Shown piece after piece: positions 1 to 64,000 of a DNA stretch of 64,000 bases. Made by a program: the position numbers and the translations under genes. The notes beneath the pieces were generated by a model that made no database searches, was not told where the DNA came from, and saw only the letters and a program-made list of their open reading frames with translations. This DNA comes from Sinorhizobium medicae (lineage in GTDB: Bacteria; Pseudomonadota; Alphaproteobacteria; Rhizobiales; Rhizobiaceae), in contig NZ_VITA01000001.1 in the NCBI RefSeq assembly GCF_007827695.1, positions 62,001 to 126,000 of the forward strand. Direction: 5' to 3'. Within the stretch, counting starts at the first letter, position 1. Every line of letters begins with the position of its first letter.

Positions 1-84
1 GCGGCGAAGAATCTGCTGATGCGCTTCTTCCTCGAGAGCACCGGGGAGACGGCGCAGCTCCGGCGGTTCGAGGAGGTGGCATGA
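1..84 (+). CDS. xdhA: Xanthine dehydrogenase small subunit XdhA (3' end only)
   Basis: The window opens inside a coding frame of 27 codons ending in TGA at 82-84, reading AAKNLLMRFF and ending FEEVA. It overlaps the ATG of xdhB by ATGA, the usual translational coupling of the two xanthine dehydrogenase subunits. XdhA carries the [2Fe-2S] and FAD domains, but none of those motifs lie in this short tail, so the name rests on position and on the adjoining XdhB. Confidence 0.8.
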   Translation, partial: AAKNLLMRFFLESTGETAQLRRFEEVA

Positions 85-2438
85 GTGCTGACATCCACAT
101 GGATAAACCCAACCTCGAAGTCAGCAACATCACCGGCCCCATGCATGCGCCGCTCCGTCACGACAGCGCCCACAAGCATGTGGCGGGTACCGCCGACTAT
201 ATCGATGACATGCCGGAACCGAACGGCACGTTGCATGGCGCCCTCGGCCTGACGGACCGGGCGCATGCGGAAATCCTCGCAATGGACCTCTCCGCCGTCG
301 CCGCACTGCCGGGCGTCGTTTCCGTCCTCACCGCCAGGGACATGCCACATTCCAACGACATCAGCCCCACCCACTTGCATGACGAGCCGGTGCTCGCCGA
401 CGGTCTCATCCAGTTTCATGGTCAGCCGGCCTTTGCGGTCATTGCCGAGACACGGGATATCGCCCGCCGCGCTGCACGGCTTGCGAAGATCACCTATCGC
501 GACTTGCCTCCGGCGATTGATGTGATCGATGCTATGGCGACTGGTGGCACTCTGATAACCCCGCCGCTGACGCTCGAGCGGGGCGACGCCCTTGGCGAGC
601 TGGAGCGGGCCCCTCGCCGGCTCCAGGGGCGCATGCGGATCGGCGGCCAGGAGCATTTCTATCTCGAAGGGCATATCGCGCTGGCTATCCCCGGCGAGGA
701 CGACGAAATAACGGTCTGGGTCTCCACGCAGCACCCAAGCGAAGTGCAGCGTATGGTCGCGCAGGTGCTTGGCGTTCCATCCAACGCCGTCACAGTGAAT
801 GTCCGCCGGATGGGCGGCGCCTTTGGCGGCAAGGAAACCCAGGGCAACCAGTTCGCGGCACTCGCCGCGGTCGCCGCGCGCAAGCTTCGCCGTTCCGTCA
901 AGTTTCGCCCGGACCGCGACGACGACATGGTGGCCACCGGCAAGCGCCACGACTTCCTCGTCGACTACGACGTCGGCTTCAATGACGATGGCCGCATCCG
1001 TGCGGTCCAGGCAAATTATGCCGCTCGGTGCGGTTATTCGGCCGATCTCTCCGGGCCGGTCACCGACCGCGCCCTTTTCCATGCGGATAATGCCTACTTC
1101 TATCCACATGTGAAACTCACCTCGCAACCGCTTAAAACCAATACGGTTTCCAATACCGCATTTCGCGGCTTCGGCGGACCGCAGGGCATGCTCGGCGGTG
1201 AGCGGATCATCGAAGAGATAGCCTATGCGCTCGGCAAGGACCCGCTCGACATCCGCAAGCTGAACTTCTACGGGGATGCGGCTTCCGGCCGCAACGTCAC
1301 GCCCTACCACCAGACGATCGAGGACAACATCATCGTCCGGATCGTCGACGAGCTGGAGGCGAGCGCCGATTATCGAGCGCGGCGGGCGGCGATCGTCGAA
1401 TTCAACAGATCGAGCCGCGTGATCCGTAAGGGTATCGCGTTGACGCCAGTGAAATTCGGCATCTCCTTCACCCTCACCCATCTCAATCAGGCGGGTGCCC
1501 TCGTGCACGTGTACACGGACGGCTCGGTCCATCTGAACCACGGCGGCACGGAGATGGGCCAGGGGGTCTACACGAAAGTGGCGCAGGTCCTCGCAGACAG
1601 TTTCCAGATCGACATCGAACGGGTGAAAATCACCGCAACGACGACCGGCAAGGTGCCGAACACGTCCGCGACCGCTGCCTCCTCAGGCTCGGACCTCAAC
1701 GGCATGGCCGCCTTCGATGCCGCACATCAGATAAAAGAGCGACTGGTCGCCTTTGCAGCCGAGCGGTGGCAGACGACAGCCGAGAACGTGACCTTCGAGG
1801 CCAATCATGTCAGGATCGGCCAGGAGCTGATCCCCTTTGCGCAATTGGTGCAGGAGGCATACGGGGCACGGGTCCAGCTTTCCGCCGCCGGTTTCTATGC
1901 GACGCCGCACATCCACTGGGATCGGGCCGCCGGCCGCGGCACGCCGTTTTACTACTTTGCTTATGGCGCCGCTATATCCGAGGTTTCGGTCGATACGCTG
2001 ACGGGCGAATACATGGTCGATCGGGTCGACGTGCTGCATGACGTCGGCCGCTCACTCAATCCGGCCATCGACCTCGGCCAGATCGAGGGCGGCTTCGTTC
2101 AGGGCATGGGCTGGCTTACGACGGAAGAGCTCTGGTGGGACGAGAAAGGGCGGCTGAGGACGCACGCGCCTTCGACCTACAAGATACCGCTCGCTTCGGA
2201 TCGGCCGAAGATCTTCAACGTGCGCCTCGCCGAATGGTCGGAAAATCTGGAAGAGACGATCGGCAAATCGAAGGCCGTGGGGGAACCACCCCTCATGCTG
2301 CCGATTTCCGTCGTCGAGGCCCTGTCGATGGCCGTCGCCAGCATCATCGACTATCGCGAGTGCCCCCGCCTCGATACGCCCGCAACGCCGGAGCGCGTCC
2401 TGATGGCGGTGGAGCGGCTTAGAGCCTTTCCCGGATGA
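81..2438 (+). CDS. xdhB: Xanthine dehydrogenase molybdopterin-binding subunit XdhB
   Basis: 785 residues, full length for the large molybdenum subunit that, with XdhA, oxidises hypoxanthine and xanthine to urate in the cytoplasm. Family signatures are visible in order: the Gly-rich cofactor loop GGAFGGKE near residues 244-251, FRGFGGPQ near 360, GGTEMGQG near 488, and the C-terminal VGEPPLM near 733-739 that contains the catalytic Glu. The ATG overlaps the xdhA stop. A LysR gene, puuD and guaD follow on the same strand, which puts the enzyme at the head of a purine-degradation block. Residues essential to the family all appear intact. Confidence 0.96.
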   Translation: MSADIHMDKPNLEVSNITGPMHAPLRHDSAHKHVAGTADYIDDMPEPNGTLHGALGLTDRAHAEILAMDLSAVAALPGVVSVLTARDMPHSNDISPTHLHDEPVLADGLIQFHGQPAFAVIAETRDIARRAARLAKITYRDLPPAIDVIDAMATGGTLITPPLTLERGDALGELERAPRRLQGRMRIGGQEHFYLEGHIALAIPGEDDEITVWVSTQHPSEVQRMVAQVLGVPSNAVTVNVRRMGGAFGGKETQGNQFAALAAVAARKLRRSVKFRPDRDDDMVATGKRHDFLVDYDVGFNDDGRIRAVQANYAARCGYSADLSGPVTDRALFHADNAYFYPHVKLTSQPLKTNTVSNTAFRGFGGPQGMLGGERIIEEIAYALGKDPLDIRKLNFYGDAASGRNVTPYHQTIEDNIIVRIVDELEASADYRARRAAIVEFNRSSRVIRKGIALTPVKFGISFTLTHLNQAGALVHVYTDGSVHLNHGGTEMGQGVYTKVAQVLADSFQIDIERVKITATTTGKVPNTSATAASSGSDLNGMAAFDAAHQIKERLVAFAAERWQTTAENVTFEANHVRIGQELIPFAQLVQEAYGARVQLSAAGFYATPHIHWDRAAGRGTPFYYFAYGAAISEVSVDTLTGEYMVDRVDVLHDVGRSLNPAIDLGQIEGGFVQGMGWLTTEELWWDEKGRLRTHAPSTYKIPLASDRPKIFNVRLAEWSENLEETIGKSKAVGEPPLMLPISVVEALSMAVASIIDYRECPRLDTPATPERVLMAVERLRAFPG

Positions 2439-2445
2439 GTAGCCT

Positions 2446-2649
2446 CTACCGCAGAATGTCGTCGTCCTGCCGGGCCATGCGGCCGTCGAGAAGTCCCAAG
2501 TCCTTTTTCATGTAGTCCGATGTTGAATCGAGGTCGAGACTGATGCTGTGGCCTCTCATGCGGCGTAGCGCCGAGGCGGCAAGCCGGACGACCCCGCCCA
2601 GAGGGACGAGCGGCCTTCTTTCAGCAAATTCCGATACATCGCAAGACAT
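2446..2649 (-). CDS. Small conserved-looking protein, function unknown
   Basis: 67 residues, divergent from the LysR gene and converging on xdhB. The C-terminal half (SDYMKKDLGLLDGR) has the flavour of the short DUF1127-type tails common in rhizobia (a helix followed by a D-L-G-L motif), but the match is too weak to name. The spacing of about 100 bp to the LysR start makes it a plausible neighbour-regulated gene. It could also be a chance frame. Confidence 0.45.
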   Translation of the reverse strand: MSCDVSEFAERRPLVPLGGVVRLAASALRRMRGHSISLDLDSTSDYMKKDLGLLDGRMARQDDDILR

Positions 2650-2751
2650 CTTGGCACCTTTTCAAAGTGGTGAAGTTGACTTGCAGGATGCCTGGAGGGA
2701 TGTTCGAAATCCAATCGAACATCCGTCTGTATGCATCAAGAGAACTTACCC

Positions 2752-3660
2752 ATGAAGATGTCGAAGCAGTTCCCGCTGAATGCATTGAGGGTCTTCGAAG
2801 CAGCCGCCCGCCTCGGGAGTTTCACCAAGGCGGGCGACGAGCTCGGCATGACCCAGACGGCGGTCAGCTACCAGATCAGGCTGATCGAGGAGAATATCGG
2901 CGAGCCGCTGTTCCTGAGACGCCCGCGGCAGATCGCACTCACGGAAGTCGGGCAGCACCTGGCTCCGAAAGTGACGGAAGCCTTCGAGATGCTGCACGAC
3001 GCAGTCGCCTCGGCCCGCGGGAATGCAGAAGCAGCCTTGCTCATCAACTCGACGGCAACCTTTGCCTCGCAATGGCTCGCCCGGGAAATCGGGACCTTCC
3101 AACTGGAGCATCCGAATATTGCGGTGCGTCTGGTGGCAAACGACGCGATTATCGATTTCAACAAGGAGGCGGTGGACGTAGCAATCCGCTCCGGCATGGG
3201 CGACTGGCCGGGCCTCGCCAGCCATAGGCTGATGAGGGTGGAGTTTACACCGATGCTCAGCCCCGCCCTTGCGGAGACGGTCGGTGGCGTGCGCACTCCG
3301 CGGGACCTCCTGAAGCTCCGCATCATCGACCCTCGAGATCCCTGGTGGTCCTTGTGGTTTCGCGCTGCGGGCGTGGACGATCCGGATCTGGACGGGCGTC
3401 CAGGAAGCCGGCTCGGCGCCCAGGCCTTCGAAGCTCGGGCGGCGGTCGCTGGCCAGGGCGTCGCGATCCTGATGCCTGAATTCTATAGCGACGATGTGGC
3501 GCTCGGCCGGCTTTACCAGCCGTTCGAACTGCGATGCAGCGACGGCCACGATTACTGGCTCGTCTATCCGCACGCCCGCCGCAACGCCCCGAAGATCCGA
3601 GCCTTCCGGGACTGGATCCTCGGCAAGCTCGACCCCGACACCCATCGAGACGCGCATTGA
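2752..3660 (+). CDS. LysR-family transcriptional regulator, GcvA-like
   Basis: About 302 residues from ATG 2752; an upstream ATG at 2731 in the same frame is possible. The N-terminus FPLNALRVFEAAARLGSFTKAGDELGMTQTAVSYQI is a classic LysR winged helix-turn-helix of the GcvA subgroup, followed by a periplasmic-binding-like effector domain to the end. It sits between xdhB and puuD on the same strand, so it is a good candidate regulator of purine degradation, with a purine or urate as possible effector. That role is inferred from context only. Confidence 0.85.
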   Translation: MKMSKQFPLNALRVFEAAARLGSFTKAGDELGMTQTAVSYQIRLIEENIGEPLFLRRPRQIALTEVGQHLAPKVTEAFEMLHDAVASARGNAEAALLINSTATFASQWLAREIGTFQLEHPNIAVRLVANDAIIDFNKEAVDVAIRSGMGDWPGLASHRLMRVEFTPMLSPALAETVGGVRTPRDLLKLRIIDPRDPWWSLWFRAAGVDDPDLDGRPGSRLGAQAFEARAAVAGQGVAILMPEFYSDDVALGRLYQPFELRCSDGHDYWLVYPHARRNAPKIRAFRDWILGKLDPDTHRDAH

Positions 3661-3782
3661 CTGCTTAGTTCGACTTTTCGGCCAGGACCGAAACTCGCGA
3701 AATGGGACAAGCGGTCAAATGCCCCTTCCCCGTTCACCCTTTTTCTCGCAAGGTTGTGCGAAGGTGAAAAAAGGATTCCCGA

Positions 3783-5015
3783 ATGTATGAATTCGCCATC
3801 GCCTGGGAATGGCTGGCCTTCGCCGCTCGATGGCTGCACGTCGTGACCGCAATCGCCTGGATCGGCTCGTCCTTCTATTTCATCGCTCTGGATCTTGGTC
3901 TCGTCAGACGCGACCATCTGCCCCCTGGCGCCTATGGTGAGGAATGGCAGGTCCACGGCGGTGGCTTCTATCACATACAGAAATATCTGGTGGCGCCGGC
4001 CGCCATGCCGGAGCACCTCACCTGGTTCAAATGGGAATCCTATGCGACATGGCTGTCGGGCTTCGCCATGCTCTGTATCGTCTATTACGGCGGCGCCGAC
4101 CTCTTCCTCATAGACCGGCATGTCCTCGACATCTCGGCCATGACCGCGATCCTTATCTCGCTTGCCTCACTCGGTCTCGGCTGGATCCTCTACGATCTGC
4201 TTTGCAAGTCGCCGGTCGGTAAGAGCACCTGGGGACTGATGGCGCTGCTCTACCTGGTATTGGTCGCAATGGCCTGGGGCTATACACAGGTTTTCACCGG
4301 TCGCGCCGCATTCCTCCATCTCGGCGCCTTCACCGCTACTATCATGTCGGCCAATGTCTTCTTCATCATCATCCCCAACCAGAAGATCGTCGTCGGCGAC
4401 CTTATTGCCGGCCGCACGCCCGACCCGAAGCTCGGCGCGCAGGCGAAACAGCGCTCTCTGCACAACAACTACCTGACGCTGCCCGTCATCTTCTTCATGC
4501 TCTCGAACCACTACCCGCTTGCTTTCGCGACGGCCTTCAACTGGGTCATCGCGGGACTCGTCTTCCTGATGGGCGTGACGATCCGCCATTGGTTCAACAC
4601 AACGCATGCGCGCAAGGGCAAGCCTACCTGGACCTGGGCTGTCACGGCACTCCTGTTCATCCTGGTCATGTGGCTCTCGACGGTGCCTGAAATACTGACG
4701 GTCGAAGAGCGTGCCGAGACAGCCCCTGAGTTCCAGCGCTTCGCCGATAACGCACATTTCCCCGCAGTCAGTGAAACGATTTCGACGCGCTGCAGCATGT
4801 GCCACGCGGCCGAGCCGGCCTATGAAGGGATCGTGCGGCCGCCGAACGGCGTCAAGCTCGAAAGCGAGGCAGAGATTGCTGCCCGCGCGCGGGAAATCTA
4901 CATCCAGGCCGGGCGCAGCCATGCCATGCCGCCCGGCAACATAACCGAAATGACGGATGAAGAGCGCCGGCTGGTAACGGCCTGGTTCGAAAGCGCCGTC
5001 GGGGAGACACGATGA
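3783..5015 (+). CDS. puuD: Membrane urate oxidase PuuD with C-terminal cytochrome c domain
   Basis: 410 residues. The first ~310 residues are a multi-pass membrane domain of the DUF989/urate-hydroxylase type, beginning YEFAIAWEWLAFAARWLH and containing several conserved Trp/His residues and about eight hydrophobic segments. The last ~90 residues form a cytochrome c domain with a CSMCH haem site at residues 337-341. The family oxidises urate to 5-hydroxyisourate and passes electrons to the respiratory chain instead of making peroxide. It overlaps guaD by ATGA. The neighbouring uraH, uraD and puuE encode the next three steps, which strongly supports the role. Confidence 0.93.
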   Translation: MYEFAIAWEWLAFAARWLHVVTAIAWIGSSFYFIALDLGLVRRDHLPPGAYGEEWQVHGGGFYHIQKYLVAPAAMPEHLTWFKWESYATWLSGFAMLCIVYYGGADLFLIDRHVLDISAMTAILISLASLGLGWILYDLLCKSPVGKSTWGLMALLYLVLVAMAWGYTQVFTGRAAFLHLGAFTATIMSANVFFIIIPNQKIVVGDLIAGRTPDPKLGAQAKQRSLHNNYLTLPVIFFMLSNHYPLAFATAFNWVIAGLVFLMGVTIRHWFNTTHARKGKPTWTWAVTALLFILVMWLSTVPEILTVEERAETAPEFQRFADNAHFPAVSETISTRCSMCHAAEPAYEGIVRPPNGVKLESEAEIAARAREIYIQAGRSHAMPPGNITEMTDEERRLVTAWFESAVGETR

Positions 5016-6319
5016 CAGCCATCCTCATTCGCGGCCGCACTTTAAGCTTCCATCGCGAACCGCAGGGCATCGACGACAAAGCCTCCTATGCCTATGAGAG
5101 CGACGGCGCCCTTCTCGTCGAGAACGGCGTGATCACCGCATCCGGCGCCTACGCGGTGGTCCAGGCGGGTGCACCTGAGAACGTGGCGGAGGTCGATCAC
5201 CGGCCAGATCTTATCGTACCGGGCTTCATCGACACACATCTGCATTTTCCGCAGATGCAGGTTATGGCCTCCTATGCGGCGAACCTGCTTGAATGGCTGA
5301 ACAGCTACACTTTTCCCGAGGAATGCCGGTTCGTCGAGACTGCGCATGCGGAGAGGATCGCCCGGCATTTCTTCGACGAGATGGTCCGCCATGGCACCAC
5401 GACCGCCGCAGCCTATTGTTCCGTACACAAAACGTCCGCCGACGCCTTCTTCGCCGAGAGCGTGAAGCGCGGCATGTGCATGGTGGCCGGCAAGGTGATG
5501 ATGGATCGCAATGCGCCCCAGGGACTGCTCGACACGCCCGAGACGAGCTATGATGAAACGCGGGCGGTCATTGCGGACTGGCATGGCAAGGGGCGCAACC
5601 ATGTGGCCATCACGCCGCGCTTCGCGATCACTTCGACCCCGGAGCAGATGGAGGCCGTGAGATCGCTCGTCGACGAGTTTCCCGACCTGCATGTGCAGAC
5701 GCACCTTTCGGAAAATCGCGACGAGATCGCCTACACGCTGGAACTCTATCCGGAAGCGGCGGACTATACTGACGTCTACGCCCGGTATGGTCTGCTCGGA
5801 CCGAAAAGCCTCTTCGGTCATTGCATTCACCTGTCCGAGCGTGAAGCCGATGCCATGAGCGACACCGGCTCGATCGCCGTCTTCTGCCCGACCTCCAATC
5901 TTTTCCTTGGTTCCGGCCTGTTCCCTTTGCGGGCACTGACGCGGCGACAGCGGCCGGTGCGCGTCTCGGTCGCATCGGACATCGGCGGCGGCACCAGCTA
6001 TTCGATGATGAAGACGCTCGATGAAGCCTACAAGATTCTGCAGTTGCAAGGCGAAAGGCTGAACCCCTTCGACAGCTTCTACATGATGACTCGCGGCAAT
6101 GCCGAGGCGCTGTCGCTCGCCGGCCGCATCGGCACGCTGGAGCCCGGCACGGATGCCGACCTCGCGGTCCTCGACATGGCGGCAACACCGGCAATGGCAC
6201 TCAGGGCCGAAGTTGTCAATTCTCTGGCCGACGAGCTTTTCCTCCTGCAGACGATGGGTGACGACCGCGCTGTCGTCGAGACCTACGTCGCAGGAAAGCC
6301 ATGCAAATCAATGCTTTAG
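5012..6319 (+). CDS. guaD: Guanine deaminase
   Basis: 435 residues, the normal length for guanine deaminase of the amidohydrolase superfamily. Zn-ligand motifs are visible: THLHFPQM near residues 75-80, HLSENRDE in mid-protein, GHCIHLS about 40 residues later, and SDIGGGTS, whose Asp closes the site. It hydrolyses guanine to xanthine, feeding XdhAB. The start codon overlaps the puuD stop (ATGA), so translation is probably coupled. A strong inverted repeat follows the gene. Confidence 0.94.
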   Translation: MTAILIRGRTLSFHREPQGIDDKASYAYESDGALLVENGVITASGAYAVVQAGAPENVAEVDHRPDLIVPGFIDTHLHFPQMQVMASYAANLLEWLNSYTFPEECRFVETAHAERIARHFFDEMVRHGTTTAAAYCSVHKTSADAFFAESVKRGMCMVAGKVMMDRNAPQGLLDTPETSYDETRAVIADWHGKGRNHVAITPRFAITSTPEQMEAVRSLVDEFPDLHVQTHLSENRDEIAYTLELYPEAADYTDVYARYGLLGPKSLFGHCIHLSEREADAMSDTGSIAVFCPTSNLFLGSGLFPLRALTRRQRPVRVSVASDIGGGTSYSMMKTLDEAYKILQLQGERLNPFDSFYMMTRGNAEALSLAGRIGTLEPGTDADLAVLDMAATPAMALRAEVVNSLADELFLLQTMGDDRAVVETYVAGKPCKSML

Positions 6320-6333
6320 CTGCCGGAGCACGA

Positions 6334-6374
6334 GTGGAAGTGAGAGGTAATATATTTTGACCTCTCACTTCCAC
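6334..6374. promoter_or_regulatory. Perfect 15-bp inverted repeat between guaD and lldD
   Basis: GTGGAAGTGAGAGGT at 6334-6348 and its exact complement at 6360-6374, separated by an AT-rich 11-nt loop. No T-run follows the second arm, so this is either a terminator/processing stem for the puuD-guaD transcript or a dyad operator in front of lldD, whose ATG is 66 bp downstream. Confidence 0.6.
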
Positions 6375-6440
6375 AACTATTACAAGGTCTTCGAAAACAT
6401 GATAAGGGCTCGGCAGTCGTTCACTTGATGAGGCTGATCC

Positions 6441-7577
6441 ATGACGCAGATTCTCGAAATCCGGGACCTCAAGGCCCTTGCCAGGAGGCGCGTGCCGAAG
6501 CTTTTCTTCGATTATGCGGATAGCGGCGCCTGGACGGAGGGAACCTACCGCGCCAATGAGGAGGATTTCGCCAGGATCAAGCTGCGCCAGCGGGTTCTGG
6601 TCGATATGTCCGATCGGTCGCTCGAGACGACCATGATCGGGCAGAAGGTCTCCATGCCCGTCGCGCTCGCCCCCACCGGCCTGACGGGCATGCAGCACGC
6701 GGACGGCGAGATGCTGGCAGCTCAGGCGGCCGAAGCGTTTGGCATCCCCTTCACCCTCTCGACCATGAGCATCTGCTCGATCGAGGACGTCGCCTCTGCG
6801 ACCACGAAGCCGTTCTGGTTCCAGCTCTATGTCATGCGCGAGCGCGAATTCGTTCTCAACCTGATCGACAGGGCCAAGGCTGCGAAATGCTCGGCTCTCG
6901 TCCTGACCCTCGACCTGCAGATCCTCGGCCAGCGTCATAAAGACCTTCGCAACGGCCTCTCCGCGCCCCCGCGACTGACGCCGAAACATCTCTGGATGAT
7001 GGCGACGCGGCCCGGCTGGTGCATGAAAATGCTCGGCACCAACAGGCGCACCTTCGGCAATATTGTTGGTCACGCCAAGAGCGTCAGCGATCTCTCCTCC
7101 CTGCAGGTCTGGACGAACGAGCAGTTCGACCCGCAGCTTTCCTGGAAGGACGTCGAGTGGATCAAGGAGCGCTGGGGCGGTCCGCTGATCCTCAAGGGCA
7201 TTCTCGATCCGGAAGATGCGAAAATGGCAGCCAAGTCCGGCGCCGATGCCATCATCGTCTCCAACCATGGCGGCCGCCAGCTCGATGGCGCGCATTCCTC
7301 GATCAGCATGCTGCCGCGTATCGTCGACGCCGTTGGCGACCAGATCGAGGTGCATCTCGACGGCGGCATTCGTTCCGGCCAGGACGTGCTGAAGGCGGTC
7401 GCGCTCGGTGCTAAAGGCACCTATATCGGCCGCCCTTTCCTGTACGGCCTTGGCGCGCTCGGCAAGGAAGGCGTGCGGATCGCGCTCGACATTATCCGCA
7501 AGGAGATGGATACGACCATGGCACTCTGCGGCAAGCGCCGCATCACAGATGTCGGCCTCGACGTGATCGCCGATTAA
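6441..7577 (+). CDS. lldD: FMN-dependent L-lactate dehydrogenase / 2-hydroxyacid oxidase family
   Basis: 378 residues, typical of LldD. The C-terminal SNHGGRQLDG signature with the catalytic His is at about residues 273-282, followed by DGGIRSGQDVLKA, the FMN-phosphate region. The family oxidises L-lactate to pyruvate and delivers electrons to the respiratory chain. Related members use glycolate, mandelate or long-chain hydroxyacids. Lying between guaD and uraH it may instead serve a 2-hydroxyacid from purine breakdown, but sequence alone cannot set the substrate. Confidence 0.85.
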   Translation: MTQILEIRDLKALARRRVPKLFFDYADSGAWTEGTYRANEEDFARIKLRQRVLVDMSDRSLETTMIGQKVSMPVALAPTGLTGMQHADGEMLAAQAAEAFGIPFTLSTMSICSIEDVASATTKPFWFQLYVMREREFVLNLIDRAKAAKCSALVLTLDLQILGQRHKDLRNGLSAPPRLTPKHLWMMATRPGWCMKMLGTNRRTFGNIVGHAKSVSDLSSLQVWTNEQFDPQLSWKDVEWIKERWGGPLILKGILDPEDAKMAAKSGADAIIVSNHGGRQLDGAHSSISMLPRIVDAVGDQIEVHLDGGIRSGQDVLKAVALGAKGTYIGRPFLYGLGALGKEGVRIALDIIRKEMDTTMALCGKRRITDVGLDVIAD

Positions 7578-7619
7578 GGCCGTTTGACGGGCAACAGCCT
7601 GCTGCTGCCCCGCGCTTAC

Positions 7620-7982
7620 TCAGCTGCCGCGATAGGTGGAATAGCCGTAGGGTGAGAGCAGCAGCGGCACGTGATAATGGTTTCGACTGTCCGCGACACC
7701 GAATCGCAGCGGAACCAGGTCCAGGAACGCGGGATCCGGAAGCGCTACGTCGATGGCCCTGAGATATTCGCCCGCATGGAAGACCAGTTCGTAGGTGCCG
7801 TTGGTGAAATCGACACCCTCGACAAGCGGCCCGTCGATACGGCCGTCGCTATTGGTTCGGACCGTACGGATCAGCTGCCGCACCTCGCCTTCCAGACGAT
7901 AGAGATCGATCCTCATTGCCTGAGCGGGTCTGCCGAGGGCTGTGTCCAGAACATGGGTCGTCAGGCGCCCCGTCTTGCTCAT
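7620..7982 (-). CDS. uraH: 5-Hydroxyisourate hydrolase
   Basis: 120 residues of the transthyretin-related family. The N-terminal [17 protein letters not shown] and the C-terminal [19 protein letters not shown] with terminal YRGS are diagnostic. It hydrolyses 5-hydroxyisourate (the PuuD product) to OHCU, the UraD substrate. It converges on lldD. Upstream is a ~230-bp gap to allA on the same strand with no convincing gene. Confidence 0.95.
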
Positions 7983-8214
7983 CTTATTTCCTCATCAAAA
8001 TCACGATAGCCATGAGCACTTCAGGAAAAATCGCGCGCTTTCGGTCCATCCGAGAATATAAGCTTCATCGGTTCTAACAAGCCAGACATCTGATGTCTCG
8101 AGATGCGAACTCGACTTTCAACTGGATGCGCACCTCAACAAAACAAACCATTTCGGAGCTGACGGAGGAAGGGTGCGCCACGTCAGTCCTCGACGAAAAT
8201 CTGCTGGGTCTCCG

Positions 8215-8721
8215 TCATCCGCCTTCAAACGGATCGCGAATGACGAAAGCCTCGTCGTAATAGAACTCTTCCAGATTGCTGCCCGGCCCCTCTCGGTCGA
8301 CGACGATGAAGTCGCTTGCAACGCCCACCGACATAAGCGGATGGTGCCAGATATTGCGGGCGTAGTTCACGCCCTGTCTGCCGTTTGCGAGGAAGACCCT
8401 TGGCCGGCCGGGCCGCCCGCCTTCATCTTCGGCGACCACGACCAGCCATGGCCGGTCCTGGAGCGGCGAAAAGCTCTGGCTACCGAGCGGGTGGCGCTCC
8501 ATCATCGTCACGGAATAGGGAAAAACACGGGGTTGCCCGCGAAAGATGTTGATGATTGCACCGGCGCCCTCACCCGCCGCATCGACGCGCGCCAGTGCGT
8601 GAAATCGCTCGGTATTGCCGCCATTGATAAAGCGCATGGAGGCGGGGTCCGCCTCCATGATACTGCCGAACGGTGCGAAAGCCTCCCTCGTGAGGGGCTC
8701 GATCGAAAGCAAATGCGACAT
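8215..8721 (-). CDS. allA: Ureidoglycolate lyase AllA
   Basis: 168 residues from ATG 8721; a TTG one codon earlier is less likely. Family features include [14 protein letters not shown] near the N-terminus and the cupin-fold stretch [17 protein letters not shown], where the H-P-L-G-S-Q-S-F sequence is characteristic. It splits ureidoglycolate to glyoxylate and urea. It is on the same strand as uraD and puuE, 87 bp downstream of uraD. The enzyme that makes its substrate, allantoicase, is absent from this window. Confidence 0.93.
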
Positions 8722-8808
8722 CAACCTGCCGTTCCGGTTCTCTGCCCGCAGACGCCCGGGTGCTCGGACGCAGGACGAGGTGTTCCCTCGGAACGATCAG
8801 GATTGGTG

Positions 8809-9312
8809 TCAGGCATAGTCGTCTCCCGGAAGCATGGATCGCAGCCGCAGGCGGGCAATCCGCTCGACTTCGGCACAGGCCGCTTCAAATTCCTCTTCCG
8901 CGGAATTGTCAATGCGCTGCTCGAAGGCGGCGAGGATGTCTTCCTTCACCAGCCCCTTAACCGCAATGATGAAGGGAAAGCCGAATTTCTTGATATAGGC
9001 CGAATTCAGTTCTGTGAAGCGTGCATGTTCTTCGGGGGAGAGCCTGTCGAGCCCGGCGGACGCCTGCTCGGCCTTTGAATCCGCCGTGAGTTCGCCGGCG
9101 ACCGCCAGCTTGCCTGCGAGATCGGGATGAGCGCGCAGCACCCGAAGCCGGTCCGCGGGCGAAGCCTCGCGGAAGGCGTTGCAGAGCGCCGAATGCACAT
9201 TGCCTGCGGTCAATCCGGCGGAAGCGGCACGGTCGTAAGCGCGCTCCGCCACCCATGGCGAGTGCTCGAAGATGCCACCAAAGCGCCGGATGAAATCGTC
9301 ACGAGTCAGCAT
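8809..9312 (-). CDS. uraD: OHCU decarboxylase UraD
   Basis: 167 residues starting MLTRDDFIRRFGGIFEHSPW. The start overlaps the puuE stop as TGATG, so the longer upstream frame is not used. Signature residues AHPDLAGKLA and the FGFPFIIAVKG motif of the OHCU decarboxylase family are present. It stereospecifically decarboxylates OHCU to (S)-allantoin. The order puuE-uraD-allA on one strand suggests a single operon. Confidence 0.95.
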   Translation of the reverse strand: MLTRDDFIRRFGGIFEHSPWVAERAYDRAASAGLTAGNVHSALCNAFREASPADRLRVLRAHPDLAGKLAVAGELTADSKAEQASAGLDRLSPEEHARFTELNSAYIKKFGFPFIIAVKGLVKEDILAAFEQRIDNSAEEEFEAACAEVERIARLRLRSMLPGDDYA

Positions 9313-10244
9313 CAGCGCGCCTCCGTCGGCTTGTGATGTTCGTACCAGTGGCGCGTTATGTCGATGCGGCGCGGCACCCAGACCTTGTCGTGGGAGGTCA
9401 CGTAATCGATGAACCGCGCGAGCGCCGCGGCCCGGCCGGGCCGTCCGACCAGCCGGCAATGCAGGCCGACATTCATCATTTTCGGGCTGCCTTCCTTGCC
9501 CTCCGCATAGAGCACGTCGAACGTATCCTTGAGATAGGTGAAGAACTGGTCGCCCGAGTTGAAGCCCTGACTGGTCGCAAAACGCATGTCGTTGGCGTCG
9601 AGCGTATAGGGTATGATGAGATGCGGGTTGTCGGGCGTCCGCCCCGGCACCCAGTAGGGAAGCTCATCCGCGTAAGAATCGCAGGAATAGAGGAAACCGC
9701 CCTCCTCCAGCACGAGCTTGAGCGTGTTTGCCGAGGGCTTGCCCTGGTAGATTCCAAGGGGGCGCTCGCCGGTCAGCTCGGTGTGAAGCCGCACGACCTC
9801 GCGGATATGCTGGCGCTCGACCTCTTCGGGAACATCCTTGTATTCGAGCCAGCGCAGACCGTGACTGGCGATCTCCCATCCCGCTTCCTTCATGGCGGCG
9901 ACGGCCTCCGGATTGCGTGCCATGGCGAGCGTCACACCGTAGACCGTCAGCGTCACGCCGCGGCTTGTGAACATCCGCCACAGGCGCCAGAAACCGGCGC
10001 GGGCGCCATACTCGTAGATCGACTCCATATTGAGGTTGCGCTGTCCGGCCCAGGGCTGAGCGCCGACGATCTCCGACAGCAGACATTCGGACGCCGGATC
10101 GCCGTCGAGTATGCAGCTTTCGCCGCCTTCCTCATAGTTGAGCACGAATTGGACAGCGATGTTGGCGTCCCCAGGCCAACGCGCCTCGGGCGGCCTGCGC
10201 CCGTAGCCGACGAAGTCACGCGGATAGGAATTCTCGTTCATCAT
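9312..10244 (-). CDS. puuE: Allantoinase PuuE (polysaccharide-deacetylase fold)
   Basis: 310 residues, length typical of the metal-independent allantoinase PuuE. The N-terminal PRDFVGYGRRPPEARWPG is the family hallmark, followed by a NodB/polysaccharide-deacetylase-like barrel with conserved WEIASHGLRW and LHCRLVGRPGR stretches. It opens allantoin to allantoate. It is the first gene of the minus-strand group puuE-uraD-allA, and the 128 bp upstream of it probably hold the promoter. Confidence 0.93.
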   Translation of the reverse strand: MMNENSYPRDFVGYGRRPPEARWPGDANIAVQFVLNYEEGGESCILDGDPASECLLSEIVGAQPWAGQRNLNMESIYEYGARAGFWRLWRMFTSRGVTLTVYGVTLAMARNPEAVAAMKEAGWEIASHGLRWLEYKDVPEEVERQHIREVVRLHTELTGERPLGIYQGKPSANTLKLVLEEGGFLYSCDSYADELPYWVPGRTPDNPHLIIPYTLDANDMRFATSQGFNSGDQFFTYLKDTFDVLYAEGKEGSPKMMNVGLHCRLVGRPGRAAALARFIDYVTSHDKVWVPRRIDITRHWYEHHKPTEAR

Positions 10245-10372
10245 TCACCCTTCGAATTTCCCGGAACGGTAGCACCGCGCATGGGATTGTCGAGGTGAAA
10301 AATGGCGGCATCGGGAATAGAATCCTCGATTACTCAGCGCGGCACGCGGGCGGAAAACCGCACGCACCTTGT

Positions 10373-11188
10373 TCATCCCGCTCTAAACGCCAGGCCGCTG
10401 GAAATTCCGGCCGTCACCGGGGCTGGCGGTGTTGCGGCATCATCCTGAACTGACCGCGCCGCAACAAGATGTCTGGCCTTGTCGCCGCGCGGGCGCGCGG
10501 AAACCTTGCCAAGCGGATGCTGCGAATGCACGCGCATTGGAGCTCCGGGTTCGTGCTCGATGAACAGAGCCAGGCTGCCAATCAAAAGGGGTTCGATCAG
10601 CAACGACTCGAAAAGTTGGCGCAAGGGTGCCTCCACCCGGCGTCCGGCGTCGGCATTCAAGGGCCCGGTCAAAGCCATGTGGAAACGATACTCGTCCATC
10701 ACATGGGGGTCGCCCCACCGATGCAGATTGGTGAACTGTGGAGCCGTGAGCCTGTCGGGGTCCGCTCGCTCGATGTCTTCCTCACTGAGTGGAGAGCGGA
10801 ACCGATCGAACGCCTGGATGACGCGCGCGGCGAGCAGATGCATCGGCTGGCTCGGCATCTGCGGCATCAGCCCCCAGCACTGGCTGAGACGCGCGACCTC
10901 CAACCGTTCGATTTCAAAAGGCGTTTCGTCACTCGTGAAGAGCATCATGGCCTTGAGCAACTGCGCTTCGTCCATGCAGGGCCTCAGGCAGAAGGGCGCC
11001 ATGATCATCGCATGAAATCCGAAGCGGCGCGCAACGGCGGTGTGAAATGCTATATCTGACACGGCCAGACCGGCAATCGACGGCAGTTCCACCGGCTCCC
11101 CGGTGTACACGCTGCGGCCGAGCCAACTGGCAGCCGTGACAGAAAGCGGGTCTCCCATCGGCGGGGTGAAACAGATCGCGTAGCGCAT
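10373..11188 (-). CDS. DUF1045 protein, 2H-phosphoesterase-like fold with altered motifs
   Basis: 271 residues starting MRYAICFTPPMGDPLSVTA, which is the typical DUF1045 start; longer in-frame extensions lie in non-conserved sequence. DUF1045 proteins are known mostly from phosphonate operons and belong to the 2H phosphoesterase group, which carries two H-x-T/S motifs. Here the two equivalent positions read H59-A-M61 (GFHAMIMAPF) and H170-M-A172 (RFHMALTGPL), so the hydroxyl residue is lost at both. The gene lies upstream of puuE on the same strand, away from any phn genes. Its activity is unknown. Confidence 0.8.
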   Translation of the reverse strand: MRYAICFTPPMGDPLSVTAASWLGRSVYTGEPVELPSIAGLAVSDIAFHTAVARRFGFHAMIMAPFCLRPCMDEAQLLKAMMLFTSDETPFEIERLEVARLSQCWGLMPQMPSQPMHLLAARVIQAFDRFRSPLSEEDIERADPDRLTAPQFTNLHRWGDPHVMDEYRFHMALTGPLNADAGRRVEAPLRQLFESLLIEPLLIGSLALFIEHEPGAPMRVHSQHPLGKVSARPRGDKARHLVAARSVQDDAATPPAPVTAGISSGLAFRAG

Positions 11189-11310
11189 GAGGCATGCTCC
11201 GGAAGTCCGTGGAAGCGAATAATCCAATGGCCCGCGTGTTAAGTGATTTGCGTGACAGATTGACGAATTTCGCGGCCCGTAACGCCGTCGTGAAGCGCGC
11301 GTCGCCCAGA

Positions 11311-12441
11311 CTAGCGCAGGGCGGCGACGTGATGCGCACATTGAAAGCTCTCAGGCAAGGCGTTCATGCCGCCGCCGGCGATCTCTTCCACCACGGATCG
11401 TGCCAATGCATGCGCCAGCCCGAAGCTCACCTTGAAGCCCCCGGTCAAGACGAAAAGCCTTTCGTGATCCGGGTGACGACCAACCATGGGCTCGAGCCCT
11501 GTCGCCCTGGGACGCAGGCCCGCCCAGCGTTCGATTACCGTGGCGCTACGCAAAACGGGCGCGATATCGATTGCGCGCGCAAGCAGGGCATCAAGCTGAC
11601 GATCGGTAAAATTGGGGTCGTCGAACCGGCTTTCGCTCGTGCTGCCGACCGCCACCTGTCCGTTTTCGTGCGGAACGATATAAAGCCCTTCGGTAAAGAT
11701 GATCGGCAAGGCTTTGTCGACATCGGCGCGAAACAGCGCTGCCTGGCCCTTGACGGCACCGCCGCTTGCAGACCGCCTGGGCTGTGTCAGACCATCGATG
11801 AAGCCGAAGCTTGCGACGCCGGCGGCGAGGATCAGGCGATCGAAGGTCAAAGCGCGCCCGTCCGCGAGCAAAAGCCGGCCGCGTGCCGGCTCGATCGAGA
11901 CGACTTCCGCACCTTCCTCGCATTGAACATGCGGAAATTGGTCCAGTGCGGCACGCAGCACCGCAAGAAGGTTGCGTGGCGCCACCCGCGCGGCCAGCGT
12001 GTCCTGGACGATACCGAAGGGCGCCGCATCGGCGGCCGGCCAACCGCCTTCATCGGCGTGGCCGACCTGCCAAAGGTATTGGTGTGCCGGCCCTCGCCAA
12101 TTCTGTGCCGCATCCCGCTCACGGCCGTGGGCGATCTCGCGCAGATGTGCTCTCCCAATGGGCATGACCCGACCGGAGCGGCGGTAGCCTGCCGAGAGGC
12201 CGGTTGCGGCTTCAAGCTCGGCGATCTCGCCTTCGAGCGACACCAGGGCATCGAACTGAAACTGCTTCTTCTCGTTCCAACGGTCAGGCATATGCGGCAT
12301 GAGCGCGCCGAGGAAACCGCCGCTCGCGCCGGAACCGATCCGCCATCGCTCGAGAAGCCGCGTCGTAAAGCCGGCGCGCCCAGCCATCACAGCGGCCCAC
12401 AGGCCCATGATGCCGCCGCCCACGATCAAAACTTCGCACAT
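11311..12441 (-). CDS. FAD-dependent oxidoreductase, DAO/MnmC(o)-like
   Basis: 376 residues. The N-terminus EVLIVGGGIMGLWAAVMAGRAG is a Rossmann FAD-binding motif. GASGGFLGALMPHMPDRW and the C-terminal WAGLRPRATGLEPMVG and LTGGFKVSFGLAH regions are typical of the D-amino-acid-oxidase family, and the GGFLGALMPH block resembles the oxidase half of bifunctional MnmC. It is transcribed divergently from mnmD with only 39 bp between starts. That arrangement fits a split MnmC, where this enzyme would convert cmnm5U34 to nm5U34 in tRNA. It could also be an ordinary amino-acid oxidase. Confidence 0.75.
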   Translation of the reverse strand: MCEVLIVGGGIMGLWAAVMAGRAGFTTRLLERWRIGSGASGGFLGALMPHMPDRWNEKKQFQFDALVSLEGEIAELEAATGLSAGYRRSGRVMPIGRAHLREIAHGRERDAAQNWRGPAHQYLWQVGHADEGGWPAADAAPFGIVQDTLAARVAPRNLLAVLRAALDQFPHVQCEEGAEVVSIEPARGRLLLADGRALTFDRLILAAGVASFGFIDGLTQPRRSASGGAVKGQAALFRADVDKALPIIFTEGLYIVPHENGQVAVGSTSESRFDDPNFTDRQLDALLARAIDIAPVLRSATVIERWAGLRPRATGLEPMVGRHPDHERLFVLTGGFKVSFGLAHALARSVVEEIAGGGMNALPESFQCAHHVAALR

Positions 12442-12480
12442 AGATTGACCTTCCCGGACGGTAGAATTATCGGGTTCACC

Positions 12481-13206
12481 ATGACAGGAACCGATCCCGG
12501 CAAGAGCCCTTCACCCTCGCGGCAAAACCTCGAATGGCACGAGGGCGATATGCCCTATTCGACGGAATTTGGCGACCATTTTTATTGCCGTACCGACGGA
12601 CGGCTGGAATGCGGCCATGTCTTCCTTGCCGGCAACGGACTGCCCGAACGCTGGGGGTCCGGCGGCGCAATGACCATCGGCGAACTCGGCTTCGGCACCG
12701 GGCTTAATTTCTGCGAGACGTGGCGACAATGGAAGCGGGTGCCTGCGCCCCGGAAGTGTCTCCATTTCGTCTCCTTCGAGCGCTTCCCGATGCACGCCGG
12801 CGAGATCGACCGTGCGCTGGCACATTGGCCGGAAATCGACGAGGAGCGGCAAGCGCTTGTCGCCAATTGGCCGACGGACCCGGTCGCCCGCGTGGACATT
12901 GACTTCACCGCAGAAGTCCGCCTGACCGTCGTTATCGGCGCGGCGTTCGGCGGCGTCTCGACGTCCCCTCCCAATTTCGACGCCTGGTATCTCGATGGAT
13001 TCGCGCCCTCGCGCAATCCGGACATGTGGTCGAAAGAGCTGATGCAGCTGGTATTCGACAGAACCGTCGGCGGCGGCAGCTTCGCGACCTATGCCGCGGC
13101 CGGCTTCGTACGGCGCAATCTGGCCGCAGCAGGGTTCGCCGTCGAGCGTCGCCCCGGTTTTGCCGGAAAGCGAGAGATGCTACGCGGCGTAAAGCCAGCA
13201 ATATGA
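12481..13206 (+). CDS. mnmD: tRNA (mnm5U34) methyltransferase MnmD
   Basis: 241 residues from ATG 12481. A much longer upstream frame is antisense to the oxidoreductase and is not used. Features are the SAM-binding loop IGELGFGTGLNF, the motif-IV-like WYLDGFAPSRNPDMW and the C-terminal GGSFATYAAAGFVRRNL. This is the stand-alone version of the methyltransferase half of E. coli MnmC, which methylates nm5U34 to mnm5U34 at the tRNA wobble position. Confidence 0.9.
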   Translation: MTGTDPGKSPSPSRQNLEWHEGDMPYSTEFGDHFYCRTDGRLECGHVFLAGNGLPERWGSGGAMTIGELGFGTGLNFCETWRQWKRVPAPRKCLHFVSFERFPMHAGEIDRALAHWPEIDEERQALVANWPTDPVARVDIDFTAEVRLTVVIGAAFGGVSTSPPNFDAWYLDGFAPSRNPDMWSKELMQLVFDRTVGGGSFATYAAAGFVRRNLAAAGFAVERRPGFAGKREMLRGVKPAI

Positions 13207-13299
13207 GGAAAAGCGAGCGCGGATCTCCGCCCGCACCGCGCTCTAACTCTTTGGAAGCGATCACGTTCATGATCCAGGCGCGCGAAAATCCGGCTGCGC

Positions 13300-13752
13300 C
13301 TATCCCGGGAAGACCACCGACTTGACCGTCGCGATCAACTGATCGGTCGGAACGGAGACGCAATTGCGGTCGATCTCCGCGAGAGTCTTTTCCTTGACCT
13401 GGTGAGAAAGCAGCTTTCGGAGGTCGCCGAGTGTTCTCGGCGCAGCGCAGATCACCAGGTTCTCGAACGCACGCTCATCGGCATAGTGTTCGAGCTTCCC
13501 GGCGATTTCCATGGCGAAACGATGCTGCTCCTCGCGCACGGGATCGCTGCTGTATTCCATTGCAGAGCGACCATGACCGGCCGACGAATGACTGCGTCCG
13601 GGCTTATCGGCCATGATGTCCTGGCGGCGTTTGGTTTCGATTTGGAATGTTTCCACCTCTGGCTGCTGCCTACCGTCTTTCAGCAGGTTGACGTCTTTTA
13701 CGATGCGCGCCGTGTTTCCATCGGCTGCCAGTATCCAGATCCGGTTTCGCAC
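13300..13752 (-). CDS. Host-attachment-protein family (Rossmann-like, unknown role)
   Basis: About 150 residues from a GTG start at 13752, chosen because GGGAGA lies 5-6 nt upstream and the family begins at the WILAADGNTARIV strand. The sequence continues with a polar middle containing Lys/Arg-rich and Ser/His-rich stretches, then ENLVICAAPRTLGDLRKLLS and a final VPTDQLIATVKSVVFPG. The family is annotated from an Agrobacterium gene linked to plant attachment, but the biochemical function is not established. It stands alone here. Confidence 0.85.
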   Translation of the reverse strand: MRNRIWILAADGNTARIVKDVNLLKDGRQQPEVETFQIETKRRQDIMADKPGRSHSSAGHGRSAMEYSSDPVREEQHRFAMEIAGKLEHYADERAFENLVICAAPRTLGDLRKLLSHQVKEKTLAEIDRNCVSVPTDQLIATVKSVVFPG

Positions 13753-14374
13753 TATTGTCTCCCGTGTAGATGGCAGGTAGGTCAGCGGGGCCCGCGGACA
13801 GAACGGCTGAGACCGCATCCGGTTCCTTGCCGCCGGAGATCTGTCGCAATCGGTGTCACGCGCCCTGCGCGCATCATCGGCTCGTCACCAGCCAGCTATG
13901 TCCCATCGCGAGCCTAACGGCCGGATTGTACGCCCAGTTCCTTCTTCCGCAAGGGACATAGCTCATGCGCGGCCTCCGGATCACGGTGCTTTGGGGTTGG
14001 ATCGACCTGAAAGCATTGTGATCGCTGCGCATTGTGCCGCATCACCGGGCGGCTTCGAACGCGCCCACACGCCAAGGATGAAAGGCGTGTTCGCACTTGC
14101 AAAAGATGCCGCTTGACTTTCCGGCTTAAAACAACGATCTAAGGCCTGCGTCACCTTCCGGCCGCCGCGTGAGCGCGCCCTCGGCAAAACTTTGAAGCCG
14201 TGAAGAAGGAAAAGCGCGAAACATGTCCGCACTCCGCGGCAGCACAGGCGCCTGACGATTTTCTATTAACCCACAAGTTCCCAATTCACGCGGGGTTCTT
14301 GACGCCAGATCACACCGGAATTGCAAAGGGCGATTCCGGCGGATGCTTTTGGCGTCCCCGAAAGGTATATCCCT
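13753..14374. other. Non-coding stretch upstream of the DEAD-box helicase
   Basis: About 620 bp between divergent genes. Only short frames without conserved character were seen. It probably holds the promoters of the host-attachment-like gene and a long leader for the RNA helicase, as is common for helicases regulated by cold or RNA structure. No tRNA, riboswitch or clear dyad was recognised by eye. Confidence 0.5.
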
Positions 14375-15871
14375 TTGTCCACATTTAAAGAGCTCGGCCT
14401 CTCGCAGGAGATCCTGGCGACACTGACCGCCAACGGTTTCGAGAAGCCGACGCCCATCCAGACCCAGGCCATTCCGCTTGTCCTCCAAGGCCGCGATCTC
14501 ATCGGCCTCGCCCAGACGGGCACGGGCAAAACGGCCGCCTTTGGCCTGCCGATGATCGAAAAGCTTCAGGCCGACGGCAAACGCCCCGATCCGCGCAACA
14601 TCCGTGCCCTCATCCTTGCGCCGACCCGAGAGCTCGTCAACCAGATCGCCACCAATCTTAAACTCTTCGTGAAGAAGACACCGATTAAAGTCGGAGTCGT
14701 GGTCGGCGGCGTGTCGATCAACAAGCAGACCGAACAGCTGGCGCGCGGCGTCGATATTCTCGTCGCAACGCCCGGCCGTCTGCTGGATCTCATCTCCCGC
14801 AAGGCTGTGACCCTCACCCAGGGACGCTACCTCGTCCTGGACGAGGCCGACCAGATGCTCGACCTCGGCTTTATTCACGACCTGCGCAAGATCGCGAAGC
14901 TCGTTCCGAAGAATCGTCAGACGCTGCTCTTCTCCGCGACCATGCCGAAGCTGATCGCCGAGCTTGCCGGCGAATATCTCACCGATCCGGTCAAGGTCGA
15001 GGTCACGCGGCCCGGCAAGGCGGCCGACAAGGTCGAGCAATATGTCCACTTCGTTCCGGGCAAGGACCTGAAGACGACAATCCTCAAACAGACGCTGACC
15101 GCAAATCCGGACGGATTGTCGCTGGTCTTCAGCCGCACCAAGCATGGCGCCGAAAAGCTGATGAAGCATCTGGACCAGGTCGGTTTCAAGGCCGCCTCGA
15201 TCCACGGCAACAAGAGCCAGGGCCAGCGAGAGCGCGCTCTGAAAGCCTTCCGCGATGGTGAAATCCGTGTACTCGTGGCGACCGATGTCGCCGCACGCGG
15301 CATTGACATTCCCGGCGTGACGCATGTCTACAACTACGACCTGCCGGAGGTGGCCGACGCTTATGTCCACCGTATCGGCCGCACGGCCCGAAACGGCCGC
15401 GACGGTATTGCGATCGCCTTTTGCGCCCCGGACGAAATCCGGCTGCTGCGCGATATTGAAAAGCTGATGGGCATCGAGATTGCCGTCGCCAGCGGAGAAG
15501 TTCCGGCCGACCAGGCCCGCCCGTCCAAGGGACGCGGCGGTCGCGGCAACGCCCAGTCCCGCGGCAATGGCGCAGGACAGCGCCAGGGCGGACCTCGCCG
15601 GGATCGGCCACAACGCCAGTCGGCAGCCGGCGGCTTCGCCGGCGACGAACTGTTGCGCGACGACCGTTCGCAACAGCACGAGCGCCGCGATCATCGTGCT
15701 CCGGGCCAGGACGGTCGTCCGGAAGGCAACCGCAACCACGAAGCCAAGAAGCACCATGGCCGTCCGGGCCCGAAGCGTGACGGCCGGCGCGGCAATGAAG
15801 GCCAGCCCAGCAACCGCAATGAAGGCGCCCGGGGCATGCGCCGCGCGGAAAATCGCGCGCCGCGAGGGTAA
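14375..15871 (+). CDS. DEAD-box ATP-dependent RNA helicase, RhlE type
   Basis: About 498 residues from a TTG at 14375 with GAAAGG 9 nt upstream. The conserved LSTFKELGLSQEI start fits this codon, although an earlier TTG at 14321 is open. Helicase motifs are in order: Q motif with PTPIQTQAIP, Walker A AQTGTGKT, PTRELVNQ, DEAD, SAT, ATDVAARGID and HRIGRTAR. The last ~110 residues are a basic, Gly/Arg/Asn-rich low-complexity tail that likely binds RNA. It probably acts in ribosome assembly or mRNA decay. A strong terminator follows. Confidence 0.93.
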   Translation: MSTFKELGLSQEILATLTANGFEKPTPIQTQAIPLVLQGRDLIGLAQTGTGKTAAFGLPMIEKLQADGKRPDPRNIRALILAPTRELVNQIATNLKLFVKKTPIKVGVVVGGVSINKQTEQLARGVDILVATPGRLLDLISRKAVTLTQGRYLVLDEADQMLDLGFIHDLRKIAKLVPKNRQTLLFSATMPKLIAELAGEYLTDPVKVEVTRPGKAADKVEQYVHFVPGKDLKTTILKQTLTANPDGLSLVFSRTKHGAEKLMKHLDQVGFKAASIHGNKSQGQRERALKAFRDGEIRVLVATDVAARGIDIPGVTHVYNYDLPEVADAYVHRIGRTARNGRDGIAIAFCAPDEIRLLRDIEKLMGIEIAVASGEVPADQARPSKGRGGRGNAQSRGNGAGQRQGGPRRDRPQRQSAAGGFAGDELLRDDRSQQHERRDHRAPGQDGRPEGNRNHEAKKHHGRPGPKRDGRRGNEGQPSNRNEGARGMRRAENRAPRG

Positions 15872-15900
15872 GGCACGCTCGTGAAGCATCGGAATACTTG

Positions 15901-15929
15901 AAAGCGGCGGGCGGAAGCCCGCCGCTTTT
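15901..15929 (+). terminator. Rho-independent terminator of the helicase gene
   Basis: AAAGCGGCGGGC, a GGAA loop, then GCCCGCCGCTTT followed by TC, a 12-bp perfect stem 30 bp after the helicase stop. The convergent EamA gene ends 46 bp further on, so the stem may serve both transcripts. Confidence 0.85.
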
Positions 15930-15974
15930 CCGTTTGGAGAAGTGCAGCGGCTTCCGTCAGCAGGTGCGAGAACC

Positions 15975-16892
15975 TCAGAGCGGTCTTTGCGTGTCCAGCA
16001 CGGCGCTCGGCGCCGGCTCGGCGGCATTACGATTGGTGAGGTATACCCCCGCTACCGCGATGATCGTGCCAAGGATCATTGGCACGGTCAGGGCCTCCCC
16101 GAAAAACAGCGCAGCTTCGCCGGCCGCAAGCGGCGGCACCAGATAGATGAGCGATGCAGCGCGCGACACCTGTCCGCGGCGAATAAGATAGAGCAGGAGT
16201 GCGATCGCTCCCATCGAAAGACCCAGAACCGACCAGGCGAGCGCCGCGACGAGCTCGAGGTTCCAGGTGACATGCAGGTTCTCGAGCATCAGCGCGAGCG
16301 GGATGGTGACGATGAGCGCTCCGACATATTGCAAAGCCGCAATCGACCGTAGATCGCCATTTTGAAGATACCGCTTCTGATAAAGCGTGCCGTAGGTGAC
16401 GGCCGCCATGCCGGCGACGTTAACCGCCAGGGGCAACAGGTGGATTGGCGTTGCGGAAGCATCGATCGCCAGCATTTTCGGCGCAACTGCAAGCGCGATG
16501 CCGCAGAAACCGAGGACAAGGCCAAGCTTCTGCTGACCGTTCAGTTTTTCGCCGATCAGCCATGGCGCGACCGCAGCCGTCATCAGCGGCTGCAAGCCGG
16601 CAATAATCCCTGAGATCGCCGCGGGCACACCCTGCCCGATCGCCCACCATACCGCGCCGAGATAGAGGCCATGAAGAAAGATACCTGACACGATTGCATG
16701 GCCGATCGCCGTCGGTGAACGCGGCCAGCGCGCTCCGCTCAGAAGACAGAAGCAAACGAAGAGTAGAATGGCGAAGCTGTAGCGCAGCGCGAGAAAGGTC
16801 AGGGGATCCGCGAAGAAAGCGGCATATTTTGCAACGACCCAGCCTGTCGACCAGAGCAGCACGAAAATGGCCGGAGCCAGGCGAGCAAGCAT
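15975..16892 (-). CDS. EamA/DMT-family transporter (10 membrane segments)
   Basis: 305 residues starting MLARLAPAIFVLLWSTGWV. It is a duplicated five-helix EamA domain, with hydrophobic segments regularly spaced from residue 5 to about 290, and conserved LRY and GEKL turns in the first repeat and LVPPLAAGEA in the second. Such proteins export amino acids or metabolites across the inner membrane; the substrate cannot be read from sequence. The start was chosen at the membrane-segment boundary. In-frame upstream sequence back to 17330 is not conserved in character. Confidence 0.88.
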   Translation of the reverse strand: MLARLAPAIFVLLWSTGWVVAKYAAFFADPLTFLALRYSFAILLFVCFCLLSGARWPRSPTAIGHAIVSGIFLHGLYLGAVWWAIGQGVPAAISGIIAGLQPLMTAAVAPWLIGEKLNGQQKLGLVLGFCGIALAVAPKMLAIDASATPIHLLPLAVNVAGMAAVTYGTLYQKRYLQNGDLRSIAALQYVGALIVTIPLALMLENLHVTWNLELVAALAWSVLGLSMGAIALLLYLIRRGQVSRAASLIYLVPPLAAGEAALFFGEALTVPMILGTIIAVAGVYLTNRNAAEPAPSAVLDTQRPL

Positions 16893-17372
16893 GATGTTTT
16901 CCTGAGCGAAGGATCCACGACGATCCGCACGGGATCGCGCTGCCGCGATAGAGCGGGTGTCGCTTTCGGTCAAAAGAATTTTTCTGATGGTTAGCTTCAG
17001 TGCGGGTGAGAGAAAGTGCGTGCGGTTGATTCTACACGGCAGCAGCACAGTCGGGTCTGCCGCCTCTCGATTCTGCGCCGTCCCGGTTTTTGTCACAGAA
17101 AGATGAATGAAGAAAACGCCCTCCGGTTGGCGCGACCCGCTCCTCGAAATGCTCAACCAGACCGGGCGCCCTAAATTTGGGCAATCGCCTATTCCCAAGG
17201 CGTCGGCAGGGTCGTTCGGCAGCGCTCCGGTCACGGATTCATGACGAAACGGCGCTGCGCCAAGCCTTTTCTCGGCACCACGCTCCCGAAAATTCCTGGA
17301 CCGAAAACGCGCACGCTTCTTGCATTGCACTTTGCGTTGTATTCAAATGGTCGAAAATAAGGGGACGCGAAT
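16893..17372. other. Non-coding stretch between divergent EamA and ATP-grasp genes
   Basis: 480 bp with only short unconvincing frames. It should hold the promoters for both flanking genes. No clear dyad or RNA gene was seen. Confidence 0.5.
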
Positions 17373-18782
17373 TTGGCATTTGACGAAATGATCGATGCGG
17401 ACGGCAGCCCGCGCCAACCATATTCGACCTACCACCAATGGTATTCAAATCAGGACAGAAACCGGCTCATCGCAAAATCGAAGGAAGCCGAGAAGATCTT
17501 CCGTAAGACGGGCATCACCTTCGCAGTCTACGGACACGCCGATTCCTCCGAGAAGCTCATTCCCTTCGATCTCATTCCCCGCATCATCTCCGGCCGTGAA
17601 TGGAGACGGCTCGCGCAAGGCATTGAACAAAGGGTGCTGGCGCTCAACGCTTTTCTCGACGACATCTACCACAAACAGGAGATCATTCGCGCCGGTCGCA
17701 TCCCACGCGGACTGATCGAGAAGAACGACACTTTCCTGCCGCAGATGATCGGCTTTCGCCCGCCGGGTGGCGTTTACACCCACGTCGTGGGCACCGATAT
17801 CGTGCGCACCGGCGAAAATCAGTTCTATGTTCTGGAGGACAATGCGCGTACGCCTTCGGGTGTCAGCTATATGCTGGAGAACCGCGAAACCATGATGCAG
17901 ATGTTTCCGGAGCTCTTCCACCAGAACCGGGTGCGTCCGGTCGAGAATTATCCCTATCTGCTTCGCCAGAGCCTTTCGTCGCTCGCCCCTGCGGGCTGCA
18001 ACGGCAAGCCCCGCGTGGCCGTGCTGACCCCCGGCATCTACAATTCCGCCTTCTACGAGCATGCTTTCCTCGCGGACATGATGGGTGTCGAACTGGTCCA
18101 GGGTTCGGATCTGCGCGTCATCGACGGCAAGGTGAAGATGCGCACGACCCGCGGCTACGAGGCGATCGATGTTCTTTACCGGCGTGTCGACGACAATTTC
18201 CTGGATCCGCTCACCTTCCGATCGGATTCCGCCCTCGGTATACCGGGCATCATGGATGTCTACCGTGCCGGAAACGTCACGATAGCCAATGCGCCCGGCA
18301 CCGGCATTTCCGACGACAAGGCCATCTACTCCTACATGCCGGAAATCATCGAGTTCTACACGGGGCGCAAGCCGCTGCTGGAAAACGTGCCGACGTGGCG
18401 CTGCTCGGAGCCCGACAGCCTCAAATACGTGCTCGAGCATCTGGCTGAGCTCGTCGTCAAGGAGGTTCACGGCTCCGGCGGATACGGCATGCTGGTCGGC
18501 CCGACGGCCACCAAGAAGGAACGCGTAGTTTTTGCCGAAAAGCTCAAATCCCGCCCCGGCAACTACATAGCGCAACCGACTTTGTCGCTGTCGACGGTAC
18601 CGATCATGGTAAAGAAGGGCATTGCGCCCCGCCACGTCGACCTGCGTCCTTACGTGCTCGTCTCCGACAAGGTTCAGATCATTCCGGGCGGCCTGACTCG
18701 CGTCGCCTTGAAGGAGGGCTCTCTGGTGGTGAATTCCAGCCAGGGCGGCGGGACCAAGGATACCTGGGTGCTGGAGGACTGA
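17373..18782 (+). CDS. Circularly permuted ATP-grasp protein
   Basis: 469 residues from a TTG start supported by AAGGGGA 6-8 nt upstream. The sequence is typical of the circularly permuted ATP-grasp family (DUF404/407): IPFDLIPRIISGREW near residue 60, YVLEDNARTPSGVSYMLENR near 150, and the C-terminal KEVHGSGGYGMLVGP with the nucleotide-binding loop. It is followed 4 bp later by the alpha-E gene and then a transglutaminase gene. The trio recurs in many bacteria and was proposed from comparative genomics to form amide bonds on peptides; its substrate is unknown. Confidence 0.9.
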   Translation: MAFDEMIDADGSPRQPYSTYHQWYSNQDRNRLIAKSKEAEKIFRKTGITFAVYGHADSSEKLIPFDLIPRIISGREWRRLAQGIEQRVLALNAFLDDIYHKQEIIRAGRIPRGLIEKNDTFLPQMIGFRPPGGVYTHVVGTDIVRTGENQFYVLEDNARTPSGVSYMLENRETMMQMFPELFHQNRVRPVENYPYLLRQSLSSLAPAGCNGKPRVAVLTPGIYNSAFYEHAFLADMMGVELVQGSDLRVIDGKVKMRTTRGYEAIDVLYRRVDDNFLDPLTFRSDSALGIPGIMDVYRAGNVTIANAPGTGISDDKAIYSYMPEIIEFYTGRKPLLENVPTWRCSEPDSLKYVLEHLAELVVKEVHGSGGYGMLVGPTATKKERVVFAEKLKSRPGNYIAQPTLSLSTVPIMVKKGIAPRHVDLRPYVLVSDKVQIIPGGLTRVALKEGSLVVNSSQGGGTKDTWVLED

Positions 18783-18786
18783 GGCG

Positions 18787-19728
18787 ATGCTGGGAAGAAC
18801 TGCAAACGGCCTCTACTGGATGTTCCGCTATATCGAGCGGACGGAAAACAGTGCCCGCCTTATCGATGCAGGATTGCGCATGTCGCTGACCCGCAGCGAG
18901 TCGGCCGAGGACGACTGGGACGGAGTGCTTCAAAGTGCCGGCGTGCGCGGACTCTATGATCAGGTTCATGAAGGGCTGACGAGTGGCGACGCCATCGATT
19001 TCCTTCTGCGCGACCGCGCCAACCCTTCAAGCGTCATTTCCTGCATCGAGGAGGGCCGCAACAATGCCCGCATGGTCCGCACGGCCCTGACGCGGGAGAC
19101 CTGGGAAGCGATCAACGAATGCTGGATCGAGATGAAGGGAATCCTCGCAAGAAGGGCAAGGACCACCGACATGCCGGAAATAATCGACACGATCAAGCGG
19201 CGAACGGGGCTGATCCGGGGCGCGTTTCACGGCACGATGCTCAGGAACGAGATCTTCAACTTCTCGCGTATCGGCACCTTTATCGAGAGGGCGGACAACA
19301 CAGCCCGTATTCTCGACGTCAAATATTACGTGCTCCTGCCGGCGATCTCCGCGGTCGGCTCGTCTATCGACAACGTCCAATGGGAATCGATTCTTCGCTC
19401 GGTTTCCGCGCACCGGTCCTATGGCTGGGTCTATGATGCCGAACTCAGGCCCGCCAACATCGCCGACTTCCTGATCGCGAACGGCCGCATGCCGCGCTCA
19501 CTCGCCTATTGCTACGAGAAGATCGTCTCCAACCTCGCCTATCTCGCGCGCGAATACGGCGAACGGCACGCCGCGCACGAGACGGCTGAGCGGACCCTTG
19601 GTTTTCTGCGCAGCCAATCGATCGCCAACATCATGGATCGTGGCCTGCACGAGTATCTCGAGGATTTCATCAGCCAGAACAATCGCTTGGGTCAGGAAAT
19701 TTCCGATGGCTACCGGTTCTACCACTGA
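18787..19728 (+). CDS. Alpha-E domain (DUF403) protein
   Basis: 313 residues, all-helical alpha-E family. MLGRTANGLYWMFRYIERTENSARL is the family-defining start with its R-Y-I-E-R-x-E-N motif. FSRIGTFIERADNTARILDVKYY in the middle is an internal copy of the same motif, as expected of the duplicated domain. It is translationally close (4 bp) to the ATP-grasp gene and is thought to work with it. No biochemical role is established. Confidence 0.92.
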   Translation: MLGRTANGLYWMFRYIERTENSARLIDAGLRMSLTRSESAEDDWDGVLQSAGVRGLYDQVHEGLTSGDAIDFLLRDRANPSSVISCIEEGRNNARMVRTALTRETWEAINECWIEMKGILARRARTTDMPEIIDTIKRRTGLIRGAFHGTMLRNEIFNFSRIGTFIERADNTARILDVKYYVLLPAISAVGSSIDNVQWESILRSVSAHRSYGWVYDAELRPANIADFLIANGRMPRSLAYCYEKIVSNLAYLAREYGERHAAHETAERTLGFLRSQSIANIMDRGLHEYLEDFISQNNRLGQEISDGYRFYH

Positions 19729-19746
19729 GCGGAATTACGCGCTTCC

Positions 19747-19770
19747 GGAAAAACCGTGACACGGTTTTCC
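19747..19770. repeat. Short palindrome in the alpha-E/transglutaminase gap
   Basis: GGAAAAACCGTG, AC, ACGGTTTTCC forms a stem of about 10 bp with one bulged A. Similar short dyads are scattered in rhizobial intergenic regions. It may act as an mRNA-stabilising or attenuating stem in the operon. Confidence 0.5.
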
Positions 19771-19792
19771 TGAAGTGATCGAAGGAACGGAA

Positions 19793-20611
19793 ATGCACCT
19801 GAAAATCAGCCATACGACCGAGTATCGCTACGACGCACCGGTACAATACGCGCTGCAGCGCCTGCGTCTCACGCCGGTAAATCTGCCTGGTCAAACCGTC
19901 CTCAACTGGAAGACGCTGGTGGACGGCGCCGCGATCGAAGTGAGCTACGACGACCAGTTTGGCAACCGCACGCATCTTGTCAGCGTCGACGCCGATCGAA
20001 CTGTCCTTCGCATAGAAGCGCAGGGCGAAGTCGAGACGGAAGACCGGGCCGGCGTTTTCGGCCTGCACCATTCGTTCGCGCCTCTGTGGCTTTACGTGCG
20101 CGAAACCCCGCTCAGCAAGCCCGGCAAGCGCGTCCGCGAGCTTGCGAAGGCGGCGGTTGGCAGCAGCGAGCTCGAACGCATGCATTCCCTGATGGCACTT
20201 GTCCATGCTGCGGTCAGATATGAGCCGGGCGAGACGCAGGTCGGGACCACGGCGGAAGAAGCCCTGGAGCGTGGCAAGGGCGTATGTCAGGACCATGCCC
20301 ATGTTCTGATCTCAGCCGCCCGCACGCTGGGGCTGCCGGCTCGTTACGTCTCCGGCTATCTAATGATGGAGGACCGTACGGAGCAGACGGCAAGTCACGC
20401 CTGGGCCGACATACACATTGCCGGCCTCGGATGGGTCGGCTTCGATGCCGCCAACAAGGTCTGCCCGGACGACCGCTATGTCCGCATCGCCTCGGGCCTC
20501 TGCTATCGCGACGCAGCGCCGGTCTCGGGGCTGGTGCACGGTTTCGGCGCGGAGACACTGAAGGTGGCCCTTACCGTCGAAAAGCAGGCGCAGCGCCAGG
20601 TTCAATGTTAG
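19793..20611 (+). CDS. Transglutaminase-like protease-fold protein
   Basis: 272 residues from ATG 19793 with GAAGGAACGG just upstream; an in-frame GTG at 19775 is less likely. The N-terminal MHLKISHTTEYRYDAPVQ is the bacterial transglutaminase N-domain. The core carries the catalytic triad as GVCQDHAHV (Cys), SHAWADIH (His) and GFDAANK (Asp). It has no signal peptide, so it is probably cytoplasmic. It completes the ATP-grasp/alpha-E/transglutaminase operon, where it may hydrolyse or trim the peptide made by the ligase. Confidence 0.9.
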   Translation: MHLKISHTTEYRYDAPVQYALQRLRLTPVNLPGQTVLNWKTLVDGAAIEVSYDDQFGNRTHLVSVDADRTVLRIEAQGEVETEDRAGVFGLHHSFAPLWLYVRETPLSKPGKRVRELAKAAVGSSELERMHSLMALVHAAVRYEPGETQVGTTAEEALERGKGVCQDHAHVLISAARTLGLPARYVSGYLMMEDRTEQTASHAWADIHIAGLGWVGFDAANKVCPDDRYVRIASGLCYRDAAPVSGLVHGFGAETLKVALTVEKQAQRQVQC

Positions 20612-20633
20612 GATTAGCATCGGAGCCGGTCGC

Positions 20634-20745
20634 TCATCTGCCGTGCCGATGACGCGCCCTCATCGGCCTGCCGGAGACCCCTCTCCCCGCTAGAACGGGA
20701 AGAGGGTTGGTTCTCGGGTTAAAGCGGATGAGAGGGCAAAATCTG
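20634..20745. repeat. RIME-like intergenic palindromic element
   Basis: A mosaic of nested inverted repeats: GCCCTCATC near 20653 pairs with GATGAGAGGGC near 20728, enclosing CCCTCTCCCCGC and CGGGAAGAGGG around 20680-20705. The sequence style (GATGACGCGCCCTCATC and CTCTCCCCGC) is that of the rhizobial intergenic mosaic elements. It lies between two convergent genes, where it could also terminate both. Confidence 0.55.
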
Positions 20746-20754
20746 GCGCGGACC

Positions 20755-21441
20755 TTAGCGCGATGCAGTCGACTGCAGCAGTCGACACAGCGCGACCAAA
20801 CCCCTGTCATAGCCACCGTTGACGACATCACGGCAACGCTTCAGCACCGTGCGGCGCTCGCTGGGGGACATGGCATTGAAAGCTGCGACCGCGCTTTGGC
20901 CGGGAGCCCCGATTCCGGCCCCGCCACCGACACCTGGTGCACTACCGCCATTGCCGGGTCCGACCCCCCCGGCAGAGCTGCCGCCGAGCCCGAGCCCGAG
21001 CCCGACGCCCAGCCCCGCACCGCTGCCGCCGCCGGCATTAGCAGAAAAGTTGGTGTTGAGACCGCGACGGCCTCCGAGCGAGACGTTCGCATCGGCGTCG
21101 ATGCCGTTACCGCCGCCGACATTTGCACTGACATTGCTGTTGAGCCCGCGGCTGCCTCCGACGCTTGCATCGACATCGGCGTTTACACCGCGGCTACCGC
21201 CAACGGATGCAGTCGCCGAGGTGTTCACCCCGCGCGATCCTCCGACGGAAGCGTCGGCGTCGGCATTGACACCTCTGGAGCCGCCAAGGGAAGCGCCGAC
21301 ATTGGCGTTTACGCCGTTCGAGCCTCCCAACGAGACTCCAACATTCAATCCTCCGTTCCCGCCGACGTTCTGGGCAAAAGACGGGGAAAAGGCCAGGCTG
21401 GTCAACAGACCGACAGACAGAACAAGGGCTTTATTCGGCAT
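20755..21441 (-). CDS. Secreted Gly-rich protein with seven 14-residue repeats
   Basis: About 228 residues. ATG 21441 is preferred because AGGAGG lies 8 nt upstream. Residues 1-24 form a signal peptide ending SFA-Q. Residues 35-132 are seven tandem units of the form ASVGGSRGVNADVD, followed by a Gly/Ala-rich linker and a compact C-terminal domain (from about residue 180) with two Cys (KRCRDVV, ALCRLL). The strict 14-residue period suggests a beta-solenoid or collagen-like extended structure in the periplasm or at the cell surface. No family name is recognised. Confidence 0.75.
   Translation of the reverse strand: MPNKALVLSVGLLTSLAFSPSFAQNVGGNGGLNVGVSLGGSNGVNANVGASLGGSRGVNADADASVGGSRGVNTSATASVGGSRGVNADVDASVGGSRGLNSNVSANVGGGNGIDADANVSLGGRRGLNTNFSANAGGGSGAGLGVGLGLGLGGSSAGGVGPGNGGSAPGVGGGAGIGAPGQSAVAAFNAMSPSERRTVLKRCRDVVNGGYDRGLVALCRLLQSTASR
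21046..21339 (-). repeat. Seven in-frame 42-bp tandem repeats
   Basis: The coding repeats of the Gly-rich protein, 294 bp in all, each encoding x-A-S-V-G-G-S-R-G-V-N-A-D-V with variation. Units 3 to 5 are the most alike, and the outer units are more diverged, as expected of an array growing from the middle. Confidence 0.8.
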
Positions 21442-21664
21442 GCACATTTCCTCCTTGGGTCCGATGCGATTGCCCGATCGAGGATAAGTCCGAACACGCG
21501 AATAAGTTTCGCGAATAAATCAGTAACAACTTACCTACCGGCAAGCCGGCCGGAAAATCGCCCTATGCAGGAAACTGCGCGGTGGTTTTCACACCGCCGC
21601 GCAGCAAATCAGAGTGGCAAGGCGCCCTTCCCGCGTCTGCCAGGACGCGCTGCGCCCTACGGTA

Positions 21665-23410
21665 TCAATGGCTGTCTCGATCCATCGGAATGCGATCGCC
21701 ACGTGGGCCGACAAGGAAGTCCAGATCGGCGCCGGCGTCGGCCTGCATGACCGTCTTCATATAGAGGCTGCCATAGCCGCCGCTCAGCGGCTTGACCGGC
21801 GACACCCAGGCCGCGCGGCGACGCGCAAGTTCCTCGTCGGAAACATGGAGATGCAGCGTGCGGTTCGGGATGTCGACCTCGATCAGATCGCCGTTCTCCA
21901 CGAGCGCCAAGGGACCGCCTTCCGCCGCTTCCGGCGCGGTATGGAGTATGACCGTACCGTAGGCCGTGCCCGACATACGCGCATCCGAAATGCGGATCAT
22001 GTCCGTCACTCCCTTTTTCAGAACCTTGGGCGGCAGACCCATATTGCCGACCTCGGCCATGCCGGGATAGCCTTTGGGACCGCAATATTTCAGCACCATG
22101 ATGCAGGTCTCGTCGATGTCGAGGTCCTCACGGTTGATGCGTGCGTGATAATCCTCGATGCTCTCGAAAACGACCGCGCGGCCCTTGTGCTGCATCAGGT
22201 TCGGCGAGGCAGCTGATGGCTTCAGGACGGCGCCGCGCGGCGCGAGATTGCCGCGCAGCACTGCGATACCACCCGATTTCGTGAGCGCCCTTTCCCGCGG
22301 CAGGATCACGTCGTCGTTGTAGTTGACCACGCCCTTGACGTCGTTCCAGATCGTGTCGCCGCTGACGGTGATGGCATCATTGTGCAGCAGGCCCATCTCC
22401 GCGACCGCCTTGATCACGACCGGCAGGCCGCCGGCATAATAGAATTCCTCCATCAGATACTTGCCGGAGGGCTGGAGGTTGACGATGGTGGGCACGTCGC
22501 GGCCGAGCCTGTCCCAGTCGTCGAGCGATAGATCAACGCCGACGCGACCTGCCAGCGCGAGAAGATGCAGCACCGCATTGGTGGAGCCGCCGACGGCGCC
22601 GTTGACGCGGATAGCGTTCTCGAATGCCTCCTTGGTCAGTATGTCGGAGGGCTTCAGATCCTCCTTGACCATCTCGACGATGCGGCGTCCGGTAAGCTGC
22701 GAAATAACCCGACGGCGCGCATCCACCGCCGGAATGGCGGCGTTGCCCGAAAGGGTCATGCCGAGCGCTTCGGCCATCGACGCCATGGTCGAGGCCGTAC
22801 CCATGGTCATACAGCTTCCCGCGGAACGGGCCATGCCCTGCTCGGCGTCCATGAACTCCTCCAGCGTCATCTCACCGGATTTGACCATTTCCGAGAATTG
22901 CCAGATCGCGGTGCCCGAACCGACATCCTTGCCGCGCCACTTTCCGTTGAGCATGGGACCGCCGGAAACGACGATCGCCGGAATGTCGACGCTGGCCGCT
23001 CCCATCAGGAGGCTGGGGGTCGTCTTGTCGCAGCCGCCGAGCAGCACGACGCCGTCGATCGGATTGCCGCGAATCGATTCCTCGACATCCATGGCCGCGA
23101 GGTTGCGGAACATCATCGCCGTCGGGCGAAGTGTGCTTTCCCCGGTCGAAAAGACGGGGAATTCCACCGGGAAGCCCCCCGCCTCGTAGACCCCGCGCTT
23201 CACGCGCTCTGCAAGGTCGCGAAGATGCGCGTTGCACGGCGTGAGCTCGGACCAGGTATTGCAGATGCCGATGATCGGCCGCCCGTCAAAAGTGTCAGCG
23301 GGAAGCCCCTGATTTTTCATCCAGGAGCGATGCATGATGGCATTCTTGCCAGTACCGCCGAACCAATCCTGCGAACGGAGCTTGCGCGGCCACTCAGCTT
23401 TCTTCTTCAT
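21665..23410 (-). CDS. L-arabinonate dehydratase (IlvD/Edd family)
   Basis: 581 residues. Cys59 (SELTPCNAHL), Cys127 (GGCDKTTP) and Cys200 (AGSCMTMGTAST) fall exactly where the [2Fe-2S] ligands lie in the Rhizobium leguminosarum L-arabinonate dehydratase as I recall its numbering. The C-terminal VSPVKPLSGGYGSLY also fits that sugar-acid branch rather than IlvD. It dehydrates L-arabinonate to 2-keto-3-deoxy-L-arabinonate and may accept D-fuconate or D-galactonate. It lies next to a semialdehyde dehydrogenase and the AraD1 protein, the remaining enzymes of the non-phosphorylating arabinose route. Confidence 0.88.
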   Translation of the reverse strand: MKKKAEWPRKLRSQDWFGGTGKNAIMHRSWMKNQGLPADTFDGRPIIGICNTWSELTPCNAHLRDLAERVKRGVYEAGGFPVEFPVFSTGESTLRPTAMMFRNLAAMDVEESIRGNPIDGVVLLGGCDKTTPSLLMGAASVDIPAIVVSGGPMLNGKWRGKDVGSGTAIWQFSEMVKSGEMTLEEFMDAEQGMARSAGSCMTMGTASTMASMAEALGMTLSGNAAIPAVDARRRVISQLTGRRIVEMVKEDLKPSDILTKEAFENAIRVNGAVGGSTNAVLHLLALAGRVGVDLSLDDWDRLGRDVPTIVNLQPSGKYLMEEFYYAGGLPVVIKAVAEMGLLHNDAITVSGDTIWNDVKGVVNYNDDVILPRERALTKSGGIAVLRGNLAPRGAVLKPSAASPNLMQHKGRAVVFESIEDYHARINREDLDIDETCIMVLKYCGPKGYPGMAEVGNMGLPPKVLKKGVTDMIRISDARMSGTAYGTVILHTAPEAAEGGPLALVENGDLIEVDIPNRTLHLHVSDEELARRRAAWVSPVKPLSGGYGSLYMKTVMQADAGADLDFLVGPRGDRIPMDRDSH

Positions 23411-23459
23411 TTCTTCCTTCCTTATGGCCCAGGCGCGGGCGGAAATAACGTCGGCTTGC

Positions 23460-23506
23460 GAGCGGGATGAGGATGTCTTTCGCGGCTTTCCGCCTGCATC
23501 CCGCTC
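23460..23506. repeat. Stem-loop between dehydratase and dehydrogenase genes
   Basis: GAGCGGGATG at 23460-23469 pairs perfectly with CATCCCGCTC at 23497-23506, with a nested GCGG-CTTT-CCGC hairpin inside. It may be a processing stem in the operon or a copy of a dispersed rhizobial palindrome. Confidence 0.55.
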
Positions 23507-23514
23507 TTATCTGT

Positions 23515-24948
23515 TCAAGCCAGCGTGTAGGCGGTTTTGACATTGGTGTAGAATTCAGCGGCGTATTTGCCCTGCTCGCGAGGACCGTAGGAGGAAGCCT
23601 TGCGGCCGCCGAACGGCACGTGGAAGTCGACACCCGCCGTGGGCAGGTTGACCATCACCATGCCGGCCTCGGCATTGCGCTTGAAGTGCGTCGCGTGTTT
23701 CAAGCTGGTGGTGGCGATACCCGAAGACAGACCGAAGGGCGTGTCATTGGCGACGGCCAGCGCTTCATCGTAATCCCTGACGCGGATGACGGCTGCGACA
23801 GGTCCGAAGATTTCCTCGCGGGAGATACGCATATCGTTCGTCGCCTCGGTGAACAGCGCCGGCTGCAGATAGAAGCCGGGCGTGTCACGCGAGACCAGTT
23901 CACCGCCGAAGGCGAGCTTCGCGCCCTCCTTCTTGCCGATGGCGATGTAGTCGGTGTCCTGATTGAGCTGGCTCTGATCGACCACCGGTCCGATATGGGT
24001 GCCGGCCTTCAGCGCGTCGTCGACGACGAGACCCTTGATCCGCTCGCCCATGGCGGCGACGAACCGGTCATGGATGCCCTCGGTGACGATGATCCGCGAG
24101 GAGGCGGTGCAACGCTGACCGGTCGAGAAAAAGGCGGAATTGACTGCCGCTTCGACGGCAACGGAAAGATCGGCGTCGTCGAGAACGACGAACGGGTTCT
24201 TGCCTCCCATCTCCAACTGGTATTTGCGGTTATGTTCGACCGAGGCGACTGCGACCCGTTTTCCGGTTGCGGTCGAGCCAGTGAAGGTTATCGCCTGAAC
24301 GTCCGGGCTGTCGAGCATTGCCTGGCCTACGACCGAACCCTTGCCCATGACGAAGTTCAGTACGCCCTTTGGCAGGCCCGCACGATGGAGGATATCGACG
24401 ATCGCCCATGAACAGCCCGGTACCAGTTCCGCCGGCTTGAAGACGACGGTATTGCCGTAGCAGAGCGCCGGAGCGACCTTCCAGGCGGGAATGGCGATGG
24501 GAAAGTTCCAGGGCGTGATGATGCCAACGACGCCGACCGGCTCGCGGGTGATCTCGACGCCGATGCCCGGCCTGACCGATGGGACGACCTCGCCAGCGAG
24601 GCGCAAAGTTTCGCCGGCGAAGAATTCGAAGATCTGACCGGCCCGGACCGTTTCGCCGATCCCCTCGGCGAGGGTCTTGCCCTCCTCACGCGACAGCAGC
24701 CGTCCCAGCTCGTCCTTGCGGGCGAGGATTTCGTCGGCGGTTTTCTTCAGGATCGCATGGCGCTCGAGGATGCCGGAGCGCGACCAGGTGGGAAAGGCAG
24801 CCTTGGCCGCCGCAATCGCGGCTTTCGCGTCTTCGGCGCTGGCGCGGGCATAATCTCCGACGACGTCATTGGTGTTCGACGGGTTGACGTTCGCAACGCC
24901 GTCTTCGCCGACCCATTCGCCGGCGATCAGGTTCTGGTGAAGTGTCAT
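23515..24948 (-). CDS. Alpha-ketoglutarate semialdehyde dehydrogenase-like ALDH
   Basis: 477 residues starting MTLHQNLIAGEWV. ATG 24948 has a GGAAG-type ribosome site, and the longer frame upstream runs antisense into gguC. Aldehyde dehydrogenase motifs are clear: TPWNFPIAIPAWK, FTGSTATGKR, LEMGGKNPFVV and the catalytic STGQRCTASS Cys near residue 280. In the neighbourhood of arabinonate dehydratase and AraD1 it most likely oxidises 2-oxoglutarate semialdehyde to 2-oxoglutarate, the last step to the TCA cycle. Confidence 0.88.
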   Translation of the reverse strand: MTLHQNLIAGEWVGEDGVANVNPSNTNDVVGDYARASAEDAKAAIAAAKAAFPTWSRSGILERHAILKKTADEILARKDELGRLLSREEGKTLAEGIGETVRAGQIFEFFAGETLRLAGEVVPSVRPGIGVEITREPVGVVGIITPWNFPIAIPAWKVAPALCYGNTVVFKPAELVPGCSWAIVDILHRAGLPKGVLNFVMGKGSVVGQAMLDSPDVQAITFTGSTATGKRVAVASVEHNRKYQLEMGGKNPFVVLDDADLSVAVEAAVNSAFFSTGQRCTASSRIIVTEGIHDRFVAAMGERIKGLVVDDALKAGTHIGPVVDQSQLNQDTDYIAIGKKEGAKLAFGGELVSRDTPGFYLQPALFTEATNDMRISREEIFGPVAAVIRVRDYDEALAVANDTPFGLSSGIATTSLKHATHFKRNAEAGMVMVNLPTAGVDFHVPFGGRKASSYGPREQGKYAAEFYTNVKTAYTLA

Positions 24949-25021
24949 GGCTTCCGCTTCCTTGTCTTCTTCCGCAAGCGCGACGGCCGGGTTACGGCAC
25001 GCGCCTGCCATGGGAGATAGG

Positions 25022-26017
25022 TCAGAGCTGATGGACAGCGACCTCTTCCTCTGCCGCGATTGCCAGGGGATTGCGCAGGGGCAGGCCGAATTCCTTGGCT
25101 TCGATCTCGAATACGTCCCCCTCTTCCGTGCGGATGCCGTCGCCGAAGGAGAGCGTTGCCGTGCCGAACATGTGAACATGCACATCGCCCGGTGCACGGA
25201 ATATGCCGTACTTGAAGTGATGATATTCAAGATTGGCAAAGCTGTGCGACATGTTCGCCTCACCGGAAAGGAACGGCTTTTCCCACAGGACCTCGCCGCC
25301 GCGATGGATACGCGAAACGCCGCGAATATCCTCTGGAGCCGCGCCTATACGGATTTCCGGGCCGAAACTCGCCTGCCGGAGCTTGGAATGCGCCAGCCAC
25401 AGATAGTTGACCCGTTCGGTCTTGTGGTCGGAGAACTCGTTGGCAACGGCGAAGCCGAGGCGGTAAGGGACACCTTTGTCGGAGATCACATAGATGCCGG
25501 CCATTTCAGGCTCCTCGCCCCCATCTTCCGCAAAGGATGGTGAAACCAGCGGCTCCCCCGGCGCTACAGCCGATGTGCCATTGCCCTTGTAGAACCATTC
25601 AGGCTGCACGCCGCGCTCGCCCGGAATCGGCTTGCCGCCCTCGAGCCCCATGCGGAACATCTTCATCGAGTCGGTCAGCGTTTCCTCGGCGGCTTCCGTG
25701 GCCTTCTTGTGCATCGCATCGCGCGTTGCGGCGGAGCCGAGATGCGTCAGCCCGGTACCCGTCATATGGAGATGGGCGGGATCGGGATGGGTGATCGGCG
25801 AAAGCAGCCGCCCCTGAGAATATGCCTCCTGGAGGTCGATCGTTTCGTCAAGTCCCCTGGCGTCGATGATATCCTTAAGACTCCTGCCGGTGTTGGCAGC
25901 CTCCATCGCAAGAGCATAGACGCTTTCGGCTCCCCTGACGGCATGCGCCGTCTCGCCCGGGACCCGCACCGCGACGATAATCGAACCGTCTTCTTTCCTG
26001 ACCTGAGAAATCAGCAC
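25022..26017 (-). CDS. gguC: GguC / AraD1-family protein (FAH fold)
   Basis: 331 residues from a GTG start. It belongs to the fumarylacetoacetate-hydrolase-like group: RMGLEGGKPIPGERGVQPEWFYKGNG in mid-protein, then EISD-type metal-site acidic residues and a C-terminal FEIEAKEFGLPLRNP. It matches GguC of the Agrobacterium chvE-gguABC locus. Members called AraD1 are assigned as 2-keto-3-deoxy-L-arabinonate dehydratase, which fits its place between the dehydrogenase and the transporter genes. The catalytic role is inferred from family and context. Confidence 0.85.
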   Translation of the reverse strand: MLISQVRKEDGSIIVAVRVPGETAHAVRGAESVYALAMEAANTGRSLKDIIDARGLDETIDLQEAYSQGRLLSPITHPDPAHLHMTGTGLTHLGSAATRDAMHKKATEAAEETLTDSMKMFRMGLEGGKPIPGERGVQPEWFYKGNGTSAVAPGEPLVSPSFAEDGGEEPEMAGIYVISDKGVPYRLGFAVANEFSDHKTERVNYLWLAHSKLRQASFGPEIRIGAAPEDIRGVSRIHRGGEVLWEKPFLSGEANMSHSFANLEYHHFKYGIFRAPGDVHVHMFGTATLSFGDGIRTEEGDVFEIEAKEFGLPLRNPLAIAAEEEVAVHQL

Positions 26018-26163
26018 CTTCTATCCTTCCTGATGACTTGGCCTCGCGACGCCTTTCCTCCCGGAAAGGGCAACGCTCCGCCTCGGGATTGGCTCACGCC
26101 ACCCAGTTGCTGCGGCAGTGCCGCCTCTCTCTGTTGCGATCATCGAGCGCTGACCGGAACCGA

Positions 26164-27378
26164 TCAGCCCTTGCCCTTGTTCTTGTTGTAGACGTCAAAG
26201 AACACGGCTGCGAGCAGCACAAGGCCCTTGATCAACTGCTGGTAATCGATGCCGATGCCCATGATCGACATGCCGTTGTTCATGACGCCCATGATGAGAG
26301 CGCCGATCACCGCGCCGGTGATCTTGCCCACGCCGCCCGAGGCGGAAGCGCCGCCGATGAAACAGGCGGCGATCACGTCGAGTTCGAAGCCGACGCCGGC
26401 CTTCGGGGTTGCCGAATTCAGGCGCGCCGTAATGATCATGCCGGCAAGCGCAGCAAGCGCGCCCATGTTCACGAAGGCGTAGAAGGTCAACCGCTCGGTA
26501 TTGATGCCGGAGAGCTTGGCAGCCTTCTCGTTTCCGCCCATTGCGTAGATCCGTCGGCCAACCGTCGAGCGGGACGTGACGAAGGTATAAAGGGCGATCA
26601 GCACGCCCATGACGATGAGAACGTTGGGCAGGCCGCGATATGTCGAAAGCTGAAAGCCGATGAAGAGCGCAACGACGCCGATCACGGCCATCTGGATGGC
26701 GAAGAAGATGAAGGGCTCGTTCTCGCTACCATGCTGTTCGTTGATCCGGCGATTGCGCAGGCCCGCATAAATCGCATAGCCGACCAGCAGCAGCACGGCC
26801 ACGAGCGCTACCATGTTCTTGATCAGGTCGGGGCTCGGATTGAGGAAGTAGAGAAAATCCGGAACGAAACCCGTGGAGAGTATCTGGAACTCCTTCGGGA
26901 AGGGGCCGATGGGGCGCCCGCCGAGGACCACATAGGTCATACCCCGGAAGACCAGCATGCCCGCCAGCGTCACGATAAAGGCCGGGATCTTCTGGTAGGC
27001 AACCCAATATCCCTGCGCAGCTCCCATAATGCCGCCAACGACGAGACAGGCAGGTACGACGACAAAGGCCGGCAGCCCCCATTTGACCAGCATAATGGCC
27101 GAGATCGCGCCGATGAAAGCGACGATGGAGCCGACCGAAAGATCGATATGCCCTGCGACGATGATCAGAAGCATCCCCAGGGCCATGATCACGATGAATG
27201 AATTCTGCAGCACCAGATTGGTGATGTTGACCGGCCTGAACAAGACGCCGTTGGTGACGAACTGGAAGAACAGCATGATGATCACGAGCGCGACCAGCAG
27301 GCCGTATTCGCGAATATTGTTCCTGAGGTAGTCACCGATAGACGGTTTGGTGGTTTGGGTGCTCGTATCGGCGACCAT
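26164..27378 (-). CDS. gguB: Multiple-monosaccharide ABC permease GguB
   Basis: 404 residues with about ten membrane segments of the ribose/galactose permease class. The GHIDLSVGSIVAF motif and the C-terminal GVGKITGAVIGALIMGVMNNGMSIMG region are characteristic. Its ATG shares a base with the gguA stop (TAATG), indicating coupling. It forms the membrane channel for sugars delivered by ChvE (in Agrobacterium: galactose, arabinose, fucose, xylose, glucose). Confidence 0.94.
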   Translation of the reverse strand: MVADTSTQTTKPSIGDYLRNNIREYGLLVALVIIMLFFQFVTNGVLFRPVNITNLVLQNSFIVIMALGMLLIIVAGHIDLSVGSIVAFIGAISAIMLVKWGLPAFVVVPACLVVGGIMGAAQGYWVAYQKIPAFIVTLAGMLVFRGMTYVVLGGRPIGPFPKEFQILSTGFVPDFLYFLNPSPDLIKNMVALVAVLLLVGYAIYAGLRNRRINEQHGSENEPFIFFAIQMAVIGVVALFIGFQLSTYRGLPNVLIVMGVLIALYTFVTSRSTVGRRIYAMGGNEKAAKLSGINTERLTFYAFVNMGALAALAGMIITARLNSATPKAGVGFELDVIAACFIGGASASGGVGKITGAVIGALIMGVMNNGMSIMGIGIDYQQLIKGLVLLAAVFFDVYNKNKGKG

Positions 27379-28913
27379 TAGTGTTTCTCCCCTGAACGCA
27401 TGATGGCGCGCATGATCGATTCCTGGCTTGCTTCCTCCTTGGAAAGCTCCGCCACGATGCGGCCCTCGTTCATGACATAGATGCGATCGCAGGTTCCGAG
27501 CAGTTCCGGCATCTCCGACGAAATCATGAGGATGCCTTTGCCCTCGGCTGCGAGTTGGTTGATGATGGTGTAGATCTCATATTTCGCGCCGATATCGATA
27601 CCGCGGGTCGGCTCGTCGAGTATGAGCACTTCGGGATTGGTGAACAGCCACTTGGACAGGACGACCTTTTGCTGGTTGCCGCCCGACAGGTTGACCGCCT
27701 CCTGATAGATAGAGTGCGAACGGATGCGCAGCTTGGAGCGATAGTCCGAGGCGACCCGAGCCTCCTTTCGCTCGTCGATGACGCCGTTCGAGGAAACCGC
27801 ACCGAGATTGGAAAGCGTGGTGTTGTGCATGATGTTGTTGATCAGCACGAGGCCAAGCTGTTTGCGGTCTTCCGTCACATAGGCAAGGCCCGCCTTGATC
27901 GCCTTCGGGATCGTGCTCACGTCCACGGGCTTGCCGCGCATCGTCACGTCACCGGTGATCTTGTGTCCCCAGGACCGGCCGAAGATGCTCATCGCCGTCT
28001 CGGTTCGGCCGGCGCCCATCAGTCCGGCGATGCCTACGACCTCACCGGCGCGAACCTTGAAGCTGACATCGTGCAGAAACTGCCGGTCGCGGTGATGCTG
28101 ATGGTAGACGTTCCAGTTCTTCACCTCGAGCAGCGTGTCGCCGATCTTCGGCTCGCGCGGCGGGTAGCGGTCTTCCATGGCGCGGCCGACCATGCCGTTG
28201 ATGATCCGGTCCTCGCCGACCTCCTCCTTGTGACAGTCGAGCGTCTCCACCGTTCCGCCATCGCGCAGGATGGTGATCTGGTCGGCAACCTTCTTAATCT
28301 CGTTGAGCTTATGAGAAATGATGATCGACGTCATGCCCTGGCTGCGGAATTCCATGAGCAGCTTCAAAAGCGCGTCGGAATCGTTTTCGTTGAGGGATGC
28401 GGTAGGTTCGTCGAGGATAAGCAGGCGCACTTTTTTGGAAAGCGCCTTGGCAATTTCCACCAGCTGCTGCTTGCCGACGCCGATGTCGGTGATCAGCGTC
28501 GCCGGCGACTCGTTCAGTCCAACTTTCTTCAGGAGCTCCTGCGTGCGTGCGAAAGTCTGCGGCCAATGGATTATGCCCTTTTCGGCCACCTCGTTGCCGA
28601 GAAAGATGTTCTCGGCGATCGAAAGCAGGGGAACGAGCGCCAGCTCCTGGTGGATGATGATGATGCCGAGATCTTCGCTGTCCGAAATCGTGCTGAACTG
28701 GCGAAGTTTTCCGTCATAATGGATTTCGCCCTCGTAGGTCCCGGCCGGATAGACGCCGCTCAACACCTTCATCAAGGTCGACTTGCCGGCGCCATTTTCT
28801 CCGACAAGCGCGTGGATTTCGCCTTCGCGGACCTTGAACGAGACGTTGTCCAGGGCCTTGACGCCCGGAAACGTCTTCGTAATGCCCCGCATTTCAAGAA
28901 TGATATTGTCCAT
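27378..28913 (-). CDS. gguA: Multiple-monosaccharide ABC ATPase GguA
   Basis: 511 residues, a double ATP-binding cassette as usual for sugar importers of this class. The first half has Walker [10 protein letters not shown] near residues 37-45 and [10 protein letters not shown]. The second half has the degenerate loop GLMGAGRTE, the signature LSGGNQQK and [13 protein letters not shown]. It powers uptake with GguB and ChvE. The chvE-gguA gap of ~190 bp contains a hairpin that may set the expression ratio. Confidence 0.95.
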
Positions 28914-29063
28914 ACTCAGCCATTCCAGCTGCAGTCTCAGAGAGAATGCAGGCGCTCTCCCGTGCTGCGCGGTTCTTTCGACCGGCTCCGATACGAAATA
29001 AAACCACGCGGCGGGTCAAAGTGCTACAGCGACATTGCAAAGAGACGCATGCCGCGTGGATTA

Positions 29064-29094
29064 AGAGGGCGCGCGAGCCTGTCGCGCACCCTCT
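29064..29094 (-). promoter_or_regulatory. Hairpin between chvE and gguA
   Basis: AGAGGGCGCGCGA and TCGCGCACCCTCT pair over 13 bp with one mismatch around a 5-nt loop, 12 bp after the chvE stop and without a T-run in the transcript. Such stems after binding-protein genes usually protect the upstream mRNA and reduce read-through into the ATPase gene. Confidence 0.6.
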
Positions 29095-29106
29095 CGGTTC
29101 GCCGCA

Positions 29107-30174
29107 TCAGTTGTTGAGCTGATCTTCCGTGTAGTAGCCGGAGCCGACAAGAACGTCCTTGGCGTTCGACTTGTCTACGGAAACGGGCTTCAGCAGATAG
29201 GACGGAACGACCTTGACTCCGTTTTCATACGTCTTGGTGTCGTTAACTTCCGGCTCCTTGCCGTCCATGATCGCGTTGACCATGTTGACCGTGACCTTGG
29301 CGAGTTCACGGGTGTCCTTGAAGACCGTGGAATGTTGTTCGCCCGCAAGGATGGACTTGACCGAAGGCAGCTCGGCGTCCTGACCGGTGACGATCGGCAT
29401 CGGCATGTCGCCGGAGCCGTAACCGACGCCCTTGAGAGCAGAGATGATGCCGATCGACAGACCGTCATAGGGCGACAGAACGCCGTCGACCTTCGCATCG
29501 GTATAGGCCGACGACAGCAGGTTTTCCATGCGGGCCTGAGCCACAGCACCGTCCCAGCGCAGCGTACCGACCTGGTCCATGCCCATCTGGCCGGACTTGA
29601 CGACAAGCTTGCCGCTGTCAATCAGAGGCTGCAGAACGGACATTGCACCGTCGTAAAAGAAGAAGGCGTTGTTGTCGTCCGGCGAGCCGCCGAAAAGTTC
29701 GATGTTCTTCGGCTCGGTCGCGCTGTCGAGCTTCAGACCCTCGACGAGCGAGGTCGCCTGCAGGACGCCAACCTGGAAGTTGTCGAAGGTGGCATAGTAG
29801 TCGACATTGCCGGAATCGCGGATCAGGCGATCATAGGCGATGACCTTGACGCCGGCGTCGGCGGCCTTCTGCAGAATGTCGGAGAGCGTCGTGCCGTCGA
29901 TGGCGCCGATGACGAGGACCTTCGCGCCCTTGGTCACCATGTTCTCGATCTGCGCGAGCTGGTTCGGAATATCGTCGTCGGCGAATTGCAGGTCCGGCGT
30001 ATAGCCTGCATCCTTGAACAGCTTCTCCATGGTTTCGCCGTCGGAAATCCAGCGCGTCGACGTCTTTGTCGGCATGGAGATGCCGACCATGCCCTTGTCC
30101 TGGGCGACTGCCGGCGCAGCGAAGCCGGCGACCGTCATCGCCGCAGCTGCGAGAAGCGAAGTAAAGAATTTCAT
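29107..30174 (-). CDS. chvE: Periplasmic multiple-sugar-binding protein ChvE
   Basis: 355 residues. The N-terminal ~24 residues form a signal peptide ending AVAQ, then [20 protein letters not shown], a segment typical of ChvE. It binds aldoses in the periplasm for GguAB. In Agrobacterium it also signals to VirA, and related proteins mediate chemotaxis to sugars. The start ATG 30174 is set by the signal peptide. It is transcribed divergently from the gbpR-like gene. Confidence 0.94.
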
Positions 30175-30417
30175 CAGATCTCTCCCTGAGTGTTGAACCG
30201 GCAGGCGCAGGGCCCCCCGTCTATGCGCTGCGACCACCGTCGCGGAGGATCATCCCCGGCGGTGGTTCAAGATGAAGGAAGCCCTCCCCGTCTCACATAC
30301 TCCCGCATGCGCCGGCGCATATGGTTCGAAACTGGAATCAATTGCCATAACTGTCAAATACAATATCGCTTTGCATGCATACCAAAATTGATATACCACC
30401 TTGAAAGAGTGTGATTT

Positions 30418-31428
30418 TTGAAATTCTTGAAAACGGAACCGATTGGAATGCTCGAAGGCAGGCCGAATGCGTCCGGGCCCGCGGGAGAACTCCTCGAAAC
30501 AGGACTTTTCCGATCGGGGTTGAAGATCAACCATCTGCGGCTCGTCCTGGCGATCGACGACCACCGGCGCATCAGCGCCGCAGCCGATTCGCTTGGGATC
30601 TCGCAACCGGCAGCCTCGCGCATGCTCGCCGAGATCGAGGCGATCGCCAAGGCGCCGATCTGCGAGCGGGTGGCGCGCGGCGTCGAGCTGACCCGCTACG
30701 GCGAAGCGCTGGCACGCCGCGCCCGCACCATTTTCCTTGAGTTGCGCGAGGCCGCGCGCGAGATCAATGAATTGAAAACCGGCAGCGGCGGATCGGTTTC
30801 ACTGGGCTCCGTCACCGGCCCGGCCCTCAATCTTGCAGTCCCGGCGATCCGGCAGGTGTCGACGGCCTATCCAGGCATCGAGATCAACGTACAGATCGAC
30901 AACAGCAATGTGCTGACGCGCGAGCTTCTCGCGGCTCGTCACGATTTCATCATCGGACGAATTCCGGACGACCTCAATCCGCGACTGTTCAACCTGATCG
31001 AGATGGGCTTCGAGGAAGTCTGCCTGATCGTTCGGGAGGGTCACCCTCTTCTGGAGAAGGCGTCGGTCAGTGCCGACGATCTCCCGGGCTATGACTGGGT
31101 CTTCCAGCCGCCCGGCACGCTACTTCGCCGCGCCGTAGAGGACAGTTTCGGTTCCGCCGGCGTGCGACTTCCGGCAACGGTCATCAACACCTCGTCGACC
31201 ATCCTGACGCTGTCGATCGTGCGAAACACCAACGCAATCGCTCCCGTTGCGCTGGATGTCGCCAGGCTGGTGGCCGGAAACGGCACCGAAGCCGGTGAAA
31301 TCAAGATATTGCGGACCGGGTTTCCGATCCGCATCAAGCCCTACGGGCTGATAACCGCCGAGGGACGGGCGCTCCCGCCCAGCGCGAAGCTGCTTTACGA
31401 CCTCATTCTGAAGCAAAGCAGGGCATGA
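30418..31428 (+). CDS. gbpR: LysR-family regulator GbpR (galactose-binding-protein regulator)
   Basis: 336 residues from TTG 30418, or 326 from ATG 30448. The helix-turn-helix lies unusually far in (LKINHLRLVLAIDDHRRISAAADSLGISQPAASRML, about residues 36-70), as in GbpR, followed by a LysR effector domain. It is divergent from chvE across 243 bp. In Agrobacterium GbpR activates chvE in response to arabinose, galactose and fucose, and the same job is likely here. Confidence 0.88.
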   Translation: MKFLKTEPIGMLEGRPNASGPAGELLETGLFRSGLKINHLRLVLAIDDHRRISAAADSLGISQPAASRMLAEIEAIAKAPICERVARGVELTRYGEALARRARTIFLELREAAREINELKTGSGGSVSLGSVTGPALNLAVPAIRQVSTAYPGIEINVQIDNSNVLTRELLAARHDFIIGRIPDDLNPRLFNLIEMGFEEVCLIVREGHPLLEKASVSADDLPGYDWVFQPPGTLLRRAVEDSFGSAGVRLPATVINTSSTILTLSIVRNTNAIAPVALDVARLVAGNGTEAGEIKILRTGFPIRIKPYGLITAEGRALPPSAKLLYDLILKQSRA

Positions 31429-31654
31429 TCAGTTTCGCGTAATATTCTGACGCCATGCTCGGACATTCAGCGCCTGTTTCAGGAGACATGATGTTCGGAA
31501 TCTCGTTTTTCCAGTCGGTTCTGCAGCGGCTCAGGGACGAGCAGGACGCGGAGATGCTGGGAGAGGCAACTGGCGGGCCTGGTACCGTCATCGGTACCAC
31601 TTCGGGATTCGTCCCGGAGACCTCGTCGGGCACCGCGGCCACTTATATACCACG

Positions 31655-31942
31655 GTGCAGCAGGCCTATTGTGAGCTGACGCCGACCGAGAGCCCCGCGC
31701 CCTTTGCAATACCCGATTTTCTAAAGCGCATCAGCCTTGCTGAAGTCGCCTCCGAGCTGGCGCTCGGCGAAGCGGAGACCGCGCTGACGCTTGCGGCCAG
31801 GCGCAGGCGTTTCGCCGCAGCGAACCATCCCGACAGGTTGCCAGCGGAAGCGCGACTCAATGCGACTTTGCGCATGAAGCTCGCCAACATGCTGATCGAC
31901 GAGGCTTTCAGGCGGATCAAAAAGCCGAGCATGCCGAAATAG
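31655..31942 (+). CDS. Small J-domain-like protein, start uncertain
   Basis: The C-terminal half is a short J-domain: helix ALTLAARRRRFAAANHPD with the diagnostic HPD, then RLPAEARLNATLRMKLANMLIDEAFRRIK as helix III. The only in-frame start is GTG 31655, without a visible ribosome site. The frame stays open upstream to about 31451 with protein-like sequence (HFGIRPGDLVGHRGHLYTT) but no start codon, whereas a good AGGAG-ATG start at 31491 is in another frame. Either the gene is short or a frameshift near 31570-31600 has split it. Confidence 0.5.
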   Translation: MQQAYCELTPTESPAPFAIPDFLKRISLAEVASELALGEAETALTLAARRRRFAAANHPDRLPAEARLNATLRMKLANMLIDEAFRRIKKPSMPK

Positions 31943-31945
31943 ACG

Positions 31946-32200
31946 TCAGTTCGTGCCGTCACTCGTGCCCTCATTCGTCTTGCCGGTAGCGCCGCTCTTG
32001 CCCTGCTCCTCCTCCTTCGGTCGGTAAAAAACAAGAAGGGTCGCGCCGGCATAGGCGGTTACCACGAGAAAGATCGTTCCCCACATCGTCTGTCCGCCGT
32101 AGAATTCCACCGCCGTCCATACCGCGCAGAACACGATGATCAGCAGCCGGATCCACAAGGGACGATAGAAGGGGTGATCCGGATCGATAAATTTGATCAT
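31946..32200 (-). CDS. DUF3329 small membrane protein
   Basis: 84 residues, MIKFIDPDHPFYRPLWIRLL at the N-terminus, then two hydrophobic segments (about residues 16-34 and 42-58) and a polar, charged C-terminal tail. This is the rhizobial DUF3329 pattern; function unknown. It ends 4 bp past the J-domain-like gene on the opposite strand. Confidence 0.85.
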   Translation of the reverse strand: MIKFIDPDHPFYRPLWIRLLIIVFCAVWTAVEFYGGQTMWGTIFLVVTAYAGATLLVFYRPKEEEQGKSGATGKTNEGTSDGTN

Positions 32201-32491
32201 CCTGGTTCCTTTGGGAGACTTAATTCCGATTCATCTACTGCATATTTCCACAACGAGAGCAAATCCAACTGCCCAGAGAACAGACCAAGGCGAGGACGTG
32301 GGCCCGACCGGTGGAACCGTTCGCGGTGGAGGCTTGACGGCGCCAAGCTTGTTGGAATAAATATTCCGCACACGCAGTAATTGGCCGTTTCATTCCAGTT
32401 CCTGCGCGGATGCCCCGCGACGCCTTTGCGCGATGAGCGTCGATCATCGTGCGCCAACCCGGTCGCACACCGGAATTCAAGGACAATACAG

Positions 32492-33484
32492 ATGACAGTG
32501 AGATTTGGTCTTCTCGGCGCCGGACGCATCGGCAAGGTTCATGCGAAGGCTGTCAGCGCCAATGCCGATGCGCGCCTTGTCGCCGTTGCTGACGCCTTTC
32601 CCGCCGCCGCTGAAGCGATCGCCGGCGCCTATGGCTGCGAAGTCCGTACGATCGATGCTATCCAGGCGGGAAGCGACATCGACGCCGTGGTGATCTGCAC
32701 GCCGACCGACACCCATGCCGACCTGATCGAGCGCTTCGCGCGCGCCGGAAAGGCTATTTTCTGCGAAAAGCCTGTTGATCTCGATGTCGAACGCGTCAGG
32801 GCCTGCCTCAAGGTCGTGTCCGAGACCAAGGCCAAGCTGATGGTCGGCTTCAACCGTCGCTTCGATCCGCATTTCATGGCCGTACGCAAGGCGATCGACG
32901 ACGGACGGATCGGTGAAGTCGAGATGGTGACGATCACCTCGCGCGATCCAGGGGCGCCGCCCGTCGACTATATCAAGCGCTCGGGCGGAATTTTCCGCGA
33001 CATGACGATCCATGATTTCGACATGGCACGTTTCCTCCTTGGCGAGGAGCCGGTTTCCGTCACCGCGACTGCGGCCGTACTCGTCGACAAGGCAATCGGC
33101 GAAGCCGGCGACTATGACAGCGTCTCCGTCATCCTTCAGACGGCTTCCGGCAAGCAGGCGATCATCTCGAATTCACGCCGTGCCACCTACGGTTACGACC
33201 AGCGTATCGAGGTCCACGGCTCCAAGGGCGCAGTCGCCGCGGAAAATCAGCGTCCCGTGTCGATCGAGATCGCGACCGTCGACGGCTACACGCGCCCGCC
33301 GCTGCACGATTTCTTCATGACGCGCTACACGGAAGCCTATGCGAACGAGATCGAAAGCTTCGTCGCCGCAATAGAAAAGGGCGCCGAGATCGCACCGTCC
33401 GGAGAGGACGGACTTGCAGCGCTCGCGCTCGCCGATGCGGCCGTCCGTTCGGTCGCGGAAAAGCGTCAGGTCAGCGTCGCTTGA
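32492..33484 (+). CDS. idhA: myo-Inositol 2-dehydrogenase
   Basis: 330 residues of the GFO/IDH/MocA family. ATG 32492 follows AAGGA. The N-terminal RFGLLGAGRIGKVHAKAV is the NAD-binding Rossmann loop, CEKPVDLD carries the catalytic Lys, and GGIFRDMTIHDFDMARFL holds the Asp and His of the active site. It oxidises myo-inositol to scyllo-inosose, the first step of inositol catabolism in rhizobia. The other iol genes are not nearby, as is usual for rhizobial idhA. A terminator follows. Confidence 0.9.
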   Translation: MTVRFGLLGAGRIGKVHAKAVSANADARLVAVADAFPAAAEAIAGAYGCEVRTIDAIQAGSDIDAVVICTPTDTHADLIERFARAGKAIFCEKPVDLDVERVRACLKVVSETKAKLMVGFNRRFDPHFMAVRKAIDDGRIGEVEMVTITSRDPGAPPVDYIKRSGGIFRDMTIHDFDMARFLLGEEPVSVTATAAVLVDKAIGEAGDYDSVSVILQTASGKQAIISNSRRATYGYDQRIEVHGSKGAVAAENQRPVSIEIATVDGYTRPPLHDFFMTRYTEAYANEIESFVAAIEKGAEIAPSGEDGLAALALADAAVRSVAEKRQVSVA

Positions 33485-33508
33485 CGGTCCGATTGTTCTA
33501 AAAGAGAT

Positions 33509-33532
33509 GGCCGGGGACCTCCCGGCCTTTTT
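33509..33532 (+). terminator. Rho-independent terminator of idhA
   Basis: GGCCGGG, a 5-nt loop, CCCGGCC and five T residues, 24 bp after the idhA stop. Confidence 0.9.
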
Positions 33533-33618
33533 CGGCGTAGCCACTATGCCTCTTTAAGGCGCAGCAAATCTTCTTGCCAGGCCGCATGGTCACGATGACC
33601 ATGGGGGCGGGCGTGGGC

Positions 33619-34830
33619 TCATGGGTGGCCCGAGGCTGCAATGTCGCCGTCGATTGCCCCTAGCGCCCGGTCGAGATGACCATCCAGAACGAGCCGTTGT
33701 TCGTCAATGACCACCGATATCTGCGGCATGCCCTCAAGGCGCACCTGCAGCGAATGTGCCATGCCCTCCTCCAGTCCCTTCTGCAGGAGATCGAAATAGC
33801 GCGTGCCCGGTCCAGTCACGAAGATCGGCATCGGCTCGTAGAGACTGAGCATCCGGGAAATTCCGTTGCCGAGCGCAACGCCGGCCTGTCGGAAGGCATA
33901 GGCGGCCATCCGATGTCCTTGCCGTGCACGCGCGGCGATCTTGTCCATCTCCGAAAGCGGCACGAACTTGGCTGGGATGGTATTGGAGGGCACCTCGAAG
34001 GCCGTGCGCAGAATCCCGTAGAAACCGGCGGCGGCCTCGACGCAGCCAAAACTGCCGCAGCGGCAGAGCCCGGCGGCATCCTGATGCAGCATATGGCCGA
34101 AGTTCGGAGCCGAGACATCGAGCTCACCGGAGCTGCCCCTTCGGGCAAGGCCGAGGCCGATGCTGTGTCCGAGCGACACGGCGGCGAGCGCGCGGAAACC
34201 GACCTGTTTTTCCTCTTCCTTTACGGCAAGCGCGTGCGCCACGAGGAGCGACTCATTGCTGAGCATGATCCTGGCGCGCCAATCAGGACGCAGCAGCTTC
34301 ACGAAATCGAGTTGCTCGCCGCCGAAGACGGGGGACCAGATAAGTCGCGCGCCATCGGCGGCCACGAGCCCCTTGCTGCTGATCGAGATGGCAAGCACCT
34401 CGTCCTTCGATATATTCGAGCGGAGGAGCAACCGTTCAAGTGCCGCTGCAAGGACCTCCCCGAAGGCAGCTGTCCCGCCGAGGTCACCGCGCACCTCCTC
34501 GAAACGATCGAGCAGAATGCCGCCATAATCAGCAAGCGAGTATTGCACCACGTCGGAAGAGATCCGCACGACGATCACGTGACCGCAATCGCGTCTCGGC
34601 TCGAAGAGAACCCGCGGCCGGCCGCGACCGCCCTGCACATGCCTCTCGATTTTGGCGATGATCCCGGCGCGCTCCAGCTCGGCCGTGATAACGGAGATCG
34701 TGGCCGAGGCAAGCCCGGTCTGTGCCGCAATCTCCGTGTGGGAAAGCGAGCTCTTCCGCCGAAGCGCCGCGAGCACCAGCGCGCTGTTCTGCTGACGCAC
34801 GAGTTCGGTGCTGGACTTGGTCAGCATCAT
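33619..34830 (-). CDS. xylR: ROK-family repressor, probable xylose regulator XylR
   Basis: 403 residues. The N-terminal winged helix-turn-helix (LVRQQNSALVLAALRRKSSLSHTEIAAQTGLASATISV, about residues 10-48) is followed by a ROK sugar-kinase-like domain with the zinc motif CRCGSFGCVE. It is divergent from xylF across ~390 bp that contain a perfect dyad at the xylF promoter. By analogy with other ROK XylR proteins it probably represses xylFHG and is released by xylose or a derivative. Confidence 0.87.
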   Translation of the reverse strand: MMLTKSSTELVRQQNSALVLAALRRKSSLSHTEIAAQTGLASATISVITAELERAGIIAKIERHVQGGRGRPRVLFEPRRDCGHVIVVRISSDVVQYSLADYGGILLDRFEEVRGDLGGTAAFGEVLAAALERLLLRSNISKDEVLAISISSKGLVAADGARLIWSPVFGGEQLDFVKLLRPDWRARIMLSNESLLVAHALAVKEEEKQVGFRALAAVSLGHSIGLGLARRGSSGELDVSAPNFGHMLHQDAAGLCRCGSFGCVEAAAGFYGILRTAFEVPSNTIPAKFVPLSEMDKIAARARQGHRMAAYAFRQAGVALGNGISRMLSLYEPMPIFVTGPGTRYFDLLQKGLEEGMAHSLQVRLEGMPQISVVIDEQRLVLDGHLDRALGAIDGDIAASGHP

Positions 34831-35067
34831 CGGCTCACCCAGCGCCGCGCATCTGACAAGACGCGCTCCGGTCGCCGAAACTTCTTAGGCTGCTGCATGT
34901 TTTTCCTGTGACCGGGTTGGTTGAAAGACGACATGCAGTGACGGTGCGACTTTTCCGAAGACATGCTCCTCCCAAGCATCTGCGGGCCGGCAAGACAAGG
35001 CACACCCATCTTTGCCGCAGGATTTTCAAGGCGGTGCGGCCATCACCCCTGCGATGGTAAGCCCTTG

Positions 35068-35117
35068 TTGACAGCCTGGGAAAACTCTGACATCTATTTT
35101 CTCGACTGTCGAGAAAA
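35068..35117 (+). promoter_or_regulatory. xylF promoter with overlapping dyad operator
   Basis: A consensus -35 TTGACA at 35068-35073, a 17-bp spacer and a CATCTAT -10 at 35091-35097. Immediately after it, at 35097-35117, lies a perfect 10-bp inverted repeat TTTTCTCGAC / GTCGAGAAAA around a single T. The position over the start point is what a ROK repressor site needs. The xylF ATG is ~105 bp downstream. Confidence 0.75.
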
Positions 35118-35221
35118 AACGCCGGGCGCAGCACCGGAGAGGTTTACGGCAGCGGATCAAGGCTCGTCGGGGATGCGTATGGGAGGTTCCTACGCGCGGC
35201 CGGGCAAAACGGGAGGGTAAG

Positions 35222-36259
35222 ATGAAATCCATTTTGAAACTGATGGCCGGGGCTGCCATCATAGCGTCCATGCATTCCGCGGCGATCGCCAAGGATCTCG
35301 TCATCGGCGTTTCCTGGTCAAACTTCCAGGAGGAGCGCTGGAAGACCGATGAGGCCGCCATCAAGGCCGCGCTGGAAGCCTCGGGCGACAAATACATTTC
35401 AGCCGATGCACAGTCTTCAGCAGCAAAGCAGCTCACCGACATCGAATCGCTAATCGCCCAGGGCGCCAACGCACTGATCGTGCTTGCGCAGGACTCCGAT
35501 GCGATCGGTCCGGCTATCGAGAAGGCCGCTGCCGAGGGGATCCCGGTCGTCGGCTATGACCGCCTGATCGAAAACCCGGCCGCCTTCTACATCACCTTTG
35601 ACAACAAGGAAGTCGGCCGCCTGCAAGCGAGCGAGGTGTTCAAGCAGAAGCCGGAAGGCAACTACGTCTTCATCAAGGGCTCCTCCGCCGATCCGAACGC
35701 CGACTTCCTTTTCTCAGGACAGATGGAAGTCCTGAAGGATGCCATCGATGCGGGCAAGATCAAGAATGTCGGCGAGGCCTATACCGATGGCTGGAAGCCG
35801 GAAAACGCCCAGAAGAACATGGAACAGTTCCTGACGGCTAACGACAACAAGGTCGATGCGATCGTGGCCTCGAACGACGGGACCGCCGGCGGCGCGATCG
35901 CGGCACTCGACGCCCAGGGCCTTGCCGGTTCGGTTCCTGTGTCCGGCCAAGATGCCGACAAGGCAGCGCTGAACCGCGTCGCTCGCGGCACGCAGACGGT
36001 TTCGGTGTGGAAGGACTCCCGCGAACTCGGTAAGAAAGCGGCAGAGATTGCCGCGGCGCTTGCCGCCGGCAAGACCATGGATGAAATCGAAGGCGTCCAG
36101 ACCTTTGACGGCGGCCCCAAGGGCGTGGCCATGAAATCCGTTTTCCTGGCACCGCTGGCGATCACCAGGGACAATCTCAATGTCGTCATCGATGCCGGCT
36201 GGATTGCCAAGGAAGAGACCTGCCAGGGCGCCAAGGACGACGTGGCTGCGTGCAAGTAA
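35222..36259 (+). CDS. xylF: D-xylose ABC transporter substrate-binding protein XylF
   Basis: 345 residues with a signal peptide of ~23 residues. The mature start [22 protein letters not shown] is distinctive for XylF, followed by two sugar-binding Rossmann lobes ([18 protein letters not shown], and [18 protein letters not shown] for the second). It binds xylose in the periplasm for XylHG. GGGAGG lies just upstream of the ATG. A strong hairpin separates it from xylH. Confidence 0.93.
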
Positions 36260-36290
36260 GCCGCAAGCACGGGACCGATCAATAGTCTTC

Positions 36291-36325
36291 GAGAGCGCCG
36301 CAACGCAAATCGTTGCGGCGCTCTC
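36291..36325 (+). promoter_or_regulatory. Perfect 15-bp hairpin between xylF and xylH
   Basis: GAGAGCGCCGCAACG, loop CAAAT, CGTTGCGGCGCTCTC, 32 bp after the xylF stop and without a T-run. It probably stabilises the xylF mRNA and attenuates transcription into xylHG, giving excess binding protein. Confidence 0.8.
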
Positions 36326-36450
36326 GCAAGATGCGAGGCCGACCGGCAAGATCGCATCCTAAGCAATCCGAGAGTCGACGGAAGTCCGGCCCATGACCGG
36401 ACGTGCTGACCGCTCTCGCTGCCGCTCGGCGCGACGACATCAACTCATAG

Positions 36451-37797
36451 GTGGGGGAAGGCATGTCCATGGCCGACATCACACAAGCCAACCAGACACA
36501 GGGTACGCAAACGAGCCGCGCCCGAAAGGCGAACGAAAACCTGGTGAAGCGATTCTTCCGCGCCACTGAAATCGACACCCGGCTTCTCGGCATGGTCGGC
36601 GCGCTGATCATCATCTGGCTCGGTTTCCAGGTGATGACGGGAGGATTGTTCCTCACGCCGCGCAACCTTTGGAACCTGACCGTCCAGACCTCATCCGTCG
36701 CCGTTATGGCCACCGGTATGGTGCTCGTCATCGTGACCCGCAACATCGACCTTTCCGTCGGCTCCGTGCTCGGCTTTTGCGGCATGATCATGGGCGTGCT
36801 GCAGGCGCAGGTCCTGCCGCAATATCTCGGGCTCGGTCATCCCGCCATCTGGGCAATTACGCTTGCCTGCGGCATCGCGGTGGGCGCCGCCATCGGCGCG
36901 CTTCACGGATCGATCATCGCCTTCCTCAACGTTCCCTCCTTCATTGTGACGCTCGGCGGCCTGCTCGTCTGGCGCGGCGCCACCTGGTTCGTGACGAGCG
37001 GACAGACGGTCGCGCCGATGGACACCACCTTCCGTCTCATGGGCGGCGGCACCCAAGGTTCGATCGGCGCCACGGCGAGCTGGGTCGTTGGCGTTCTCGC
37101 CTGTATCGCCATCATCGGCGCCGTCCTCAATTCGCGCAGGCAACGCAAACGCTTCGGGTTTCCCTTGCGCCCGGTCTGGGCCGAATACTTCCTGACAATC
37201 CTTGGCTGTGCCCTGGTGCTTGGCGCGGTCTCCGTCGCAAATCATTATTACTGGCCCATCAATATCGCCCGCAGATATGCCGATGCGAACAGCATTGCCT
37301 GGCCGGACGGCGGCCTGCAGATCCCGCACGGCATCGCCGTTCCCGTACTGGTCGCGATCGTCGTGGGCATCGTCATGACCTTCATAGCGACCCGCCTCCG
37401 CTTCGGTCGCTACGTCTTCGCACTTGGCGGCAATCCCGAAGCGGCCGAGCTCGCCGGAATCAAGACGCGCTGGGTCACCGTCAAGATCTTCATGCTGATG
37501 GGCGTGCTCTGCGCGATCGCTGCCGCCATCTCGACCGCGCGCCTCAACGCAGCGACCAATGCACAGGGCGAACTCGACGAGCTCTACACGATCGCTGCCG
37601 CAGTCATCGGCGGCACTTCGCTCGCCGGCGGCGTCGGCACCATCGCCGGGGCGATGATCGGCGCCCTCGTCATGCAATCGCTGCAGTCAGGCATGGTGCT
37701 TCTCGGGATCGACACGCCCTTCCAGCGGATCGTCGTCGGTGTCGTGCTCGTCACCGCCGTCTGGCTCGACACCGTCTACCGCGCCCGCGCAAAATAA
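36451..37797 (+). CDS. xylH: D-xylose ABC transporter permease XylH
   Basis: 448 residues from ATG/GTG 36451; an in-frame ATG at 36463 (MSMADIT) has GGGGGAAGG upstream and is the likelier start. The family motif [14 protein letters not shown] and the C-terminal [29 protein letters not shown] are clear. There are about twelve membrane segments, including the XylH-type insertion around residues 200-300 that ribose permeases lack. It forms the xylose channel with XylG. Confidence 0.93.
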
Positions 37798-37811
37798 TTA
37801 GGAGTTCGAAC

Positions 37812-38597
37812 ATGACTGAACAACGCACTCCGCTGGTGGAAATGAAGAATATTTCCATCTCCTTCGGCGGCATCCATGCGGTGGACAATGCTTCCGTCGA
37901 TCTCTACCCCGGCGAGGTCGTCGCCCTCCTCGGCCATAACGGCGCCGGAAAATCGACGCTGATCAAGATTCTCTCCGGCGCCTACAGGCGCGATGCCGGC
38001 GAGATCCTGATCAACGGCGAACCTGCCGAGATCGGCAATCCGCGAGACGCCAAGAAATACGGCATCGAGACGATCTACCAGACACTCGCGGTCGCCGACA
38101 ATGTCGACGCCGCAGCCAACCTCTATCTCGGCCGCGAACTGCGCACCCCCTGGGGCACGCTGGACGATGTGGCAATGGAAGCCAAGGCACGCGAGGTGAT
38201 GGGACGGCTCAATCCCAACTTCCAGCGCTTCAAGGAGCCGGTGAAAGCGCTTTCCGGCGGCCAGCGGCAATCGGTTGCGATCGCCCGCGCCATCCTCTTC
38301 GACGCCCGCATCCTGATCATGGACGAACCGACCGCGGCACTCGGACCCCAGGAGACAGCACAGGTCGGCGAACTCATCAAACAATTGAAGCGCGAGGGCA
38401 TCGGCATCTTCCTGATCAGCCACGACATCCACGATGTCTTCGACCTTGCCGACCGTGTCTCCGTGATGAAAAACGGCCAGGTCGTCGGCCACGCCCGCAC
38501 CGAGGACGTGACGAAGGACGAGGTGCTCGGCATGATCATCATGGGCAAGGTGCCCCCCAAGGCGATCCCCGGTCCCGGCGCCATGCAGATGGCGTGA
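37812..38597 (+). CDS. xylG: D-xylose ABC transporter ATPase XylG (single-cassette form)
   Basis: 261 residues with one ATP-binding cassette: Walker [10 protein letters not shown] near residues 41-49, signature LSGGQRQS, Walker [12 protein letters not shown] and the H-loop SHDIHD. E. coli XylG has two fused cassettes, so this is the shorter rhizobial type that must work as a homodimer. It starts 14 bp after xylH with GGAG upstream. A terminator follows the stop. Confidence 0.92.
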
Positions 38598-38617
38598 AGG
38601 CAAGCCAAACGCCACCG

Positions 38618-38646
38618 ATGCCGCGTCGAAGGACGCGGCATTTCTC
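38618..38646 (+). terminator. Rho-independent terminator of the xyl operon
   Basis: ATGCCGCGTC, loop GAAG, GACGCGGCAT followed by TTCTCT, 20 bp after the xylG stop. It closes the xylFHG transcript. Confidence 0.8.
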
Positions 38647-38778
38647 TCGGCGCAAGCTCTCTGCGCCATAGTCGAACGCAAATTTCCGCGGCAAACCGTC
38701 AATCACCATTGAAGCGGCGCGCAAGCTAGGCTAAGAACCGCTTCACAGACTGCTTCGGCGGCCCTGCCGCCAACGGAT

Positions 38779-38855
38779 GCACCCGTAGCTCAGCTGGATA
38801 GAGTGTTGGATTCCGATTCCAAAGGTCACAGGTTCGAATCCTGTCGGGTGCGCCA
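38779..38855 (+). tRNA. tRNA-Arg (anticodon CCG)
   Basis: A 77-nt cloverleaf: acceptor GCACCCG / CGGGTGC, D-arm GCTCAGCTGGATAGAGT, anticodon stem TTGGA / TCCAA with loop TTCCGAT, T-arm CACAGGTTCGAATCCTGT, and genomic GCCA. The 3' 46 bp are repeated exactly at 60058-60103, so the gene is the integration site of the island. The 5' part is chromosomal, and the 3' part is supplied by the island side, keeping the tRNA intact. Confidence 0.97.
38810..38855 (+). repeat. Left attachment site (tRNA 3' end)
   Basis: Starts ATTCCGATTCC and ends GTGCGCCA; identical over 46 bp to 60058-60103. The base preceding it differs (G versus C), and the sequence after it differs (TATTTC versus CTTCCG), which fixes the limits. 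Confidence 0.95.
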
Positions 38856-38901
38856 TATTTCTCAGGGGATTTCGGTCCTTCCCTCCCCTCCTCCGATATC
38901 C

Positions 38902-38922
38902 ACAGGAAGCATATAGGAAGCA
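38902..38922 (+). repeat. Probable integrase arm-type repeats, left end
   Basis: Two GGAAGCA units 11 bp apart in the context ACAGGAAGCATATAGGAAGC. The same 21-bp pair with one base changed recurs at 59908-59928 beside the right end, which suggests arm sites for the island integrase. Confidence 0.65.
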
Positions 38923-38936
38923 CCGGAGGGTTACCT

Positions 38937-39305
38937 ATGACCAGACCAGCGTTGATCCGTCAGGCGGATCTGAAGCGGATGGCTGCGGTCGCAAACTCCG
39001 AAGGTGTTACGGTTGAGCTAGAGCTTGAAGGCGCCATTGTCCGAGTAATGCCATTTCAGCCACCGCAAGTATCGACGGAGGAATCTGGGGAAGCGGAACT
39101 CGCGCGATGGATGGCGAACAATGAAGCGAGGAAGCAGAGAGAAGCTAAAGCGGCCGCGGACGTCAGAACGCAGAGGGCCGTGCGTGCGCGGACAGCCGAC
39201 TCGGCCAGAGCTGAAATGTCCGAAGCTGATCGTATCAGGGAGAGGCTTGCTGTGGAGAGTTTCTCAGCAAGGAAGCAACCGCACCGTCGTAAAAAGCCGC
39301 AGTGA
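38937..39305 (+). CDS. Small island-end protein, function unknown
   Basis: 122 residues with GGAGGG 7 nt upstream. Residues 1-45 (ALIRQADLKRMAAVANSEG then a beta pair ELELEGAIVRVMP) resemble short proteins often found next to integrases in rhizobial islands. The rest is a charged, Ala/Glu/Arg-rich helix with a very basic C-terminus (ARKQPHRRKK). It may bind DNA, but no family is recognised. It converges on the next gene. Confidence 0.7.
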   Translation: MTRPALIRQADLKRMAAVANSEGVTVELELEGAIVRVMPFQPPQVSTEESGEAELARWMANNEARKQREAKAAADVRTQRAVRARTADSARAEMSEADRIRERLAVESFSARKQPHRRKKPQ

Positions 39306-39308
39306 ACG

Positions 39309-39800
39309 TCATGCAGCCTCTAGGGCAGCGTTCAAGCGCTCTTCCTGACTGGCGCGAAGCCGGTTCATCCAAGCGTATCCCATCGTCTCCTCGGGCTTTC
39401 TGGTGGGGTTCATGCCCGAGAGAAGCAGGTAAAGCATGCCGGCCAGCGCCTGGCGCTGCGTGACGAAGCCGTAGAGCTGCTGGCATTGCCACATCAGGAA
39501 GCCGAGCGGGATTTTATCCCATGCTTGGAACCACTCCTCTGCGTGATCTTCGATCCAGTCCGAGTTCGCTCGGATCAGATCGGACGCGGCCCAGGCCGAA
39601 TACTCGTTGATGAAGCCCTGATTGCCGGTGGTCTCGGCCATGGTCGCAACGACGAGACGAAGATGGCCTTCGCCGTGCCGTGCCATGATGCGCTCCAGAG
39701 TCCCTAGCGCTCGAGTCTGCCCGGGCATGGGCTGGACATTGGCCGCCACGATCGCGATATCAAACTCGCTGCATATTGCACGAACCTTGGCCAGCATCAT
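39309..39800 (-). CDS. Hypothetical island protein
   Basis: 163 residues (start ATG 39800 or 39797), mixed alpha/beta character. The N-terminal SEFDIAIVAANVQPMPGQTRALG strand-turn and mid-protein RLVVATMAETTGNQGFINEYSAWAASDLI segment look like a conserved folded protein, with several Trp residues in the second half. No family is recognised. It ends 4 bp from the convergent gene. Confidence 0.65.
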   Translation of the reverse strand: MMLAKVRAICSEFDIAIVAANVQPMPGQTRALGTLERIMARHGEGHLRLVVATMAETTGNQGFINEYSAWAASDLIRANSDWIEDHAEEWFQAWDKIPLGFLMWQCQQLYGFVTQRQALAGMLYLLLSGMNPTRKPEETMGYAWMNRLRASQEERLNAALEAA

Positions 39801-40376
39801 TGTGCACTCCGATGAAACGATGAGGATAAATTGTTAACGTATTCGGAACAATTTTGCCAGATCTTGCGTCAGCCACCGGAGCAATGATCTGGGTCGCTTG
39901 TGACTGCAGAGCGACAGCGCAGCAGGTTTCCGTCGTGGGCACTTGGCGCCCACGTGGTGACGCGGTGGTGATGATCACGAGAATTCCTGTGCGCGGGTGG
40001 TTTAGTAGTTAGGTGGGCAGGGTCGCCATGTCAGCAGTCACAGTCCCATCCGTGGTTCCAACTTTCGTTGGCGGACGACGCCAGGCCCCTCGATTACCGG
40101 ACCGGTAGTGTGACAAGCCCGACGCGCAAGTTGCCTTCGCCAAACCTCAGGCCGCCGGCAGCCCGCCTCGTTAACTTAGCTGCGGCCCACCCTCGATTCG
40201 GGGGGAATAATCACCGGATTATTTGTCTCGTTTCCGAACGTCGGTCTGGCGTGACATTACGATTAAAGGGCAATTCCCCGCGAACTCAGAACTGCTATGG
40301 TTGACGGCGTGGGGCCCTGCAAATATGAGCCGATAGATGGTCACCTTACGTGCCAAAGCGGGAGCAAGATAACGAC
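39801..40376. other. Gene-poor stretch before the cargo genes
   Basis: About 575 bp with only short frames of poor character. It probably includes the promoter for the methyltransferase/glycosyltransferase group. No dyad of note was found apart from a weak GTGGGC...GCCCAC near 39934. Confidence 0.45.
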
Positions 40377-41075
40377 ATGCCGAACACGACTACCGCAGAA
40401 GCCGCGGATTTCCTTGAGCTTAAGGCCGCCGCGAAGCAGTTCCGAGCGGCGATTACTAAGTACCGACAAGGCAATCCCGGGCAGCCAAAGGGTTTATTGG
40501 ACGGAACGCCAGTACCTATTGAACCCAGCCTTCTCGATGGCGCACGGTTGATCGCCGACAGGCGTGTCGCGTTCGAACACATCCCCTCGCATGCGGTTGC
40601 CTGCGAAGTCGGCGTCCAAACGGGACAATTTTCTAAGGAGCTCTTCGAAAAGTACGACCTCGCCGAGCTACACTTGGTCGATAGTCGCTTGGATAAAATG
40701 ACAGTGGCTTACGAGGATGTCCTGCTTGGTTCTCGCGTGTTTAAGCACGAGGGCATGTCATGGGATGTGCTGGCGACTTTCCCGAATGACAAATTCGACT
40801 GGATCTACATCGATGCTGCCCACGACTACGCCGCAGTCAAAAAGGACCTGGAGCAAGCCTGTCGCGTCGTAAAGCCTGGCGGCTATGTCATCTGCAACGA
40901 CTACACCACCTGGAGTTGGTCAGAGGGTGTAGCCTATGGAGTTGTGGCAGCGGTAAATGAATGTGTGAACGAGCGCAAGTGGCCGGTACGCTATCTCGCG
41001 CTGAACCACATGGGTTACCACGACCTTGCTTTTCAGCGCCCGTCAACCACTCGCCCATCGCATGATGCCGCATAG
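40377..41075 (+). CDS. Class I SAM-dependent methyltransferase
   Basis: 232 residues from ATG 40377, with GGAGC 11 nt upstream (a GTG at 40350 is also open). SAM motifs: VACEVGVQTGQFSKELF as motif I, LHLVDSRLDK as motif II, FDWIYIDAAHDYAAVKKDLEQA as motif IV and VVKPGGYVICNDY as motif V, which is the Methyltransf_24 arrangement. With the FkbM gene 14 bp downstream and two glycosyltransferases beyond, it most likely methylates a sugar in a surface polysaccharide. The acceptor is unknown. Confidence 0.8.
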   Translation: MPNTTTAEAADFLELKAAAKQFRAAITKYRQGNPGQPKGLLDGTPVPIEPSLLDGARLIADRRVAFEHIPSHAVACEVGVQTGQFSKELFEKYDLAELHLVDSRLDKMTVAYEDVLLGSRVFKHEGMSWDVLATFPNDKFDWIYIDAAHDYAAVKKDLEQACRVVKPGGYVICNDYTTWSWSEGVAYGVVAAVNECVNERKWPVRYLALNHMGYHDLAFQRPSTTRPSHDAA

Positions 41076-41089
41076 AGGAACGCTTGTGA

Positions 41090-41635
41090 ATGCCGAAGAA
41101 AATCTACATCGATCTGGGGGCTAACAAGGGTGATACGATCGCTTCATTCCTGGCTGATAACCCCGACCATGAGGCGTGGGGATTTGAGGCAAACCCCTTG
41201 ATGGTTGAACGACTGAACAAACGATTTTCTGGAACACATGTCGCCATTATTGAAGCTGCTGTCTGGACGAGCAATGGCAATCGGCCCATGTTTCTCGGCC
41301 ATCCGCTTTCGAGCACTCTGGTCAAAGGCAAGAAAAAAGTGCCCCAGGCCCCGCATTTTGAAATTGACTACCAAAAGAGTGTCATTGTCCGAACGGTCGA
41401 TTTTTCTGAGTGGTTGCGCAACCTAGTTGGGCCTGGTGACACCGTTACCGTAAAGATGGACATAGAAGGTGCAGAATATCAGGTTCTACAACATTTACTT
41501 GAAACCGGCGCCATCGATCTGATAGACGAACTGCGCTGCGAATTCCATCAGGACCGTTTTCCCATATCAAAACAGCGAGACCAGCGGATCCGAGATGCGG
41601 TCTCAAAACGCACGAAACTTGTCCATTGGAATTGA
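41090..41635 (+). CDS. FkbM-family methyltransferase
   Basis: 181 residues. YIDLGANKGDTIASF near residue 6 is the SAM loop, ILEAAVW-type motif II follows, and VTVKMDIEGAEYQVLQHLL near residue 122 is the FkbM hallmark. It is shorter at the N-terminus than many FkbM proteins. These enzymes O-methylate sugars and other small molecules, so this fits a polysaccharide-modifying cluster. It lies between the other methyltransferase and the fused glycosyltransferase on the same strand. Confidence 0.85.
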   Translation: MPKKIYIDLGANKGDTIASFLADNPDHEAWGFEANPLMVERLNKRFSGTHVAIIEAAVWTSNGNRPMFLGHPLSSTLVKGKKKVPQAPHFEIDYQKSVIVRTVDFSEWLRNLVGPGDTVTVKMDIEGAEYQVLQHLLETGAIDLIDELRCEFHQDRFPISKQRDQRIRDAVSKRTKLVHWN

Positions 41636-41665
41636 ACTAGGAGGGCGCACGGCGCTTTATTTTGA

Positions 41666-43633
41666 GTGATACACGTTATTTTTGCATCCGACGAAAATTA
41701 CGCGCCACATCTTGGCGTCCATATTAGATCAATTGCCGAAACTACCCCTGGGCCGATAGCAGTACATGTTCTTGAGAAGAACATTACCGCCGCTTCCAAG
41801 GAAAAAATTAAGGCATCCGTCCAAAGCTTCGATATTTCCGTTGAATTCATTAAGATCGAATTCGAGCACGAGATCGGGAAGAGAACCCCGGAATACATAA
41901 ACGAAGTGGCCATGTACCGGCTCCTCATGCCGAACTTGCTGCCGAGCGTCGACAAAGCAATTTACATCGATGTTGACGCTGTTACCATAAGTTCTCTCCA
42001 GCCTCTCTGGGATACCGACCTCACGGGCAAACTAATAGCCCTGGTCGAAAGCCCTTGGCGCAAATACGAGACTTACAAGCGCGAGATTGGCCTCTCGGCA
42101 TCTGACCCCTATTTCAACTCCGGCACGATGGTCGTTGATCTGAAAGGCATGCGCGCTCAAAACATCGAAAAAGCTCTCATTGACTGCTTTCTCGATAAGC
42201 GCGAATCCATAGAATTTCCCGATCAGGACGTGATCAACATCGTTCTGCGCGGCAGAATTCTGCCTCTCCACCCGAAATGGAGCATCGTGCGAGCGACATA
42301 TGATTACAACGGAAAAGGCACACTGACCTATGGAAAAGCTGAGGTTGCTGAGGCGAAGGCTTCACCCGCCATCGTGCAGTTCTCAGGAAAGTTAAAGCCG
42401 TGGCACTCCGGCTGCCGTCATCCCCTCGGTTATATGTACAATGCAGTTCGCCAAAGAACGCCGTGGGCTCTCCCGGAAGAGGAGTATGGCAAAGCCGTGC
42501 CTATTCGCCCTCTGGTATCCGTTGTCATGGCGACCAGAAATGGCGAGAAGACGATCGGTGAGGCGGTCCAATCTATACTCGATCAGACTCTGAGCGATCT
42601 GGAGTTCATCATCATTGATGACGGGTCAACGGATAGCACGCCAGCCATGTTGGCAACTTACGCAAAAAATGACAGCCGCGTGCGGATTCTAAGGAACGAG
42701 ACATCCCGCGGTCTCCCGTCAGCACTCAACGTCGGTTTCAATCTCGCCGTTGGTAAGTACATTGCTCGGATGGATGACGACGACATATCAGAGCCTACCC
42801 GTCTGGAGGAGCAAGTCTCCTTCATGAACTCCAACCCAGACATTCACGTCTGCGGCACCAATGTTACGGTTATCAGACCCTTCTGGCATGAGCCGCCGGA
42901 GTACACCCCGGCACCTCCAGAGAGCGACCGAAAGATCAAAGTCGCAATGCTTCACAGGCCGGGTATGATTCATCCGACGGTAATGCTGCGCGGCGATTAT
43001 GTTCGCGCAAAGCAGGTACGATACAATCCTGAATTCCTTAAGGCTCAAGACTATGAGCTCTGGACGCGGCTGGCCTTTGAGCAAAGCGCGCGCTTTCACA
43101 ATCTTCAGAAGCCTCTGCTCAAATATCGCGCGAAGATGGCAGACCCCCGCGAGATTCGCTCGCAGCAAGAAAATTTTGCCTATCGGGTCATTTCTCGGAA
43201 TGCTCGATATCTTGGGTTCACCGACCAGGCGGCGATCGATCTCCATGCGCGATGGGCGGCCAAAAAATTCAATCAGCAGCAACTCGCCAAGCGCTATCGC
43301 GACATTGCTAAGCACGTCAAGTCTGTGCTCTGGGCCAACAAGCAGCATGGTCTTTTCGACCAAGGCGCCTTGGAACAAGAACTGCTTGCTCCCTACAAGA
43401 GTGATTTTAAGGACTTCCATAAAGAGGGGAGCGCTGGAATTGCGCGGTTCGAAGCATTCCCCCTGCGATCATACCTGCGTATCTCCAAGGAACAGCTCGA
43501 GGAATACAAGAGACACGCAGAGAAGAAGGACCGAATGGATAAGCTGCTGTCTTCCCCCGTGATCGGGCTGCTTATGAGACTCGGAATAGCCCTCATTTAT
43601 CCGGAGAAGGTCTTCGGGAAAGTAAAAATCTAA
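41666..43633 (+). CDS. Bifunctional glycosyltransferase: GT8-like plus GT2
   Basis: 655 residues from a GTG at 41666. Residues ~1-265 are a GT8-type domain: MIHVIFASDENYAPHLGVHI, the DxD motif in AIYIDVDAVTIS near 94-105, and the closing FSGKLKPWHSG. Residues ~280-500 are a GT2 domain: VSVVMATRNGEKTIGEAVQS, IIDDGSTDSTP and a DDDD metal site. The last ~150 residues are helical. A GT8-GT2 fusion would add two sugars in sequence to one acceptor. Codon use is more AT-rich than the chromosomal genes. Confidence 0.85.
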   Translation: MIHVIFASDENYAPHLGVHIRSIAETTPGPIAVHVLEKNITAASKEKIKASVQSFDISVEFIKIEFEHEIGKRTPEYINEVAMYRLLMPNLLPSVDKAIYIDVDAVTISSLQPLWDTDLTGKLIALVESPWRKYETYKREIGLSASDPYFNSGTMVVDLKGMRAQNIEKALIDCFLDKRESIEFPDQDVINIVLRGRILPLHPKWSIVRATYDYNGKGTLTYGKAEVAEAKASPAIVQFSGKLKPWHSGCRHPLGYMYNAVRQRTPWALPEEEYGKAVPIRPLVSVVMATRNGEKTIGEAVQSILDQTLSDLEFIIIDDGSTDSTPAMLATYAKNDSRVRILRNETSRGLPSALNVGFNLAVGKYIARMDDDDISEPTRLEEQVSFMNSNPDIHVCGTNVTVIRPFWHEPPEYTPAPPESDRKIKVAMLHRPGMIHPTVMLRGDYVRAKQVRYNPEFLKAQDYELWTRLAFEQSARFHNLQKPLLKYRAKMADPREIRSQQENFAYRVISRNARYLGFTDQAAIDLHARWAAKKFNQQQLAKRYRDIAKHVKSVLWANKQHGLFDQGALEQELLAPYKSDFKDFHKEGSAGIARFEAFPLRSYLRISKEQLEEYKRHAEKKDRMDKLLSSPVIGLLMRLGIALIYPEKVFGKVKI

Positions 43634-43749
43634 GATTCCAACTGCCGCGGCAATGAGGCCCAGAATCGCCTCATTGCCGGCCATATCAGCTGGCGACCAA
43701 CATTGGAACCACGCCTGCGGAGACGTTGCAGTAGGGCTTCCACGAACTA

Positions 43750-45843
43750 CTACAAATCACCACGGAGCAACCATTTGCCCAGTTTTAATGCCGGGTGCCT
43801 AGCATCTAGAAAGAAGGCAGTTGGCGCGTTGTGAAGCTTCCGCTTCAGTTTTTCGTCAATGAACGGAGACAACACGGCGCTATATATCCGATACCGACGA
43901 CGTGATCGAATGCGCTCATCAGAAGCCAGAAGAGTTGATCTCTTTACAGGTGTTTTCGCCTTTTCCCGCTTCCTCCGATCCTCTTCAATTTTCCTTAGTC
44001 CATCAGATCCGACAGCACGGGCAAAGTATTTTCGGCGACTAGGACGTGTCCCCCATAATGGCTGAAGAAGCGAGAGCATCTCCGCAGAGCTGACGCTTGC
44101 ATACTTTTGAAACGACTCATGCAGCTCCGCGTCCTTGTAGTCTTGGGCACCGTCACCCAATTCGTCGGAAATGACTAAATGGCAGGCGACGAGCGCTAAA
44201 CCGAGTCGCTGATCGCCCGTTTCAACGAAGCGGCTCCAAACACTGAAAAATACATCCCACTGACTAATCATCGCATCAGAACGCTTGTCCTCATACGAGC
44301 GGAATCGTTGAGTAAGCTTCAATCCTCTGTGCGCACCAAAATGGAACGCCTGGAAGGGAGAAGGATCAGGGGAGTGATGGAAGAAGATCCTGTCTGGATT
44401 CTCCATGATGACGCGTTTGCCCGGTCGCTTGGGACTTGGGTCGACGAAAAGGCCCTCGGCTGATTGCTCCCACGTGACGCGATTACTGAACGCATGTACC
44501 CCGATGATCTGTTTGCCAGTCATCCAGTCGTTGCAGGCAACGATGAAGTGGTCCAACTGAGGATCCGCATTGAATTGCTTGACGATGTCAGCCAGCACGT
44601 TCTCATCAGCAAAAACCATATCGGCGTCGAACTTGACAAAGATGTGGTACCTTCCGCTGTTGGCCATGATCTCGCCGTATAGAGCCCGATGGGACTCGAC
44701 ACTTCCCAAGTCGCTGAACACCTTGTGTGTCCAACGCTTGTATGTCTGGTGGTCAAGCGACCGTTTCGATGCAGCGAACTCGTTCTCACCGGAATGCAGT
44801 GTCAACACCAGAACTTCCGGCGCTCGCGACCACGGGCGCTCTATTCTTGGAGGAATGCCTTCCAAAGATATAGTTTGCCTTTTAAGTCCAAGCCTCCGAA
44901 TATCGATACCGCCGTCTTGGAACGCCGTGTGTAACTCTTCGATGGTCATTCCACGGATTGCGTCGTCCAGATGAAGGTAGCTTTCTCTCATCAAAAGAAG
45001 ATATCGAAGATATCTAACCGATTGATCGTCAGGACTCTTATCGTTGTCCACGATGGTCGTGTAGTGAACCCGATACGTATCAAGAACGCGCTTCCTGAAC
45101 GCGTTGTGATATTTCCCGTATAAACCACGCTCGATAAAAAACTCTTTTACCAAATCTAACTCTCTGTATTTATCCAGCTTATGTTTGTCGCTTATTTTAT
45201 TTGTAATAGAGTCAGATCTGACTAGATATTTGTAGTATTCACCTCCAATAAAATTAACATTCTTCGCATACGCGAAAATACGCGGCGTCGTTGCTGCGTC
45301 CTGATAGTATATATGATTTGGAAAGTATATTTCGTTCTCAGTGTAGAGAGACGTTCGCCAAAGCTTGTTCCAGAATGCTGGGTTGGCAATTTTGTAGGGA
45401 TCTTGACCATCCGGGATTGGATCCATCGATTTTTGACTTCTGAGGTGCTTTGAAAGTACCTTTCCAGTTTCGTCAACTCTGTCGTATCCGCACACAACGA
45501 CATCGTAATGTTCGCCCATCGTCCCTTCGTAGAGCGCCTCGAGCATCGTTGGCTCGATGTAGTCGTCACTGTCGACGCTTGCGATGTACGGCGCTCTGGC
45601 GTGCAGAATCCCGGTATTTCGCGCACCGCCTAAACCACGATTCTCAACGTGTTGAATGAGTTTGATGCGCTTGTCATCGGAGGCGAGGCGCCTCACAATC
45701 TGTGCACTGTTGTCTGGCGAGCAGTCGTCAATGCAGAGAATCTCAATATCACGAAAGGTCTGCTCCATGATCGAGCGGACGCACTTCTCCACAAACCGCT
45801 CTGTTTTATAGAGAGGCACAATCACAGATATTTTTGGAGTCAT
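43750..45843 (-). CDS. Two-domain glycosyltransferase (GT2 plus second GT-A domain)
   Basis: 697 residues from ATG 45843. Residues ~1-220 are a GT2 domain: ISVIVPLYKTERFVEKCV, ILCIDDCSPDNSA and the DxD region SVDSDDYIEP. From ~340 a second GT-A-like domain follows: VLVLTLHSGENEFAASKRSLDHQTY and the metal site FVKFDADMVF. The C-terminus is basic. It faces the preceding cluster tail to tail, and its 3' half is markedly AT-rich, supporting recent transfer. It probably extends a surface polysaccharide. Confidence 0.82.
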   Translation of the reverse strand: MTPKISVIVPLYKTERFVEKCVRSIMEQTFRDIEILCIDDCSPDNSAQIVRRLASDDKRIKLIQHVENRGLGGARNTGILHARAPYIASVDSDDYIEPTMLEALYEGTMGEHYDVVVCGYDRVDETGKVLSKHLRSQKSMDPIPDGQDPYKIANPAFWNKLWRTSLYTENEIYFPNHIYYQDAATTPRIFAYAKNVNFIGGEYYKYLVRSDSITNKISDKHKLDKYRELDLVKEFFIERGLYGKYHNAFRKRVLDTYRVHYTTIVDNDKSPDDQSVRYLRYLLLMRESYLHLDDAIRGMTIEELHTAFQDGGIDIRRLGLKRQTISLEGIPPRIERPWSRAPEVLVLTLHSGENEFAASKRSLDHQTYKRWTHKVFSDLGSVESHRALYGEIMANSGRYHIFVKFDADMVFADENVLADIVKQFNADPQLDHFIVACNDWMTGKQIIGVHAFSNRVTWEQSAEGLFVDPSPKRPGKRVIMENPDRIFFHHSPDPSPFQAFHFGAHRGLKLTQRFRSYEDKRSDAMISQWDVFFSVWSRFVETGDQRLGLALVACHLVISDELGDGAQDYKDAELHESFQKYASVSSAEMLSLLQPLWGTRPSRRKYFARAVGSDGLRKIEEDRRKREKAKTPVKRSTLLASDERIRSRRRYRIYSAVLSPFIDEKLKRKLHNAPTAFFLDARHPALKLGKWLLRGDL

Positions 45844-46072
45844 TCTCGGGCCGTGCACGTGATGAAAATACGCGCCTTTTGATACAACTCTGATCGTGAG
45901 TCAACTATAGTCGGCTTTCGAGAGGAGCGAGGCGGCCGAGCGACTTCTTCAAATCACAACCCGGTCCGGCGGTCCTGATGCAGCCTTGTTTATCGCCTGC
46001 GCCGTTGTCGGCACTAGCGTAAAGTGCGTGGTAGCGCCCGCCGAATGTTTCAAACAGCAGGCGTTAATTCCG

Positions 46073-48400
46073 CTAAGCTCCCATCACGCACACGCTGATG
46101 TTCTGCACGCCGCCGGTCCGGTTCTCGACGTAGAGACCACCGTCCTGAACACCTAACGTCAGATTGCCATCTGTTCCGGTTGTCCCCGAAAGAGACGTTG
46201 CCACGGCTACGACATTTGTCTCTGTGGCGCCTGTGAACCAGTTTGCTGATACCGAAGGCGTTGGTGCGGCACGAATACCGAAGATGCCCTTTTCCGTGAT
46301 GCCAGCCGTGATGATGGCGGTGCCCGAAAAGATTTGCCGTCCGAGCGTAACTGAGAAAGCCGTATCATCGGCAACGCTGCCACGGAAAAATACGCCAGCA
46401 ACATCACCCCTGTTGTCCCCTCCGACCATCGCCCGGGGATCAATTCGGATGCCGGAATTGCTCCCAGAGAAGAACACCGGAGTCGCGCGCAGCCGCACAT
46501 TGACGGTTGCCCCGATGACGATATCCGACAGCGCGCCAGCCGTCCGAATGAACTCGATACCGTTTCCGGTCGTGCCAGAACTGAACACATTATCAACGGT
46601 GATCTGCTTCAGGTCGCCGCTGCCATTGCATTGGAACGTAATGTCTGCAGTGGCGGTGCCGTTGATGGTGACATCGTCAACCGAAAAGCCAAAAATTCCA
46701 CCAGAGCCGGTGGTTAGGAACTTGACTGCCTGCGGTGCATTGCCTGTCGCACCGCGATAATTGATATCATTGATCTGCCCGCGCGAAACAATGATGCTGT
46801 CGCCATGCACCAAAACTCCTGTCGAGGCGCAGATGTAGCTCACATTATTGATGCGTGGGGCGGATACGTTCCCGCTGGCGCCCTTCCCTACAGCGATCAG
46901 TGACTCTGGGCCGCCTCCAGACGAGTAGTTGGAATACACTCCGCTAATGTTGCAGCCAGAGCCGCGCACGAGAATACCGGCCGAGCCAGCAGTGAACGGG
47001 TACGTCCGCCACACCATGTTAAGTTCGCGGATGGCGCAGTTATTCCCACTCTCGCCCACGATGATCTGGTTGAACGCCTCCTGCGCAAAAACGTTCTCAA
47101 TCACGCAGAAGTCGTGGTCTATGCGGATGAAGGGGCTTGTCCTGGCGGAAACGTTGTCGGGGTGGTTCTCGAACTGGATATCGGAGAAACGGCAGGCTGT
47201 GTGTCCGGTCGCGAACACATCGAAACCGTCACCTTTCACGAGGAAGACAGTTCTGCGATTGCCGCTGCCCATAACCCATCCGCCACGCGTTAGCGTGACA
47301 CCAGTCATCATGGTGTAGTTGCCGATATCGAACTCCACTTTGCTTTCGCGGGAGTTACCCATCGCCGTGAAGGCCTTCTGGATGGCCGGCGCTTGGTCAA
47401 CGGTATTACTTCCAGGGAAAGCACCAAACCACGACGCATGAACCTGCCGTGCGGGTTCGCCGCTGTCGCTGTCGTTCGCGAGGATGAAACTTCCGTCCCC
47501 CCTGAAGATGTGCTGCTTCGGGCTGTCAATGACTTCGGTGATCGTGACCGTTCTGGTTGCCGCAGCGGTGATGTATGCGCCCATTTGAAATTCGATCGGA
47601 ACGTCAATCGTGATGCTGGCATCGACGAGAGTGCTACCTGCACCAAACCTGACGAAACCAAGCGCCGACGCCATTGCGGCAATGGCTGCTGAACTGTCCG
47701 AAGAGGAAGACCCGCCGTACGTGGCGACTGTAGCCAAGGCGGTGGCCGCAGCAGCTTCGGCCCGGTCGGCCGCGTCTTCTGCCGCCGCCTGCGCAGCCTC
47801 GGCCGCCGCCAGAACAGCCGCGCTCGCCTGATCGCTGACCAGCCGGAACGTGCTGCCCGTCACGATACCCATGACAATCATGCCGGCAGTCAGGCCGCCA
47901 ACGGCCACGTCATTCCCTGGGTTCGTCTTGATCGTGAGCGCAGACCCGCCGTTGAAGCTGATCGTTACCGGAGAGGCGGTGTTGTTCTCGAAAATGTTTG
48001 CCCACACAAGCGCGCTGGACGAAACCGGAATGCTGGTCGTCGCCTGAATGGCGTTGGGCGTACCGGCGCCGGCGTCGGATGCGACGATGAAGGAGAAAGG
48101 CAGGTCCGCAACGCGAGTCCAAGAGCCGGCACCCGAGGCGCCGATCTTCATGTACACGCCGTTATTGGCAGAGACGGGATCGCCGATCACCCACGCCGAG
48201 GAATGGGCATCGTGCGCGAGATCAGCATCGAGGGACGCTTTGCTCGTGTAGATCAGCCCACCGTCGGACAGAAAGGCGTTGATGATTCCTTCGTAGCCGG
48301 TCAGGAGCCGGCGAACATCTGACTTTTTGACTTCGTGCGCTCCCGAAGACGGAATGCCATCGGTTTCATAATCGCGGAAGACTTCATTTGCGGTGACCAT
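46073..48400 (-). CDS. Phage tail spike with pectate-lyase-like beta-helix
   Basis: 775 residues. The N-terminal ~60 residues (MVTANEVFRDYETDGIPSSG and AHEVKKSDVRRLL) are the virion-attachment head found on rhizobial tail fibres. An Ala-rich coiled-coil stretch at ~190-225 follows, then from ~230 a right-handed beta-helix of the Pectate_lyase_3 type, with repeated short strands (GILVRGSGCNISGVYSN, ITVDNVFSSGTTGNG) to ~690 and a C-terminal capping domain. Such spikes bind and often cleave host capsule or O-antigen. It lies beside glycosyltransferase genes. Confidence 0.85.
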   Translation of the reverse strand: MVTANEVFRDYETDGIPSSGAHEVKKSDVRRLLTGYEGIINAFLSDGGLIYTSKASLDADLAHDAHSSAWVIGDPVSANNGVYMKIGASGAGSWTRVADLPFSFIVASDAGAGTPNAIQATTSIPVSSSALVWANIFENNTASPVTISFNGGSALTIKTNPGNDVAVGGLTAGMIVMGIVTGSTFRLVSDQASAAVLAAAEAAQAAAEDAADRAEAAAATALATVATYGGSSSSDSSAAIAAMASALGFVRFGAGSTLVDASITIDVPIEFQMGAYITAAATRTVTITEVIDSPKQHIFRGDGSFILANDSDSGEPARQVHASWFGAFPGSNTVDQAPAIQKAFTAMGNSRESKVEFDIGNYTMMTGVTLTRGGWVMGSGNRRTVFLVKGDGFDVFATGHTACRFSDIQFENHPDNVSARTSPFIRIDHDFCVIENVFAQEAFNQIIVGESGNNCAIRELNMVWRTYPFTAGSAGILVRGSGCNISGVYSNYSSGGGPESLIAVGKGASGNVSAPRINNVSYICASTGVLVHGDSIIVSRGQINDINYRGATGNAPQAVKFLTTGSGGIFGFSVDDVTINGTATADITFQCNGSGDLKQITVDNVFSSGTTGNGIEFIRTAGALSDIVIGATVNVRLRATPVFFSGSNSGIRIDPRAMVGGDNRGDVAGVFFRGSVADDTAFSVTLGRQIFSGTAIITAGITEKGIFGIRAAPTPSVSANWFTGATETNVVAVATSLSGTTGTDGNLTLGVQDGGLYVENRTGGVQNISVCVMGA

Positions 48401-48466
48401 AAAGGCTCCATCTGAGGGACTGGCGCGTCATCACGACGGGCCGGGCGCGCTTGCCTAAGGCGCGAA

Positions 48467-48733
48467 TCAGGCTTTGAAGCTGTCGCCCACCTCCTCGAGG
48501 TATCGCGCTATTGCCTCTGTCGTTTCCTCAGAGCCTGTACCGCCAGCATCATCGCGGATGCTTTCGGCGATGGCGTAGAGGGTCGCCCTGGCTTCGCCCC
48601 GTGTCAGGACACCCTTGGCGATCAGAACGTCTGTAAGGCGCGAAGCGATCTCCATTCCGAGGAACATTGTGGATCTGGCGCAGCGGACAGCTTCCGCAGC
48701 AGCGAGGAAATCAACGCCGGGCATCTGCTTCAT
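48467..48733 (-). CDS. Small helical phage protein, unknown
   Basis: 88 residues from ATG 48733, with GAAGGA 7 nt upstream. It is predicted all-helical and acidic at the end (EETTEAIARYLEEVGDSF). It lies upstream of the tail spike on the same strand. No family is recognised. Confidence 0.65.
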   Translation of the reverse strand: MKQMPGVDFLAAAEAVRCARSTMFLGMEIASRLTDVLIAKGVLTRGEARATLYAIAESIRDDAGGTGSEETTEAIARYLEEVGDSFKA

Positions 48734-48945
48734 AACTGATCCTTCGCCGGGTTTTCGAAGCCTGTTGAGGATCAAACTAGCATGGGCGAAGCAGGGGGCC
48801 CGTCACGCCGTGACGCGAGGAGCGGCGGAAACAAAATGCGCCGGGTCGAGGTTTTTCGGCTTTTCTTTGCTTCAGCCGGGAATTTCGTTTCGGCAAAAAA
48901 ATTATGCGCATGCCTTGGGCGCGGGTGGACAGACGAGGGCGGTTT

Positions 48946-49233
48946 TTAAGTCTCGACCTCCCCCCCTCCCTTGATGACGGTGAAGCGCGGCGCGCGGCGG
49001 GATTGAAGGGCGTCAGATGGGTAGGTGTACTCTCCCGCCTCGAGTTCGTCCGCTGTGTCTCGGAACACCTGAGCCATTGGAGGCGCATCGGGCATGTTGG
49101 CAAAGCCATAAGCGGCGAGGGTCAGAAGGGTAGCGAAGATCAGATCCTCCTCCATGCCTTCCCCGATCAGACGTTGGCAGACTGCGTCAATCTCCGCGTC
49201 GATGTATCGGGTCTGCTCTTCGTAGCTCATCAC
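48946..49233 (-). CDS. Small phage protein, unknown
   Basis: About 95 residues (MSYEEQTRYIDAEIDAVCQRL start), a helical N-terminal half and a C-terminal strand APRFTVIKGGGEVET. It overlaps the HNH gene end by a few bases, indicating translational coupling. No family is recognised. After it, ~210 bp contain no gene before the next coding sequence, the place where terminase genes would be expected. Confidence 0.6.
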   Translation of the reverse strand: MMSYEEQTRYIDAEIDAVCQRLIGEGMEEDLIFATLLTLAAYGFANMPDAPPMAQVFRDTADELEAGEYTYPSDALQSRRAPRFTVIKGGGEVET

Positions 49234-49595
49234 CATCTACCTGCGCGCTCCTGCCGCTGCTTCTCGCTGTCGTGGTATTCCTTGCTGACCGTCTGGACGT
49301 TGTTGATGTCCCAGAAAAGATCCGGATCACCACGATGTGGGATGATGTGGTCAGCTACTGGGCTGTTGCCTGCCGGGTATCGAGCAATGCACAGCGTGCC
49401 CGTCTTCTGGCAGGTATATAAATCGCGCACCCACACAGCCTTTCGAAGCGCCTTCCAGCGCCGGCTATAATACCAGGCGCGCCAGGGCTGGTTCTGGTCG
49501 CGCTCGCTGTGCCGAGCTTTCTCGTCGCTAGGTGATCTGCCGATCAAAGGCTTGAGCGTGCCGACCAGCGGCTTGATCATCTTGATCTTAGGCAC
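49230..49595 (-). CDS. HNH endonuclease
   Basis: About 121 residues from GTG 49595, chosen because GGGAGGA lies 6 nt upstream. The C-terminal half is a phage HNH nuclease: WYYSRRWKALRKAVWVRDLYTCQ, then VADHIIPHRGDPDLFWDINNVQTVSKEYHDSEK, containing the D-H, N and H residues of the beta-beta-alpha-metal site. The first Cys pair is partly preserved. HNH proteins of this size usually sit next to terminase genes and assist packaging; no terminase is present here. Confidence 0.85.
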   Translation of the reverse strand: MPKIKMIKPLVGTLKPLIGRSPSDEKARHSERDQNQPWRAWYYSRRWKALRKAVWVRDLYTCQKTGTLCIARYPAGNSPVADHIIPHRGDPDLFWDINNVQTVSKEYHDSEKQRQERAGRW

Positions 49596-49887
49596 TCGTT
49601 TCCTCCCAGGCACGCTCCCATTCCGATCGTAAGGACTCGAAGGTTTCCTCGGTGATAGGCAGCGGCAAAGACTGGTATTCGGTGCTGATCAGCTCCTCTC
49701 CTCTATAAGCGGAAAGCATAACCGTCTGGCTGTCCTCACAGAGATAGGCCTCGACATCGATCATCGGCGTTACCGTCATCTGCGTTGTCTGATCATCGGA
49801 AACTATCACGCGAGGACGTTGCCAATCGTCACGACGTGACGCGTACGAAGGGACTACGACGACGAGCGAATACAAGGGGAATTGCAA
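49588..49887 (-). CDS. Small phage protein, unknown
   Basis: 99 residues overlapping the HNH start by 8 bp. Beta-rich middle (VTPMIDVEAYLCEDSQTVMLSAYRGEELIST) and an acidic helical end. No family is recognised; the position suggests a late or accessory phage gene. Confidence 0.6.
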   Translation of the reverse strand: MQFPLYSLVVVVPSYASRRDDWQRPRVIVSDDQTTQMTVTPMIDVEAYLCEDSQTVMLSAYRGEELISTEYQSLPLPITEETFESLRSEWERAWEETSA

Positions 49888-49888
49888 A

Positions 49889-50266
49889 TCAGGCGCCGTT
49901 ACCAGGCTTCGCGTCGCCAGAGGTTTCGTTCACCGCAGGTGTTGCTGAAGTTGGCGCTGCTGCAGGAGCGGATATCACCGGGAGTGTCGATGCAAGCGGT
50001 TGCGCAGGTTGGACCGGCGGAGGAGCAGACTTGGTTTTTGGCCGAGGATAGCCCCGGAAGAGGACCCGCAGGGCCGTGCCAAATGCAGAGGTAACAACAG
50101 AGATGGATATGAAGGTGACGAGGATCAGAATCGATCCGCCGGAGGTCTGTGGGTCGATCCAAGCAATGGCGAGGAGACCCAGCAGGAACCCGGATAATAT
50201 CGGCACACCCCACCGTAGAAAAATCTCAGTCAAAATCGTTGGCTTTCTCTTGAACCTAATCGCCAA
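49889..50266 (-). CDS. Membrane protein with Pro/Ala-rich tail
   Basis: 125 residues: a basic N-terminus (MAIRFKRKPT), two hydrophobic segments at about 18-36 and 44-68, then a Pro/Ala-rich tail. It overlaps the preceding gene end by 11 bp. The two-helix layout and place next to a peptidoglycan-binding protein would fit a lysis or holin-like role, but this is a guess. Confidence 0.55.
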   Translation of the reverse strand: MAIRFKRKPTILTEIFLRWGVPILSGFLLGLLAIAWIDPQTSGGSILILVTFISISVVTSAFGTALRVLFRGYPRPKTKSAPPPVQPAQPLASTLPVISAPAAAPTSATPAVNETSGDAKPGNGA

Positions 50267-51278
50267 TTACCAACAGGAGCTGAGCTCCTCGCCGGTCGAA
50301 CCACTTCTGTGCCTTTAGGCGAAGGGCTTCTACGGACCAACCATTACTCCAAAGCTTCGGATCCCGTTCGATGTCTTCCACCCACGAGAACATTACAGAA
50401 AGGGCGGTCTCGTAGTCTTTAACATCAGAGAGATCTGCAACGAGGACGATTGCATCCGGTTGCCCCTTCTTTCTCGGTGGGGACCACGCGAGGAGGTAAG
50501 GCCCCAAACCATCCAAATCCACCCCCGCGGCGACGGCATCCCGCAGGGCTTTGTCTGCTGCCAGACTGCCATATTGATCGACGGCAATTCCGCAAGTTTG
50601 ACGCTCAGGTGTCTTTGACAGCAGGAGCGCCGTTTCCCTGGATGCTACAGGCCAAACCGTCGCCATCTGCTCGGCAACTGGCTTACCAATCTGATCAAAT
50701 GGCCTGATTGAATTCACGTACGCTTCACAAATCATCACCTGCCGGTCGCGGTCAAAATGGGAGGCACGTGATTTGAAGGCTAAGATTCCATATGCCGCGA
50801 AGTTCGTCGGAGGATAGTCGTCTGGGCCGGCAAACAGACGCGACGCATAAATCTCGCTGCCGGTATACGACGCTGTCGCAGTCCCGCCCGTCGCGCCCGT
50901 CGTACTGGGATGCGAGGTCATTTTTACATCGGTACTAGCCCTGAGGATGAGTGCCTCCGCCTCCTCGTGTGTCAGTATTCCGGTGACTGGCTTTCCTATG
51001 GATCTCTGAAATCGTCGGATTGCCGCAGCACTTTCAGCGCCTAAAACGCCATCAATTTCGCCCCTGTAAAGACCAAGGGTTCGCAATGCGTGCTGGATAG
51101 ATCGGGAAGGATATTTGCCAGGATCCAGCTTGGAACCGTGCTCGAGCAGCTGCTTTGCTGCTCCGCCAACAAAAGCTCCAGCGGCCGGAGAGTGAGATGA
51201 GTTTTGAGCGTACGAATGTCCTGCGGCGGCTACAATAGTCCCCGCGAGAAAGTATATGCAGCAGAGCCCCCTGATCAT
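50256..51278 (-). CDS. Secreted peptidoglycan-binding-domain protein
   Basis: About 340 residues from ATG 51278, which gives a clean signal peptide ending SYA-Q (the frame is open to 51323). Residues ~60-112 are a PG_binding_1 domain: SIQHALRTLGLYRGEIDGVLGAESAAAIRRFQRSIGK. The remaining ~210 residues, with Cys in ICEAYVN and TCGIAVD, match no domain I recognise. It could be a phage lysis enzyme with an unfamiliar catalytic part or a cargo gene acting on the envelope. Confidence 0.7.
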   Translation of the reverse strand: MIRGLCCIYFLAGTIVAAAGHSYAQNSSHSPAAGAFVGGAAKQLLEHGSKLDPGKYPSRSIQHALRTLGLYRGEIDGVLGAESAAAIRRFQRSIGKPVTGILTHEEAEALILRASTDVKMTSHPSTTGATGGTATASYTGSEIYASRLFAGPDDYPPTNFAAYGILAFKSRASHFDRDRQVMICEAYVNSIRPFDQIGKPVAEQMATVWPVASRETALLLSKTPERQTCGIAVDQYGSLAADKALRDAVAAGVDLDGLGPYLLAWSPPRKKGQPDAIVLVADLSDVKDYETALSVMFSWVEDIERDPKLWSNGWSVEALRLKAQKWFDRRGAQLLLVIGD

Positions 51279-51401
51279 CTGCTTCGACCCGCAAATTGGG
51301 AACACAATTTGGAAATATCTCAAAACTTCGTCTGAGTTTCAATCATCGACAGTAATCCAAGCGGGGTCATTTGTCGCCAATAACTGGGGTGTGGCTTACT
51401 T

Positions 51402-51821
51402 TCAGGGCGCAGGCACATCCCGCCCATTGCGACCGGCTTTGACCATCAGCTGCCATGAACTCGCATCACCTGGTTTGTCGCCATCTTCCGTGTTTTTCAG
51501 TGCAACCCAGGCACTCCCGCCATCGGTCACAATCGAGCCTTTGGCGTAAGATGCCGCGCGCTGCCAAACGCCGCAATATTTGATGCCACCGGCCTCCAGG
51601 GCATCGAGCCTTTTTGTGAGATCGGCGATCTGAGCGTCCCGAGCAGCGAGCGCCTGAATTGTCGCTTCCAGAATTCCCGAGCAGTGACGGATCATAAACT
51701 CCATGGATGGCGCCGATTTGAGACGCATCTCGGTAAAGCCCGCCGCCCTGATGGTTGCCTCGGCACGCCGATCAACGGCTTGGAGGAAGGCGGTTTCTGA
51801 GGCCGGCGTTCGCTTCGCCAT
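51402..51821 (-). CDS. Phage protein with C-terminal carbohydrate-binding-like module
   Basis: 139 residues. The N-terminal helix contains a heptad-like stretch (ILEATIQALAARDAQIADLTKRLDALE), followed by YCGVWQRAASYAKGSIVTDGGSAWVALKNTEDGDKPGDASSW, a pattern typical of small chitin/carbohydrate-binding modules on phage fibres, and a KAGRNGRD end. It overlaps the next gene region by 3 bp. It is probably an accessory fibre or head-fibre protein. Confidence 0.7.
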   Translation of the reverse strand: MAKRTPASETAFLQAVDRRAEATIRAAGFTEMRLKSAPSMEFMIRHCSGILEATIQALAARDAQIADLTKRLDALEAGGIKYCGVWQRAASYAKGSIVTDGGSAWVALKNTEDGDKPGDASSWQLMVKAGRNGRDVPAP

Positions 51822-51824
51822 TTC

Positions 51825-52115
51825 TCACCTATTCGCCGAGTTGAGGATCGTGCGCGCGGCCGCAAGCTGGCCCATCACGTGAGAACACAGCGCCGGCACT
51901 TTGCTCGGAAGCCTTACTTTTGCAGCAACGCTCTCGGTGTGAAGCACGGCGCCGAGCGAGAGAACCATGGTCAGTTCCTCGATCTTTGCCTGAATAGCTT
52001 CTTGGTAGCGCTGCAACGGGTCCTGAAGGCCGGTGACGATGTTGGAGCTGTATTCCGACAACAGGCGGTCGAATTCGGCCTGCGCTGTTTCCTCTGCTGC
52101 GATTGCGGGCGCGAT
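51825..52115 (-). pseudogene. 3' half of an island gene split by IS66
   Basis: Reads AIAAEETAQAEFDRLLSEYSSNIV to the stop at 51825, helical throughout. No start codon exists in frame between the IS end and a weak TTG at 52061. Joined at the 8-bp duplication to the 5' half at 54931-55184, it continues in frame as ...DALGAQIAP-AIAAEETAQ..., giving one 178-residue protein. The family is not recognised. Confidence 0.9.
52108..52115. repeat. IS66 target-site duplication, left copy
   Basis: GGCGCGAT, identical to 54931-54938 at the other end. Eight base pairs is the size typical of IS66 elements. Confidence 0.92.
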
Positions 52116-52130
52116 GTAACCGGCCGATTG

Positions 52131-52427
52131 TTACCGCGGAGATTTCGTCTTGACGCGAGCGATGACTTCTTCGTCGTCGACGAAGCAGTCGAGGAAGTCG
52201 TTCCAGGCTTCAGGCGAACGGCGCGCATCGGCAAGCATTTGCCTCAGCTCATCGATGCCATCGTCGTTCAGTGCGGTGATTGTCTCATCGTCACCGTGTA
52301 CGACGCTGATGATACTTCCATAGGTCAAATTGTCAGAATTGCTGACGATCGTCTCGAGGAGTTCCCGGTCTTCGCCGAGCATTTCGGCGACATGGTTGAT
52401 GGTGAAGACATGGGTGACGGTGGCCAT
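52131..52427 (-). CDS. Small accessory protein of the IS66 element
   Basis: 98 residues starting [20 protein letters not shown], with the start overlapping the tnpC stop as TGATG. It ends one base inside the left inverted repeat region. Similar small frames are carried by several rhizobial IS66 elements; function unknown. Confidence 0.8.
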   Translation of the reverse strand: MATVTHVFTINHVAEMLGEDRELLETIVSNSDNLTYGSIISVVHGDDETITALNDDGIDELRQMLADARRSPEAWNDFLDCFVDDEEVIARVKTKSPR

Positions 52428-54049
52428 CAGGCGGCCTCGGCGCAGATGATTGCCCCAGGTGCCCAGTTCCACGGGAGCAGTTCGTCGAGCCTATTGATCT
52501 TGTGATCGTGAATGCGGTCGAGCACGTCGGCCAGATAGGCCTGCGGATCGATGCCGTTCATCTTGGCCGTCTCGATGATCGTCATGGCACGCGCCAGGGT
52601 CTCCGCGCCGGTGTCAGCGCCAGCGAAGAGCCAATTTTTTCTTCCGATTCCAATTGGACGCAGGGCCCGTTCGGCGGCGTTGTTATCCATGGCGACGCGA
52701 CCGTCTTCGAGGAATAGGCAGAACGAGTGCCAGCGGCTCAGGCCGTAACGGAAGGCGCTCGCCAGATCGCCCTTGCCCGGAATACGGGTCAGTTGCGCTT
52801 CAGCCCAGACGCGCAAGGCTTCGACCTTTGCTTTGCTGTGCTTCTGACGAGCAGCAAGGCGGATATCGGCAGGCTGGCCTGCAATGTCGCGCTCGATGTC
52901 GTAAAGCGCGCCGATACGGTCGAGAGCCTCGCGCGCGATCTCGGATTTGTTCGAGGTCCAGATATCATGAAAGTCACGTCGCCAATGCGCCCAGCAGGCC
53001 GCTTCCCGGAAGCGGCCTATGCCGTCCGCTCCTGGCTCATAAAGCTTCCCGTAGCCTTTGTAGCCGTCAGCTTGAAGGATGCCGCTTGTCTGCCTGAGGT
53101 GATGGTGGACGTGCTCTTCCTTCCAGTCGGGAGCAAAGTAGTAGACCGATCCCGGTGGAGCCGCGCCCGCCCAGGGACGCTGATCGCGGACATACGTCCA
53201 GATCCTGCCTTTCTTCACGCCTTTCCCAAGCCCTTTGTCTCGCCGAGAGCGATCCAGCACCCGGATTGGGGTGTCGTCGGCATGGAGGAGGTCACTGCCC
53301 ATGATCGCGGTCTCGATCCGCTCGATCAGGGGCTGGAGCACCTGCATGGCGCGGCCGCACCAATCGACCAGCGTGCTGTCCGGAATGTCGGCGCCCATGC
53401 GGGCGAAGATCTCGTTCAGGCGATACAAAGGCAGGTGATCGTCGAACTTCGAGACCAGAATGTAAGCCAGAAGCCCAGCACCTGCCATGCTGCCCGGTAT
53501 CGGACGGCTCGGCGCCGGCAACTGCACCATCTTCTCGCAGCAACGGCAGGACTTCTTCAATCGGGCGACCTCGATGACCTTCATCTGCGCAGCGATCATG
53601 TCGAGGATTTCGCTGGCGTCCTCGCCGACAAGGCGCAATTCACCGCCGCAATCGGGGCAGCAGGTACCCGGATCGAGTTCTTTGCGCTCGCGAGCTGCCT
53701 TTTCCGATACCCGCGGACGGCGGCGCATGGTCTTCTCGGGCGTGCTTGCCACAGGCGCGGCAGGCACTGCCGCATCGACCTCATCGAGCGGCTTGGTGCT
53801 GTTTTCCGCTGCGGCGATTAAAAGATCCTCCAGCGCCAGTTCCAGCTGCTGGATTTCCCGCTCGATCTTTTCCGAGGACTTGCCGAAGACCTGTTTCTTC
53901 AGCTTGGCGATGCGCAGTCGCAGTTCCCCGATCAATTGGTCGTGCGCCTGCAACGTCGCCGACATCTTCGCGTTGTCCGCCTGCAAGGCGGCGATCATCG
54001 CCTTCAGGAAGGCCGGATCGTCGGGAAGATTTTGGCTCGCGTTCGACAT
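52427..54049 (-). CDS. tnpC: IS66 transposase TnpC
   Basis: 540 residues from ATG 54049. An N-terminal leucine-zipper-like helix ([35 protein letters not shown]) is followed by a zinc-finger segment ([21 protein letters not shown]) and the DDE catalytic core, including [10 protein letters not shown] and [19 protein letters not shown]. This is the full-length IS66 transposase; no disruption is visible. Confidence 0.95.
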
Positions 54050-54112
54050 GATCCTGACTACCATAGGTCAGGACGAGTATCCATAAAAACAAGCAGATTC
54101 AGTGAGATAAAA

Positions 54113-54460
54113 TCAACCGACACGCGCCGGCGGAGCGCCCCAGTTGGGCCGTCGCCAATCAATCCCTTCCCAAAGCATGGCCAGTTGCGCCGTTGTCAGC
54201 CGGGCCGTTCCATCGGCTGCTGAAGGCCATGGAAAACGCCCCCTCTGCAAAATTTTATAGTACAGGCAGAAGCCCTGGCCATCAAAATACAGGAGTTTCA
54301 AACGATCGCCCCGTCGTCCTCGAAACGCGAAGACTGCACCTCCCGTCGGCTTCTGGCGCAGCACATCCTGCGCAAGCGCAGCCAAACCTTCCACCCCTTT
54401 GCGCATGTCCGTGGCTCCGCAGGCGAGATACACTCGAACACCGGTTCCTGGTCCAATCAT
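54113..54460 (-). CDS. tnpB: IS66 protein TnpB
   Basis: 115 residues with the IS66 Orf2 pattern VYLACGATDMRKGVEGLAAL, VFAFRGRRGDRLKLLYFDGQGFCLYYK and RLTTAQLAMLWEGIDW. It overlaps tnpA by 4 bp and is required together with TnpA and TnpC for IS66 transposition. Confidence 0.95.
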   Translation of the reverse strand: MIGPGTGVRVYLACGATDMRKGVEGLAALAQDVLRQKPTGGAVFAFRGRRGDRLKLLYFDGQGFCLYYKILQRGRFPWPSAADGTARLTTAQLAMLWEGIDWRRPNWGAPPARVG

Positions 54461-54831
54461 GCTGCTTCAACCGCCCGGATGAGCCGAGTGAGGACGGCGG
54501 CATCGACGCCACTGTCGAAGCGAAGACTGCGCCCATCGTTCAACCGCAACTCGATCATTGCAGGCCCGCGCGCAACCTCCTCACGCACCAGCGGGGCGCC
54601 ATGCAGGGCGGCCGTGTCTACGGGAACGAAGACCGTATCTGCCGTGGACGGCAACAAACCCTTCTTCTTCAGCTCATGCCGCCAGGCGTAAATCTGCTGC
54701 CGGCTCACATCGTGCCGATGGGCAACCTCAGTGACCGTCGCACCGTCGAGCCCAACCGACATGACAATGTCGAGCTTCTGCGCGTCACCCCAACGCCGCC
54801 GCCGTTCCTGACCAAGAATTTCGACACGCAT
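54457..54831 (-). CDS. tnpA: IS66 protein TnpA
   Basis: 124 residues with a helix-turn-helix of the IS3/IS66 Orf1 type (VTEVAHRHDVSRQQIYAWRHELKKKG, about 34-60) and a C-terminal MIELRLNDGRSLRFDS strand pair. It is the first gene of the IS operon; a long palindrome lies just upstream. Confidence 0.94.
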   Translation of the reverse strand: MRVEILGQERRRRWGDAQKLDIVMSVGLDGATVTEVAHRHDVSRQQIYAWRHELKKKGLLPSTADTVFVPVDTAALHGAPLVREEVARGPAMIELRLNDGRSLRFDSGVDAAVLTRLIRAVEAA

Positions 54832-54842
54832 CCCATACCTCG

Positions 54843-54886
54843 CCTAAGACACGTCGCTAACGACGTCGTTAATGACGTGTCTTAGG
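54843..54886. repeat. 44-bp near-perfect palindrome upstream of tnpA
   Basis: Outer arms CCTAAGACACGTC and GACGTGTCTTAGG pair over 13 bp, and the centre contains a second perfect palindrome AACGACGTCGTT. It lies 12 bp before the tnpA start, inside the IS66 right end, where it could block read-in transcription or act as a transposase or host-factor site. Confidence 0.75.
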
Positions 54887-54930
54887 TCATCAAGGCGCTA
54901 TCCGGCAGGCGGTGCCAATCGGGTGCTTAC

Positions 54931-55184
54931 GGCGCGATCTGAGCTCCAAGCGCATCCACGTCGCTGTGCGTGACGGATGGGGCTTCACCAAGCCTTTGAT
55001 TGGCCAAGAGCTTCCCGGCTTCCTGATGCTGGCTTTGCACCTTATCTCTTTCGACCTTGGAGGCCTTTAGCTTCTCCGCCGCAGCCGCGATCTCCGCCGG
55101 CCGTTGCGGCAGGCGGAGGATCCGGAAGAACGTCTCAAAGTCGCTGCTCTGAAGATCGACGGGATGATCGGATGCCGTTGCCAT
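54931..55184 (-). pseudogene. 5' half of the island gene split by IS66
   Basis: Starts MATASDHPVDLQSSDFETFF at ATG 55184 and runs through a charged helical stretch (IAAAAEKLKASKVERDKVQSQHQEAGKLL) to the IS end, where the frame stops 4 bases into the IS. The first 254 nt here plus the 283 nt left of the duplication make exactly 179 codons. The protein is probably a coiled-coil phage protein; its place among early genes gives no clear function. Confidence 0.9.
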
Positions 55185-55242
55185 GGTCAAATTGCTCTCG
55201 TTGATTTCGAAGCAATTTACCACCGCCCCAACTTTCGACCCG

Positions 55243-55482
55243 TCACGGGGTGACATCGCGGAACGTGCGCAGGATCAGCCGATGGAGGGCCTCCTGCAGA
55301 GCGGAGTCGTCGCCGTCGTCCCACTCTCCGATTTCGCCTTCTTCGAGCAGCGCGTCACGAACCAACTCACGAGGCAATCTCAAGCGGAAGATCGCCAGGT
55401 CATCGCGGCGTCGGGCGCGAAGGTCACGCTGTCGTTCCGCGGGTGTTTTCGCTGGTCGAGGTGAAACCATGCCGTGTCTCAT
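55243..55482 (-). CDS. Small island protein, unknown
   Basis: About 79 residues from ATG 55482 (or 55470, MVSPRPAKTPAERQRD). Basic N-terminal helix RQRDLRARRRDDLAIFRLRLPRELVRDALLEEGEI, then an acidic helix. The arrangement resembles small ribbon-helix-helix-like or regulatory phage proteins, but no family is certain. Confidence 0.55.
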   Translation of the reverse strand: MRHGMVSPRPAKTPAERQRDLRARRRDDLAIFRLRLPRELVRDALLEEGEIGEWDDGDDSALQEALHRLILRTFRDVTP

Positions 55483-55489
55483 CCAGAAA

Positions 55490-55696
55490 CTAATTCTGCG
55501 AGAGACTGTCAGCGCCGGCCCCTTGCGGGCTTGTGAGGGGCTCAGACACTCCCCCCGGCGGGCATCCGATGATGTTTTCACGAAGCCAAGCGACATATCG
55601 ATCGAGAGCCGGGCCGATGCTCTCGCCGGTCGACCGCCGGTAGGCTTCTCGTGTCGGTTCATGGCTGATGGCCCATGCCAGTGCGCTGTCGATCAT
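55490..55696 (-). CDS. Small island protein, unknown
   Basis: 68 residues, MIDSALAWAISHEPTREAYRR at the start. The ATG overlaps the stop of the preceding 57-residue gene as ATGA, so translation is coupled. No family is recognised. Confidence 0.6.
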   Translation of the reverse strand: MIDSALAWAISHEPTREAYRRSTGESIGPALDRYVAWLRENIIGCPPGGVSEPLTSPQGAGADSLSQN

Positions 55697-55866
55697 GCGA
55701 CGTTCCTTTCACGCTGGAAGGCCGCCGGCGCTATGACCTTGGCCGGCTCGGGATAGCGAGGGTCGATGTCGGGCATGGTCCGAACGATGATAGGCGTCAG
55801 GTCGATGATCTGCGCTGTAGGACGAGTCTCTGCCCAGGCAAAGAGGTCGAGTTGATGCGTCTTCAT
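55693..55866 (-). CDS. 57-residue island protein, unknown
   Basis: Reads MKTHQLDLFAWAETRPTAQI to a TGA at 55693-55695. Both ends are coupled by ATGA overlaps, with the replication-like gene upstream and the 68-residue gene downstream, which is strong evidence that it is translated despite its size. The N-terminal QLDLFAWAE pattern recurs in small phage proteins; function unknown. Confidence 0.7.
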   Translation of the reverse strand: MKTHQLDLFAWAETRPTAQIIDLTPIIVRTMPDIDPRYPEPAKVIAPAAFQRERNVA

Positions 55867-56678
55867 GCTGCCATCCTCCGAAGGATCTCGGGCGTCATCT
55901 TCCGTTCGCGAAGCAAGCGAAGTGCCTCACGGTGTTTGGTCGGGTCGGGGATGTGGATTTTGATCCAGATACCGAAGTCACATTCCTGAGAAGGGATGTC
56001 TTCTCGCGGATACGTAACCTCTCTACTCTCAGAGCAAGAACCTTCTTTCAGAGGTTCGTCTTCAAAGGTTCTATTCATAGATTTACCCGCCATTTTTGTC
56101 GGGTCATGATCCGCCAATTTTGTCGGGTCGTGACTACGCACGGATGTCGGGTCACTTGCTGAGTGATCCGCCAATTTTGTCGGGTCACTTCTCTGGCCGT
56201 ACTGCCGTCTTCGCTCTCGCTCTTCCGCCCTCTGCTCCCGCAGTCCGTCTACGTAATCCAAGATTTCAGCTACCTTCGATGTAGAAACTCGGAGCCGGTA
56301 GAAGTTGGTTGTGGTTCTTCCGCGACGGGTTATAGCAAGCCAGCCCGAGGCAGCGATGCGAGGGATGGTCCGCTCCACCGTACGGACACTCAGCCCGAGT
56401 TCATCCGCAATGAACTGGTGGCCGGGATCGCACCGACCGGTTTCAAAGTTGAGGCAGTCCAGGATCAGCAAGAGGATCTGCTTTGCTGTCCGGTTCATCC
56501 TGCTATCGCGGTCGCGGCGGATCCAGGTCGCGAATTCAGCTTTTGAAGCCGTGCACTGCTTCCTGGCGGCTTCGTACCTGGCGCGGATATCTCCCGGCCA
56601 CTCTGCCTTATCCTTGATCCGTTCCGCTATTTCACGCGGAAGCAGCGGTATCGAATAGTGATCGTCCTCGATGATCAT
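55863..56678 (-). CDS. Helix-turn-helix replication-type phage protein
   Basis: 271 residues from ATG 56678, which overlaps the upstream stop by ATGA. Residues ~60-125 hold a winged helix (NRTAKQILLLILDCLNFE, FIADELGLSVRTVERTIPRIAASGWL) of the HTH_36 type used by phage replication initiators. Residues ~170-205 contain repeated D-P-T-K-L-A-D-H units, encoded by DNA direct repeats that could be initiator-binding iterons. The C-terminal EILRRMAA helix may contact a helicase loader. Its role as replication initiator is inferred. Confidence 0.72.
   Translation of the reverse strand: MIIEDDHYSIPLLPREIAERIKDKAEWPGDIRARYEAARKQCTASKAEFATWIRRDRDSRMNRTAKQILLLILDCLNFETGRCDPGHQFIADELGLSVRTVERTIPRIAASGWLAITRRGRTTTNFYRLRVSTSKVAEILDYVDGLREQRAEERERRRQYGQRSDPTKLADHSASDPTSVRSHDPTKLADHDPTKMAGKSMNRTFEDEPLKEGSCSESREVTYPREDIPSQECDFGIWIKIHIPDPTKHREALRLLRERKMTPEILRRMAA
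56089..56187. repeat. Iteron-like direct repeats inside the replication gene
   Basis: The 22-bp sequence starting GATCCGCCAATTTTG and ending TCGGGTC occurs identically at 56108-56129 and 56165-56186. A close copy lies at 56090-56106, and the core GTCGGGTCA appears again at 56145-56153. All are in the same orientation, spaced 20-35 bp apart. This resembles phage origins embedded in the initiator gene. Confidence 0.65.
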
Positions 56679-56872
56679 CCGAAGACCTTTCTGCACAGCC
56701 GGAACTTCTCGGCCATGGCTGCGGCTTCACAGGCCTGCAGACACGTCAGTCCGAACCGTTGCTTCAACGCCGGCACGATCGGCCGCGGTGGGGGATTCTG
56801 GTCGGCAAGCCACATGGCAGCCTGCTCGACCTGGGCGGAATGTTCATGCTCGGGAGGTGTAAGGGGGCTCAT
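56675..56872 (-). CDS. Small island protein, unknown
   Basis: 65 residues; VPALKQRFGLTCLQACEAAAMAEKF has the look of a short helix-turn-helix. Coupled by ATGA to both neighbours. Similar small frames precede replication genes in rhizobial phages; function unknown. Confidence 0.65.
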   Translation of the reverse strand: MSPLTPPEHEHSAQVEQAAMWLADQNPPPRPIVPALKQRFGLTCLQACEAAAMAEKFRLCRKVFG

Positions 56873-57177
56873 AGGCCGGACCCTCCATCGAGACGGCCGA
56901 TGCTGTTATCGCCCTCGTCTCCGTTGTGATCCTGCTCATCGCCGTTAGGCTCGATCGGATCGTCTTCCTCCTGCTCCCCGTCGAGCGGAGTCCCATATTG
57001 ACCGTAGGAGGCCTCTGGCGCCGTCCATCCAAGGCTTGGCTCTTCGTCGAAGCCGTCCTCGATGTCGCAATCGGTATCGATGGGGTCGAGCAAATCGATC
57101 AACTCCGCGATCTTTGCTTCGAGACCTCGACGAACCCGAAACAGGTCCATGTCGACCACGTTCTGAGAGGCGCTCAT
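56869..57177 (-). CDS. Acidic small island protein, unknown
   Basis: 102 residues: a helical N-terminal third (MDLFRVRRGLEAKIAELIDLLD) and a long Asp/Glu-rich, low-complexity rest (EEDDPIEPNGDEQDHNGDEG). Such acidic proteins may mimic DNA, but no family is recognised. Overlaps both neighbours by 4 bp. Confidence 0.65.
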   Translation of the reverse strand: MSASQNVVDMDLFRVRRGLEAKIAELIDLLDPIDTDCDIEDGFDEEPSLGWTAPEASYGQYGTPLDGEQEEDDPIEPNGDEQDHNGDEGDNSIGRLDGGSGL

Positions 57178-57413
57178 TGCATCTCCTCCCGAATTTCATC
57201 GAGGCGTTCACGGACGAAGTTGAGCTTCTCCTCGATCTCGCTGGACAGCGCCTGAAAAGCATTCGTTTCGTTCATCATCAGACCGTGGGCGGCCAAAAAC
57301 ACAGCTTCGTTGAGGTATGCGACAGTGCAGAGGACGTCCTGAGCCTCACCGATCCTCCGGGAGAATTGGGATGGTGTAGCGCCGGCCGTGGTGGTATTGC
57401 TGGTATCGTTCAT
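57174..57413 (-). CDS. Small helical island protein, unknown
   Basis: 79 residues, a probable coiled coil at the end (EIEEKLNFVRERLDEIREEM). ATGA overlaps on both sides place it in the same early operon. Confidence 0.65.
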   Translation of the reverse strand: MNDTSNTTTAGATPSQFSRRIGEAQDVLCTVAYLNEAVFLAAHGLMMNETNAFQALSSEIEEKLNFVRERLDEIREEMQ

Positions 57414-57796
57414 TTTTCAGTTCCTTTGGATGGGGATGGGATTGAACCGCGGCTCGGGGAAGTTGGCGCTTCCGCCGGGCCGTTCTTTTGGTTGGGGATT
57501 GCGATTATCGCCGCGTCACGTCTGGCGGAGGCACTTGATCCATGGAAGGGGCTGCCTCCCATCCGATAAGGCCAGAGGGCGCATTTTACCGACACGCACT
57601 TGCGAGCTTCCGCGGCGTTTCCTCCGCAGCAGTCCAAGCACTTTGCGCGTATCGCCTTTATCGGGCTTTCAGGCGTTTCCAGCTGGCGAATTTCCGCCAG
57701 TGGAATTTGACGAGGGTCTTTCCCGATCAGTTGGCCCGCATCTGCCTCATAGGGCGAAACTTCAAGGAAAATCCGACGGTCGAGCGGCTTATTCAT
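57410..57796 (-). CDS. Cys-cluster phage protein (probable zinc binding)
   Basis: 128 residues. [32 protein letters not shown] near residues 49-80 has five Cys in a C-x2-C-C-x11-C-x4-C pattern followed by LWPYR, recognisable from rhizobial and rhodobacteral prophages and probably a small zinc finger. The N-terminus is a separate short domain, and the C-terminus is Ser/Pro-rich. Overlaps both neighbours by 4 bp; function unknown. Confidence 0.75.
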
Positions 57797-58026
57797 GCGG
57801 CCCTCTCTGAGGTCGAGCGGACGGGCTTTGACAGACGCTCCGCCGCCCAGGCATCGAGATCATTGACGTGATAGAGCGGGATGCGGCCGGCGTGCTGCAT
57901 AGCCGGGCCTCCTCCGACTGTCGCCATCTTTGCGAGTGTGGCGAGGGCTACCGGGATGCCGTGCTTGCGCAGCATGTATTCGGGCACCTCGGACCGCCGG
58001 AGCCGCGGCTTCTCATCGTTCATCAT
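57793..58026 (-). CDS. AlpA/excisionase-like DNA-binding protein
   Basis: 77 residues (start ATG 58026 or 58023). [57 protein letters not shown] follows the MerR/AlpA-like winged-helix plan with the closing Y-x-x-x-D-L-D-A-W motif. Such proteins act as excisionase or early activator. It is the first gene of the seven-gene minus-strand early operon and faces the Arc-like gene across the operator region. Confidence 0.75.
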
Positions 58027-58051
58027 TCTTTAATTCCTTTCCAGATATTTG

Positions 58052-58069
58052 TATCGCACCTGTGCGATA
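58052..58069. promoter_or_regulatory. Perfect 18-bp palindromic operator
   Basis: TATCGCAC CT GTGCGATA, an 8-bp perfect dyad between the divergent AlpA-like and Arc-like genes. A related site containing ATATCGCACACG lies at 58109-58126, with the shared half-site ATCGCAC. Two such sites in a 120-bp divergent region indicate a repressor switch. Confidence 0.75.
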
Positions 58070-58108
58070 ACTGGATTAAGTCGTAAACATATGGTTAAGT
58101 CAAGCGCC

Positions 58109-58126
58109 ATATCGCACACGTGATAT
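58109..58126. promoter_or_regulatory. Second, imperfect copy of the operator
   Basis: ATATCGCAC ACGTGATAT shares its left half with the palindrome at 58052-58069 and has a CACGTG core shifted by one base. It lies 20 bp upstream of the Arc-like start. Confidence 0.6.
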
Positions 58127-58146
58127 TATTTGGGGAAAACCGTCAG

Positions 58147-58626
58147 ATGGCTAAGAAGGCGCGTGTCCGCGACTACGATCAGTTCATAGTACGACTGCCA
58201 CCTGGTATGCGCGATCGCATCAAAGACAAGGCCGAACGGGCTGGGATGTCGATGAACGAAGCGATCGTATGGTGCCTCGAAAGAGAGTTCCCAGCGCCGG
58301 TAACTCTAGAGGACCGACTCGAGGAGCTGGCGACCATGGTGTCGATGCTTACGGACTCGAAAGACACCTATTCGGGGGTTGTGCATCTGATAGCGGAGAT
58401 CGAAGAGACATTGGACGCCATCGGGACAAAAGGCGGCATCCCAGCTGACACTAAATTCAGCGACATGGTCAGGGAGCGCCTAGATTACTGGCGCGAAATA
58501 GAACTCGATAGCTGGCGCGACAGGAATGAAAGCCCGTTCGATGACGCTAACTGGACTTCAGTCGAGGAACCGCCGGAGGGCGATCCATTCCCAAATTTGC
58601 CGGATGACGAGATGAAGAAAGACTAA
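58147..58626 (+). CDS. Arc-family ribbon-helix-helix DNA-binding protein
   Basis: 159 residues from ATG 58147, with GGGGA ~12 nt upstream. Residues ~10-45 (YDQFIVRLPPGMRDRIKDKAERAGMSMNEAIVWCLE) are a textbook Arc/Mnt ribbon-helix-helix. The rest is an acidic, helical oligomerisation or effector region unusual in length for Arc repressors (22-60 residues longer than most). It is the only plus-strand gene in this part and the likely repressor acting on the two palindromes upstream. It ends 4 bp into the convergent integrase gene. Confidence 0.82.
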   Translation: MAKKARVRDYDQFIVRLPPGMRDRIKDKAERAGMSMNEAIVWCLEREFPAPVTLEDRLEELATMVSMLTDSKDTYSGVVHLIAEIEETLDAIGTKGGIPADTKFSDMVRERLDYWREIELDSWRDRNESPFDDANWTSVEEPPEGDPFPNLPDDEMKKD

Positions 58627-59888
58627 GCCCGCCGCGGCAGCTCAACGACCTTGGCGGCTTTCCCGGTCATCATTCGGTGGACCTCGCCAGAAACCTTGTT
58701 TGCTGCGGCAATCAACACGCTGTCGAGATGATGTACATAGCGTTGCGTGACGTTGCCGGCTGAATGGCCCAGGAGGGCGGCGATCGTTATTTCGGTGAAG
58801 CCTAGATCACCGGCAACAGACGCATAGCTGTGCCTGAGAGTGTGAGAAGTGACCCCCGCGAGGCCTGCTTTCTTCGTGAGGCGGCCTATAGCCTCATCTA
58901 AGGACGTGTAATGCCCCTCCTCGCTACGTGGCCCGGGGAGAACGTATGGATTTCCTGCCTGCCTCGGCACCGTCGAGAGAACCTCGAAAACTGGCCGTCC
59001 TACCGGCCGAATTGAGGCGTCCTCTTTTGAATCGTCGAGGCGGAAGCAGCTACCCCGCTCGTCGACCTCTGACCATTTCAAGCCAGCGATTTCACTGAGC
59101 CTGAAGCCGGTAAGCAGGAACAGCTTTGTCCCGACGATACCTTGCCATAACTCGTCATCTGCAGCGTCTAGGGCCTTGCCTAGCTCCCGGTACTCTTTCG
59201 CGTCTAAACGCCTCGTACGCTTGCCCACGGCGGGTTTTTTGATGCCTCGAGCAACGTTGTGAGGAACGATGCCCTCCGAGGCGGCATAAGTCAGAATCGC
59301 GCTCAGGAGCGTCACTGATTGGGAAGCCGTGCCGGCGCCGCCGGTTACGATCGCTCGCCCTCGCACCTTACCAGTCTTCTCATCCGCCGCGGTTTTGCCC
59401 GTGGTGATATCCCGCATCATTTTCACCGCGTCGGCGGCTGTAAGGTCCTGCACGAGCTTGTTGCCGAGAAGCGGAATGATGTGCCGGTTTGCCCTCCCCT
59501 TGTCGACGTACAGCGTCGATGCCTTCTTCGGCTTGCCACGCTTCCCGAAGATAAGCCCCTTCTCGGCTGCTTCGAAATAGGTCTCGCATAGGTCTTTGAC
59601 CGTCAGGGACTTCCGGCGCGTGGCGCGATCGAGCTGAGGATCTTCACCGCGTGCCACGTCACCCAAGACGGCTTTCGCTTCCTTGCGGGCCTCTTCGACT
59701 GTCAGCGGCCCGTGCACGCCGATCTTGAAGCGTCTGGTTTGCTTTCCTGCACGATATTGGGCAACGTAGGTTTTGCGCCCGGTAGGCCAGACACGAACAC
59801 CGAAGCCGGGAAGCTCATCATCCCATTCGAAATAGTCCTTCTCGCGGGCCTCAAGGCCGTCGACCACCTTCTTTGTCAGCTTCGCCAT
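58623..59888 (-). CDS. int: Tyrosine integrase of the island (P4-like, DUF4102 N-domain)
   Basis: 421 residues from ATG 59888 with GAGGTG upstream. The N-terminal domain (LTKKVVDGLEAREKDYFEWDDELPGFGVRVWP) is the P4-type arm-binding domain. Catalytic residues follow: R263 in LLTGFRLSEIAGLKW, H349-x-x-R352 in SHTLRHSYAS, H375 in LLGHSAGN and Y384 in TQRYVHH. All are intact, so it should be active. It lies 170 bp from the right attachment site, and GGAAGCA repeats lie between. Confidence 0.95.
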   Translation of the reverse strand: MAKLTKKVVDGLEAREKDYFEWDDELPGFGVRVWPTGRKTYVAQYRAGKQTRRFKIGVHGPLTVEEARKEAKAVLGDVARGEDPQLDRATRRKSLTVKDLCETYFEAAEKGLIFGKRGKPKKASTLYVDKGRANRHIIPLLGNKLVQDLTAADAVKMMRDITTGKTAADEKTGKVRGRAIVTGGAGTASQSVTLLSAILTYAASEGIVPHNVARGIKKPAVGKRTRRLDAKEYRELGKALDAADDELWQGIVGTKLFLLTGFRLSEIAGLKWSEVDERGSCFRLDDSKEDASIRPVGRPVFEVLSTVPRQAGNPYVLPGPRSEEGHYTSLDEAIGRLTKKAGLAGVTSHTLRHSYASVAGDLGFTEITIAALLGHSAGNVTQRYVHHLDSVLIAAANKVSGEVHRMMTGKAAKVVELPRRA

Positions 59889-59907
59889 TCCGGACACCTC
59901 ACACGCT

Positions 59908-59940
59908 ACAGGAAGCACATAGGAAGCAGCAGGAAGCAAA
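59908..59940 (+). repeat. Probable integrase arm-type repeats, right end
   Basis: Three GGAAGCA units at 59911, 59922 and 59931 in one orientation, with a fourth at 60030-60036. The first two match the left-end pair at 38902-38922 in 20 of 21 bases. Confidence 0.65.
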
Positions 59941-60057
59941 TTCGCGGAAATTGGGGAAAGACCGTTGTAATTTGCGGAAACGCTTACCTCTTGATCTGCA
60001 TATCAAAATCAAAGTGAGGTAAACAAGAGGAAGCAGGCGAAAAGGTATAAGGGCCGC

Positions 60058-60103
60058 ATTCCGATTCCAAAGGTCACAGGTTCGAATCCTGTCGGGTGCG
60101 CCA
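60058..60103 (+). repeat. Right attachment site (duplicate tRNA-Arg 3' end)
   Basis: Exact 46-bp copy of 38810-38855, from inside the anticodon stem to the genomic CCA. It lacks the tRNA 5' half, so it is not a functional tRNA. Confidence 0.95.
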
Positions 60104-60310
60104 CTTCCGTACAAAACTGGGCACTGCTGCCATGATGACGCTGTTCTTCGTCATCACAAGGCGCTCAAGCTCGCTCTTGCGACCGTGAATTCTGATCTCC
60201 CCGTCATCAACTTCAACCTAATCGATCACGGCGCGTAAATATGCACGGCGAAACGGCACAGGGCCGTTCGCGATGTTCTCGCGCATCAGGGCGGCGAAGC
60301 GGTGATCTCA
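60104..60310 (-). pseudogene. C-terminal remnant of a serine site-specific recombinase
   Basis: On the minus strand this reads FAALMRENIANGPVPFRRAYLRAVID, a stop codon, then VEVDDGEIRIHGRKSELERL and ending AAVPSFVRKW at the attachment site. That is the C-terminal end of large serine recombinases found in alphaproteobacteria. It lacks the catalytic domain and has an internal stop. It abuts hipA and shows that a second integrated element once lay here. Confidence 0.75.
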
Positions 60311-60313
60311 TCT

Positions 60314-61642
60314 TCAGGCGTCTCCGCTTGCGATCAGCGCCTTCCGGGCGGCACCAAACGCATCGTGCAGCGCCTTGTGGCCTTCGAGCCCCTCTATGGC
60401 GTAGTTATTGAGAAACTGGCGTCCGGCGAAAAACTGGCGGTCGACCGGGGTCAGTTCGGCTTCCGCGCAGACCGCCTGCCATTGTTCGGCGATGGTTGTG
60501 ATCTGGTGTTCGATCAGCGCGGTTGCGTCCGCCTCTTTCAGGTGGTAATCCGGCGCGGCCGCAAGGCAATTCGCCAGCGTGCTGGCGCGACCCTCGCCCT
60601 TGATCAGCATGGCCTGTGTGGCTTCGGTGCCCGTGCGGCTTTGCGGGCAGATGTCATAGGCGGGCGTCAGTGTCATCATCTTGCCGTCCCAAAATGCCGC
60701 GTGGTTACGGGCATGGTCGTCGGTGTTGCCGCACAGCACGTTGAAGCAGATACGCCCGTAGAGCTCCTTGAGCGTATCCTTGGGGGCAGTGAAGCGATGG
60801 CGGATCAGCTCCGCCAAATCCTCATAAGAAGCATAGCGGGCCATCATCTCATCAAGGCCCAGTATCGTCAGCGCCGAGACCATCGCCTGCCGCGTCCAGC
60901 CCTCCTTGGTGTGCCTGCGGTCAAACCGCTCTATCAGCAGCACGTCCTTATGCGCGGCACGGGTTATCGATACGGATGCCACGTCGAGCCCGCTGGCGCT
61001 CGCCAGCCTCATCGCGATGAATTCAGCCTTCACGACGCTGTAGGTGTCGTTGCTCGCCGAGAATTTAGCGATGAACTTCTTTGTGTCGTCGTTGATCAGC
61101 GCCTTGGGGCGCGCGCCGCCGATCGAGGTGCCGTGGTTGAGGGCCTGGGCGAGCGCCGGGGTCAAAGGGACGCCCTTTTCGACGAGGGCGGCCGCTTCCA
61201 TGAGTTCGTCGAGCGATGCCTGCGCGGCACGGCGGGGGACATATTCTGTCGCCGATGCCTGAAAATCGAGGGCGCCCGTCCGGTCGGAGCCTGAATGGAG
61301 CAGGTAGGTAAGCTCGCTGATCTCCGGCACGCCGTCAGCGTCGGGCTTCTTGCCCGTCAGCCTGTTGATGATCACGCGGCGGCCCCACGCATCGGGCGAT
61401 CCGTCACGAATGCAGCTCGCCATCTGCAAGCCGTTGATGGGCGCAATCGCGCCTTCCTGAAGGGGAAGTTCGGGCTCATAGATAGGAATGGCGGACTTTC
61501 GGCCGCGGTAGCTGGCGCCGTAGTTAAAGAGCAGGCGCTCGCCCTCTTGGAAGAGGCGGCCTGCCACAACCGGTTCTGTTGCGCCGGGTAGCCAAATCCA
61601 GACAAAGGCTTCGGTGGCGTCCGCCTTAGAAGTCATCATCAA
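60314..61642 (-). CDS. hipA: HipA-family kinase toxin
   Basis: 442 residues (start ATG 61642, 61639 or 61636). Features are the N-terminal HipA_N region (AIPIYEPELPLQEG), the Gly-rich loop GTSIGGARPKA, VKAEFIAMRLASASGLDVASV and the catalytic/Mg site CGNTDDHARNHAAF. HipA kinases phosphorylate a tRNA synthetase or other target and are neutralised by HipB. The start overlaps the hipB end by ~16 bp. The frame is intact although the island around it has decayed. Confidence 0.92.
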   Translation of the reverse strand: MMMTSKADATEAFVWIWLPGATEPVVAGRLFQEGERLLFNYGASYRGRKSAIPIYEPELPLQEGAIAPINGLQMASCIRDGSPDAWGRRVIINRLTGKKPDADGVPEISELTYLLHSGSDRTGALDFQASATEYVPRRAAQASLDELMEAAALVEKGVPLTPALAQALNHGTSIGGARPKALINDDTKKFIAKFSASNDTYSVVKAEFIAMRLASASGLDVASVSITRAAHKDVLLIERFDRRHTKEGWTRQAMVSALTILGLDEMMARYASYEDLAELIRHRFTAPKDTLKELYGRICFNVLCGNTDDHARNHAAFWDGKMMTLTPAYDICPQSRTGTEATQAMLIKGEGRASTLANCLAAAPDYHLKEADATALIEHQITTIAEQWQAVCAEAELTPVDRQFFAGRQFLNNYAIEGLEGHKALHDAFGAARKALIASGDA

Positions 61643-61979
61643 CCTCCTTCACCGCGTGCCGGACGCTTTTGGGCAGCAGGGTCAGTTTTTCGTCGAGGCG
61701 GGCATTTTGCATCTGGAGCGTGCGCTCGTCATAGTCGAACAGACGCACGCCGACGAGTGAGGCGACTTCGAAGACGATGCCGATCTCGGGCCCCGGCGCG
61801 CCTTTTTCGATGCTGGAAAGGGTCGTGCGGCTGATGCCGGCACGGTCGGCCAGTTCCTGCGCCGTCAGGCCGCGTTCGGCCCGGCCGATGCGGATCAGCT
61901 TTCCGAGCATGGTGAGTGCCTGGCGGGTCACTCTTGAATAGCTTCTCGTGCGGGGCAATTTTGTTACCTTTTTGTTCAT
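61626..61979 (-). CDS. hipB: HipB-type XRE antitoxin
   Basis: 117 residues. A basic N-terminal arm (MNKKVTKLPRTRSYSRVTR) precedes a Cro/XRE helix-turn-helix (MLGKLIRIGRAERGLTAQELADRAGISRTTLSSIEKG, about 25-60). The C-terminal ~50 residues contact HipA in the family. It is the first gene of the hipBA operon. GTTCA-containing sites upstream are probable autoregulatory operators. Confidence 0.87.
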   Translation of the reverse strand: MNKKVTKLPRTRSYSRVTRQALTMLGKLIRIGRAERGLTAQELADRAGISRTTLSSIEKGAPGPEIGIVFEVASLVGVRLFDYDERTLQMQNARLDEKLTLLPKSVRHAVKEVDDDF

Positions 61980-62087
61980 TCAGATGGACGTAAGGCAGTC
62001 TCATGTCCATAATTTTGTACAACTGTGCCATGGCGCTGGGGGCAAAGTCAAGTTTTGTTCATTTGCTTGGTCATAAAGGCGCTTCGT

Positions 62088-62109
62088 GTTCATAATTTTG
62101 AACATTATA
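62088..62109 (-). promoter_or_regulatory. Probable hipBA -10 element and operator
   Basis: On the minus strand a perfect TATAAT (62104-62109) is followed directly by the dyad GTTCA-N6-TGAAC (62088-62103). More GTTCAT half-sites occur at about 62057 and 61974. The start of hipB is ~110 nt downstream. No good -35 box was seen. Confidence 0.55.
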
Positions 62110-62562
62110 GTTCTTAGGCGGCAGGGCGCGACCGCGGGGCGGTCGGGCTCTAGGCTTTGCCCGAAGCCTCGGTCGCGAGTCTCCGCCCGTGCGGGTCACG
62201 ATCCTTCGCGCAAGGTTTAAGGAGGGCTCGGGAGCCTAGCACCAAAGCAGGCCTGTGCTTCGCTGTTTCCGCCGCCACCCCTTCCGTTGGTGAGGGTGAC
62301 GGACGGCTCCAGACGAAGCAGGCAAATCGTCAGAATATGAAAACGAGAATAGCGCAAGCCTTTGCTTGCTCTCGCCAGGAGGAATCACCACTATTGGCCG
62401 CTACGGGGGGAATCAATGAGCCTGAACATAAATAAAAGCTACAAAGTGCGAGTCAAAATACCCTGGATCGGGGAGCATATTTCGAAACTCACGCCTATGC
62501 TTTTACCCATTCCGACAACTTAAGAGCTCGGGTTGCCGAGTTATTTGAGGAAGACAAGTTTC
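62110..62562. other. Gene-poor stretch of the decayed island
   Basis: About 450 bp. Frames here are short and lack conserved character. A short GC hairpin, GACCGC GGG GCGGTC, lies near 62130. Nothing else could be supported. Confidence 0.45.
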
Positions 62563-62591
62563 ATCCTGTCCGGCGCGCCATATTTCTCAGG
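62563..62591 (+). repeat. Degenerate third copy of the tRNA end plus flank
   Basis: Aligns without gaps to 38838-38866 with 27 of 29 bases identical (ATCCTGTC, GCGCCA, TATTTCTCAGG). The last 11 bases extend past the tRNA, so it copies the tRNA end together with the sequence that now follows the left attachment site. Confidence 0.75.
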
Positions 62592-62843
62592 TCCATTCTG
62601 GACACATAGGTTACGGTTTATTCCTGAGACATAGGTAACACTTTGTCCGGGATCGACCGGTTCGAAGCTGGGGCAGCGGTGATTACTGCTAGTGCCCCGT
62701 TGTCGTCCCTCCACCCGCCGGCTCGATCATCGCTCCGACCGTCACGACGCGTCTGGCTGCCGTCGGCCCCCCAAAAAAGCCGAAGGCCATTTGCAAGATA
62801 GGTCAACTCTACCCTCTTGGCTTTACCGCGAGGCGTGGCTCTC
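62592..62843 (-). pseudogene. Possible insertion-sequence end remnant
   Basis: Two near-repeats, GACACATAGGTTAC at 62601 and GAGACATAGGTAAC at 62626, and a short minus-strand frame (62618-62806) recall the end of an IS481-type element. No transposase motif is left. The identification is weak. Confidence 0.3.
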
Positions 62844-63284
62844 TCAATTGAAGGTGTGCACTCTCAGTTTCAGGCCGCCGTCTGCCTGTTTCTCGAACAC
62901 ATGGGTTGCGACCCCAGCCCATGGCTGGTCAGCGCCTTTCGCGTCTTTGCCCTTGGCCGACCATTTCGCCGTGCCGATCAGCAGGTTGCCCTCGCCTTGT
63001 GCCTCGATCAGTTCAAGCTTGTGACCTGTCACGCCCATACCGAAAATGCCGCCAAAGAATTTCTCAACTCCGGAAGGCCCCCTGATCACGTCATGGGTGG
63101 CAGGCAAGAAAATAGCGTCGTCCGTGTAGAACGCCGCGATGGCTTTTGCGTCCGCATTGTTGAATGCTGCGTCCCACGCCGAATAGGCGGCCTTCACTTC
63201 GTCGCCCGGGTCAGCCTTGGCAGAGGCGAGCGAAAAGAGGCAAATACCGAACGCGACGAAAATGGCAGTGAGTAGTCTAGCCAT
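62844..63284 (-). CDS. Secreted SnoaL/NTF2-like (DUF4440-type) protein
   Basis: 146 residues from ATG 63284 with GGGAGGA just upstream. Residues 1-24 form a signal peptide ending ASAKA. The mature part is an NTF2-like cone: VKAAYSAWDAAFNNADAKAIAAFYTDDAIFLPATHDVIRGPSGVEKFFGGIFG, then strands ending GLKLRVHTFN. Such proteins are small periplasmic enzymes or ligand binders of unknown substrate. It lies outside the islands and ends next to the IS remnant. Confidence 0.85.
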   Translation of the reverse strand: MARLLTAIFVAFGICLFSLASAKADPGDEVKAAYSAWDAAFNNADAKAIAAFYTDDAIFLPATHDVIRGPSGVEKFFGGIFGMGVTGHKLELIEAQGEGNLLIGTAKWSAKGKDAKGADQPWAGVATHVFEKQADGGLKLRVHTFN

Positions 63285-63411
63285 GGCATCCTCCCAAAAA
63301 GGATGGCGGCATGGAATGTAGATGCCGTCTTGCACAGAATACGCGCCGCTTGCCGAAGTGTTAACCCACCCATTTGGGTAGCACTATTCCGATAGCGCGG
63401 ACGATCTCTAA

Positions 63412-63825
63412 TCAGGGGGTCGCCACGAGGTGGCAGATCAAACCGGGCGCGACTGGACTCTTGTCAGGTACGAAGTGTTGCCGAGAACAAGGATTACCGG
63501 GCGACGGGGCGCGGCTCGTCCGATGATAGATCACAATGGAATCGGAACGCCGCAGGCCGAGCGTGCCGGCGGAAAGACCGCGCTGCCGTGGCAGCTCAGG
63601 CAGGCCAGAGGTCAGTTTTCCCTTTTTTTCCTGGCGGAGATGGTCTCGCCCGCCCACGATGAACAAGGTCTGGCTGAGAGGATGTGTGCGCCACGCCGCG
63701 CGAGCGCCAGCGGAGAAGGAGATGGAGACTGCACGCAGCAGCTCGGATGACCCTCCTTGTGGGCCGTCACCCGTCATGTTGCGCGTGAGGGTGAGTCCGT
63801 CCTGTTGAAGGTGGTCGTGGCACAT
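63412..63825 (-). pseudogene. Cupin-like remnant
   Basis: An open minus-strand frame contains ISFSAGARAAWRTHPLSQTLFIVGGR, close to the metal-binding motif of small cupins (GAR-T-x-W-H-T-H-P-L-G-Q-T), with Arg replacing the first His. The sequence after it does not continue the cupin fold and looks frameshifted, so the gene is probably broken. Confidence 0.45.
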
Positions 63826-63835
63826 CGGCAGAGAT

Positions 63836-64000
63836 TTATGCCGTCCGGGGTCGAGGGTCAGATTGCTCGAAGGTGAAGGAGGTCAGGAGATTTGTGACAA
63901 TATTGGTCGCCTTCTCCTTCACCAGCGTTTCGGTCCATTCATTCGTTCCTCTCAGCCTGAGGTCGCTGTAGATGCTGTCTACCGCACCCTCTTCGAGACG
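63836..64000 (-). CDS. Partial gene running off the window, unknown
   Basis: The last 54 codons plus TAA of a minus-strand gene: RLEEGAVDSIYSDLRLRG, then NEWTETLVKEKATNIVTNLL and FTFEQSDPRPRTA. The helical, regular character suggests a real C-terminus. The family cannot be told from this fragment. Confidence 0.5.
   Translation of the reverse strand, partial: RLEEGAVDSIYSDLRLRGTNEWTETLVKEKATNIVTNLLTSFTFEQSDPRPRTA

Follow-up and report, generated by a model that had tools for sequence, protein, structure and literature searches.

In the Salmonella phage epsilon34, gtrABC (genes 20-22) adjoins the tailspike gene 19, and for the Salmonella P22-like phages the same source describes O-antigen-modifying genes next to the tailspike gene, with gtrABC occurring in prophages that range from intact to degraded (PMC2629481). 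A comparable logic has been proposed for prophages of Acinetobacter baumannii that carry both a Wzy and a tailspike depolymerase, in which the altered capsule would protect the lysogen from close relatives with the same depolymerase; the modifying gene there is described as a Wzy polymerase, unlike the cassette analyzed here (PMC13228068). Among rhizobial phages, the Rhizobium 16-3 group (16-3, AP-16-3, phiLM21 and NV1.1.1) and its prophages possess a spike consisting of an anchor and a variable tip, which is followed in several members by a methyltransferase gene, of the FkbM type in phiLM21, phi3LM21 and AP-16-3.

The locus reported herein is located in a 64,000-nucleotide stretch of Sinorhizobium medicae DNA, termed the window, whose positions are used throughout. 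It has the two-part spike in common with the 16-3 group, from which it differs by the absence of head and tail genes other than the spike and by the possession of a four-gene cassette. As described for epsilon34 and the P22-like phages (PMC2629481), surface-glycan genes stand next to a tailspike whose anchor is conserved and whose beta-helix tip is exchangeable, whereas the families predicted in the window's cassette are GT8, GT2, FkbM and Methyltransf_24. The chemistry is considered to differ from that of gtrABC, because a Pfam search of the four cassette proteins returned no GtrA-family match; the gtrABC set (GtrA flippase, GtrB bactoprenol transferase, multi-TM GtrC) was thus not recognized among these four proteins. 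The original prediction knew of no described system with exactly such a make-up, a view not supported in light of the O-antigen genes described beside the tailspike in the P22-like phages (PMC2629481). In our judgment, the cassette very probably serves lysogenic conversion by modifying the phage receptor, much like gtrABC beside the epsilon34 tailspike, and it belongs to a decayed prophage whose spike is of the 16-3 type.

Integration Site and Boundaries of the Element

The natural unit is an att-bounded element of 21.3 kb (38810-60103), larger than the piece first singled out, and it is delimited by a perfect 46-bp direct repeat corresponding to the 3' end of tRNA-Arg(CCG). The features of the element are as follows.

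38779-38855, + strand: tRNA-Arg (CCG), the integration site (ARAGORN)
38810-38855, + strand: attL, the 46-bp 3' end of tRNA-Arg, a perfect direct repeat with 60058-60103
38937-39305, + strand: small gene with no Pfam match; the G266 element has a homologue (58% over 64 aa)
39309-39800, - strand: phage protein (phrog_22699, E 3.8e-24)
40377-41075 (alternative GTG start at 40350), + strand: SAM methyltransferase, Methyltransf_24 (Pfam E 7.6e-12)
41090-41635, + strand: FkbM-type methyltransferase (Pfam E 8.3e-11)
41666-43633, + strand: GT8-GT2 fusion glycosyltransferase (Pfam E 1.2e-43 and 1.8e-35)
43750-45858, - strand: GT2 glycosyltransferase (Pfam E 3.7e-36), its second part without a family assignment
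46073-48400, - strand: tail spike (phrog_38233), anchor about residues 1-197, variable tip about residues 228-775
49230-49613, - strand: HNH endonuclease (phrog_589)
50256-51323, - strand: peptidoglycan-binding, endolysin-like protein (PG_binding_1; weak PHROGs endolysin match)
51402-51821, - strand: small protein whose C-terminal domain also occurs in phage portal and fibre proteins (PHROGs)
52427-54831, - strand: insertion with a transposase and two accessory ORFs (PHROGs transposases), which we take to be of IS66 type
55863-56696, - strand: O-like phage replication initiation protein (PHROGs)
58120-58626, + strand: Arc-like regulator (PHROGs; 89% identical in S. meliloti USDA1157)
58623-59939, - strand: tyrosine integrase (PHROGs; 98% identical in USDA1157, 90% in G309)
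60058-60103, + strand: attR, the repeat of attL; flanks continuous in empty-site strains

The integrase lies beside an att site that is duplicated at the two ends of the element, as in a prophage. The site is empty in all 11 other S. medicae megaplasmids compared (records with a flank of at least 99%, SU277 excluded): nine possess the exact core with 300/300 left-flank and 298-300/300 right-flank bases, and the remaining two display a core of 97.9% over 47 bp with flanks of 99.3-100%. These att sites and empty sites demonstrate integration at the 3' end of tRNA-Arg(CCG) in a pSymB-type replicon of Sinorhizobium medicae. The same element resides in S. medicae strain SU277, where 37,041 bases are in common with 8 mismatches. 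Phage sensitivity and surface glycan could be compared directly between two natural strains, SU277 with the element and WSM419 with the site empty. Other records, too, have the same att core next to related integrases; the family-wide search for the integrase scored, among the matches listed, no more than four candidates per genome.

The Glycan-Modifying Cassette and Its Base Composition

The four polysaccharide-modifying genes had been correctly placed by the original prediction, as confirmed by Pfam, which returned no match for the C-terminal half of the 43750-45858 protein. The claim that all four face the spike holds for the three converging genes on the + strand, whereas 43750-45858 lies on the - strand, the same as the spike. 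The cassette is indeed more AT-rich than its flanks: the GC fraction amounts to 0.558 for the Methyltransf_24 gene, 0.493 for FkbM, 0.519 for GT8-GT2, 0.495 for the GT2 protein and 0.585 for the spike, and 1-kb windows give 0.464-0.538 from 41001 to 45500, at least 0.569 up to 40500, and a lowest value of 0.547 to the right of 48000. A tblastn search of the two glycosyltransferases against the phage collection yielded 103 and 111 records; no match spanned more than 80% of its query, identities stayed below 60% throughout, and these matches were not used.

The Tail Spike

The spike matches the phrog_38233 tail fiber family with E 1.8e-91 over residues 2-227, and its anchor is 75% identical to 16-3 p023 over residues 2-186, while the tip is about 87-88% identical to those of the resident prophage C9 and of locus L107. 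The spike assignment made earlier is therefore borne out by the family match, and the beta-helix fold assigned with it is likely, not proven: the predicted model is weak (mean pLDDT 55.6, with 10-residue blocks within 421-630 reaching 64-87), and its PDB structure matches are beta-helix proteins of which a single one, an adhesin, has E below 0.001. The HK620, Sf6 and Dettilon tailspikes occupy ranks 4-6 among these matches, with E 0.0055-0.0061 and TM-scores of 0.25-0.27.

Absence of Virion Genes

The reported lack of terminase, portal, capsid and tail-tube genes was corroborated from two sides. When ORFs of at least 80 aa from the loci of five relatives and from prophage C9 were compared with the element, only the spike and glycan genes matched, and in the PHROGs scan of 20 proteins of the region all head-type labels were secondary. 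The "terminase small subunit" label on the HNH protein was rejected in favour of a better PHROGs match to HNH endonuclease, and the "portal" label on 51402-51821, covering the C-terminal domain alone (PHROGs), was not counted as a virion gene. A transposase ORF bears a weak head-type label (PHROGs, E 0.0027), and 50256-51323 matches weakly an "endolysin" family that PHROGs files under head. Since no head, packaging or tail gene was recognized except the spike, the element was filed as a defective prophage; a complete head, packaging and tail gene set is not found, nor are the tail tube and baseplate genes of a tailocin, the spike being the sole tail gene recognized.

Pattern searches of IMG/VR yielded no confirmed relative for any of four proteins, namely the endolysin-like, replication, GT8-GT2 and 39312-39800 ones; since the GT8-GT2 homologue L030 does sit in IMG/VR, such a search overlooks distant relatives. 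Against the phage collection, the endolysin-like protein found no relative and the replication protein only partial matches, all below 60%.

Could such an element instead supply its spike to the particles of another phage in the same cell, or hijack a helper phage? Virion genes are present in the resident prophage C9, whose spike belongs to the same family and is 87% identical in its tip; the frames of spike, integrase and cassette are open while virion genes are absent; and the spike-tip dN/dS against C9 is 0.15, the same as for C9 versus L043. The anchor in the window, however, is only 62% identical to that of C9, and where the anchor is at least 76% identical to that of the window and an h gene can be detected, h is of the 16-3 type in all 18 loci, although this cut-off was set after the table had been seen, L014 and L052 at 75.4% have C9-type h, and some of the 18 are near-duplicates. 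A search of the window's own genome for the 16-3 h gave a best match of 32% identity, in C9, together with two weaker partial ones. Moreover, the same integrase and att core accompany phage head genes in G309, and no packaging-hijack gene was recognized among the PHROGs-scanned proteins. Donation of the spike, as earlier suggested, is disfavoured by the anchor and tail-tip (h) types, and we regard the donor or satellite reading as highly improbable.

The "spike without a virus" is thus best understood as a decayed prophage. A temperate phage whose spike is of the Rhizobium 16-3 type inserted at the 3' end of tRNA-Arg(CCG), as the att and empty sites show, and was then, to judge by gene content and relatives, grounded when its head and tail genes were lost, the spike presumably persisting as a virion leftover.

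The Spike-Neighbour Slot in Related Phages and Prophages

The original prediction regarded the pairing of spike and cassette as special to a virion-less island, which is at odds with phage records where homologous cassette genes adjoin homologous spikes in the presence of virion genes. In G041, the genes for portal, tape-measure, p018, p020 and h come before the spike, and homologues of FkbM, GT8-GT2 and Methyltransf_24 lie behind it and converge on it (no capsid gene was recognized there with 16-3 and C9 queries), and in G045 the genes from terminase to h precede the spike, FkbM and a 75% identical GT2 protein. The Methyltransf_24 protein has a 55% identical homologue after the G041 spike, and FkbM homologues follow the spikes of G041 (54%) and G045 (47%). 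The GT8-GT2 protein displays 39% identity over 653 aa to the G041/L030 protein, and the GT2 protein 43750-45858 has counterparts behind the spike in L034 and in L097/G045, with 75% identity over 709-714 aa. Both G041 and G045 have an HNH gene ahead of portal; the HNH matches on which this gene order depends are weak (34-38%). In nine relatives compared, homology ends about 40 bp or less before the spike start codon, and the deletion junction was not caught. A relative possessing the complete four-gene cassette was not encountered, and the exact combination is therefore regarded as a mosaic.

In five of the seven described phages examined (phiLM21, phi3LM21, AP-16-3, NV1.1.1 and Rivra), the gene for a methyltransferase or a glycosyltransferase follows that of the spike. 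Besides the window and C9, 101 spike loci were collected, of which 96 have at least 1.5 kb downstream and 77 remained after 19 redundant ones were dropped. For the near set, ORFs were taken that start within 2.6 kb and encode at least 170 aa; these numbered 151, of which 148 were scanned (a size limit removed those of L038, 1209 aa, L099, 950 aa, and L103, 171 aa). The far control consisted of 126 ORFs with starts at a distance of 4-9 kb; all are mechanical longest-frame calls, spurious ones included. Among 20 random convergent first ORFs, Pfam recognized 9 glycan-active enzymes and 3 AAA ATPases and gave no match for 7, and 23 of 68 loci have no convergent ORF of the sampled size, so that the slot cannot be called exclusive to glycan genes. 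Nonetheless, glycan genes recur at this one position in related virion-bearing phages, as expected for lysogenic conversion, and a spike-neighbour slot for surface-glycan genes, of the kind known from Salmonella phages, is now documented in 16-3-like rhizobial phages.

Because this slot recurrently holds glycan-modifying enzymes, the cassette may well modify the surface glycan, and the earlier proposal of serotype conversion or superinfection exclusion gains support from the recurrence. The cassette would act as a lysogenic-conversion module, such as fuller relatives bear at the same position; in the lysogen, its glycosyltransferases and methyltransferases would add and methylate sugars on a surface polysaccharide, and the altered polysaccharide would block phages that use it. 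Both the glycan change and the exclusion of phages are inferred.

Co-Inheritance of Tip and Neighbouring Genes

A further explanation treats tip and cassette as a matched unit that recognizes and modifies a receptor and is inherited or swapped between phages jointly. Coupling was counted over 97 loci, 73 of them having a convergent ORF of at least 150 aa. A convergent protein (at least 70% identical) is shared by 12 of 23 non-clonal pairs with tips at least 75% identical, versus 7 of 2577 with unlike tips, and it is still common to 6 of 14 like-tip pairs whose anchors differ (<85%). In L096/L097, the tip is 99% and the convergent neighbour 100% identical, with anchors at 79% and different h types; likewise, tip and neighbour travel jointly between backbones in L068 and L069/L094 and in L062/L089. 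Against such a unit, like-tip pairs share genes 4-9 kb away about equally often (9/18) and codirectional neighbours in 10 of 19 cases, so that exchange of the whole right arm suffices. Nothing is shared by 10 of the 23 like-tip pairs, including the window with C9 and L107 (tips 88%), L067 with L054/L055/L060 (92-93%), and L017 with L072 (99%); the glycosyltransferases of C9 and L107 are just 27% identical with tips at 99%, and seven non-clonal pairs have the same neighbour with unlike tips. The pairs are not independent, and of 12 comparable tip clusters 6 share, 2 are mixed and 4 do not.

A view of tip and cassette as largely uncoupled was rejected as well: the redundancy filter had hidden shared cassettes because it was defined on downstream DNA, and a recount without it revealed partial coupling. 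Like tips often share a neighbour, as the "matching" spike proposed at the outset would have it, but linkage explains this, and the two closest tip relatives of the window lack its combination of tip and cassette. Across the group, tip and neighbour are partly co-inherited (12/23), at the level that linkage alone would give, and we consider a matched pair improbable; the partial co-inheritance provides a testable point on the way in which lysogens exclude competitors.

Shortened Elements at tRNA-Arg

As an extension of the decayed-prophage reading, the host may retain the cassette, and shortened prophages would recur at this tRNA-Arg on account of its usefulness. Two more shortened elements with the same integrase, on psymB of USDA1157 and in G266, contain a spike and a convergent glycan or methyltransferase-like gene; both were located via the integrase, not the spike, and in USDA1157 the spike is frameshifted with the A-2_8-polyST gene open. 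With that of the window, these are three elements only, among the matches listed; the G266 methyltransferase matches fall below Pfam cut-offs, the USDA1157 frameshift may be a sequencing error, and frames may stay open since the losses are recent. For nine spike loci, an h gene could not be detected upstream (in L011 the upstream sequence amounts to only 3.5 kb), and among 10 ORFs from eight of them (not L073) one acyltransferase (L101) and one integrase (L011) were identified, the rest being without Pfam match, which places a glycan-type enzyme in one of eight. Such selective retention is unlikely on this evidence. The wider proposal is improbable, namely that in rhizobial phages tip and glycan cassette form a swappable unit that recognizes and then alters the receptor, moved between phage backbones by recombination inside the spike gene and retained by hosts (here, USDA1157 and G266) as phage-exclusion islands after virion loss.

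Descent from the 16-3-like lineage is possible in view of the 16-3-type anchor in the window's element, where h and head genes are absent; among same-integrase relatives, USDA1157 has h, and G309 (integrase 90%) possesses 16-3-like terminase, portal, protease and capsid genes.

The element and its integration site

The four cassette genes and the spike gene were found as they had been described in the original prediction, and the AT-richness of the cassette was borne out, its genes having a GC content of 0.49-0.56 against 0.585 for the spike. In 1-kb windows, GC never falls below 0.569 up to 40500 and drops to 0.547 at the lowest to the right of 48000. The claim that the cassette faces the spike holds for the Methyltransf_24, FkbM and GT8-GT2 genes, which converge on it, and fails for the GT2 gene (43750-45858), which lies directly behind the spike on the same strand. 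The genes are as given, but they form part of a natural unit that extends beyond the interval first proposed, an integrated element of 21.3 kb that encloses both cassette and spike.

38810-38855: attL, the last 46 bp of tRNA-Arg(CCG) at its 3' end, repeated perfectly at attR
40350-45858: stretch holding the four glycan-type genes of the cassette
46073-48400, minus strand: spike gene
60058-60103: attR, the second copy of the 46-bp repeat, adjoined by the integrase gene

The host is identified as Sinorhizobium medicae, the plasmid pSU277_1 of strain SU277 matching over 37,041 bases with 8 mismatches. When the flank 35000-38790 was used as the query, 12 S. medicae records were retrieved at 99% or above, and the 11 besides SU277 were compared for occupancy. 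The element was absent from the site in all 11; nine retained the exact att core, with 300/300 bases of the left flank and 298-300/300 of the right, while the remaining two showed a core of 97.9% over 47 bp and flanks of 99.3-100%. Beyond the att core, element DNA was not found in the compared stretches of these 11 records. Just past attR, a HipA-like protein and an HTH regulator are encoded at 60314-61979, and both are annotated at the empty site of S. medicae ml29 as well.

A probable prophage without its virion genes

The element is best read as a prophage stripped of its virion genes. Besides the spike, it carries an integrase, an Arc-like regulator, an O-like replication gene, an HNH endonuclease, a peptidoglycan-binding protein and an IS66-type insertion, and no virion gene other than the spike was detected in it by ORF queries from C9 (the resident prophage with virion genes in the same genome), phages 16-3 and phiLM21, and the spike loci L107, L043 and L030. 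The integrase was found within the genus in one of 33 genomes (E 1e-100), namely its own, and within the family in four of 394 (E 1e-150), its own included.

Genome G309 (integrase 90%) has terminase, portal, protease and capsid genes of 16-3-like type ahead of its contig end; in G238, the att copies lie 44.3 kb apart, and the tested 16-3 and C9 virion proteins were not found between them. A shortened prophage resides on psymB of S. meliloti USDA1157 (7480-22922 of stretch L183; integrase 98%, Arc 89%), keeping p020, h, a partial p018 and a frameshifted spike, on which an alpha-2,8-polysialyltransferase-type (A-2_8-polyST) gene converges; the 43 kb examined yielded neither head or tape-measure genes nor a second att copy. 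In G266, from another genus, a 14-kb stretch (1452-15374) flanked by two copies of the window att contains a frameshifted integrase, a transposase (by eye) and a 719-aa spike, towards which two proteins with methyltransferase matches below the Pfam cut-offs are encoded; the spike aside, the tested virion proteins were not found there. The G266 sequence continues to a third att copy at tRNA-Arg, up to 36579, and looks like a tandem pair of elements.

Two phage-type records, G041 and G045, share the gene order HNH, portal, tape measure, h, spike and cassette. In the window, HNH and spike are separated by just 0.83 kb, which fits the loss of the intervening genes, and homology with nine compared relatives ends just ahead of the spike start.

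Glycan genes beside the spikes of the phage group

The pairing of a spike with glycan genes is common in the phage group of the window. G041 (43.4 kb, 40 kb examined) encodes homologues of FkbM (54%), GT8-GT2 (39%) and Methyltransf_24 (55%) behind its spike and antiparallel to it, arranged as Methyltransf_24, GT8-GT2, FkbM where the window has Methyltransf_24, FkbM, GT8-GT2; G045 (42.2 kb, 40 kb examined) has FkbM (47%) and GT2 (75%) proteins behind its spike on the same strand, and a GT2/capsule-type protein and a TylF-type methyltransferase converge on the spike of C9. Among described phages, 16 records matched, two phages being recorded twice, and seven phages were examined. A methyltransferase or glycosyltransferase lies behind the spike in five of these (phiLM21, phi3LM21, AP-16-3, NV1.1.1 and Rivra), separated from it by at least one gene in Rivra and NV1.1.1. 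The annotation of RHph_X2_25 shows neither behind its spike, and immX beside the 16-3 spike, labelled 'acetyltransferase', was left out of the count.

Across 77 non-redundant loci, 148 ORFs near the spike included FkbM 9, Methyltransf_25 7, GT2 6, Capsule_synth 6, Acyl_transf_3 6 and GT8 2, counts that overlap as a single protein may match several families, together with lysis genes (Phage_lysozyme 12). The 126 far ORFs, which start 4-9 kb away, yielded two each of FkbM, GT2 and Methyltransf_25, and Capsule_synth and Acyl_transf_3 were absent from the best 25 of their 83 families. Of 68 loci having h, 45 carry within 2.6 kb an ORF that converges on the spike and is 170 aa or longer. In a random 20 of the 45, nine encode glycan-active enzymes (Acyl_transf_3 2, heparinase-like 2, GT2/capsule 2, FkbM 2, these being near relatives, and GT1 1), the rest being a GDSL lipase-like protein, three AAA_21 ATPases and seven without a match. 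AAA_21-type ATPases, possibly phage-defence genes, are the first convergent ORF in L051, L070 and L082. The make-up for which the original prediction knew of no described system was observed correctly and is accounted for by prophage decay together with a slot next to the spike that commonly holds accessory genes.

Between h and spike, close to the spike start, inspection by eye showed an inverted repeat with T-rich sequence after it in L007, L010, L030-L032, L034, L043, L051 and L097; it resembles an intrinsic terminator, and the spike may be transcribed separately.

The spike and its neighbours

The N-terminal part places the spike in a tail-fiber family, and a beta-helix fold is likely, judged from a low-quality model and poor PDB matches, tailspikes among them. 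The proposal that the spike is supplied to another phage is disfavoured. Where h is detectable and the anchor shares 76% identity or more with that of the window, the h is of 16-3 type in 18 of 18 loci, a cut-off chosen post hoc, loci at 75.4% already having C9-type h; the closest relative of 16-3 h in the genome is the h of C9, at 32%, and the C9 and window anchors are 62% identical. Spike-tip dN/dS between window and C9 is 0.15, the same as between C9 and L043 (dS nearly saturated). Relaxed selection on the tip is therefore not visible at the sequence level, which recent loss and continued use would explain equally well.

Across the group, spike tip and cassette are partly linked. A convergent protein at 70% or above, not always a glycan gene, is common to 12 of 23 pairs with tips at 75% or above and different upstream DNA, compared with 7 of 2577 for unlike tips, and to 6 of 14 pairs when anchors are also unlike (<85%). 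By tip cluster, six of the 12 comparable share, two are mixed and four do not share. Similar tips and neighbours are carried on different anchors in L096/L097, which additionally differ in h type, in L068 and L069/L094, and in L062/L089. Genes 4-9 kb further on are common to 9 of 18 such pairs, about as frequently, so that exchange of the whole right arm, with a crossover inside the spike gene, suffices to explain the linkage. The window belongs with the unlinked cases: its tip matches the C9 and L107 tips at 88%, no convergent protein is common to it and them by the 70% test, and the relatives of its cassette in L030 and L034 have unlike tips.

Proposed function and known parallels

The cassette enzymes would modify the surface polysaccharide of the lysogen and thereby alter the phage receptor. 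In phage epsilon34, gtrABC (genes 20-22) is described as adjoining tailspike gene 19, in an account that also reports conserved anchors with exchangeable tips for Salmonella P22-like tailspikes and gtrABC clusters in prophages whose state varies between largely intact and highly degraded (PMC2629481). The gene arrangement is closely parallel to that of the window, but the chemistry would differ, since no GtrA-family match was obtained in the Pfam scan of the cassette proteins. The same logic, with lysogens protected from relatives, has been proposed for Kapi1 (PMC8787464) and for A. baumannii prophages (PMC13228068). Within rhizobia, AP-16-3 was reported with an FkbM gene resembling an S. fredii gene (PMC10460002), and a published table lists FkbM for phiLM21-like prophages (PMC12429752). 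Among the matches listed for rhizobia and spike-keeping remnants, titles and abstracts do not describe the arrangement in 16-3-like phages, which may nevertheless be in print.

As a separate observation on contig C9 of the same genome (131-139 kb and 160-185 kb), a gene run that by eye resembles an exopolysaccharide locus is found about 20 kb away from prophage C9.
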